Positions 1-33,991 of a stretch of 33,991 bases of DNA are shown piece by piece. The stretch's first letter is position 1. Each line of letters begins with the position of its first letter. Under the pieces are notes generated by a model. The model did no database searches. It saw only the letters and a program-made list of their open reading frames with translations, and was not told the DNA's origin. A program made the position numbers and the translations under genes. The DNA is from Clostridia bacterium (lineage in GTDB: Bacteria > Bacillota > Clostridia > Christensenellales > Aristaeellaceae): NCBI GenBank assembly GCA_030530315.1, contig JAUMVG010000037.1, positions 1 through 33,991 of the forward strand. Direction: 5' to 3'.

Positions 1-1695
1 GAGGGCGGCCAGTCCGGCGAAGGCGGCCAGTCCGGTGACGCGAACGCGCAGCAGAACAAGGGCAGCGCTTCGGCGGAGAATGCCGAATCCCAGCAGGGCG
101 AGGGCACTGACCAGAACAGCGCCAATGGCAACCAGAACGCGAACGATGCGAACCGGCAGTCTGAAGAAAACGCGAACGACAATGCCGCTGGCAGCGAGGA
201 ATCGTCCAACGAAGAAAAGGCTGACGAAGCCGCTTCCGACAGAGAAACCGTCGGTGAAGCCGCTTCCAACGAGGAATCCACCGACGAAGAAACCGTCAGT
301 GATGTCACTTCCAACGAGGAAGCGAGCGACGAGGCTGTCTCGAATGAAAACGCAGAGGAAGCTCCCGAAGACGCGAACGACGCCGTGCTCAGCGCTTTGA
401 ACGCGCTGATTCCGGCGGCCTACGCGGACGGCGAGGACCTGGACGCGAAGGTGGACGAGCTGACCCGCCAGCGGATGGCCTCCGACGAGGTCAAGGGCAT
501 GATCGAGGCTGAGATCGACAGGCAGATGCAGACCGCCGACGTCCAGGCGAAGATCGACGAGGCTGTGCAGGCCCAGATGAACGCTGGCGATACCCAGGCG
601 GCGATCGACGGAACGGTCGCGGAGAAGATGAGCGACCCCGCTGTGCGGGCCCAGGCCGAGGCTGCCGCCGAGGAAAAGGTCCGCGAGCAGGTGAGGGCGG
701 CAGCTGAGCAGCAGATCCGGGATCGCATTGCGAACCTGTCCGAGGAGGAGATCGCGGCGCTCATCGAGCAGCAGATGCAGTCCGAGGACGTGAAAGGACA
801 GATCGAAGCGGCCTGTCAGGCCCAGATGGAATCCACGGAGATCCAGGCGACCATCGACGACGAGACCGATAAGCAGATGCAGTCCGACGAGGTCCAGGCC
901 ATGATCGGGGCGGAGATCGAAAAGCAGATGGATTCGGATAACGTCGCCCGGTTGGTGGAGGCGGAGATCGAGAAGCAGATGAACTCCCAGGAGGTCAAGG
1001 CGCTGATCGATCAGAACATCCGGGAGCAGCTGCACAGCGACGAAGTGAAAAAGCAGATCCGCCAGGCCATCAATGAGCAGATGCGCAGCGGCAAGGTGCA
1101 GGGAATCATCGCGGAGAACATCGCCGACCAGAAGACGAGGTCCGCCTACCTGAACGGCGTCGCCGAGGCGCTGGAGGAGAACGGCCGGAATGGCGAGGCC
1201 TATCGCTCCCTGGCCGACCTGCTGAACAGCCTGGAGGACGTGAACGCGTTCTACCAGGGCGTGCTGGACTACACCGACGCCGTGGGCAAGGCCAGGGACG
1301 GCGCGGCGGAGCTGCACGATGGCAGCGTGAAACTGAGCGACGGCGCCGACAAGCTGGCGGAAGGCGCGCAGAAGCTGGACGACGGCGCGGGCGAACTGAA
1401 GGAAGGCGCGCAGAAGCTGGTTGAGGGCGCGAAGGAGCTGTACGACGGCACCGGCGATTTGGTGGACGGCGTGAAGAAGCTGTATGACGGCGCAGGCGAC
1501 CTGAAGGACGGCCTGTACCAGTTCAACGACGAGGCCATCCAGAAGCTGATTGGCTATCTGGACGGCGACATCAAGGGCCTCGCGGACCGCGCGGAGGCGA
1601 TGATCGATCTGGCCAAGGGCTACGACAGCTTCTCCGGCATCGCCGAGGGCAAGAGCGGCGTCACCCAGTTCATTATCAAGACCGCCGGTATCTGA
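1..1695 (+). CDS. C-terminal part of a large repeat protein, MMPL/YhgE-Pip type tail (5' truncated by window)
   Basis: The frame is open from the first base and has no start in the window, so 564 residues of a longer protein are seen. Order: an acidic, Asn/Gln/Ser/Glu-rich and probably disordered linker (to about residue 135); a run of 17-residue repeats of the form QM-x-S-x-x-V-x-x-x-I (nt 472-1128), probably a long helical rod; a short linker; eleven heptads of the form DGAxxLx (nt 1297-1527); and a tail ending FIIKTAGI. The heptads and this tail are known from clostridial MMPL-family transporters and YhgE/Pip-type proteins, where they form extracytoplasmic stalks. No membrane segment is seen in this portion, so any transport domain would lie upstream. 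An internal GTG at 385 lacks a convincing ribosome site and is not the true start. Confident as the tail of such a protein; the exact family is inferred. Confidence 0.72.
   Translation, partial: EGGQSGEGGQSGDANAQQNKGSASAENAESQQGEGTDQNSANGNQNANDANRQSEENANDNAAGSEESSNEEKADEAASDRETVGEAASNEESTDEETVSDVTSNEEASDEAVSNENAEEAPEDANDAVLSALNALIPAAYADGEDLDAKVDELTRQRMASDEVKGMIEAEIDRQMQTADVQAKIDEAVQAQMNAGDTQAAIDGTVAEKMSDPAVRAQAEAAAEEKVREQVRAAAEQQIRDRIANLSEEEIAALIEQQMQSEDVKGQIEAACQAQMESTEIQATIDDETDKQMQSDEVQAMIGAEIEKQMDSDNVARLVEAEIEKQMNSQEVKALIDQNIREQLHSDEVKKQIRQAINEQMRSGKVQGIIAENIADQKTRSAYLNGVAEALEENGRNGEAYRSLADLLNSLEDVNAFYQGVLDYTDAVGKARDGAAELHDGSVKLSDGADKLAEGAQKLDDGAGELKEGAQKLVEGAKELYDGTGDLVDGVKKLYDGAGDLKDGLYQFNDEAIQKLIGYLDGDIKGLADRAEAMIDLAKGYDSFSGIAEGKSGVTQFIIKTAGI
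472..1128 (+). repeat. Tandem 17-residue (51-bp) coding repeat
   Basis: About twelve to thirteen units follow each other in frame. Clear units begin at 472, 523, 574, 625, 676, 772, 823, 874, 925, 976, 1027 and 1078, with a 15-codon degenerate unit at 727-771. Most units start Q-M, have Ser/Asp/Glu at positions 3-6, Val or Ile at 7 and Ile at 11. The DNA copies are diverged, so this is an old protein repeat and not a recent slippage array. Confidence 0.85.
1297..1527 (+). repeat. Eleven heptad repeats of DGAxxLx type
   Basis: Each 21-bp unit encodes D/E-G-A/S/T/V-x-x-L-x. Such Gly-Ala-Leu heptads are established in YhgE/Pip and MMPL-type Firmicute surface proteins. Here they directly precede the C-terminal tail. 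Confidence 0.85.
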
Positions 1696-1710
1696 TGCCC
1701 CTGGAGACAG

Positions 1711-1756
1711 AGAAATGGCCCGGACGAGTGTTTTCACGTTCGTCCGGGCCATTTCT
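1711..1756 (+). terminator. Strong hairpin terminator after the repeat protein
   Basis: A 17-bp perfect stem (1711-1727 with 1740-1756) begins 16 bp after the stop codon, with a short loop containing TTTT. The downstream U-tract is weak (ATTTCT lies in the stem itself), so it may act in part as a 3'-end stabiliser. Confidence 0.75.
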
Positions 1757-2005
1757 GTCGGACAGGGCCGCGAAAGAAAAAGGAAACGCTTTCAGGCGCG
1801 GCAAGCCTCGCGGGAGCATGCCGACGCGGGAGTACATCGGATATTGCCCGATCAAGGCATGGCGGCGCGTGATGCTATGCTATGCCCATGTGCGTCGCCG
1901 TTGCGTAGGCTCTGGTCGTCACGCGGTCGACGCGTTCACAACGTTTCCGGTAAGCGAATATAAAGACCCCATGTATAATAATTTCTTATAACGACGGCGG
2001 TGTCG
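1757..2005. other. Gene-free stretch upstream of the NUDIX promoter
   Basis: About 250 bp in which I see no supported gene. A cre-like AGGAAACGCTTTCA (1781-1794) and an isolated TATAAT (1974-1979) without a matching -35 are the only notable strings. Open frames crossing it on both strands lack ribosome sites. Confidence 0.5.
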
Positions 2006-2034
2006 TTGAACGCAGGGACGGCATGCGGTACAAT
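2006..2034 (+). promoter_or_regulatory. Sigma-A promoter for the NUDIX-HD operon
   Basis: TTGAAC (2006-2011), a 17-bp spacer, then TACAAT (2029-2034). The expected transcript start near 2041 gives a leader of about 90 nt before the NUDIX start. Confidence 0.75.
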
Positions 2035-2131
2035 AGACGGGAACAGCAGCGCCTGCGATATGCGGGAAACAGGGGCGCTGCGCAGGTCCGCGAAAGATGA
2101 CAACAGGCGTGACCGGGAGGTGGATGTCCGA

Positions 2132-2665
2132 ATGAAAGTGCTGCCGGAGATCAGCATTGAGCTGCGGGACGCGGAGTGGCCGCAGACCTGCATCGACCAC
2201 GACAGGATGATCGTCCGCGCGATCGTGGCGGACGACGCCGGAAACTATTACTTTGTCCGGGCGGTCCGGGACGACGAATTCGGCGCGGCGACGCTGATCG
2301 AGACCTCCGGAGGGGGCGTCGAGCCGGGCGAGGATCTGCGCGAGGCGATCCGGCGGGAGCTTCGGGAGGAGCTGGGCGCGGAGGTGGAGATCCTCGGGAA
2401 GATCGGGGTGGTCAGCGATTACTACAACCTGATCCATAGGCACAACGTCAATCACTACTTCCTCTGCCGCGCGAAATCCTTCGGCAACCGGCATCTGACG
2501 GAGGATGAGAAGGACAAATTCCACCTCTCCACACTGAAGCTCAGCTTTGAGGACGCGGCGGCGGAATACGAAAGGCGGGCCTGCACCCCGCTGGGCAGGC
2601 TCATCGCCAACCGGGAGCTGCCGATACTGAAACGGGCGAAGGAATGGATGGAGGGAGAGACATGA
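2132..2665 (+). CDS. NUDIX hydrolase
   Basis: A 177-residue cytoplasmic NUDIX-fold protein expected to hydrolyse a nucleoside diphosphate linked to another moiety. The Nudix box G-x5-E-x7-REUxEExGU is complete, from GGGVEPGE to RELREELG at about residues 67-92, so it should bind metal and be active. The ATG at 2132 is chosen because GGGAGGTGG (2115-2123) sits at good spacing; an upstream in-frame ATG at 2000 lies before the promoter -10 and cannot be used. The stop overlaps the next start (ATGA), showing translational coupling to the HD protein. The substrate cannot be read from the sequence. Confidence 0.88.
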   Translation: MKVLPEISIELRDAEWPQTCIDHDRMIVRAIVADDAGNYYFVRAVRDDEFGAATLIETSGGGVEPGEDLREAIRRELREELGAEVEILGKIGVVSDYYNLIHRHNVNHYFLCRAKSFGNRHLTEDEKDKFHLSTLKLSFEDAAAEYERRACTPLGRLIANRELPILKRAKEWMEGET

Positions 2666-3129
2666 GCCGGATCAAGGATCTGCAGAAGCAGGTGCACAAG
2701 GTCCTGGGGAAGATGGGGGATGGCGACAAGCGGTCAAAGGCGGTCGCCCATCTGCACGGCGTCGCGCTGGCGGCGTCGGTGCTGGCGAAGAAGCGCGGGG
2801 AGAACGCCGAATTGGCGGCGATGGCGGGCCTGCTCCACGACCTGTACGCCTACAAGTCCGGCAGCTACGACGACCATGCCCATCTCGGCGCGGAGTACGC
2901 GCGAAAGCTGCTGAACAAGCTGGGAATGACGACGGACGCGGAGACGGAGGTCATCTGCTCGGCCATCTGGCACCACGACGGCAAGGCGGAGACAGACGGC
3001 CCCATGGATGAGATCCTCAAGGACGCGGACGTGATCGATCACAGCCTTTCAGATCCGACGAAGGAAGTCAAGCCCCACGAGCGGGAGCGATGCGGAAAGC
3101 TGTGCGCGGAGCTGGGATTGACGGATTGA
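2662..3129 (+). CDS. HD-domain phosphohydrolase
   Basis: 155 residues with an HD metal-dependent phosphohydrolase pattern: His30/His32, the H59-D60 pair in LLHD, H104-H105-D106, and Asp in KDADVID (about 121-125). Family members cleave phosphoesters, often of nucleotides; the substrate is unknown. The start at 2662 overlaps the NUDIX stop by 4 bp and follows GGAGGGA; an in-frame ATG at 2644 would overlap more and has no better site. Pairing with a NUDIX enzyme suggests nucleotide clean-up, which is inference. Confidence 0.85.
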   Translation: MSRIKDLQKQVHKVLGKMGDGDKRSKAVAHLHGVALAASVLAKKRGENAELAAMAGLLHDLYAYKSGSYDDHAHLGAEYARKLLNKLGMTTDAETEVICSAIWHHDGKAETDGPMDEILKDADVIDHSLSDPTKEVKPHERERCGKLCAELGLTD

Positions 3130-3150
3130 CGTGGAAGGGGAGTGGCTGTG

Positions 3151-3240
3151 ATGAGAAAGAAGATAAATGTGCTCTGCGTTCTGCTGGCGGCGTTCCTGCT
3201 GCCGATGGTTTCTTGCGGAAGGAGGCTTTGCCATGCGTGA
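3151..3240 (+). CDS. 29-residue lipoprotein-leader ORF (possible remnant)
   Basis: A GGGGAG site (about 3137-3142) precedes an ATG at 3151. The peptide has a basic N-terminus (MRKKI), a hydrophobic core and a lipobox-like PMVSC-G at residues 18-23, then stops six residues later, 8 bp inside the start of the peptidase gene. It looks like a complete type II signal peptide with no mature protein. It may be a tiny lipoprotein, a coupling leader for the downstream gene, or the stub of a lipoprotein gene removed by deletion. It is supported by start, ribosome site and lipobox together; expression is not shown. Confidence 0.5.
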   Translation: MRKKINVLCVLLAAFLLPMVSCGRRLCHA

Positions 3241-4204
3241 GATCCCGGTGACAGAGGTGGGGCCGATCTTCATCGGCCAGACCGAAAATTCCGAAGCCGC
3301 GACGGGCTGCACGGTGTTCATCGCGCCGCAGGGCATGCGCGCCGGGCTGGATGTGCGCGGCGGCGGCCCGGCCAGCCGTGAGAGCCAGCTGCTCAACCCG
3401 CTGATGGCGGCTCAGAGCATCCACGGCATCGTCCTGGCCGGCGGCAGCGCCTACGGCCTGGGCACGGCGAATGGCGTGATGCGGTATCTGGAGGAGAACG
3501 GCATCGGCTACGACACGGGCTATGCGCTGGTGCCGCTGGTGGCGCAGTCCGACATCTACGACCTGTCCGTGGGAGACGCGTCCGTTCGCCCCGACGCGGC
3601 GATGGGCTACGAAGCCGCCCGCCTGGCCATGGAAGCGCCGAACTATCAAGACGGCAACTATGGCGCGGGATGCGGGGCGACCGTGGGCAAGCTTGCCGGG
3701 ATGGACTACTGCATGAAGTCCGGCATCGGAAGCTATGCCGTTGAGATCGGAGAGCTGAAAATCGGCGCGGTCGTGGCTGTGAACGCCCTGGGGGACGTCT
3801 ACGACTGGAAGACCGGCGCGCAGGTCGCGGGCATGCTGAACGAAGAGAAGGACGGCCTGCGTTCCACCGCCGAGTACATGCGGCAGAGCTATGCCGTGGT
3901 CGAAAACAAGTTCACCGGCAATACCACGATTGGCGTCGTGCTCACGAACGCGCATTTCGACAAGGCGCAGCTGTGCAAGATCGCCGGCATGGCCCACGAC
4001 GGCTACGCCCGATCCATCAATCCCGTGCATACCTCCGCCGATGGTGACAGCATTTACGCCGCGTCCATCGGGGACGTCGCGGCGGACCAGGACCTGGTGG
4101 GCGCGATCGCGGCGGAGGTCGTCAGCGAGGCGATCCTCCGGGCCGTGGAAAACGCCGAAGGGGCCTATGGCTTCCCGGCGCTGCGGGATCTTAAAGGGCA
4201 ATGA
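3233..4204 (+). CDS. P1-family peptidase (DmpA / S58 type)
   Basis: 323 residues. Family members are N-terminal-nucleophile aminopeptidases that cleave themselves to expose Ser or Thr. Visible landmarks are DVRGGGPASRE (about 40-50), LAGGSAYGL (68-76), the YGAGCGATVGK segment (143-153) and GNTTIGVVLTNA (229-240), where Thr231 or Thr232 is the likely nucleophile. There is no signal peptide, so it is cytoplasmic. The ATG at 3233 follows GGAAGGAGG (3217-3225). It overlaps the 29-codon lipoprotein-leader ORF by 8 bp. The peptide substrate is unknown; D-amino-acid or beta-peptide specificity occurs in this family. Confidence 0.9.
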   Translation: MREIPVTEVGPIFIGQTENSEAATGCTVFIAPQGMRAGLDVRGGGPASRESQLLNPLMAAQSIHGIVLAGGSAYGLGTANGVMRYLEENGIGYDTGYALVPLVAQSDIYDLSVGDASVRPDAAMGYEAARLAMEAPNYQDGNYGAGCGATVGKLAGMDYCMKSGIGSYAVEIGELKIGAVVAVNALGDVYDWKTGAQVAGMLNEEKDGLRSTAEYMRQSYAVVENKFTGNTTIGVVLTNAHFDKAQLCKIAGMAHDGYARSINPVHTSADGDSIYAASIGDVAADQDLVGAIAAEVVSEAILRAVENAEGAYGFPALRDLKGQ

Positions 4205-4247
4205 TCCCGGAAAAGGGACGCAGTTTGTATTTTAAGGAGAAAGACAA

Positions 4248-4880
4248 ATGAAGGGCAAGGAAAAAAACGGCAGCATGCTGACTGACGCGGAAAAGAGAAG
4301 GCTGGAGCGGTTTGAGAAGATTTCGGAGGACATGATACGCCAGGGCTACGTTCGACACGATTTGACCGTGGGCATGGGAAAGGCCAACATGTTCGCCATA
4401 CTGCTGTTGATCCCGCTGGTCGTCGTCGGGTTCGGACTGTATTATCTCGTCAATCGCGGCCTGGAGTTTTCCGACTTCAATCCGCTGATCTTTATCGCCG
4501 CGATTGTGGCGCTGACGGTCGTGCATGAGCTGATTCACGGAGCATGCTGGAGCCTGTTTACGCCGCACCGCTTCAAGGACATCGAGTTCGGCATCATGAA
4601 GCCGTCGATGACGCCCTACTGCGCGTGCCTTGTTCCGCTGAAAAAACAGCAGCATGTGTTCGGAACCGTGATGCCGCTCATTCTTCTCGGAATACTGCCG
4701 ATGATCGTGGCCATCGCCATTGGAAATCTTGACCTTTTGCTCATTGGCATCATCATGGCCGACGGCGCGGCGGGGGACATCATGATCATCAGTATGATCC
4801 TGGGGTACAGGAGCGCGGCGAAGGAGATCGTCTACATGGACCACCCGACGGAGGCCGGCGGCGTGGTGTTTGAAAGATAA
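4248..4880 (+). CDS. DUF3267 zincin-like membrane protein
   Basis: 210 residues with hydrophobic segments near 48-69, 79-97, 139-160 and 162-186. HELIHG (93-98) is an HExxH zinc-binding motif at the end of a membrane segment, as in DUF3267 putative zincin peptidases; Asp172 or Asp177 could be a further ligand. It follows AAGGAGA about 10 bp before the ATG. It probably cleaves a membrane substrate, but no family member with a known target lets me name one. The 43-bp gap to the P1 peptidase suggests the same transcript. Confidence 0.82.
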   Translation: MKGKEKNGSMLTDAEKRRLERFEKISEDMIRQGYVRHDLTVGMGKANMFAILLLIPLVVVGFGLYYLVNRGLEFSDFNPLIFIAAIVALTVVHELIHGACWSLFTPHRFKDIEFGIMKPSMTPYCACLVPLKKQQHVFGTVMPLILLGILPMIVAIAIGNLDLLLIGIIMADGAAGDIMIISMILGYRSAAKEIVYMDHPTEAGGVVFER

Positions 4881-4932
4881 ACCATGGCGGCCTGACCCTG
4901 CTCCCGACACCGGCTGCGTATGGCCGCTGAAC

Positions 4933-4961
4933 CTGAAAACGGGGGCCTGATAGGCTATAAT
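4933..4961 (+). promoter_or_regulatory. Sigma-A promoter for the two-component genes
   Basis: CTGAAA (4933-4938), 17-bp spacer, TATAAT (4956-4961). The transcript would start close to 4968, about 22 nt before the kinase start; AGGGAGGT (4977-4984) is its ribosome site. Confidence 0.75.
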
Positions 4962-4990
4962 GGGCGTGACTGGTTCAGGGAGGTACGCCG

Positions 4991-6730
4991 ATGGACAAGC
5001 TGCTACAATTTCAAAAATGGCGCATCCGCACGCAGATCATGGCCTCCATGCAGGCCCTGATGGTCGTGCTGGCGATCAGCTGCTGCATCGCCTCCTACAG
5101 CGCGGCCAAGAGCAACATCGAGCGCAATTACACCGCCAACAGCGAAAAGGACCTCCAGATCGTGGAGGGCATCATCGAGATGAAGCTGGAGGACGCCGTG
5201 ACGCAGGTCCGCGAGGTCACGGTTTCGGACATGTTCCTGGATATCCTCGAGACGGAGAACCCCGACGGCGTCACATCCTTTGACAGCCTGAACAGCCACC
5301 GACTGGACGACATGTGGTCGATGATCGAGAACCAGAACGAATACGTGGGCGGCGTGTTTCTGTTCGATTTGAAGGGCCGCTTCTACAAGCGGCAGCGCGC
5401 CGGCAGGAACGCGAGCTGGTACGCGGGCTACTACGAGCCGGGGGCCCTCGAGGGCCTGCCCTGGCTGGACGAGGTCGCCGCCGCCCGGGGCAGGGCGGTG
5501 TTCTACGGCTACAACCTGCTGGCGCCTGAGGCGGACAGGAGCAGCATCACCTTTGCCCGCCAGCTGATCAGCCCCCGGGACTACCGGCCCGTGGGCTATC
5601 TGGTCGTCCAGCTGATGCCCAACCTGTTCCGCTCGTCCATGTTCACTAAAAGCGACTTCGAGAGCGAGACCTACGCAGTTTTCGACGCGGAGGACCGGCT
5701 GATCTTCGCCAACCGCGGCGCGGATTACGGAAGGGCGGTGCTGGAGGCCTATCGCCGGCAGGACCCGGGCTACCTGTTCGAGGCCATGCGCAGCGACCTG
5801 ACGGGCTTTACCACGCTGGTGAGCATCTCCCGCGCGGACCTGAACGGCATCAGCCGCTACATCCGGGTGATGACGCCGCTGATCATCGTGCTCTCGCTGC
5901 TGATCACCACGCTGCTGGCCCAGCTGCTCACCAGGCGGATCAACCGTCCGCTGGAGGTGCTCAAGCGCGCCGTCGAGGACATGAAGGACGGCGAACCCGT
6001 CGCGGCGGAGTTTGACGACGGCGAGATCGGCCAGGTCGGCCAGGCGCTGAAGCGCACCGTGGACAACAACCTGGAACTGCGCGAGCGCCTGATCGCGTCG
6101 CGGGTGAAGGAGCGCGAGGCGGAACTTCTGCTGCTCCAGTCCCAGATCAACCCGCACTTCCTGTACAACACGCTGGATTCCATCTATTGCAAGGCGCTGG
6201 TCCAGAACAACGACGAGGTCGCCGGCATGGTGCTGGCGCTGTCCAACCTGTTCAAGGCCGCGCTGAGCAACGGCGACACCGTCATCACCGTGCGCCAGGA
6301 GCTGGAGCACGTGGAGCGCTACATGGCCATACAGCGGCTGCGCTACGGCGACCGGTTCGAGATGATCCTGGACGTGGACGAGGAGCTGATGGACAAGCGC
6401 ATCATCAAGCTGATCCTGCAGCCCTTCGTGGAAAACAGCATGTACCACGGCCTGGAGCCCAAGCTGGGCGGCGGCTACATCGAGATCCGCGGCGAACTGC
6501 TGGAGGACGTGATCTACTTCCAGATCGAGGACAACGGCGTGGGCATGGAGGACCCGGAGGACATCTACCGGGGCTACGGCGTGACCAACGTGGTGGACCG
6601 CATCCACCTGTTCTACGGCGAGGAGTACGGCATCTCGGTGCAGAGTGTGGCGGGCCAGAAGACGGTCATTGAGATCCGCGTGCCCGTGATCGATGGGGAA
6701 GCTCAGAGTGGGGAGGAGGCAGAGGCGTGA
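4991..6730 (+). CDS. YesM-type sensor histidine kinase
   Basis: 579 residues. Membrane segments at about 14-36 and 290-312 flank an extracytoplasmic sensing region of about 250 residues. A HAMP-like segment follows (about 313-365). The His_kinase domain carries the phospho-acceptor His389 in QINPHFLYNTL, and the ATPase domain shows the N-box PFVENSMYHG (Asn482) and DNGVGM (from Asp514). This is the LytS/YesM class that in Firmicutes senses glycans or binding-protein-bound sugars and acts with AraC-type regulators. The stop overlaps the regulator start by 4 bp (GTGA), so the two are coupled. Confidence 0.93.
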   Translation: MDKLLQFQKWRIRTQIMASMQALMVVLAISCCIASYSAAKSNIERNYTANSEKDLQIVEGIIEMKLEDAVTQVREVTVSDMFLDILETENPDGVTSFDSLNSHRLDDMWSMIENQNEYVGGVFLFDLKGRFYKRQRAGRNASWYAGYYEPGALEGLPWLDEVAAARGRAVFYGYNLLAPEADRSSITFARQLISPRDYRPVGYLVVQLMPNLFRSSMFTKSDFESETYAVFDAEDRLIFANRGADYGRAVLEAYRRQDPGYLFEAMRSDLTGFTTLVSISRADLNGISRYIRVMTPLIIVLSLLITTLLAQLLTRRINRPLEVLKRAVEDMKDGEPVAAEFDDGEIGQVGQALKRTVDNNLELRERLIASRVKEREAELLLLQSQINPHFLYNTLDSIYCKALVQNNDEVAGMVLALSNLFKAALSNGDTVITVRQELEHVERYMAIQRLRYGDRFEMILDVDEELMDKRIIKLILQPFVENSMYHGLEPKLGGGYIEIRGELLEDVIYFQIEDNGVGMEDPEDIYRGYGVTNVVDRIHLFYGEEYGISVQSVAGQKTVIEIRVPVIDGEAQSGEEAEA

Positions 6731-7482
6731 AATCGATAGTCATCATCGACGACGAGAGCGTGGTGGTGGAGGCCATCGGGGCGATGGTCCGGCGCGCGGG
6801 GCTGGATTACCAAATCACCGGCACCGCCACCGACGGCGTGGACGGCCTGCGCGTCGTGATGGACACGCGGCCCGACGTGGTCATCACCGATATCCGCATG
6901 CCTGGCATCGACGGCCTGTCCCTGATCGAGCGCACCATCGAGGAGCTGCCGATGAGCGTGTTCATCGTCATCAGCGGCTATCGGGAATTCGAGTACGCCC
7001 AGAAGGCGCTGAAGCTGGGCGTGATGGACTTCATCGAAAAGCCCATCGACACCCAGAGCGTCGTCACCGCCCTCATCCGGGCGGAAGAGGTGCTGGACCT
7101 GCGCCGAAAGGTGCACAGGGTGCGGCATGTGGACGCCGTCCGGCAGCAGGAGCGCACCGACGCCCAGAACAGCGCGGTGGGGGAGGTGCTGCGCTACATC
7201 CACGCCAACTATGCCCAGGACCTGGGGCTGGACGAGCTCTCCAAGCTGGTGGACATGACCCCGGCCTACCTGTCCGACCTGTTCAAGCGCAACACCGGCA
7301 CCAGCTACGTCAAGTACCTGACCGCGGTGCGCATGAACAACGCCTGCCGGATGCTGCTGCAGGGCGAGCGCGCCTCGACGGTGGCGGAGAAGGTGGGCTA
7401 TCGCGACTACAACTACTTCTGCAAGGTCTTCAAGAAGAACGTGGGCGTGACGCCCAGCGAATATCGGGATGGGAAAACGTAA
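6727..7482 (+). CDS. YesN-type response regulator with AraC HTH domain
   Basis: 251 residues starting at a GTG (6727) that overlaps the kinase stop; GGGGAGGAGG lies just upstream. The receiver domain has the acidic pair D8-D9, phospho-acceptor Asp55 in VITDIRMPG and Lys105 in EKPID. The C-terminal part (about 150-247) is an AraC/XylS double HTH ending YRDYNYFCKVFKKNVGVTPSEYR. The linker is short (about 30 residues), so the protein is half the length of classical YesN. Expected to activate the binding-protein promoter just downstream, where tandem 20-bp repeats occur. Confidence 0.93.
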   Translation: MKSIVIIDDESVVVEAIGAMVRRAGLDYQITGTATDGVDGLRVVMDTRPDVVITDIRMPGIDGLSLIERTIEELPMSVFIVISGYREFEYAQKALKLGVMDFIEKPIDTQSVVTALIRAEEVLDLRRKVHRVRHVDAVRQQERTDAQNSAVGEVLRYIHANYAQDLGLDELSKLVDMTPAYLSDLFKRNTGTSYVKYLTAVRMNNACRMLLQGERASTVAEKVGYRDYNYFCKVFKKNVGVTPSEYRDGKT

Positions 7483-7520
7483 AAATTTACAGTTTTAAGC
7501 AAAAATTTACAGCTTTACGG
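7481..7520 (+). promoter_or_regulatory. Tandem 20-bp direct repeat, probable AraC-type activator site
   Basis: Two adjacent 20-bp units (7481-7500 and 7501-7520) match at 17 of 20 positions; the core AAAAATTTACAG is identical in both. The spacing is two helical turns, and the second unit runs into the -35 region. This is the usual geometry for AraC-family activators. The first unit begins within the stop codon of the regulator. Confidence 0.7.
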
Positions 7521-7543
7521 TGCCTTAACCTCTCCGCTATAAT
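7514..7543 (+). promoter_or_regulatory. Promoter of the sugar ABC transporter genes
   Basis: TATAAT (7538-7543) with a poor -35 (TTACGG at 7515-7520, 17-bp spacer; or TTTACG at 18 bp). The weak -35 overlapped by the direct repeat fits an activator-dependent promoter. The leader of about 45 nt has the short repeat GCCGAAGTATACTCGGC (7552-7568), a 7-bp inverted repeat. Confidence 0.7.
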
Positions 7544-7594
7544 AAAACTGTCGCCGAAGTATACTCGGCAAAATGTTGACGGGAGGTTTGTTAC

Positions 7595-8863
7595 ATGACA
7601 CGCAAGGTATTGGCACTGGTGCTGGCTTTGACGCTGGCGATCGGCATGGTCGCCATGGCGCAGGCCAAGACGATCTCCTTCCTCTCCATCTGGGCGGAGG
7701 ACTACGACAACGGCAAGCTGCTGACCGACCTGTCCGCGAAGTACAAGGAGGAGCACCCGGACTTCGACTTCGAGCTGGAGCTGGTTTCCTCGGACAACCT
7801 GCAGCAGAAGGTGGCCACGCTGGCCGTCTCCAACGACCTGCCGGACGTGTTCGCCTATGAATCCGGCACGCCGCTGAAGACCATGATCGAGAACGACTAC
7901 GTCCTGAATGTGTCCGAGGCGCTGCGTGAGCTGGGCGTCGAAGACTACATCGACGCGGGCGCCTACAGCTTCCTGACCAACCTGGTTGGCACCGAGGACC
8001 TGTACGACCTGCCCCTGGGCCTGAACATCGAGAGCTTCTGGTACAACAAGGCGCTGTTCGAGCAGGCCGGCATCGAAGCCGCTCCCACCACCTGGGACGA
8101 GATGCTCGAGGACTGCGAGAAGCTGATGGCCGCGGGCATCCAGCCCTTCGCCGTGGGCGGCGCGGACCAGTGGCCCGCCACCCGCATCATCAACGCCTAT
8201 GTGATGCGCAAGCTGGGCGTGGACGCCATGAACAAGATGGCGGCCGGCGAGCTGTCCTACACCGACCCCGGCATGATCGAGGCCGCCCAGATGCTGCAGG
8301 ATATGTGCAACAAGGGCTACTTCGGCGTCGGCCCCACCACCGTTGACCAGAACACCGCCGCGCAGATGATCCTGGCCGGTGAAGCCGCCATCATCTACAA
8401 CGGCAGCTGGTACACCCAGGACCTGGTGGCGCCCACCAACCCCGCGGGCGAGGACGGCATCGGCTTCTTCAACATCCCCACCGTGGAAGGCGGCCCCGGC
8501 ACCCTGACCGAGTACTCCATGAACTGCGGCACCATCCTGTGCCTGAGCAAGGACAAGTATGACGAGGAGACCGCCGACTGGCTGAAGTACATCGTCACCA
8601 ACCTGGGCGACTATGCCATGTCCGAGTTTGGCGCCCTGAAGGGCTACGTCATCAACGAGTATCCCGAGACCATGAGCAAGTACTCCATCCTCGTCGCCGA
8701 GGAGATGGGCAAGGTCACCGGCACCAGCACCTGGTTCGAGGCGGCCATGAGCAGCGAGCTGTCCAACATCGCTCAGGTCAACGTCCAGAGCCTGATGAAC
8801 GGCGAGATGACCGCCGAGGAGTATGCCCAGTCCATGCAGGATGTCTGGGATGCCAACAACTGA
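7595..8863 (+). CDS. Carbohydrate ABC transporter substrate-binding protein
   Basis: 422 residues of the extracellular sugar-binding (family 1, MalE/MsmE-like) type. The signal peptide (1-24) ends in AQA-K, a type I cleavage site; there is no lipobox cysteine, unusual for a monoderm binding protein. The mature part shows the family segments LPDVFAYESG, NIESFWYNKALFEQAGI and TTWDEMLEDCEKL, and aromatic residues (for example NGSWYTQ) of the kind that stack on sugars. GGGAGG (7581-7586) precedes the ATG. A strong terminator after it should give a surplus of this protein over the permeases. The ligand is unknown. Confidence 0.93.
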   Translation: MTRKVLALVLALTLAIGMVAMAQAKTISFLSIWAEDYDNGKLLTDLSAKYKEEHPDFDFELELVSSDNLQQKVATLAVSNDLPDVFAYESGTPLKTMIENDYVLNVSEALRELGVEDYIDAGAYSFLTNLVGTEDLYDLPLGLNIESFWYNKALFEQAGIEAAPTTWDEMLEDCEKLMAAGIQPFAVGGADQWPATRIINAYVMRKLGVDAMNKMAAGELSYTDPGMIEAAQMLQDMCNKGYFGVGPTTVDQNTAAQMILAGEAAIIYNGSWYTQDLVAPTNPAGEDGIGFFNIPTVEGGPGTLTEYSMNCGTILCLSKDKYDEETADWLKYIVTNLGDYAMSEFGALKGYVINEYPETMSKYSILVAEEMGKVTGTSTWFEAAMSSELSNIAQVNVQSLMNGEMTAEEYAQSMQDVWDANN

Positions 8864-8897
8864 TAGAAATTAGCCAGGCACAGAAAAACGGTCCCTA

Positions 8898-8934
8898 TCG
8901 GGGGCGATCGCTCCGACGGTCGCCCCCGGTTTTC
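8898..8934 (+). terminator. Intrinsic terminator after the binding-protein gene
   Basis: Stem CGGGGGCGA / TCGCCCCCG (8899-8907 with 8920-8928), then TTTT at 8930-8933. Placed between binding protein and permeases, it likely trims most transcripts and lowers permease expression. Confidence 0.85.
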
Positions 8935-8937
8935 GAT

Positions 8938-8974
8938 AATTGTGCATGATTAGGAAAACGGAACGTTTTCCGGG
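8938..8974 (+). repeat. Dispersed 37-bp repeat, copy A
   Basis: It contains the palindrome GGAAAACGGAACGTTTTCC (8953-8971). A second copy lies at 24922-24958 on the other strand with 33 of 37 positions identical. Both copies start a few bases beyond a terminator hairpin. Similarity continues weakly at matching distance (GACA-TCATT near 9000-9009). It may be an operator, attenuator or small mobile repeat. Confidence 0.7.
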
Positions 8975-9040
8975 TCGGCGACATCCGAAGGATGGCGCTG
9001 ACAATCATTCTCCAAAGCGTCATGAAACGAGGTGTACCCC

Positions 9041-9928
9041 ATGAATCAGGTCTTGCGGGATAAGAAGGCGATTGCCGCGTTTGTGGTGCCGGGCCTCATT
9101 CTCTACACGCTGCTCGTCATACTGCCCATCGTATGGTCGGGCTATTATTCGTTTTTCGACGGCACCGCGGGCATGAAGAACTGGGCCTTCGCGGGGCTGA
9201 AAAACTACGGGAAGCTGTTCAAGGACAAGAACTTCCTGAATTCCCTGAGCGTCAACATGCGCTATGTGCTGATGGTCACCGCCGGCCAGGTCTTTTTCGG
9301 CCTGCTGATGGCGCTGATCTTCAAGTTCTGGGTCAAGAAATTCGGCGCCCTGGTGCGCACAATCGTGTTTTTTCCGGTCGTGCTGCCGACGGTTGCGGTG
9401 GCACAGCTGTTTGCCAAGATATATGAGATCCAGCCCCACTACGGCCTGCTCAATTCATTGCTCGCCGGCCTCGGGCTCGAAAGCTGGGTGCAGCCCTGGA
9501 TCGGCAAGTCGTCGACGGCGCTGGGCGCGCTGGCTGCGATGGACATCTGGGTGGCCATCGGCTTCTACTCCGTCATCATCTACGGCGCGCTGCTGGACAT
9601 CTCCAGCGAGATCATCGAGGCCGCGCAGATCGACGGCTGCAGCGCCTTTCAGCTGTTCCGGCACATCCTCGCGCCGCTGCTGCGGCCGATACTGGTCACC
9701 TGCGTGATCTTCAGCTTCACCGGAACCGTGAAGATGTTCGAATCCGCCCTGGCCCTCACCGGCGGCGGTCCCGGCACGGCCACGCGCTCGCTGTCCATGT
9801 ACATGTACGACACGGCCTTTACCTACATGAAGACGGGCTACGGCAGCACCATCGCGCTGGTCATATTCCTGATCTGCGTGGTGGGCTCCCGCATCATCCG
9901 GTTCTTCGACTGGGACTACAGGAAGTGA
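9041..9928 (+). CDS. Sugar ABC transporter permease (MsmF/UgpA type)
   Basis: 295 residues with six predicted membrane helices. The EAA loop that contacts the ATPase is EAAQIDGCSAFQLFRHILAP, at about residues 195-214. The ATG at 9041 follows GAGGTG at 7 bp; the in-frame GTG at 9032 lies within that site. It pairs with the second permease 10 bp downstream. No ATPase gene is present, so a shared MsmX-like ATPase is expected elsewhere, as is common for family 1 sugar importers in Firmicutes. Confidence 0.93.
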   Translation: MNQVLRDKKAIAAFVVPGLILYTLLVILPIVWSGYYSFFDGTAGMKNWAFAGLKNYGKLFKDKNFLNSLSVNMRYVLMVTAGQVFFGLLMALIFKFWVKKFGALVRTIVFFPVVLPTVAVAQLFAKIYEIQPHYGLLNSLLAGLGLESWVQPWIGKSSTALGALAAMDIWVAIGFYSVIIYGALLDISSEIIEAAQIDGCSAFQLFRHILAPLLRPILVTCVIFSFTGTVKMFESALALTGGGPGTATRSLSMYMYDTAFTYMKTGYGSTIALVIFLICVVGSRIIRFFDWDYRK

Positions 9929-9938
9929 GGTGGCAGGC

Positions 9939-10781
9939 ATGTCGAGCAAAAACACGCAAAAGCTGGCCGAGGTGCTGAAGACAGCATTGATCGTTGTGAT
10001 CGTGCTGGTGTTCCTCTACCCGCTGTTTTGGATGATCACCGCCTCCTTCAAGCAGCCCACGGAGTTCGTGTCCAAGCCCGCTTACGCGCTGAACAGCGGC
10101 TTCTTCGTCCAGAACTACGTGGACGCCTGGACGCGCGGCCACATGAGCGTCTACTTCGTCAACAGCCTCATCAACACGCTGCTCTCCCTGGTGCTGATCG
10201 TCATCTTCTCGGTGACCATCTCCTTCGCGCTGACAAAGATGCAGTGGAAGCTGAAGGACTTCATGTCTGCCTACTTCGGCTTCGGCATCATGGTGCCCGT
10301 GGCCACGACGCTGATCCCGCTGGCGCAGATCTTCCAGAAGACCGGCCTGTACAACACCCGCACCGGCCTGGTGCTGGTGTACACCGCCTCCGCCATCTCC
10401 TTCAGCGTGTACCTGATCACCGGCTACCTGCGGGCGCTGCCGGACGAGATCATCGAGGCGGGCATCGTGGATGGCTGCAGCATCTACCGGCTGATGATCT
10501 CCATCGTGATTCCGCTGATGAAGAACGCCATCATCACCGTGCTGGTCATACAGTTCTTCTTCAAGTGGAACGACTTGATCTACTCCATGACCTTCGCCAG
10601 CAAGTCCTCCCTGAAGACCATGCAGACGGGCCTGCTGTACTTTGAAAACGAGTTCGGCTCCAAGAACTGGGGCGCGATATTCGCCTCGGTGTCCATCAGC
10701 GTGATGCCCATGCTGTTCATGTACCTCGCGCTGAACAAGGCCGTCATCGAGGGCATGACCGCCGGAGCGGTGAAAGGATGA
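9939..10781 (+). CDS. Sugar ABC transporter permease (MsmG/UgpE type)
   Basis: 280 residues with six membrane helices; the first follows a short cytoplasmic N-terminus. The EAA loop reads EAGIVDGCSIYRLMISIVIP. It ends EGMTAGAVKG, a typical C-terminus of this subfamily. GAGGTGG before the ATG at 9939 favours this start over the GTG at 9930. The stop overlaps the glycosidase start, indicating that import and hydrolysis are coupled. Confidence 0.93.
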   Translation: MSSKNTQKLAEVLKTALIVVIVLVFLYPLFWMITASFKQPTEFVSKPAYALNSGFFVQNYVDAWTRGHMSVYFVNSLINTLLSLVLIVIFSVTISFALTKMQWKLKDFMSAYFGFGIMVPVATTLIPLAQIFQKTGLYNTRTGLVLVYTASAISFSVYLITGYLRALPDEIIEAGIVDGCSIYRLMISIVIPLMKNAIITVLVIQFFFKWNDLIYSMTFASKSSLKTMQTGLLYFENEFGSKNWGAIFASVSISVMPMLFMYLALNKAVIEGMTAGAVKG

Positions 10782-12025
10782 TGAGTATGCGATTTGACGC
10801 GGAACGCGGCGCGATCGAGCGCTATGTGTTGGAAAACGTGGACAAGGTGCTGAAGCAGCCGCGCAGCTTCATACACCATCCCTTCATCGATCCCGGCTCC
10901 GTCTACGACGGCAACGTGTGGGACTGGGACACCTACTGGTCGGTCTACGGCCTGTTGGGCATTGCGGATATCCTGCCGAGGGAGACCCTTGAGAAGGTCG
11001 TGACACACGCCAGGGGCAATGTGCTGAACTTCCTCGACCACCAGCTGGAGGACGGCTACATCCCCATGATGATCGAGGTGGCCAACTGGCCCGAGCCCTA
11101 CCTGAACATGATGCGCAAGCGGGGCGTGCGCATGAACATGCACAAGCCCTTCCTCTGCGGCCAGATCGCCCTGATCAGCCGCTTCACCGGCGACTGGAGC
11201 TGGGCGGCGGGCTTTGCGGAGCAGCTGGAAAAGTACTTTGCGTGCTACGACCGGGAGTATTTCAACGACAACTGCGGCCTGTACGTGTGGATCGACGACA
11301 TCATGATCGGCGGCGACAACGACCCCGCCACCTTTGGGCGGCCCAAGTTTTCCACCGCGAACATCTACCTGAACAGCTTCATGGTGGAGGAGCTGGCCCG
11401 CATGGCGGAATACCTGACCGCCACCGGGCGGCAGGACCGCGCGGCCCACTACCTGGAGAAGCGGGATCGGCTGATCGAGGCCATCCAGGCGGAATGCTGG
11501 GACAGGCGGGACCAGTTCTTCTACTCCGTGGACGTGGATGTCAAGACCCGCAAGTTCGACTGGTTCCACCAGGGCCTGGGCGTGTTCTGGAAGACGCTGC
11601 CCATCAAGATCCGCGTGTGGTCCGGCTTCATTCCCATGTGGGCCGGGTTCGCCACGCAGGAGCAGGCGGCGGCGCTGGCGCGGCACATGTTCGACCCCGC
11701 CACCTTTGCCTCGGACTACGGCATCTGCACCATGGCGAAGGATGAGAAGATGTTCGACCTGTCCGCCACCAACAACCCCTCCAACTGGCTGGGTCCCATC
11801 TGGCTGGTGGCCAACTACGTGGCCTTCAAGGGCCTGATGAACTACGGCTATCGGGGCGAGGCGGAACAGCTCTGCGCCCGGTCCGCGCGTCTGCTGGCCG
11901 ACGATCTGGCAAACACCGGCTGTCTGCACGAGTACTACGATCCCTTTACCGGCAAACCCGTGATGAACGGCGGTTTTATCAACTGGAACATACTGGTGCT
12001 GAACATGATCCGGGAACTGGAATAG
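10778..12025 (+). CDS. GH63/MGH1-like glycoside hydrolase, trehalase-type barrel
   Basis: 415 residues without a signal peptide, so it acts on imported substrate. The sequence fits a compact (alpha/alpha)6 barrel of the GH63 / mannosylglycerate-hydrolase-like group: WDWDTYW (48-54), WIDDIMIGGDND (171-182) with the probable general acid Asp180, NPSNWLGPIW (333-342), and HEYYDPFTG (384-392) with the probable general base Glu385. GH63-like enzymes of this size include mannosyl- or glucosyl-glycerate hydrolases. The start is ambiguous: ATG 10778 overlaps the permease stop, while ATG 10787 has the better spacing from AAAGG. Residue numbers use 10778. Exact substrate unknown. Confidence 0.82.
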   Translation: MMSMRFDAERGAIERYVLENVDKVLKQPRSFIHHPFIDPGSVYDGNVWDWDTYWSVYGLLGIADILPRETLEKVVTHARGNVLNFLDHQLEDGYIPMMIEVANWPEPYLNMMRKRGVRMNMHKPFLCGQIALISRFTGDWSWAAGFAEQLEKYFACYDREYFNDNCGLYVWIDDIMIGGDNDPATFGRPKFSTANIYLNSFMVEELARMAEYLTATGRQDRAAHYLEKRDRLIEAIQAECWDRRDQFFYSVDVDVKTRKFDWFHQGLGVFWKTLPIKIRVWSGFIPMWAGFATQEQAAALARHMFDPATFASDYGICTMAKDEKMFDLSATNNPSNWLGPIWLVANYVAFKGLMNYGYRGEAEQLCARSARLLADDLANTGCLHEYYDPFTGKPVMNGGFINWNILVLNMIRELE

Positions 12026-12032
12026 GCATAAA

Positions 12033-12075
12033 AGGCGTCCCCCGCCGGCCGTAGGGCAGGGCGGGGGACGCTTGT
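12033..12075 (+). terminator. Hairpin after the glycosidase gene
   Basis: A 12-bp perfect GC-rich stem, GCGTCCCCCGCC (12035-12046) with its complement at 12060-12071. The T-tract after it is poor (TTGTGT), so it may be a partial terminator allowing read-through into the dehydrogenase gene, which has no clear promoter of its own. Confidence 0.65.
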
Positions 12076-12109
12076 GTCACGGAAATGGAACCTGAGGAGG
12101 ATATAAGCG

Positions 12110-13471
12110 ATGGATTTTTCGAAGCTGCCGCTGAGCGCGCTGCTTTCAAGGGACGGCTTTGAATGCGGCTGCGGCAGGCGGCACCGCACGGACCTGCGCT
12201 GGCTGAAGATCGGCAGGAACGCCGTAGAGGCGCTGCCGGAGATGCTCAGCGCCATCGGCGGCAGGCGGCCCATGGTCGTCTGCGATTTGAACACCTGGGA
12301 CGCGGCGGGGGAAAGGGCCTGCGCGATTCTGGACGGCGACGGGATCGAGTACCGGCTCTGCCGCTTCGATACCCGGGAGCGGCTGATGCCCGCCGAATGG
12401 GAGCTGGGCAGCATCGCCATGCGCTTCGATCCCGCCTGCGACTGCATACTGGCCGTGGGCGGCGGGGTCATCAACGACCTGTGCAAGCTGATGGGCAAGG
12501 CGGCGGGCGTGCCCACGGCCATCGTGGCCACCGCGCCCTCCATGGACGGCTTCGCATCCAACTCCGGGGCGATGGAGGTCGGCGGCGTCAAGAAGACGAT
12601 CTACACGCCCTGCCCCGCTGGGGTGCTGTGCGACACGGAGATCATGGCCGCCGCGCCGGAGCGGATGCTGCTGGCGGGGGTGGGGGACATGATCGCCAAG
12701 TATGTCTCCATCTGCGACTGGCGGATCAGCCATGTGGTGAACGGCGAATACTACTGCGAGGGCGTGGCGGGCATGATGCGCGGCGCGCTGGCGCGGGTCA
12801 CGGACAGCCTGGAGGGCATCGCGGCCCGGGACCCGGAGGCGATCGGGACCGTGGCCGAGGGCCTTGTGCTGGCCGGCGTCGCCATGTCCTTCGCCCGGGT
12901 CTCCCGCCCGGCCTCGGGGCTGGAGCACTGCTTCTCCCACATCTGGGAGATGATGGCCCTGGAGCGGGGCCGTCCCTACGACCTGCACGGCATACAGGTG
13001 GGCGTGGGGACAATGCTGGCGCTGCCCGTCTATCGGTGGATGAGGACGCTGCGCCCGGACATGGCCCGGGTGGAGGCGGTAATATCGGCCTTCGACGGGG
13101 AGGCCTGGGAAGCGAACCTGCGCCGGGTGTTTGGCCGGACCGCGGAGCCGCTGATCGCCCAGGAGCGCGACCAGCGCAAGAACGACCCGGAGGGCCGCAG
13201 GCGGCGGGCGGCGCGGATCATCGAGCACTGGGAGGAATTGGCTCAGATCATGGACGAGGAGTTGCCGGACGCCGACGCGCTGCGCGGGCGGATGCAGGCC
13301 CTGGGGCTGCCCATGCGGCCCGGGGACATCGGCATATCGGATGAGGACGCCCTGGACGCCTTCGTCTGCTCCCGGGACATCCGGGACCGATACCTGTCCA
13401 CGTCGATGCTCTGGGACATCGGCTGGCTGGACGAGGGCACAGAGGTGATGAAGGAGGTGCTGGAGGCGTGA
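12110..13471 (+). CDS. egsA: sn-glycerol-1-phosphate dehydrogenase family protein (AraM/EgsA)
   Basis: 453 residues of the iron-containing-alcohol-dehydrogenase fold. Visible features are FECGCGRRH near the N-terminus as in AraM proteins, a nucleotide-binding GGGVINDLCK (117-126), APSMDGFASN (142-151), and the metal ligands Asp193 in GVGD, His273 in LEHCFSH and His293 in LHGIQVG. Characterised B. subtilis AraM interconverts dihydroxyacetone phosphate and sn-glycerol 1-phosphate with a nicotinamide cofactor. GAGGAGG precedes the ATG. The stop overlaps the kinase start by 4 bp. AraM homologues often sit in sugar operons, so a related polyol phosphate is also possible. Confidence 0.85.
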   Translation: MDFSKLPLSALLSRDGFECGCGRRHRTDLRWLKIGRNAVEALPEMLSAIGGRRPMVVCDLNTWDAAGERACAILDGDGIEYRLCRFDTRERLMPAEWELGSIAMRFDPACDCILAVGGGVINDLCKLMGKAAGVPTAIVATAPSMDGFASNSGAMEVGGVKKTIYTPCPAGVLCDTEIMAAAPERMLLAGVGDMIAKYVSICDWRISHVVNGEYYCEGVAGMMRGALARVTDSLEGIAARDPEAIGTVAEGLVLAGVAMSFARVSRPASGLEHCFSHIWEMMALERGRPYDLHGIQVGVGTMLALPVYRWMRTLRPDMARVEAVISAFDGEAWEANLRRVFGRTAEPLIAQERDQRKNDPEGRRRRAARIIEHWEELAQIMDEELPDADALRGRMQALGLPMRPGDIGISDEDALDAFVCSRDIRDRYLSTSMLWDIGWLDEGTEVMKEVLEA

Positions 13472-14922
13472 AGTACATCGTTGCGGTGGACCAGTCCACC
13501 TCCGCCAGCAAGGCGTTTCTGGTGGATGAACAGGGCGGGATCGTCCGCAGGGCCTCCCGGCCGCACCGCCAGTTTTATCCCGCCCCGGGGCGCGTGGAAC
13601 AGGACGCGGGGGAGATCTTTCACAATGTGGAAGCCATCATCGCCGAGGTGACCGAGGGCATTCCCACGGACCAGCTGGCCGCTCTGGCGCTGACCAACCA
13701 GCGGGAGACCACGGTGCTCTGGGACCGCCGGACGGGGGAGCCTGCCTGCCCCGCGGTGGTGTGGCAGGATACCCGGGGTGAACCCCTTTGCGAAGAACTG
13801 ATACGCCACGACGCCCGGGTGCGGGATCTGACGGGCAGCGCGCTGTCGCCCTATCTGCCTGCCTCGAAGATCGGCGTCCTGCTGCGGGAGAACCCGGCGC
13901 TGCGCAGGCGGGCGGAGGCGGGGGAGCTGTGCATGGGCACGATGGAGAGCTGGCTCGCCTTCAAGCTTGGCGGGCGGCATGTGACGGACGCCTCCAACGC
14001 CAGCCGCACCCAGCTGATGGACATCCACCGGCTCGAATGGTCGAAGGAGCTGACGTCCCTGTTCGGCATCCCGGAGGGCCTGCTCGCAGAGGTTTTGCCT
14101 TGCGACGGGGACTTCGGCAGCTATTGCGGCATGCCCATCGTGGGCGTGCTGGGGGACAGCTTCGGCACGCTGTTCGGCCAGGGCTGCCACGCGCCGGGCA
14201 CGGCGAAGATCAGCTACGGCACGGGTACCTCGGTGATGGTGAACCTCGGCGAGCACGCGCTGATCCCGGAGAACGGGCTGACCACCGCCGTCGCGTGGCG
14301 CTTTGGCGGGCGGACGGCCTACGAGCTGGAGGGGAACATCACCTGCTCGGGGGACACGCTCATCTGGCTGTGCGAGGGCTTGGAGCTGTTTCGGGATCCC
14401 CAGGAGATCGAGGAATTGGCCAGGACCGTGCCGGACGCGCTGGGCGTACAGCTGGTGCCCGCCATGGCGGGACTCGGCGCGCCCTTCTTCGACACCGGCG
14501 CGACGGCGTTGATCCGGGGCATGACCCGGGGAGCGACCCGGGCCCACGTGGCCAGGGCGGCGCTGGAGGCGATGGCCCAGCGGCCCGCGGACGTGCTGGA
14601 GGCGATTCGCGCCGGAAGCGGCCTTGAGGTGCCCCTCCTGATGGCGGACGGCGGCGGCTGCAAAAACACGCTGCTGATGCAGTTCCAGGCGGACCTCGCG
14701 GACTGCGAATTGCAGTGCGCCAGGTTCAGCGAGCTCTCGGCCCTGGGCGCGGCCTGGATGGCCGGCATCGCCGTGGGCCTGTTCAACTCCCTGGAGGACA
14801 TTCCCGCGCGCCAGGGCGAGGGGGCGCGCTACGCGCCGCGCATGGCGGTGGAGCAGCGCAAGGCGATGCGCGAGGCGTGGCGGCTGGCGATCCAGTGCGC
14901 CAGGATGCGGCAGGAGGACTGA
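13468..14922 (+). CDS. FGGY-family carbohydrate kinase, glycerol-kinase-like
   Basis: 484 residues, GTG start overlapping the dehydrogenase stop. The segment TNQRETTVLWDRRTGEPAC and the DGG-NxxLMQFQAD region near the C-terminus are those of glycerol kinases. Glycerol-contacting residues of GlpK are retained (Arg79, Glu80, Tyr129, Asp230), but the Gln after that Asp is Ser231 and the loop reads GDSFGTLFGQ instead of GDQQAALFGQ. It is also somewhat shorter than GlpK (about 500). It therefore probably phosphorylates glycerol or a close polyol. Coupling to an EgsA-type enzyme suggests its product is that enzyme's substrate, which is inference. Confidence 0.85.
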   Translation: MKYIVAVDQSTSASKAFLVDEQGGIVRRASRPHRQFYPAPGRVEQDAGEIFHNVEAIIAEVTEGIPTDQLAALALTNQRETTVLWDRRTGEPACPAVVWQDTRGEPLCEELIRHDARVRDLTGSALSPYLPASKIGVLLRENPALRRRAEAGELCMGTMESWLAFKLGGRHVTDASNASRTQLMDIHRLEWSKELTSLFGIPEGLLAEVLPCDGDFGSYCGMPIVGVLGDSFGTLFGQGCHAPGTAKISYGTGTSVMVNLGEHALIPENGLTTAVAWRFGGRTAYELEGNITCSGDTLIWLCEGLELFRDPQEIEELARTVPDALGVQLVPAMAGLGAPFFDTGATALIRGMTRGATRAHVARAALEAMAQRPADVLEAIRAGSGLEVPLLMADGGGCKNTLLMQFQADLADCELQCARFSELSALGAAWMAGIAVGLFNSLEDIPARQGEGARYAPRMAVEQRKAMREAWRLAIQCARMRQED

Positions 14923-14948
14923 GGTCTCGCCGTGGAAAAACATGTGAA

Positions 14949-15016
14949 AGATCCTTCACTTCGTTCAGGATGACTGAGGGTTGACCGCCTGTCATCATGA
15001 ACGCGGCGAAGGATCT
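14949..15016. repeat. REP-like hairpin repeat, copy 1
   Basis: Two 26-bp arms (14949-14974 and 14991-15016) are inverted copies with four mismatches. The left arm reads AGATCCTTCACTTCGTTCAG followed by GATGAC. A related element with the same arm length lies at 32439-32504. Both sit between convergent genes. Confidence 0.8.
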
Positions 15017-15031
15017 TTCCATTTTCTGTAT

Positions 15032-15054
15032 GAGGATGCTGTGAAAGCATCCTC
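15032..15054. terminator. Hairpin between convergent operons
   Basis: GAGGATGCT and AGCATCCTC (15032-15040, 15046-15054) form a perfect 9-bp stem with a 5-nt loop. It lies 40 bp beyond the stop of the minus-strand operon and can form on either transcript; no T-run follows on either strand. Confidence 0.5.
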
Positions 15055-15093
15055 TCGGCCTCGCTTCGGGGCAGACCTCTTTGAGCCAATGGC

Positions 15094-15906
15094 TCACCTT
15101 TGCGCTCTCGGCGGGATCCCCATGATCTCGCGGACCTCGTCGGGCGCGGCGGTCTCCAGCCCCATGGCGTGGATCAGCTGGACCAGCCGTTCCACCACCT
15201 GCCAGTTGTGTTCGGCGTAAACGCCCGGCGCGAGCCAGGCGCTGTCCTCAAAGCCGATGCGCACGATGCTGGCGCCCATGGCCATGGCTCCGGCCAGGAA
15301 GTCCCAGTTGTCCCGGCCATAGTGGGTGACGCCCCAGCGGGCGTCGGCGGGTACGGCGCTGCGGAAGGCCTGCAGGCAGGTCATGTCCGGCTGCATTCCG
15401 CCCTTGTGGCCGAAGACCAGGTTGTAGAAGATGGGCCGACGGTAGGGCTGCGTGCCGGCGCTGCGCTCCACGTTGTAGATCATGCCGATGTCGAACACCT
15501 CGACCTCCGGGATGATGCCCCGCTCGTAGGAGCGCCGGGCGCAGTAGTCGATGTCCGCGTCGGTGTTGACGTACACCGCGCCGTTCAGGTTGGTGCTGCC
15601 GCCGTTCAGCGAGGAACTCTCCACCCTCGGATAGTCCAGCGGGCGGCATCGCTCCTCGATGGTCATGTCGGAGATGCCGCCGGTGGAGGCCTGGACCACC
15701 ACGTCCGTTCGGGCCAGTATGTCCTCGAAGGTGGCGACGAACTCCGTCGTGTCCGGGGTCAGCGCGCCGTCCGGGCGGCGGCAGTGCAGGTGGCACATGC
15801 CCGCGCCCAGCGCCACGCACTTTTCCACGTCTTCGGCCAGCGCGGCGCGGTCCACAGGCGTTCCGGCCTTCACCGGGGCCAGGGAAATGATGATCTTGCG
15901 AGCCAT
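15094..15906 (-). CDS. BKACE / DUF849 beta-keto acid cleavage enzyme
   Basis: 270 residues, TIM-barrel. The family condenses a beta-keto acid with acetyl-CoA to give acetoacetate and a new acyl-CoA, using zinc. Ligands seen are His39 and His41 in HLHCR and Glu220 in VRIGFEDS, with the catalytic-type Asp221 beside it. The N-terminal start MARKIIISLAPVKAGTP is family-typical. The residue after HxHxR, usually Asp, is Arg43. AAAGGA precedes the ATG at 15906. It is the last gene of the minus-strand operon, 63 bp after the DUF1537 kinase. The substrate is unknown; the kinase and racemase neighbours suggest a hydroxylated acid. Confidence 0.9.
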   Translation of the reverse strand: MARKIIISLAPVKAGTPVDRAALAEDVEKCVALGAGMCHLHCRRPDGALTPDTTEFVATFEDILARTDVVVQASTGGISDMTIEERCRPLDYPRVESSSLNGGSTNLNGAVYVNTDADIDYCARRSYERGIIPEVEVFDIGMIYNVERSAGTQPYRRPIFYNLVFGHKGGMQPDMTCLQAFRSAVPADARWGVTHYGRDNWDFLAGAMAMGASIVRIGFEDSAWLAPGVYAEHNWQVVERLVQLIHAMGLETAAPDEVREIMGIPPRAQR

Positions 15907-15969
15907 ATTTCAGATTCCTTTCGAAGGTTGTCCCGCGCGACGCGCGAGTATGAAGCCGGAAGGCGCGCT

Positions 15970-17418
15970 CTACGCCAGCCTTTCGACGATCTCCCGCAGC
16001 GTGTCCACGCCGCCCACGTTCCCGGGGAAGATGACGTAGGCCATGCCGGGGAATCGGCTCTCGGGCCCGATGCGCCAGACGGGCACGCCGGGGGCGGCCT
16101 GGCCCAGCACCGTGGCGCGCACCACGCCCAGGGCCTGGGTGCCCACGTCGCTGGAGGTGATGCCGCCCTTGGCGATCAGGAAGCGGGGCCGGACAGAGAG
16201 GGACGATACCACCGCCGTGAGGGCGCCGGAGATGCGCGTGGAGATTGCCAGCTGGGCCTCGGCGTCCATCCCCTCGGGGGACGCGACCGCCCGGGAGGTG
16301 TAGACCACGGCGGTGACTCCCCGCTGCATCGCGGCATCCGCGGCGGCGGTCGCGCGGCGCGTCTCCGCCTCCAGCGCGCCGGCCTCGCGCCAGCCGGTTA
16401 CGTCGAATTCGATGAACTCCAGCGGCGCGTCGCTTGCGCGCAGGCATTTCAGCTGGTCGGTGGTCTTTTGAACGTGGGAGCCCACGATCACAAGCCCGCC
16501 CTTGGAGGGATCGCCTTCGGAGAGCTCCTTTCGGGTCAGCAGCGGCCGGTCCGATATGTGCCCCAGCGCCTTCGGCACCGCGGCGGCAGTCCGCAGCAGG
16601 TAGCGGCGGCCCTTGTGGGCCAGCCGGGCCAGCAGTACCGCCAGCACCCGCACGTCGTCCGCCCCCATGGCGTCGGCGGCGATATATGCATAATCCTCCC
16701 GCGCCAGCAGGCGTCGCTCCATGTCGTCGAATTCCAGGCCCCGCAGCTGGCTCAGCCGAAGGACCTCCACCCGGTCCGCCGGAATGGCGCCGCCGGACTT
16801 CTCTGAGATGTAGTCGGGTAAATATGAGTGCCGGTAGCCGAAGGTGCGGTCCTTCGCGAATTCCGTCTGGGCCGCGGGAACCAGCATATCGCCCTCGCGC
16901 ACGTAGTGCACGCCGTCCAGCGTGAAGCGCCCGCCCTCGGCGAAGAAGGGACACAGGATCTCGCCGCTCAGCGCCATGGACGGCGTCAGCGCGTCCCGCA
17001 GCGCCTGGGTCTCCAGGGGATAGTGCCCCCGAAGCGTGGAATCGCCCCGGGAGATCACGGTCAGGCTGCGTCCGGCCGTGGCAGCGGCCCGCAGGGCGTT
17101 TTCCGCGATCTCCCTGTGGACCCGCGCCGTCTTTTCCGTGGAAAAGCTGCGGGAGTTCGTCAGCACAAAGAACATCCCCGCGCTGCCTTTCATCATGCCG
17201 GTCAGCGTCGACGCGTCCCAGCGGGTCACCACGTCCACGTCATGCACGGTCTGCACGCCGGTGGGATCGTCGTCCAGCACCATGATGACCGACTGGGGAT
17301 CGGGCGCTTCCGCCTCGTACAGGGCGCGAAGCGCGTCCTTTGCGCCTTCCCGCCAAAGGCCTTCACAGGCCGCGAAGGCTTGCGCCGCGTCCAGCGGCTT
17401 CAGGTTTCGCTCGTCCAT
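15970..17418 (-). CDS. DUF1537 four-carbon acid-sugar kinase
   Basis: 482 residues. Members phosphorylate D-threonate, D-erythronate or 2-/3-oxo-tetronates. Seen are the N-terminal substrate domain with LDDDPTGVQTVHD (48-60) and SRGDSTLRGH (123-132), and the C-terminal nucleotide domain with AKGGITSSDVG (416-426) and FPGNVGG (464-470). The length is near the family norm with about 40 extra N-terminal residues. GGAGG in the last codons of the upstream GH127 gene serves as ribosome site, so the two are coupled. The usual partners (class II aldolase OtnC, PdxA2) are absent and a BKACE follows instead. Confidence 0.9.
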   Translation of the reverse strand: MDERNLKPLDAAQAFAACEGLWREGAKDALRALYEAEAPDPQSVIMVLDDDPTGVQTVHDVDVVTRWDASTLTGMMKGSAGMFFVLTNSRSFSTEKTARVHREIAENALRAAATAGRSLTVISRGDSTLRGHYPLETQALRDALTPSMALSGEILCPFFAEGGRFTLDGVHYVREGDMLVPAAQTEFAKDRTFGYRHSYLPDYISEKSGGAIPADRVEVLRLSQLRGLEFDDMERRLLAREDYAYIAADAMGADDVRVLAVLLARLAHKGRRYLLRTAAAVPKALGHISDRPLLTRKELSEGDPSKGGLVIVGSHVQKTTDQLKCLRASDAPLEFIEFDVTGWREAGALEAETRRATAAADAAMQRGVTAVVYTSRAVASPEGMDAEAQLAISTRISGALTAVVSSLSVRPRFLIAKGGITSSDVGTQALGVVRATVLGQAAPGVPVWRIGPESRFPGMAYVIFPGNVGGVDTLREIVERLA

Positions 17419-17424
17419 CTGGGT

Positions 17425-19368
17425 TCAGCTCCTCCATGCCAGGGGCAGCCATACGCTCATCTCGCCCCAGCCCCGGTTGTCCCAGGCGTAGTAGGGGATT
17501 ATTCGCGCCGTCACTGGCTTCAGCGTCGGCGCGCCCATGGGCCTGTACAGCGCCTCCTGGGCCGCCTCGTCCACCGGCTGCCACAGCAGGCCGACTTCAT
17601 AGGCGTGGACGTTCCGGCCGTCGATCTCCTCCGGCACGGGCGTGAATTCCGCGTTCACGGGCAGCAGCACGTCAGGCAGCCGCACGCCCTCGGGCAGGCC
17701 GGCGCTCTCCAGGCAGTACACCAGCGGGCCGATTTCCACGCAGGCCTGGTTCCGGGCTTCCTCGATCAGGTCGTGCCCCACGGTCAGCCGGGGCAAAAAG
17801 GGCAGGCCCAGTTCACAGCAGAAGCCTTTGGGTGTGTCGACCCTCACGGTGTGGTAACCGGGTTCCAGCGGCACATCCACGCCGGAGAGCCGTGCGCCGC
17901 CTGCCCAGTGCGGCACCCTCAGGCGAAGCTCAAAGGGCACACCGTTGCTTTCACTGACGGTGAAGGTCACGCGCCCGTCGAAGGGATAGTCGGTGGCCTG
18001 GGTCAGCGTGAACGCCGCGCCGTTCTTCAAGTGGAAGCGGGCGGTGTTTGCCCCGTAGAGGCCCGTCCACACGCCGCCTTCGTCCACCGCGTAGGCGTAT
18101 TCCGACGTCTGGGAGAGCGTCCGGGCCAGGTTCGGCGGGCAGCAGTAGCTGGTGATGTATTCGGTGCGGCTCTGCCCCCACAGCAGCTCGTAGGACAGCT
18201 TTCCCGCCCGGCGCAGCATGTTCTCGTAGAAGAACTTCCTGCCGTCCAGGCTGACGCCCGCCATGTTCACGTTCAGCAGCATCCGCTCCAGCACGTCCAT
18301 GACGTTGGCCCTCGGCGCCATCAGGAACATGCGCCAGGCCCAGAACACGCCGCCCAGGGAGGCACAGGTTTCGTTGTAGGCGGTGACGTTGGGCAGCTGG
18401 TATTCGTAGCCATAGGCCTGGTGTACCAGCTGGTGATGGAAGAAATTGCCGTAGGGCGACGCGCCGTTGTACAGCGCCCCGCAGCCGCCGGTGATGTACA
18501 GCTTCTGGGTGACCAGGTGGTTCCACACGCTCTCCAGCACGGCGCGGTAATCCCCGTCGCCCTCCTCCATGTACAGGTCGGCCAGGCCGGCGTACAGATA
18601 GTTCGCCCGCACGGCGTGGCCCACGATCTTCCGGTGCCGCTTCAGCGGCAGGCGGTCCTGGTTGTCGTCCAGGCCGTCCTTCACGGAGTCCCGAAGCTGC
18701 ACTGCCAGCCGCGCGAGGGCCAGGTACTCCGGCTTTCCGGTGGTGCGATACAGCTCCACCAGGCCCATGTAGTGGCTGGGACACACGGCGGTCTTGACCT
18801 CGCCGGTGCGGGCCGCTTCCTCATACATGTTCTTGAGATAGCCCGCCGCGCCCTCGGCCACCCGCAGGAAGCTGTCCCTTCCGGTCAGGCGGTAGTAGAG
18901 ACAGGCCGAGGTGAACATGTGGCCCATGTTGTAGACCTCGAAGTCGTTGATATCCCCCTGGCGCATGGGGCCCTTGCCCTGCCTTTCGCCGATGATCTGC
19001 TTGGTGGACAGGTAGCCGTCGGGCTGCTGGGCCCGGGCGAACAGGGCGACATAGGCCTCCAGCCGGTCGAGCAGCGCCGCGTTGCCGGTCCTGACGGCGG
19101 TGTAGACCGCGGCCTCGAACCACTTGTAGAAATCTCCGTCGCCGAACACAGTGCCGGCAAAGTCGCCCTCGGCCTCGCCGGCGGCGATGCGGAAGTTCTC
19201 CACCACGTGGCTGACGTCCTTATCCTCGAACATGCGCTGCAGGTGGGGAACGGTGACAGCGGCGACGGTGTCGAAGCGCTCCTTGTACAGGCCGCCCGTC
19301 CATTCCACGTCCCGATAGGGGACCGAAGCCGCCCGGGCGAAGGGCGAGCGGGAGGTATCGGCGATCAT
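17425..19368 (-). CDS. GH127 (DUF1680) beta-L-arabinofuranosidase family protein
   Basis: 647 residues: an N-terminal (alpha/alpha)6 barrel, then beta-sandwich domains. The zinc-site residues of characterised HypBA1 are present: Glu333 and Cys335 in YNETC, and Cys409-Cys410 in SYCCPPN, where the first is the nucleophile. The position of HypBA1's acid/base Glu, 16 residues before the zinc Glu, is Gln317 in VHQAYG. No signal peptide, so it acts on imported oligosaccharide. ATG 19368 overlaps the racemase stop by 4 bp. Family assignment is firm; beta-L-arabinofuranoside specificity is uncertain because of the Gln. Confidence 0.9.
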   Translation of the reverse strand: MIADTSRSPFARAASVPYRDVEWTGGLYKERFDTVAAVTVPHLQRMFEDKDVSHVVENFRIAAGEAEGDFAGTVFGDGDFYKWFEAAVYTAVRTGNAALLDRLEAYVALFARAQQPDGYLSTKQIIGERQGKGPMRQGDINDFEVYNMGHMFTSACLYYRLTGRDSFLRVAEGAAGYLKNMYEEAARTGEVKTAVCPSHYMGLVELYRTTGKPEYLALARLAVQLRDSVKDGLDDNQDRLPLKRHRKIVGHAVRANYLYAGLADLYMEEGDGDYRAVLESVWNHLVTQKLYITGGCGALYNGASPYGNFFHHQLVHQAYGYEYQLPNVTAYNETCASLGGVFWAWRMFLMAPRANVMDVLERMLLNVNMAGVSLDGRKFFYENMLRRAGKLSYELLWGQSRTEYITSYCCPPNLARTLSQTSEYAYAVDEGGVWTGLYGANTARFHLKNGAAFTLTQATDYPFDGRVTFTVSESNGVPFELRLRVPHWAGGARLSGVDVPLEPGYHTVRVDTPKGFCCELGLPFLPRLTVGHDLIEEARNQACVEIGPLVYCLESAGLPEGVRLPDVLLPVNAEFTPVPEEIDGRNVHAYEVGLLWQPVDEAAQEALYRPMGAPTLKPVTARIIPYYAWDNRGWGEMSVWLPLAWRS

Positions 19369-20036
19369 AGCGCAAAACCCTTTCCGCGCAGCGCGTCCCT
19401 CAGGGCGGCGGCGCCGAAGCGCGGGCTGGACAGGGTGGGCCTGCCCACGGCGGCTTCGATGTCCCGCTCCACGTAGGCCATGCTGCCCTGGGCCAGCACG
19501 ATGACGTCCACGTCATCCGCGAGGCTGCGGGCCGCGTCGATCAGCAGGGCGCGGAAGCGGTCCTGGTCCGCGCCGAAGGCGTCCACAAGGCCGTCCACCA
19601 ACTCGATGTGCCTGCCCATCTCCCGGGCGACGCGGCGAAGGGTGTTCTTCGTGGGCTCCAGCGTGGTGGGCAGCGTCGCCAGCACGCCGATCCGCCCGCC
19701 GAGGCGCGCGGCCTCCCGGCACATCTCCTCGTCGATGCGCACCACGGGCACGCCGATGTACTTCGCCGCGCTCTGGAAGGCGTCGGCGATCTCGCCCGCG
19801 GAGGAGCAGATGTTCAGTATGGCGTCCGCGCCCTGGGCCACGGCATCGCAGTACATGCCCATCAGCCGGGCCGCGGCGGTGGGGGTCACATAGCCCGCGT
19901 CCCGGATCTCGGCCAGCAGGCTGGGGTCCTTCAGGCTGAAGAGTTCAGCGCTTGGGACGAGGGCCTTGCGCACCTCGGTCTCCAGGGTTTCGATCAGTTC
20001 CGGGGTAAAGCTGGTGTAGACGAGCGCAACTTTCAT
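19365..20036 (-). CDS. Asp/Glu/hydantoin racemase-family protein
   Basis: 223 residues. The N-terminal half has Cys77 in NICSSAGEIAD, the first catalytic Cys position of this fold. The second half position, usually Cys in a G-C-x-G-M setting, reads LAQGSM (181-186), so only one catalytic Cys remains. Such proteins may be racemases, isomerases or decarboxylase-like. The start at 20036 (MKVALVYTSF) fits homologues; GGTGA is its weak ribosome site. An in-frame ATG at 20048 is possible, and the frame continues upstream without support. It is the first gene of the operon. Confidence 0.78.
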   Translation of the reverse strand: MKVALVYTSFTPELIETLETEVRKALVPSAELFSLKDPSLLAEIRDAGYVTPTAAARLMGMYCDAVAQGADAILNICSSAGEIADAFQSAAKYIGVPVVRIDEEMCREAARLGGRIGVLATLPTTLEPTKNTLRRVAREMGRHIELVDGLVDAFGADQDRFRALLIDAARSLADDVDVIVLAQGSMAYVERDIEAAVGRPTLSSPRFGAAALRDALRGKGFAL

Positions 20037-20237
20037 AGGCGTCACCATTCCGGCGCGGCACCGGGGCGGGCGAGGTTCATGCGGAAGCCGCAGTATTTTC
20101 CGCTTCGCCATGAATTGTGTATCGGGCTGTGCAGGGGAAAACGGTAAAGCCCCGTGCTTTGCCGCCTGCGGCGGCGCTGCGTGAGCGCGCCTTTCGACGC
20201 GTCCCGGCAGCTGTCGCGGCGCCCTTTTCCTGTTCAT
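20037..20237 (-). other. Long leader of the minus-strand catabolic operon
   Basis: About 195 nt lie between the predicted transcript start and the first gene. It is GC-rich and contains a hairpin GCCGCC-N3-GGCGGC (20161-20175). I recognise no riboswitch. The frame of the racemase gene remains open through it, but without a ribosome site. Confidence 0.4.
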
Positions 20238-20266
20238 ATTTTACCATATCTAACCGTCGAAGGCAA
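20238..20266 (-). promoter_or_regulatory. Sigma-A promoter of the minus-strand catabolic operon
   Basis: On the minus strand TTGCCT (20261-20266), 17-bp spacer, TAAAAT (20238-20243). It lies in the only AT-rich patch upstream of the racemase gene. Confidence 0.65.
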
Positions 20267-20470
20267 TCGGATTTGTTCCGTGAAATCCCGGCAAACCCTG
20301 TGCGCTGGGGGTCTCCGGCGATTTGAAGGTTTGCGCCTCGCGGTCCGCCCGGGAGCGCAGGCCGCCGCAATGGATATGAAGATGGAAACGCCGCTGAAGT
20401 GAAACGCCACACCCCGGTCGGGTGACCCCAAAAGCCGGCGCGGCGGCCGCGTGATGCGGAGTGAACGGGA
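20267..20470. other. Gene-free stretch between the catabolic promoter and the tetR-type gene
   Basis: About 200 bp with no supported gene. A 7-bp inverted pair GCAAACC (20291-20297) and GGTTTGC (20328-20334) lies just upstream of the promoter and could be a regulator site. No clear terminator with a T-run follows the TetR gene. Confidence 0.4.
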
Positions 20471-21040
20471 TCACATCCGCACCTGTCTCAGCATTTCAAG
20501 AAGAAACCTGGCGATCTCCCTGGGCGTGCGGTCCTTATGCTCCAGCCAGGTGTGTACGGTATCGATGAATCCGGCCGCGAAGAAGTTGATCCGGTATTCC
20601 ATGTTCTCCTGATTGCGGTATCCCACGGTTTCTATATTGCGGCGGGAAGTGGCGGCGATGGATTCCTTCATCTTCTGGTAGAAGTAGATGTCGCCTGCCG
20701 ATGAAAGCAGGAATCGGCACAGCTTTTCGTTCTTCATGTGGTATTCCATATCCGCCGTGAGCTCATCCAGATAAGCGGCCATCTGCTCCGCGGAGGCCTC
20801 CGGGTGGAAGCTGTGGATGGCGGAGGTCAGGCCGCGGGTCGTCTCCAAGTATTCATGCTCGATCTCACGCAGCACGTCGTCCTTCGTATCAAAGTAGCGA
20901 TAGAAGGTACTGCGGTAGGCGTGGGCCCGGTTGCAGATGTCCCATATCGTGATGTCATAATAGCTCTTCTCATCACACAGCTCAATCAAGGCGTTTTTCA
21001 GCGTGGCGCGGGTGCGGTCGCGCTTTTCCTGGTTAATCAC
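20471..21040 (-). CDS. TetR-family transcriptional regulator
   Basis: 189 residues. Residues 8-55 form the TetR HTH (segment TIWDICNRAHAYRSTFYRYF). The rest is an all-helical ligand domain that I cannot assign further. The start is the GTG at 21040 (MINQEKRDRTR): AGGAGG lies 7 bp before it, and translation further upstream has no site. Divergent from the MBL-fold operon, with a 15-bp palindrome between, so it probably represses that operon and itself. Confidence 0.88.
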   Translation of the reverse strand: MINQEKRDRTRATLKNALIELCDEKSYYDITIWDICNRAHAYRSTFYRYFDTKDDVLREIEHEYLETTRGLTSAIHSFHPEASAEQMAAYLDELTADMEYHMKNEKLCRFLLSSAGDIYFYQKMKESIAATSRRNIETVGYRNQENMEYRINFFAAGFIDTVHTWLEHKDRTPREIARFLLEMLRQVRM

Positions 21041-21165
21041 CCCAACACCTCCTGTTGACGGCAGACCGCCTTGCCAGGCGCCGCAGCTGCGCGCCCGCAC
21101 AGCCAATGTGCGGGGCAATAGTCGGCCTTACAGCCTCCCTTAAAATGAGACAAAATAGAACATTA

Positions 21166-21180
21166 TGTCCTAATAGGACA
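21166..21180. promoter_or_regulatory. Perfect 15-bp palindrome, probable TetR operator
   Basis: TGTCCTAATAGGACA: two 7-bp half sites around one central base, in the 230-bp divergent region between the TetR gene and the MBL-fold operon. TTGTGT on the minus strand (21178-21183) could be the -35 of the regulator gene and would be covered by it. Confidence 0.75.
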
Positions 21181-21270
21181 CAAAGCCGTTTTTTGTAGTT
21201 TATCATAGATTCGACTTGTTGTAAACTTGTATCATCAGAGAAAACGAGAAAAACAAGGAGGCTGTCACCC

Positions 21271-22119
21271 ATGTCCAACATCAAGATCCATGTTTTCCAT
21301 ACCGGCGAGGTTTGCGTAGCGCCTGACCTGCCCTTCGGCGGCGACAACAGCAATGCCATCAAGGCTTCCGGCGTGTTCGGCAAAAAGGAGGACCGCCTGT
21401 GGCTGCCCGTGTCCGCGTACCTGATCGAGCACCCCAAGGGGAGGTTTCTGGTGGACACCGGCTGGGCTCGGGAGATGAGCCCCAATGGCGAATTCGACAA
21501 GAAGGCGCAGATCAAATCCCTCGGCTCCGTGATGCTGTACGAGGTCAACCAGGGCCGCATCGGCCTGGGCGAGTGCATCGACGAGCAGCTGGCGGCCATG
21601 GGCATTAAGGACAGCGACCTCGACGCCGTGCTGCTGACCCATCTGGATTGCGACCACGCCAACGGCCTTGTGCAGGTGAAGGGCGCGAAGAAGTTCCTGG
21701 TGGCCGCCGACGAGGTGAAGTTCGCAACCAAGATCACCAACAAGGTGCGCTACTATAAGAAGTGGTGGAAGGACATCCCGCTGACCGAGTTCGACTGGAA
21801 CGACGATCAGGGCCCCGTGGGCAAGTCCTACGATCTGTTGGGCGATGGCTCTATCGAGCTCATCAACATCCCCGGCCACGCGGACGGCCTGTTCGCGGTG
21901 AAGGTGAAGAATGAGGAGGGTAAGTTCGCGCTGCTGTTCTCCGACGGCGGCTATGCGAAGAAGAGCTGGGAGCAGATGATCACCAGCGGCATCGCGGCGG
22001 ACAAGGCGCTGCAGAGGCAGTCCCTCCAGTGGATCCGGGAGCAGAGCCTCGATCCCGACTGCGTGGAATCCCTGGCCAACCACGACCCGGACATCCAGCC
22101 TCATGTGATCGAGCTGTAA
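21271..22119 (+). CDS. MBL-fold metallohydrolase, N-acyl-homoserine-lactonase-like
   Basis: 282 residues, metallo-beta-lactamase fold. The metal site reads THLDCDH (His124, Asp126, Asp128, His129), with His203 in PGHADG, Asp225 in LLFSDGG and a late His in ANHDPD. Compared with the HxHxDH of AiiA, the second His is Asp126. Size and layout fit the AHL-lactonase-like group; AHL quorum signals would be unexpected in this lineage, so another lactone or ester is likely. AAGGAGG (21255-21261) precedes the ATG. First gene of the operon controlled, by inference, by the TetR regulator. Confidence 0.85.
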   Translation: MSNIKIHVFHTGEVCVAPDLPFGGDNSNAIKASGVFGKKEDRLWLPVSAYLIEHPKGRFLVDTGWAREMSPNGEFDKKAQIKSLGSVMLYEVNQGRIGLGECIDEQLAAMGIKDSDLDAVLLTHLDCDHANGLVQVKGAKKFLVAADEVKFATKITNKVRYYKKWWKDIPLTEFDWNDDQGPVGKSYDLLGDGSIELINIPGHADGLFAVKVKNEEGKFALLFSDGGYAKKSWEQMITSGIAADKALQRQSLQWIREQSLDPDCVESLANHDPDIQPHVIEL

Positions 22120-22132
22120 GGAGGACAAACAA

Positions 22133-22681
22133 ATGAGCACCGGCTATAAGATTCTCTCTGTCATTCTCGGCGTCATGATGATCGTCTCCGGCATTTATTG
22201 CCTGGCCACGCCCGGCCTGACCTTCCTGGCGGTGGGCTGGATCATCGGCTTCAACATGGTCGCCGACGCCATCGGCAACATCTTCACCTGGAAGGGACGC
22301 AAGGATGAGGGCCTTGCCGATGGTTGGACACTGGCGGGCGCGATCGTCTCCCTGATCTTCGGAATCCTGCTGCTGGGCAGCAACCTGCTCCAGCTGTCCG
22401 TGGACCTCTTCGTGGTGCGTATGGCGGCCATCTGGGTGGTAGTCATCGGCATCCTGCGCCTGGTGCGCTCCTTCAAGCTGCGCAAGTTCTACAAGACGCT
22501 GAACACGCAGATCATCGCCAAGCGCTGGTGGGTCGTCATGATCAACGGCATTCTGCTGATCGCCGTCGGTATCATCGGCCTCATGAACCCCGGCATGACG
22601 GCGGTTGCCATCGGCACCCTGATGGGCTGGCACGTCGTCGTCGCCGGAATCAACCTGATCAGCACCGCCTGGGCGGCATAA
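22133..22681 (+). CDS. DUF308 (HdeD-like) membrane protein
   Basis: 182 residues with about six hydrophobic helices in a repeated pattern: ILSVILGVMMIVSGIYCL near the N-terminus and WWVVMINGILLIAVGIIGLM in the second half are related pairs. This is the DUF308/HdeD type; HdeD in E. coli is linked to acid resistance, but the function in Firmicutes is not established. GGAGG lies 7 bp before the ATG and the gap to the MBL gene is 13 bp. Confidence 0.85.
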   Translation: MSTGYKILSVILGVMMIVSGIYCLATPGLTFLAVGWIIGFNMVADAIGNIFTWKGRKDEGLADGWTLAGAIVSLIFGILLLGSNLLQLSVDLFVVRMAAIWVVVIGILRLVRSFKLRKFYKTLNTQIIAKRWWVVMINGILLIAVGIIGLMNPGMTAVAIGTLMGWHVVVAGINLISTAWAA

Positions 22682-22683
22682 TG

Positions 22684-22847
22684 AAGGAAATACCGCACAA
22701 TACGGCGGCACATCTGGCGGTGCCTTATCCGACATCTGCTGCTTGCAGATTGCTTGATTTACCGCCAGTAAACCTTCGAAATCTGCAATTGCATCTGCCG
22801 GAAAAATCACTCGCCATCTGACCACCTTAATTGCACGGCATTTCCTT
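22684..22847. repeat. 164-bp MITE-like element with 18-bp inverted ends
   Basis: Left end AAGGAAATACCGCACAAT (22684-22701) and right end 22830-22847 are inverted copies matching at 16 of 18 positions. An inner pair TGGCGGT / ACCGCCA (22715-22721, 22761-22767) could add structure. It starts 3 bp after the DUF308 stop and ends beside the ribosome site of the next gene. No coding frame in it is convincing. Confidence 0.6.
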
Positions 22848-22861
22848 AAGGAGGAAGTAAA

Positions 22862-23485
22862 ATGGAGAATATCATCATCGTCAGCTTTGACATCGAAAGC
22901 GAAGGGTATCAGGCCATCACCGAGCTGAAAAAGAATGTAATGAAGGACGGCTACGCGGTTTCCCAGGCGGTCCTTGTAAAGAATACCGACGGTCATGTGA
23001 CCAGTCTGGACAGCTTAGATACCGGCATCGAAACGAAGAACGACACCCGCATGGGCGGCCTGATCGGTTCACTGCTGGGCGTGGCGGGCGGCCCCCTGGG
23101 CATGGTGCTGATGGGCGGCTATGGCGCTTTGATCGGCAGCGCGGTGGACTGGGGCGATGCGGTGAACAATGCTTCCCTGATGGAGCATGTGCTCAGCTGC
23201 GTGACCGAGGACAGCACAGTGCTGATCGCCGTGGTGCAGGAGGACATCGAGGGTGCCTTCGACAAGAAATTCAGCAAGTTTAGTGCTGAGATCACCCGCT
23301 TCGACGCCGCCGAGGTGGCTGCGGAAATCGCCGAGGCCGAGCGCGTGCAGGAGGAGATGGCCCGCCAAGCCAAGCGTGAACTGCGCGAGGCGAAGAAGCA
23401 GGACCGCAAGCAGGCCATCGAGGAGCGCCGTGAGCGCATCAAGGCCCGGTTCAGCGACATCAAGGCCAAGATTTCCAAAAAATGA
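22862..23485 (+). CDS. DUF1269-family protein
   Basis: 207 residues. The N-terminal ferredoxin-like region (IIIVSFDIESEGYQAITEL) is followed by a Gly-rich hydrophobic stretch (about 64-95) that may insert into a membrane, and a highly charged Lys/Arg/Glu helix (about 155-207), probably a coiled coil. DUF1269 proteins are of unknown function and often lie in stress operons. AAGGAGG precedes the ATG. The stop overlaps the next start (ATGA). Confidence 0.8.
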   Translation: MENIIIVSFDIESEGYQAITELKKNVMKDGYAVSQAVLVKNTDGHVTSLDSLDTGIETKNDTRMGGLIGSLLGVAGGPLGMVLMGGYGALIGSAVDWGDAVNNASLMEHVLSCVTEDSTVLIAVVQEDIEGAFDKKFSKFSAEITRFDAAEVAAEIAEAERVQEEMARQAKRELREAKKQDRKQAIEERRERIKARFSDIKAKISKK

Positions 23486-23991
23486 AGCGCATCAACCATG
23501 ATTCCCCGTTCGTCATCCCAATCTGTGTGGGTGACGGGCGGGTGCTGTACGATGAATTTGATCCCGCGGAGCAGCGGCTCAGCGACGCTTTCAAGGGGTA
23601 TCTTGAGGATTTCATCGAGGACAGGAAGCCCGGCGAAGGCGTCCGGCTGGAATTGACGGGTTCAAAGGATTTCGATTTGGAGCGGTTCCGCCGGGCGTAC
23701 CGGCTGCATATCGACAAGCTGCGCCAGCGCAACCACAGGGACAGGGCGCGAAAAACCGCGAGCGCTTTGCGATTGCTGGGCATCGGCGTCGTGTTCGTCC
23801 TCATCGGCATCGCGTTTTCCAGAAGTATGGGAGAGGTCGTGGCAACCATCGTGTCCACCGTCGGCTCCTTTGCCATCTGGGAGGCGTCCGCCGTATGGAT
23901 CGAGGAATTGCCGGTGATCACCGCAAGAGAGCGCGTCCTGGCCATGCTCGGGGAAGCGGATATCGTTCGCAGCAAGGAGGAAGAAGCGTGA
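23482..23991 (+). CDS. Unrecognised membrane protein
   Basis: 169 residues that I do not recognise. The N-terminal 90 residues are soluble and charged; two hydrophobic helices follow (about 95-112 and 116-136), then a 30-residue tail. The start overlaps the DUF1269 stop and the end overlaps the SDR start (GTGA), so the three are tightly coupled. The arrangement suggests a cytosolic domain anchored by a helical hairpin. No catalytic motif is seen. Confidence 0.75.
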   Translation: MKRINHDSPFVIPICVGDGRVLYDEFDPAEQRLSDAFKGYLEDFIEDRKPGEGVRLELTGSKDFDLERFRRAYRLHIDKLRQRNHRDRARKTASALRLLGIGVVFVLIGIAFSRSMGEVVATIVSTVGSFAIWEASAVWIEELPVITARERVLAMLGEADIVRSKEEEA

Positions 23992-24767
23992 AGAAGAGAA
24001 AGATCGCGCTGGTGACCGGCGCGTCCGGCGGGCTGGGCCTTGAATTCGCAGGGCTGCTGGCGAAGAAGAAGTACGATCTGGTGCTCGTAGCCAGAAATGA
24101 AGGCAAGCTGAATAATATCAAGAGTGAGCTGGAAAGGGAATACGGCATCACAGCCTGGGTCTGTCCCTGCGATCTGTCCAGGGTGGACGCAGCGCTGGAG
24201 GTGTTCCGGTTCACGCAGGCCCATGGCCTTGAGATCGACGTGCTGATCAATAACGCCGGCTTCGGGGATTCCGGCAAGTTCGCTCAGTGCAACTGGCAGA
24301 AGCAATATGAGATGGTGCAGGTGGACATCACCGCGCTGATGCAGCTGACCCGCTGCTTCCTGCCGGGGATGATCGAGCGCAAGCACGGCAGGATTCTGAA
24401 CCTGTCCTCCGTGGCGGCCTTTTGCGCGGGACCCGGCATGTCGGTCTACTACGCCTCCAAGGCCTTCGTGCGCAGCTTTTCGGAAGCCGTCGCCGAGGAG
24501 GTCAAGGGCAGCGGCGTGACCGTGACGGCCCTCTGTCCCGGCCCCACCGCCACGGGCTTTGAAGCCGCCGCCGACATGGGCAACGGTTCGAAGATGTTCA
24601 AAAAGGCGGCCAAACCGGAGGACGTGGCGAAGGCGGGCCTCCGGGCGCTGCGCCTGGGCAAGGCGCTCTGCTATCAGGGCGCGTTCACAAAGTGTATGAG
24701 CTTTCTGGTCAGACTTGTACCTCGGTCGGTGACAAGGAAATTTGCCGCAAAGATGGACGGTGAATGA
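23988..24767 (+). CDS. Short-chain dehydrogenase/reductase (SDR)
   Basis: 259 residues with the classical SDR signature: TGASGGLG (10-17) for the cofactor, NNAG (88-91), and the catalytic Ser140/141, Tyr154 and Lys158 (YYASK). The C-terminal 40 residues are hydrophobic and basic, as in SDRs of the DltE/YqjQ kind that act on lipids; that link is inference. The GTG start at 23988 follows AAGGAGG at 7 bp; a longer frame upstream overlaps the previous gene and is rejected. Arg35 after the second strand favours NADP. Confidence 0.9.
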   Translation: MKKRKIALVTGASGGLGLEFAGLLAKKKYDLVLVARNEGKLNNIKSELEREYGITAWVCPCDLSRVDAALEVFRFTQAHGLEIDVLINNAGFGDSGKFAQCNWQKQYEMVQVDITALMQLTRCFLPGMIERKHGRILNLSSVAAFCAGPGMSVYYASKAFVRSFSEAVAEEVKGSGVTVTALCPGPTATGFEAAADMGNGSKMFKKAAKPEDVAKAGLRALRLGKALCYQGAFTKCMSFLVRLVPRSVTRKFAAKMDGE

Positions 24768-24921
24768 ATCTGGAAAAGCGGCTTCTGATGCAGCCAAAAG
24801 CCTATTCTGAAAAGACAAAGGTGATGCGGTCCTCCAATCACAATATGAAAAGCCCGCAAAAAGGGAAAAAACAGGGGGATTTGATAAATGACTGTCGGTG
24901 TGTTCCCGCAGAACCCGTCGC

Positions 24922-24958
24922 CCCGGGAAACGTTCCGTTTTCCAAATCATATACAATT
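24922..24958 (-). repeat. Dispersed 37-bp repeat, copy B
   Basis: Reverse-strand copy of the element at 8938-8974 (33 of 37 identical), including GGAAAACGGAACG. On this strand it starts 8 bp beyond the hairpin at 24967-25001, matching the position of copy A after its terminator. A fainter match (GACA-TCATT) follows at the same 25-bp distance as in copy A. Confidence 0.7.
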
Positions 24959-24966
24959 CACATAAG

Positions 24967-25005
24967 TTGGACGCCAGTTTGCTCTTCAAACTGGCGTCCA
25001 ATTTT
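24967..25005 (+). terminator. Terminator for the MBL-SDR operon, shared with the tRNA
   Basis: A 15-bp perfect stem, TTGGACGCCAGTTTG (24967-24981) with 24987-25001, loop CTCTT, followed on the plus strand by TTTT. On the minus strand the same hairpin lies 3 bp after the tRNA CCA end and can end that transcript too, though without a T-run. Confidence 0.85.
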
Positions 25006-25087
25006 GGTGCCGGTGGCCGGACTCGAACCGGCATGGTTTCCCGCCGCATTTTGAGTGCGGTGCGTCTGCCAATTCCGCCACACCGGC
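25005..25087 (-). tRNA. tRNA-Leu (anticodon CAA)
   Basis: 83 nt including encoded CCA. The acceptor stem GCCGGTG pairs with CACCGGC followed by A-CCA. The anticodon stem CCGCA/TGCGG holds the loop CTCAAAA, giving anticodon CAA. The T-arm is GCCGG-TTCGAGT-CCGGC. A variable region of 11 nt with a GG/CC pair fits a class II tRNA-Leu, on the short side. Confidence 0.95.
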
Positions 25088-25120
25088 GCATATTTGATGT
25101 CGGCGGATCAAACAATAGTA

Positions 25121-25149
25121 AGTATACATGATGTTCGCCGAAAAATCAA
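25121..25149 (-). promoter_or_regulatory. Promoter of the tRNA-Leu gene
   Basis: On the minus strand TTGATT (25144-25149), 17-bp spacer, TATACT (25121-25126). Transcription would start near 25114, about 27 nt before the mature tRNA. Confidence 0.8.
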
Positions 25150-25195
25150 GCCCTGAATCGTAAAGGATTGACTTTCGCGATTCTGCGGGGATGTC

Positions 25196-25224
25196 TTTTC
25201 AAAAGCGCGGGAATGGTGTATAAT
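25196..25224 (+). promoter_or_regulatory. Promoter of the ECF sigma operon
   Basis: TTTTCA (25196-25201), 17-bp spacer, TATAAT (25219-25224). A housekeeping-type promoter; I see no ECF-type -35 (GGAAC-like) that would indicate autoregulation. Confidence 0.65.
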
Positions 25225-25261
25225 AGTGCCATCATGATTCAGAAGGGGAGGTGACGCGCCA

Positions 25262-25834
25262 ATGGAGGAAAGCAGGCTGATCAAGCGCGCTTCCGGAGGC
25301 GACGCGGCAGCCTTCAATTCGCTGATGAGCATGCACGAGAAGCGCATGTACGCCGTGGCCCTGAGGATGTGCGGCAACCCGGAGGATGCGCAGGACTGCC
25401 TCCAGGAGGCGATGATCCGCGTCTACCGGTCGATTTCCGGGTTCAAGGCGCAATCCTCCTTCTCCACCTGGGTCTACCGGATCACCATGAATGCCTGCCT
25501 GGACGAGCTGCGCCGGCGGAAGAACCGGCCCGGGGCCTCGCTGGACGACATGCTGGAGGCGGGTTGGGCCCCGACCAGCCCGGAGGACACGCCGGAGCGC
25601 CACGCGCTGCGCAGCGAGGTCCGGCGTACGCTGAAGGATTTCATCGGGGAACTGCCCGAGGACATGCGCGCGGCCGTCGTGCTGAGGGACATCGAGGGCT
25701 TCTCCTATGAGGAGATCGCCGGGATGCTGGACACCAACGTGGGAACGATCAAGTCCAGGATCAGCCGCGGACGGGAAAAACTGCGGGAAAAAATCGCGGC
25801 GAAGTCGGAACTTTTCGGCAGGTACAACGTCTAA
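25262..25834 (+). CDS. RNA polymerase ECF-type sigma factor
   Basis: 190 residues. Region 2 (about 10-80) includes NPEDAQDCLQEAMIRVYRS and the -10-recognition segment STWVYRITMNACLDELRRRK. Region 4 (about 125-178) includes LPEDMRAAVVLRD and the HTH YEEIAGMLDTNVGTIKSRISRGREKL. This is the RpoE/SigW-like ECF class. GGGGAGGTG precedes the ATG by about 8 bp. The gene after it encodes a zinc-finger anti-sigma, so the pair forms a signalling unit. Confidence 0.95.
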   Translation: MEESRLIKRASGGDAAAFNSLMSMHEKRMYAVALRMCGNPEDAQDCLQEAMIRVYRSISGFKAQSSFSTWVYRITMNACLDELRRRKNRPGASLDDMLEAGWAPTSPEDTPERHALRSEVRRTLKDFIGELPEDMRAAVVLRDIEGFSYEEIAGMLDTNVGTIKSRISRGREKLREKIAAKSELFGRYNV

Positions 25835-25884
25835 CAATCGCAGGGAACGTATGCAGAACGCTATTTGGAAGGGAGGGGCTTTCG

Positions 25885-26685
25885 ATGAAGTGCGCTGAAG
25901 CGCAGGCGATGCTGGATCGCCTGATGGACGGCGAGCTGTCGGAGGAGGAGCGCCAGGCGCTCTCAGCCCACGGCCAGGGCTGTCCCGAGTGCGCGGCGGC
26001 GATTCGCGCCACCATGCAGATGAAGGCCCTGTTTGAGGAGATGGAGCCCGAGGTGGAGGTGCCGCTGCCCGCCCAGGCGAAGTGGCGGCAGGCGGTGCGC
26101 GTGGAAGCGAAGCGCAGGAGCGAGCGGACGCTCTACCGCCGCATCGGCGCGGCGGCTGCCGCCGTGGCGGTGCTGGCCGGCGCCGGATGGGCCCTGAACC
26201 GGGACGCCGCTTCACCCGCGGCCGTGCCTCACAGCGCCATGGTCGTCGAAGAGGAAGCCGTGCTGACCGGCGCGGCGTCGGAGGCGGCCGATGCGGAGGT
26301 CGCCTATGAGGCCGCGGCGGGGGAATTTGCCGACGCGGGCGCGGTGGTGGTCGAGGCCGACGGCGCGGTGGCGCTTGAGGACGAAGAGGCGCCCATGCTT
26401 GCGGTGGCAGCCAACAGCCCGGTCCAGGAGATCGCCGTCGAGGTGGAGGACGTGGACGCGGCCTGCGGGCTGATCGAAGACCTCGTGCAGGAGTACGAGG
26501 GCACTGTGGACGTCCAGAGCTCCGGCGACGGCGCTAACTTGTACGTCGAGCTGTCCCCGGACAACGTGGACGACTTCATCAGCGCCCTTGCGCCTATGGA
26601 CCCTTCCGGCGAAGTCCTGGCCGCGCCGGAGTCTGCGGAGGGCGACCTGGCGGCGCTGCTGATCGTGGTACGCCCGGCGAAATAG
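25885..26685 (+). CDS. Membrane anti-sigma factor, zf-HC2 type
   Basis: 266 residues. The N-terminal zinc anti-sigma domain has Cys3 and HxxxCxxC at His29/Cys33/Cys36, the motif that binds ECF sigma factors. A single membrane helix lies at about 87-104. The extracytoplasmic part starts with an Ala/Glu-rich low-complexity linker (about 110-175) and ends in a compact domain (about 180-266) with VQEIAVEVEDVDAACGLIEDL, similar in style to DUF4349-type domains; that link is tentative. GGGAGGGG precedes the ATG. The sensed signal is unknown. Confidence 0.88.
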   Translation: MKCAEAQAMLDRLMDGELSEEERQALSAHGQGCPECAAAIRATMQMKALFEEMEPEVEVPLPAQAKWRQAVRVEAKRRSERTLYRRIGAAAAAVAVLAGAGWALNRDAASPAAVPHSAMVVEEEAVLTGAASEAADAEVAYEAAAGEFADAGAVVVEADGAVALEDEEAPMLAVAANSPVQEIAVEVEDVDAACGLIEDLVQEYEGTVDVQSSGDGANLYVELSPDNVDDFISALAPMDPSGEVLAAPESAEGDLAALLIVVRPAK

Positions 26686-26693
26686 GAGAGACT

Positions 26694-27395
26694 ATGAACA
26701 GCAAATGGATTCGGGCCCTTGCGGCGATGGCTATGGCCGCGCTCATGGCGTTGACCGGCGTTTCCGCGCTGGCGCAGGCCGCCACGCTGACGGTGCAGGG
26801 AACCGGCACCGTGACCGTCGAGCCGGATCGGGCGACGATCAACATCGGCGTGCAGGAGGTGTCCAGGACCGTCGGAGCCGCCATGTCGGGCGTCAACGAG
26901 AAGCTGGACAGCGTCGTGTCTGCCCTCGTGGAGAGGGGCATCGACGAAGCGGACATCGCCACCAGCACCGTGGAAATCTATGCCAATTACGACTATGACG
27001 TGGATCAGCGCCTGCTGGGCTACACCGCCAGCAACACCGTGACGGTGCTGGTCACCGACGTCGACAGCGCGGGCGCGATCATCGACGCCGCCGTCGTGGC
27101 CGGCGCAAACTGCCTGAACGGCGTGGAATTCTTCGCCGCCGATACGTCCGAGGCTCGAAAGCAGGCCCTCGCTCTGGCGGTGGAGAGCGCCCGGGAAAAG
27201 GCGGAAGCGCTCGCGGAGGCCGCGGGGCTTCCGCTGGGCGGGATCCTCGAGATCCGCGAGGGCGACAGCGGCTGGGAGAGCCCCATGCTTTACGCCAAGG
27301 CCGAGGACGCCGGCGCGGGAACCCAGCTCTACGCCGGCAGGCAGCAGGTGACCGCCAGCGTCACAGTGGTCTACGCGCTGGGCGGGGCGGGTTAA
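26694..27395 (+). CDS. SIMPL-domain (DUF541) secreted protein
   Basis: 233 residues. Signal peptide 1-29 with cleavage at AQA-A. The mature domain starts TLTVQGTGTVTVEPDRATINIGVQ, typical of SIMPL/DUF541 proteins, and contains the central YTASNTVTVLVTD and the helix SEARKQALALAVESAREKAEALA. Such proteins are exported and structurally likened to oligomeric outer-surface complexes; the biochemical role is unclear. It starts 8 bp after the anti-sigma stop with AGGAGA as ribosome site, so it is likely part of the sigma operon. Confidence 0.9.
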   Translation: MNSKWIRALAAMAMAALMALTGVSALAQAATLTVQGTGTVTVEPDRATINIGVQEVSRTVGAAMSGVNEKLDSVVSALVERGIDEADIATSTVEIYANYDYDVDQRLLGYTASNTVTVLVTDVDSAGAIIDAAVVAGANCLNGVEFFAADTSEARKQALALAVESAREKAEALAEAAGLPLGGILEIREGDSGWESPMLYAKAEDAGAGTQLYAGRQQVTASVTVVYALGGAG

Positions 27396-27410
27396 ATGAT
27401 GGATACCGGG

Positions 27411-27439
27411 TTGCGCTTTTTGTGCGCATGGGCTATAAT
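27411..27439 (+). promoter_or_regulatory. Promoter of the DUF1292 gene
   Basis: TTGCGC (27411-27416), 17-bp spacer, TATAAT (27434-27439). The stretch around the -10, GGCTATAATAGGCGCGAC, closely matches that at the two-component promoter (4953-4970). Confidence 0.75.
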
Positions 27440-27492
27440 AGGCGCGACGGCACGGAGCCGTCAGTCAAATGGAATTGGAGGCCATGATCGAC

Positions 27493-27813
27493 ATGGATGA
27501 GGAAAGGGATATCGTCGTATTTCAGGATGACGACGGCAATGAGCTGACCATGGAGGTGCTGGACTACCTGGCCTACGAGGGCAAGGAGTACGCGCTGCTG
27601 ACCGAGCTGGTTGAGGACGAGGAGGACGATGGCGACGAGGATGAGCCCGTCGAGGTGTTCATCATGGAGGTCCGTCCCGTGGGCGAGGACCAGGAGGAAT
27701 TCGTCCCCGTGGACGAGAAGCTGGCCGAGACCCTGATCAAGATCTTCGAGTCCAACGACTTTGACGACGAGGACATCGACGGGATCTACGATGAGGACGA
27801 AGAGGAAGAATAA
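27493..27813 (+). CDS. DUF1292-family acidic protein
   Basis: 106 residues, very acidic, with the DUF1292 core DDDGNELTMEVLDYLAYEGKEYALL near the start; the last 20 residues are almost all Asp/Glu/Ile. YrzB-like proteins of this family are small, common in Firmicutes and of unknown function. Start choice: ATG 27493 is 11 bp after GGAGG (27477-27481) and gives a family-like start; ATGs at 27469 and 27484 are in frame but have no site or sit only 2 bp from it. It is monocistronic between a promoter and a terminator. Confidence 0.85.
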   Translation: MDEERDIVVFQDDDGNELTMEVLDYLAYEGKEYALLTELVEDEEDDGDEDEPVEVFIMEVRPVGEDQEEFVPVDEKLAETLIKIFESNDFDDEDIDGIYDEDEEEE

Positions 27814-27826
27814 GCGTTGCCGCAGC

Positions 27827-27858
27827 GAAGCCGCCGAAAGGCGGCTTCGAGTCGTTTT
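27827..27858 (+). terminator. Intrinsic terminator after the DUF1292 gene
   Basis: GAAGCCGCC-GAAA-GGCGGCTTC (27827-27848), a 9-bp stem with a stable GNRA loop, then TTTT at 27855-27858. Confidence 0.85.
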
Positions 27859-27927
27859 GGGGTCCAAAGCGCCGTGCGAGGCGGCCTTGTGAATTTTTAC
27901 TACAATTATAAGTGAATTCCATTTACC

Positions 27928-27956
27928 TTGAATTCTTAACGCTTGTACTGTATACT
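27928..27956 (+). promoter_or_regulatory. Promoter of the lon-engB genes
   Basis: TTGAAT (27928-27933), 17-bp spacer, TATACT (27951-27956). No CIRCE or CtsR-type heat-shock operator is seen near it. Confidence 0.8.
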
Positions 27957-27990
27957 ATCACTTACAAATACTCCTGGGGGACAATTGCGA

Positions 27991-30351
<2,361 letters not shown>

Positions 30352-30367
30352 GCGTTGTGAGGCATCC

Positions 30368-31027
30368 ATGAAAATTACCAAATCGAAATTTGTGCGCTCC
30401 ATGAGCGCGATGACCAGCTTTCCCGGGCAGGGACTGCCGGAGATCGCCATGGCGGGCAAGTCCAACGTGGGCAAGTCCTCGCTGATCAACGGCCTGACCC
30501 GCAACTCCAAGCTGGCGCGGACCTCCGCGGAGCCGGGCAAGACCCGCCTGGTGAACCTGTACCTGATCAACGAGGCGTTCTTCCTGGTGGATCTGCCGGG
30601 CTACGGCTTCGCTAAGGCCCCGAAGCAGGAGAAGCAGAAGTGGGCGGAGATGATCGAGGGCTACCTGCGCGGCTCGGAACACCTGAAGCGGGTGTTCCAG
30701 CTGGTGGACATCCGCCACGCGCCCACCGAGGACGACCAACTGATGGTGGAATACCTGCGGCACTACGACATCCCGTTCACCGTGGTGGCCACCAAGGCGG
30801 ATAAGCTGTCCAAGGCCCAGCGCGGCCGCAGCATACCGGTGATCTGCCGGACGCTGGCGGTACAGCCCTGGGAGGTCCTGGTTTGCTCGTCGAAGGATGG
30901 CACCGGTCTCGACGCGCTGCTGGAGCAGATCGAGGCGGAGTTGCCGGAGGACGAAGCGCCGGAGGCGGCTGCGCTGCCCGCAGCTTTGGAAGAGGGCTTC
31001 GGGGAGCCCGGGGACGAGCTGAACTGA
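30368..31027 (+). CDS. engB: Ribosome biogenesis GTP-binding protein EngB/YsxC
   Basis: 219 residues. GTPase motifs: G1 GKSNVGKSS (30-38), G3 DLPGYG, G4 TKAD and a G5-like CSSKDG. The family acts in assembly of the large ribosomal subunit. The last 30 residues form an acidic, Ala/Glu-rich tail longer than usual. GTGAGG provides a modest ribosome site; position after lon suggests co-transcription. Confidence 0.96.
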   Translation: MKITKSKFVRSMSAMTSFPGQGLPEIAMAGKSNVGKSSLINGLTRNSKLARTSAEPGKTRLVNLYLINEAFFLVDLPGYGFAKAPKQEKQKWAEMIEGYLRGSEHLKRVFQLVDIRHAPTEDDQLMVEYLRHYDIPFTVVATKADKLSKAQRGRSIPVICRTLAVQPWEVLVCSSKDGTGLDALLEQIEAELPEDEAPEAAALPAALEEGFGEPGDELN

Positions 31028-31076
31028 TTGTGAAAAGATGTGTGATTGGACCGGCGCTGGCCGGTTGAAGGGAGAT

Positions 31077-32405
31077 ATGAACTTGGGTATCAAGGTGGCA
31101 AAGTTTGGCGGCTCCTCTCTGTGCGACGCGGAGCACTTCAAAAAGGTCAAGTCAATCATCGAATCGGATCCGGATTATCGCTATGTGGTGCCCAGCGCGC
31201 CCGGAAAGCGGTTTGACGCGGATGAGAAGATCACGGACCTGCTGTACCAGTGCCATCGGCTGGTGGAGCGGAACGCCAGCCACGAGGAGCTGTTCCGCAA
31301 GATCGCGGACCGCTATATCGAGATCGCCCGGGAGCTGGAGCTGGACTTTGACGTGCAGGGCATGCAGATGGAGACCAGCGACGCCATTCGCCGCTTCAAG
31401 AACCCGGATTTCGCCGCCAGCCGCGGCGAGTACATGAACGGTATTCTGCTGTCGAAGTACCTGGGCTGGGATTTCATCGACGCCAAGGACGTGATCAAGT
31501 TCGATCGGCAGGGCAGCTTTGCCGCCGAGTGGACCAATGAGGTCCTCTCCGAGGTGCTGAAGGATCACCCCAGGGCCGTGATTCCCGGCTTCTACGGCGC
31601 CTATCCCAACGGCGAGGTACATACCTTTTCCCGGGGCGGCAGCGACATCTCCGGCGCCATCGTGGCCCGCGCCGCGGGCGCGGACGTCTATGTGAACTGG
31701 ACGGACGTCTCCGGCTTCCTGATGGCCGATCCCCGCGTGGTCAAGAATCCCAAGTGCATCCGCGAGCTGTCCTACCGGGAGCTGCGCGAGCTGTCCTACA
31801 TGGGCGCGACGGTGCTCCACGAGGACGCCATCTTCCCGGTGCACCGGGCGGGCATCCCCACCAATATCCGCAACACCAACGATCCCAGCGACCCAGGCAC
31901 GATGATCGTCATGAAGCCCTCGCCCGACCGCGACCGGAGCCAGGTGATCACCGGCGTGGCGGGCCACAAGAACTTCACCCTGCTGAGCATCGAAAAGGCG
32001 ATGATGAATGCCGAATACGGCTTCGGCCGTCGGGTACTCCAGGCGCTGGAGGACTTCGGCGTGTCCTTTGAGCACCTGCCCACCGGCATCGACACCATGT
32101 CCGTGGTCATCGCCGACAAGGAGCTGGTGACCCGCAAGGAGCAGATCATCCAGCGCATCCAGCAAACCTGCCAGCCCGACTCCATCGAGATCAGCTCCGG
32201 CATCGCGTTGATCGCCACCGTGGGCCACGGCATGACCAGCGCGCCCGGCACGGCCGCCAAGCTGTTCACCGCGCTGTCTGACGCGGGCGTGAACATCCGC
32301 ATGATCGACCAGGGCTCCAGCGAACTGAACATCATCGTCGGCATCGACATACAGGACTTCGAGGTGGCTATGAACGCCATCTACAATGCCTTCGTGAAGG
32401 ATTAG
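31077..32405 (+). CDS. Aspartate kinase
   Basis: 442 residues: first step of the aspartate pathway to lysine, threonine and methionine. The N-terminal kinase domain has KFGGSS, GFYGAYPNGEVHTFSRGGSD and TDVSGFLMADPRVV. Two ACT domains close the protein (about 300-442), so feedback control by an amino acid is expected. The start is debatable: ATG 31077 lies only 2 bp after GGAG, while the in-frame TTG at 31083 is 8 bp from GGGAG and would give MGIKVAKFGGSS. I list the ATG. It follows engB by 49 bp. Confidence 0.95.
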   Translation: MNLGIKVAKFGGSSLCDAEHFKKVKSIIESDPDYRYVVPSAPGKRFDADEKITDLLYQCHRLVERNASHEELFRKIADRYIEIARELELDFDVQGMQMETSDAIRRFKNPDFAASRGEYMNGILLSKYLGWDFIDAKDVIKFDRQGSFAAEWTNEVLSEVLKDHPRAVIPGFYGAYPNGEVHTFSRGGSDISGAIVARAAGADVYVNWTDVSGFLMADPRVVKNPKCIRELSYRELRELSYMGATVLHEDAIFPVHRAGIPTNIRNTNDPSDPGTMIVMKPSPDRDRSQVITGVAGHKNFTLLSIEKAMMNAEYGFGRRVLQALEDFGVSFEHLPTGIDTMSVVIADKELVTRKEQIIQRIQQTCQPDSIEISSGIALIATVGHGMTSAPGTAAKLFTALSDAGVNIRMIDQGSSELNIIVGIDIQDFEVAMNAIYNAFVKD

Positions 32406-32438
32406 TCTGCGCCATTGAGAGAGCAAATGGAAAAAGAA

Positions 32439-32504
32439 AGATTCTTCGCTCCGCTCAGAATGACCTGACGGGAAGACCGTCAATCTGAGCGAAGCGAAGA
32501 ATCT
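32439..32504. repeat. REP-like hairpin repeat, copy 2 (also terminator-like)
   Basis: Two 26-bp arms (32439-32464, 32479-32504) are inverted with two mismatches; TTTT follows the right arm. The left arm starts AGATTCTTCGCTCCGCTCAG and matches the arm at 14949 with mostly C/T and A/G changes. It lies between the converging aspartate kinase and AAA+ genes. Confidence 0.85.
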
Positions 32505-32589
32505 TTTGCATCCTTGTGGGTTAAAGAGTGGCCATACCAAAGCACGCCCGACAGGCAATGGATGCCTGCCGGACTGATTTCGATTCATT

Positions 32590-33813
32590 CTATTCTGCGT
32601 CCTGATTCTCGTCAGCCGGCGCTTCATCCTGGGCGGGCGCGCCGAGACGTCCCTCGACCTCCTTCGACAGCGCCTGAAGCTCCGCGATGGTGCTCTCCGC
32701 GGACTGGATCAATTCCGCCTGGGCCTTTTCCGCGGCGATCATCTTCTCGTCGGAGGCACGGGCGGCGGCCACATCGTCGGCGGTGATGGTCATCAGGTCG
32801 TCCCGGGAGATGTCCCCGCCCTGGGACAGGCGGTTGGCCTGGGCCACCAGCAGGCGCTCGAAGATGTTCCGAACGCCGCGGGCGTTGCCGAAGCTGATGG
32901 AGCTGGTGTTCGCAGCGGCGATGTAGTCCCGAACGGCCTCGCGGGCGTCGTCGGTGAGGCGGTACTGGCCCTTTTTCAGCTGCAGGTCCAGTATGGCCAG
33001 CATCTCGTCGGCGGTGTAGTCGTCGAAGTGCAGGTAGCGGTTGAACCGGGATTCCAGGCCCGGGTTGGAGTGGACGAACTCATCCATCAGGCCGTCGTAG
33101 CCCGCCACGATGACCACCAGGTCGTCGCGGTGGTCCTCCATGGCCTTCAGCAGCGTGTCGATGGCCTCCTGGCCGAAGTCGTTCTCGGACTTGCTGTTCA
33201 GGGCGTAGGCCTCGTCGATGAACAGCACGCCGCCCAGCGCCTTCTCAATGACGCCGCTGGTCTTCGTGGCGGTCTGGCCAACGTAGCCGGCCACCAGCCC
33301 GGAGCGGTCCACCTCCACCAGGTGCCCCTTCTTGAGCATGCCCAGGCTCTTGTAGATGCGGGACATCAGGCGGGCGATCATCGTCTTGCCGGTGCCGGGG
33401 TTGCCGGAGAACACCATGTGCAGCGACATATCCACGGTCTTGAGGTTGTTCTGGCGGCGCAGGTTGTAGACCGTCACGATGTTGATCAGGTTGTTGACCT
33501 CTTTTTTCACGCCTTCCAGGCCGATCAGCTCGTTGAGCTCCGCCTTGAGGTCCTCGATGTTCTCCGGGGGTTCCTCCTCGGCAGACTCCGCCTCCGCGGG
33601 GGCTTCCGCCGGCTTCTGCGCGGGCGCGGGCGTGGGGGCCTTGCTGCTCGCAGGCGTGTTTTCCACGGGCTTTGCGGGCTTGGACGCGCCGTCAGCGGGG
33701 CGGGCGGGGGAGGGCGGTCCCCAGATGTCGTCGGCCAGGTTCTTGAGATTGTTGTTGATCAGCGTGCTGATGACATCCATCTGCGTGCGGATGATTTCGT
33801 CGCGATTATCCAT
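32590..33813 (-). CDS. CbbX/SpoVK-like AAA+ ATPase
   Basis: 407 residues. Order: a short helical N-terminus (1-30), a Pro/Ala/Lys/Glu-rich disordered linker (about 32-85), then one AAA+ domain with Walker A GNPGTGKT (137-144), Walker B LFIDEA (197-202), the pore-loop region DRSGLVAGYVGQT and sensor/arginine-finger region NPGLESRFNRYLHFDDY. A coiled-coil-like acidic tail follows. This is the CbbX/SpoVK class that remodels protein complexes; its client is unknown. The start MDNRDE at 33813 follows AGGAGA; the frame runs six codons further without a better site. Confidence 0.88.
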   Translation of the reverse strand: MDNRDEIIRTQMDVISTLINNNLKNLADDIWGPPSPARPADGASKPAKPVENTPASSKAPTPAPAQKPAEAPAEAESAEEEPPENIEDLKAELNELIGLEGVKKEVNNLINIVTVYNLRRQNNLKTVDMSLHMVFSGNPGTGKTMIARLMSRIYKSLGMLKKGHLVEVDRSGLVAGYVGQTATKTSGVIEKALGGVLFIDEAYALNSKSENDFGQEAIDTLLKAMEDHRDDLVVIVAGYDGLMDEFVHSNPGLESRFNRYLHFDDYTADEMLAILDLQLKKGQYRLTDDAREAVRDYIAAANTSSISFGNARGVRNIFERLLVAQANRLSQGGDISRDDLMTITADDVAAARASDEKMIAAEKAQAELIQSAESTIAELQALSKEVEGRLGAPAQDEAPADENQDAE

Positions 33814-33838
33814 GCACAGTTCTCCTAACATTGATGAA

Positions 33839-33873
33839 CGGAATAACCGATGTTCAGCACATCGGTTATTCCG
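33839..33873 (-). terminator. Hairpin between the two minus-strand genes
   Basis: A 15-bp perfect stem (33839-33853 with 33859-33873; arm CGGAATAACCGATGT) and a 5-nt loop. It lies 28 bp after the stop of the partial gene on the minus strand. It lacks a long T-run, so it may be a terminator or a processing structure ahead of the AAA+ gene. Confidence 0.65.
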
Positions 33874-33900
33874 CTTGTACAGGTGCTTTCGGGCGAGGGC

Positions 33901-33991
33901 TTATTCGGCCTTCTCCTCAGCCTTCACGGCCTTTTTGCGGGGCGCGCGGGGCTTCTTGGCGGGCTTGGCCTCCTCGGCGGGCTTGGCCTCC
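33901..33991 (-). CDS. C-terminal tail of a lysine/alanine-rich protein (partial)
   Basis: Only the last 29 codons are in the window; the start lies beyond the right edge. They encode repeats such as EAKPAEEAKPAKK, then PRAPRKKAVKAEEKAE and a TAA stop. Basic Lys/Pro/Ala tails like this occur on histone-H1-like, HU-like and some ribosomal or nucleoid proteins; which one cannot be told. Confidence 0.6.
   Translation of the reverse strand, partial: EAKPAEEAKPAKKPRAPRKKAVKAEEKAE

Follow-up and report, generated by a model that had tools for sequence, protein, structure and literature searches.

Which acid sugar is used by an operon that joins a GH127 glycoside hydrolase to a racemase-superfamily protein (RACE), a DUF1537 kinase and a BKACE-family protein, and by what route? 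The question is raised by a stretch of 33,991 nucleotides from a gut Clostridia bacterium (hereafter the window), taken from a draft assembly with 6.11% contamination. The four genes, with all their Pfam domains, were found where an earlier note on this DNA had placed them, as a tight operon on the minus strand at 15094-20036 (Table 1). The reading frames of RACE and GH127 share 4 bp, and the gaps are 6 bp between GH127 and DUF1537 and 63 bp between DUF1537 and BKACE, so co-transcription of the four genes is likely. A genome of the same genus carries the same operon at 87-97% identity.

Table 1. Features of the window in and around the four-gene operon
Feature	Position	Strand	Matches and remarks
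Sensor histidine kinase	4991..6730	+	PF06580 93.4 bits
AraC-type response regulator	6727..7482	+	PF00072 + PF12833
ABC transporter solute-binding protein	7595..8863	+	PF01547 122.8 bits
ABC transporter permease	9032..9928	+	PF00528; homologues 61-71% identical in L040, L044, L046, L047, L066, L144
ABC transporter permease	9930..10781	+	PF00528; homologues 59-69% identical in L040, L044, L046, L047, L066, L144
MGH1-like glycoside hydrolase	10778..12025	+	PF22422
Glycerol-1-phosphate dehydrogenase-like (Fe-ADH_2) protein, loosely linked	12110..13471	+	
FGGY kinase, related to glycerol kinase and apiose-pathway kinase	13468..14922	+	TIGR01311 467.1 bits, below cut-off 590.35; 36% identity to E. 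coli SE15 aplK, 41% to L025 kinase
BKACE-family protein, 270 aa, candidate C-C cleaving enzyme on a β-keto acid	15094..15906	-	PF05853 213.5 bits (gathering cut-off 24.8)
DUF1537 family kinase (SBD_N + NBD_C), 482 aa, candidate acid-sugar kinase	15970..17418	-	PF07005 166.5 bits, PF17042 120.3 bits
GH127 glycoside hydrolase, 647 aa, aceric-acid-hydrolase-like	17425..19368	-	PF07944 305.1 bits
RACE, Asp/Glu-racemase superfamily, 223 aa, candidate isomerase or decarboxylase	19365..20036	-	PF01177 76.3 bits (cut-off 31)
TetR-family regulator, candidate	20471..21049	-	PF14278 + PF00440; upstream of the operon, same strand; position only

As the earlier note had proposed to check, we looked at whether the four genes stay together elsewhere. 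The 276 relatives of the window BKACE were ranked by their likeness to it and the loci of the best 80 were retained (hereafter the 80 best loci), a ranking that biases this sample towards close kin. All four genes lie within the fetched flanks in 39 of the 80 best loci, and in 34 of these 39 they stand on one strand in the order RACE, GH127, DUF1537, BKACE; they form a conserved set in many gut Clostridia. A second sample of 150 related genomes was chosen independently of this ranking: the GH127 subgroup is found in 6 of them and the BKACE subgroup in 6, with both in 5, the own genome included. When the own genome is excluded (149 genomes), four are shared out of five and five (hypergeometric probability 1.3e-6, kinship ignored). 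In a third sample, 391 genomes drawn from the class and again including the own genome, each subgroup occurs in 5 and they are common to 2; without the own genome, one is shared out of four and four (0.04), and co-occurrence across the class is then weak. The grouping of the four genes exceeds chance.

The PF07944 match of the window GH127 spans positions 1-375 of the 376 of the profile, and the catalytic domain is present. Its sole NCBIfam match is NF049879 (aceric acid hydrolase), with 717.7 bits for a cut-off of 950, and the protein is therefore classed as aceric-acid-hydrolase-like, not as a member. The cut-off is reached by no scanned member of this GH127 group, whose scores (six rows and the window) range from 612 to 779; those of four ordinary GH127s range from 407 to 461. 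Among solved structures the closest is 5mqo, which we take to be BT1003, with 529.7 bits and a 226-bit lead over the runner-up (303.3 bits), and the stretches CPSHYMG and DDNQDR are common to both proteins. Residues E333, C335, C409 and C410, presumably the active-site Glu and three Cys of GH127 enzymes, are invariant across 10 GH127 rows. BT1003 is described as the aceric acid hydrolase of rhamnogalacturonan-II (RG-II) in passages of PMC10850190 and PMC5698469. The earlier note had the acid sugar arriving through the GH127 as part of an arabinoside-like glycoside: the arrival through GH127 is very likely right, and the arabinoside probably is not, since the nearest enzyme is an aceric acid hydrolase and not a β-L-arabinofuranosidase. 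Because of this nearness, the acid sugar and the product of GH127 are probably one and the same molecule, and the substrate of the operon is probably neither threonate nor arabinose.

The surroundings of the related loci point in the same direction. Passages of PMC8218411 and PMC11360243 list Api, Rha, 2-O-Me-Fuc, Ara, Gal and AceA as the components of RG-II side chain B, MeFuc and AceA being acetylated. Neighbour families were clustered within the fetched flanks of the 80 best loci and one member was scanned to name each; we counted the glycosidases GH78 (13 loci), GH106 (6), apiosidase-like (9), GH29 (9) and GH42 (8), as well as a SASA esterase (5), an isomerase (9), aptA (10) and aptB (11). 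These rhamnosidases, fucosidase, β-galactosidase, apiosidase-like proteins, acetylesterase and apiose-pathway genes fit side chain B. Among the 80 best loci, at least one such neighbour is present in 30 of the 44 that hold GH127, and GH127 or such a neighbour in 51 of the 58 that hold DUF1537. No RG-II sign was found within the flanks, some of which lie at contig ends, in the other 7 of the 58, nor in the 19 loci that lack both DUF1537 and GH127. When compared with the apiose genes of E. coli SE15, the split transketolase is 33-48% identical (aptA/aptB) and the kinase 33-41% (aplK), and the four-gene set is complete in 10 of the 11 loci, among the 80 best, that carry apiose-type transketolase or kinase genes. 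In the own genome, contig C2 carries the isomerase (92%), aptA, aptB and the kinase of the apiose set in a row; GH127, the MGH1-like protein and two apiosidase-like proteins are present as well, and no GH106 match was found there.

Parts of the wider cluster recur as well. Homologues of the solute-binding protein are found in 13 of the 80 best loci, 10 of these 13 with GH127, and MGH1-like homologues in 10; in L144 one adjoins GH127, and there too the response regulator stands beside the sensor kinase. In L066 and L073 a sensor kinase homologue stands in one run with the transporter, the MGH1 gene and the four genes. An Fe-ADH_2 homologue lies directly 3' of BKACE in 3 of the 80 best loci (L028, L030, L032). 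In some loci, e.g. L048, L062 and L102, TRAP-type transporter genes, an identity confirmed on one DctM and one DctP member, stand beside RACE and BKACE, which fits a free acid as substrate.

We consider it likely that the substrate is the aceric acid of RG-II side chain B, and we lean, somewhat less firmly and whatever the exact steps, towards RACE, DUF1537 and BKACE being the route of its catabolism. From the gene families, the conservation of the set, the link to RG-II and the residue patterns, we infer that the operon would deal with aceric acid within a larger system that uses side chain B of this pectin. The ABC transporter would import side-chain oligosaccharides, which glycosidases would then trim, and GH127 would release aceric acid (3-C-carboxy-5-deoxy-L-xylose). 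On chemical grounds, RACE may convert this aldose to the 2-ketose HOOC-C(OH)(CHOH-CH3)-CO-CH2OH, a β-keto acid; DUF1537 would phosphorylate its free CH2OH, and BKACE would cleave a C-C bond, towards DHAP. The order of kinase and cleavage may be reversed, and BKACE might instead decarboxylate. Since the ketose is a β-keto acid and formally acetaldehyde plus 3-oxo-tetronate, a route leading towards DHAP through isomerisation, phosphorylation and C–C bond cleavage is plausible; the exact reactions are put forward only tentatively.

RACE has one catalytic-type Cys (C77); a profile alignment matches its Gln183 to the second Cys in glutamate and allantoin racemases, which we take to be their second catalytic Cys. 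C77, Q183, S185 and M186 are invariant across 28 RACE rows. With the second catalytic Cys absent, RACE is probably not a racemase, and the label "racemase-like" given by the earlier note should not be read as such. The same feature leaves some room, about as much as we allow our own exact steps, for a different use of aceric acid, in which RACE would decarboxylate the ketose, DUF1537 would phosphorylate a 5-deoxypentulose and BKACE, as an aldolase, would give DHAP and acetaldehyde. A single catalytic Cys is also found in arylmalonate decarboxylase, the ketose has at C3 a quaternary carbon beside the ketone, as decarboxylation needs, and RACE stays with GH127 in a variant with xylose-isomerase-like, transketolase and transaldolase-like proteins. 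However, arylmalonate decarboxylase retains the other Cys, not that of RACE. Moreover, the named DUF1537 enzymes act on acids, tetronates and oxo-tetronates, in the passages seen of PMC10971088 and PMC12540250. This alternative overlaps our preferred route, and our leaning towards an aceric acid pathway is independent of the steps.

It is unlikely that GH127 is an ordinary β-L-arabinofuranosidase and that the trio degrades another pectin acid (e.g. Dha, Kdo or a uronate derivative) entering with the same oligosaccharides. β-L-Araf is a terminal residue of side chain B, the NF049879 cut-off is missed, and the family also includes β-L-arabinofuranosidases and 3,6-anhydro-D-galactosidases according to a passage of PMC5698469. 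Against this stand the lead of 5mqo and the neighbours, which match side chain B, not chains C or D; aceric acid is the sole acid among the side chain B sugars listed in a passage of PMC8218411.

Slightly less probable still is the route of the earlier note, in which a linear tetronate-like acid would be phosphorylated by DUF1537 and the 3-oxo acid cleaved by BKACE with acetyl-CoA, GH127 merely delivering the glycoside: the known kinase substrates, the canonical BKACE residues and the OtnK/OtnC/OtnI homologues adjoining RACE and BKACE in L092, L095, L096 and L099 speak for it, but the operon has no threonate/erythronate dehydrogenase, the loci are strongly linked to RG-II side chain B genes, and those same four loci hold both OtnC and BKACE. 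BKACE is thus no simple OtnC replacement there, and a route ending in 3-oxo-tetronate would lead one to expect OtnC. These four are among seven Pseudomonadota RACE-BKACE loci, OtnC not being found in the other three (L087-L089), and the OtnK, OtnC and OtnI members from L096 and L099 exceed their cut-offs. An OtnC query had matches in only these 4 of the 80 best loci, none of them holding GH127. Among the 44 GH127 loci, 19 of which have a flank shorter than 10 kb on one or both sides, a class II aldolase is encoded only in L031, some 4 kb off on the opposite strand and with 116 bits to the OtnC model (cut-off 250).

No DUF1537 other than that of the window was found in the assembly, and BKACE does occupy the usual place of OtnC or PdxA2, neither of which is in the operon. 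The list of partners in the earlier note omitted a third type, an F_bP_aldolase (2-OtnC) described in a passage of PMC12540250. For the genome as a whole, where such a partner would have counted against the earlier note's route, the absence of both holds only in part: one PdxA homologue lies on contig C77, accompanied by its own TRAP transporter, an SDR and a RACE-like gene and without DUF1537. The own genome has four class II aldolase-domain proteins, and in an NCBIfam scan all of them fall short of the OtnC cut-off, 250 bits (C96, 158 bits; C113, 88; C129, 51.8; C79, no OtnC match). The C96 protein, which has two domains and matches the OtnC model best, could act in trans as a decarboxylase.

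In the BKACE itself, H39, H41, S74, E136, R216, E220 and D221 align with the set of Kce (2y7d) that we take to be its Zn and catalytic residues. The alignment has 80 rows, the window and 79 of the 80 best loci (L073 left out); S74, E136, R216, E220 and D221 are identical in 80/80, and both H39 and H41 are conserved in 77, the remaining 3 rows having gaps. The residues for acetyl-CoA chemistry are therefore kept, and a new reaction is not required. The known acetyl-CoA chemistry of BKACEs needs a hydrogen on the alpha carbon, which the expected branched β-keto acid lacks; acetyl-CoA cleavage, as the earlier note had it, is thus unsupported and at best possible.

Some genomes and loci do not fit this reading. 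GH127 is present and BKACE has no match at E 1e-45 in G294, G337 and G464, of one genus, nor at 0.001 in G064. In the fetched stretches of G464, G294 and G064, the partners of GH127 and RACE are instead a transaldolase-like protein and a split transketolase, and DUF1537 and BKACE were not seen; in G337, none of these was found within about 10 kb. Six of the 80 best loci combine a transaldolase-like protein with RACE and BKACE without DUF1537 (the flanks of L056 being short), and they are not accounted for by the roles proposed here. With low confidence, we suggest a complete new aceric acid route in gut Clostridia, in which a one-Cys RACE would serve as aldose-ketose isomerase and BKACE as a retro-aldolase acting without acetyl-CoA on a branched phosphorylated β-keto acid, with a parallel solution elsewhere made of RACE, split transketolase and transaldolase-like protein.

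Few plant polysaccharides in food are as complex as RG-II, and to our knowledge aceric acid, a rare branched acid sugar, occurs in no other source. A hydrolase releasing it is already known; our literature search found no described bacterial breakdown route for the freed acid. With its small conserved gene set, the window offers a concrete route open to testing, and it suggests that side chain B is used by gut Clostridia as well as by Bacteroides. If true, this would be new chemistry for two large enzyme families, the Asp/Glu-racemase superfamily and the BKACEs.

Compared with known systems, the window GH127 shares its family with BT1003 of the Bacteroides thetaiotaomicron RG-II system, its closest solved relative, but is clostridial, and its cluster combines an ABC transporter with RACE, DUF1537 and BKACE. 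The D-apiose pathway (ApsI, AptA, AptB, AplK), with homologues near BKACE in up to 11 of the 80 best loci, would work alongside the operon on a different sugar of side chain B, by a separate route. The window group keeps the Zn and catalytic residues of Kce/DUF849 BKACEs, whereas an extra residue before the VRIGFED motif and invariant His167 and Ser222 (identical in 80/80 rows, different in 8/8 ordinary BKACEs, L008-L015) set it apart from the ordinary ones compared. With the L-threonate and D-erythronate pathways (LtnD-OtnI-OtnK-OtnC; DtnK-PdxA2) the operon shares a DUF1537 kinase and possibly 3-oxo-tetronate 4-phosphate as an intermediate, but it has BKACE and RACE in place of a dehydrogenase, OtnI and OtnC. 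Its kinase is far below the cut-offs of three NCBIfam models, those of D-threonate kinase (DtnK, 54.5 of 450), 3-oxo-tetronate kinase (OtnK, 35.1 of 350) and 3-oxo-isoapionate kinase (OiaK, 27.0 of 700). The last of these, from the D-apionate pathway, is a DUF1537 kinase whose substrate is a branched β-keto acid, as we propose for the window kinase, and the aceric ketose differs from 3-oxo-isoapionate solely by CH(OH)CH3 in place of CH2OH.

The four genes of the operon, coding for an Asp/Glu-racemase-like protein (RACE), a GH127 glycosidase, a DUF1537 kinase and a β-keto acid cleavage enzyme (BKACE), lie very close together. RACE and GH127 overlap by 4 bp, and gaps of 6 bp and 63 bp separate GH127 from DUF1537 and DUF1537 from BKACE, so the four genes are likely carried by a single transcript. 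A scan gave one promoter-like site upstream of RACE, where 0.4 was expected, and one terminator-like site, where 2.8 were expected, numbers that argue neither for nor against a shared transcript. The surrounding genes are listed in the table; the sensor kinase, the response regulator and the ABC proteins were first named by reading, and a single member of each was then verified. The source assembly is a draft with 94.19% completeness and 6.11% contamination, and the window is C123 of its 144 contigs. Among the best 80 of 276 loci, the closest relative of its BKACE belongs to the Clostridiales metagenome-assembled genome RUG14645 (97% identity). In two other loci, L030 and L032, the glycerol-1-phosphate-dehydrogenase-like gene is found downstream and the FGGY kinase gene upstream of the operon, on the same strand.

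Features of the operon and its surroundings in the window
Feature	Position	Strand and orientation
RACE, GH127, DUF1537 kinase, BKACE, single run	15094..20036	minus
RACE	19365..20036	minus
GH127	17425..19368	minus
DUF1537 kinase	15970..17418	minus
BKACE	15094..15906	minus
Promoter-like site upstream of RACE	20266-20238	minus
TetR-type gene	upstream of operon	minus, as operon
Sensor kinase, response regulator, ABC sugar transporter, MGH1-like glycosidase		plus; group points towards operon
Glycerol-1-phosphate-dehydrogenase-like gene, FGGY kinase (same group)	12110-14922	plus; convergent with operon

Four BKACE rows served as queries against the genome_contigs collection, and of the 276 loci obtained the 80 best were retained. 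The earlier note had asked whether the four genes stay together elsewhere, and indeed they do: all four are present in 39 of these 80 loci, 34 of which have them in the order RACE, GH127, DUF1537, BKACE on a single strand. Carriers of the full set include Lachnospiraceae, Oscillospiraceae and Enterococcaceae, and GH127 homologues are present in the cultured species Eisenbergiella tayi (L051) and Robinsoniella peoriensis (L041). Partial sets, some of them at contig ends, consist of RACE and BKACE (17), RACE, DUF1537 and BKACE (12), GH127, DUF1537 and BKACE (4), DUF1537 and BKACE (3), RACE, GH127 and BKACE (1) or BKACE alone (4). GH127 is accompanied by DUF1537 in 43 of its 44 loci and by RACE in 40; flanks of 10 kb were available on each side for 25 of the 44. 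As a check that involves no ranking by BKACE, we counted both subgroups in two genome sets. Among 150 related genomes, own included (GH127 at at least 607 bits, next 270; BKACE at E 6.9e-58 or better), each was found in 6 and both in 5; own genome excluded, 4 are shared of 5 and 5 (p 1.3e-6, kinship not corrected). Among 391 genomes of the class, again with the own one counted, each was found in 5 and both in 2; without the own genome, 1 is shared of 4 and 4 (p 0.04, kinship not corrected), and this class-wide result is weak. The tree has 78 rows, BKACE proteins below 230 aa (L074, L075) being omitted; L073 is missing from the clustered BKACE family, and BKACE alignment A1 is without G121, whose stretch has a stop inside. 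The RACE alignments hold 25 of 66 rows plus the contig C77 paralogue, and 28 of 66 (A3); A4 holds 21 of 55 DUF1537 and A2 9 of 10 members of fam15, a protein family near some BKACE genes.

Our reading is that GH127 would free aceric acid from side chain B of rhamnogalacturonan-II (RG-II), to be degraded by the other three enzymes. The sole NCBIfam match of GH127 is the aceric acid hydrolase model (717.7 bits), and the curated cut-off of 950, which it misses, speaks against this reading. The same model was the sole match in all ten GH127s scanned, with 612-779 bits for six of the window's group and 407-461 for four ordinary ones; judged by these scores, the group is set apart from ordinary GH127s, yet no scanned row reaches 950. 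The closest solved protein is 5mqo (529.7 bits; runner-up 303.3), named β-L-arabinofuranosidase in its own record, which we take to be BT1003 of Bacteroides thetaiotaomicron. Passages of PMC10850190 and PMC5698469 call BT1003 an aceric acid hydrolase; the latter also gives β-L-arabinofuranosidases and 3,6-anhydro-D-galactosidases as GH127 members, so family membership alone does not settle the substrate. Since no solved structure is closer than 5mqo, we no longer favour entry by an arabinoside-like glycoside, as the earlier note proposed.

According to passages of PMC8218411 and PMC11360243, side chain B consists of apiose, rhamnose, 2-O-methylfucose, arabinose, galactose and aceric acid, with acetyl groups on methylfucose and aceric acid. 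Neighbour families were obtained by clustering, each named from one scanned member. Around the 80 BKACE loci we observed GH78 (13), GH106 (6), apiosidase-like PF13204 (9), GH29 (9), GH42 (8), SASA acetylesterase (5) and a set of isomerase, split transketolase and FGGY kinase (9 to 11), which resembles aptA, aptB and aplK, the apiose genes of E. coli SE15, at 33-48% identity. This apiose-type set is directly upstream of the operon genes in six loci (L024, L025, L027, L032, L040, L085), whereas in L031 and L053 a single gene lies between; 10 of the 11 split-transketolase loci have all four operon genes. In the own genome, the isomerase (92% identity to that of L025), aptA, aptB and the kinase are consecutive on contig C2, two apiosidase-like proteins are encoded on contigs C38 and C68, and a search for GH106 gave no match. 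The neighbour genes agree with the likeness of GH127 and point the same way, to RG-II side chain B and aceric acid. Against this, the flanks of 19 loci that have neither DUF1537 nor GH127 gave no hint of RG-II, nor did those of 7 of the 58 DUF1537 loci. TRAP-type genes lie near BKACE in 11 loci (two sets of 7 and 5, which share L048), which suggests that uptake of a free acid is possible; DctM and DctP, first named by reading, were each verified on one member. An own-genome locus on contig C38 (L162, C38:16000-35999) has a second split transketolase, two SDR-like proteins, a transaldolase-like protein, an apiosidase-like protein and a transporter reading like the tripartite tricarboxylate type, several of these being named by likeness or reading.

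Four genomes (G064, G294, G337, G464) carry GH127 but not window-type BKACE, which also counts against the aceric acid reading. The sequence retrieved from G464, G294 and G064 shows GH127 and RACE together with split transketolase and a transaldolase-like protein, to which G464 and G294 add a xylose-isomerase-like protein, and no DUF1537 or BKACE was seen there; RACE thus seems common to two solutions. In loci L151, L152 and L145, split transketolase and a transaldolase-like protein take the place of DUF1537 and BKACE next to GH127 and RACE, an alternative module. A transaldolase-like gene with RACE and BKACE, without DUF1537, in L055-L057 and L081-L083 has no place in the route proposed below. 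In 10 of 80 loci (L063, L077-L079, L081-L083, L090, L091, L094; e.g. L079:11146-12900), none of them with GH127 seen in its flanks, BKACE has a fam15 gene (about 585 aa) in its vicinity. One scanned member gave no Pfam match above cut-off, and no solved structure was found at 0.1. Profile comparison with GH127 gave 91.5% probability over 300 columns, and E309-x-C311 and C407-C408 are invariant in 9 rows; fam15 is perhaps a GH127-like stand-in hydrolase.

The idea of the earlier note that BKACE takes the place of OtnC is weakened as a simple replacement, because L092, L095, L096 and L099 contain both. Two further points count against our reading. A class II aldolase is encoded close to GH127 in one locus, L031. 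The note would have been refuted by OtnC or PdxA2 homologues serving the kinase from elsewhere in the genome, which holds in part, as a PdxA is encoded on contig C77. This PdxA is an unlikely partner, since its surroundings lack DUF1537 and comprise TRAP, SDR, RACE-like, PGK, GAPDH-like and LarA-like genes of their own. This operon-like run (L140, L147; C77:1-20000), which also contains a metallo-beta-lactamase-fold gene, looks like a further acid sugar pathway.

RACE keeps the first cysteine of the racemases, Cys77, and has Gln183 in the position of the second, so a two-base racemase is unlikely on sequence grounds; Cys77, Gln183, Ser185 and Met186 are invariant in the 28 rows of A3. Isomerase and decarboxylase are both candidate functions. 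BKACE keeps the zinc and catalytic residues of Kce. His167 and Ser222 are invariant across 80 of 80 rows, taken from the window and 79 loci, whereas the 8 ordinary BKACEs compared from related genomes all differ there, and the window-type group is therefore predicted to have its own active site. Cleavage with acetyl-CoA by BKACE enzymes requires that a proton be removed from the alpha carbon. That of the aceric ketose carries none, hence retro-aldol cleavage or decarboxylation would be preferred over acetyl-CoA cleavage. For DUF1537, a single-sequence search of solved structures gave none at 0.001, and a profile search 1yzy alone (E 0.0087).

In the titles, abstract starts and passages of open-access literature we found no catabolic route for aceric acid, which a hexuronate review names, in the passage concerned, only among RG-II sugars; no open-access paper among the matches listed names both DUF1537 and BKACE. 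Aceric acid is described, in a passage, as 3-C-carboxy-5-deoxy-L-xylose. Its 2-ketose, HOOC-C(OH)(CHOH-CH3)-CO-CH2OH, is a β-keto acid that corresponds formally to acetaldehyde and 3-oxo-tetronate joined by aldol addition; RACE, DUF1537 and BKACE can thus be read as isomerase, kinase and C-C cleaving enzyme. RACE would convert aceric acid to the 2-ketose, DUF1537 would phosphorylate, and BKACE would cleave the C-C bond with acetaldehyde as the other product; 3-oxo-tetronate 4-phosphate would then give DHAP and CO2. This last decarboxylation may be spontaneous in the own genome or occur in trans; a two-domain class II aldolase encoded on contig C96 matches the OtnC model best (158 of 250 bits). 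Such a route would need no dehydrogenase, which would account for its absence from the operon, and BKACE would be there because a β-keto acid is handled at zinc.

In genome G419, BKACE, a lyxose-isomerase-like protein, FGGY kinase and DUF1537 are consecutive, which looks like isomerase, kinase and cleavage enzyme again. BKACE adjoins a lyxose-isomerase-like cupin in L154:736-5353 (scanned), with FGGY kinase and DUF1537 also present, and in L155:3938-5428 (by likeness). The known substrates of DUF1537 kinases are, in passages of PMC10971088 and PMC12540250, tetronates and oxo-tetronates, and a kinase of this family would be in the operon because the route passes through an oxo-tetronate-type acid. 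Likewise, passage through 3-oxo-tetronate would explain why OtnC stands beside RACE and BKACE in 4 of 7 Pseudomonadota loci, from which the scanned OtnK, OtnC and OtnI members reach their cut-offs.
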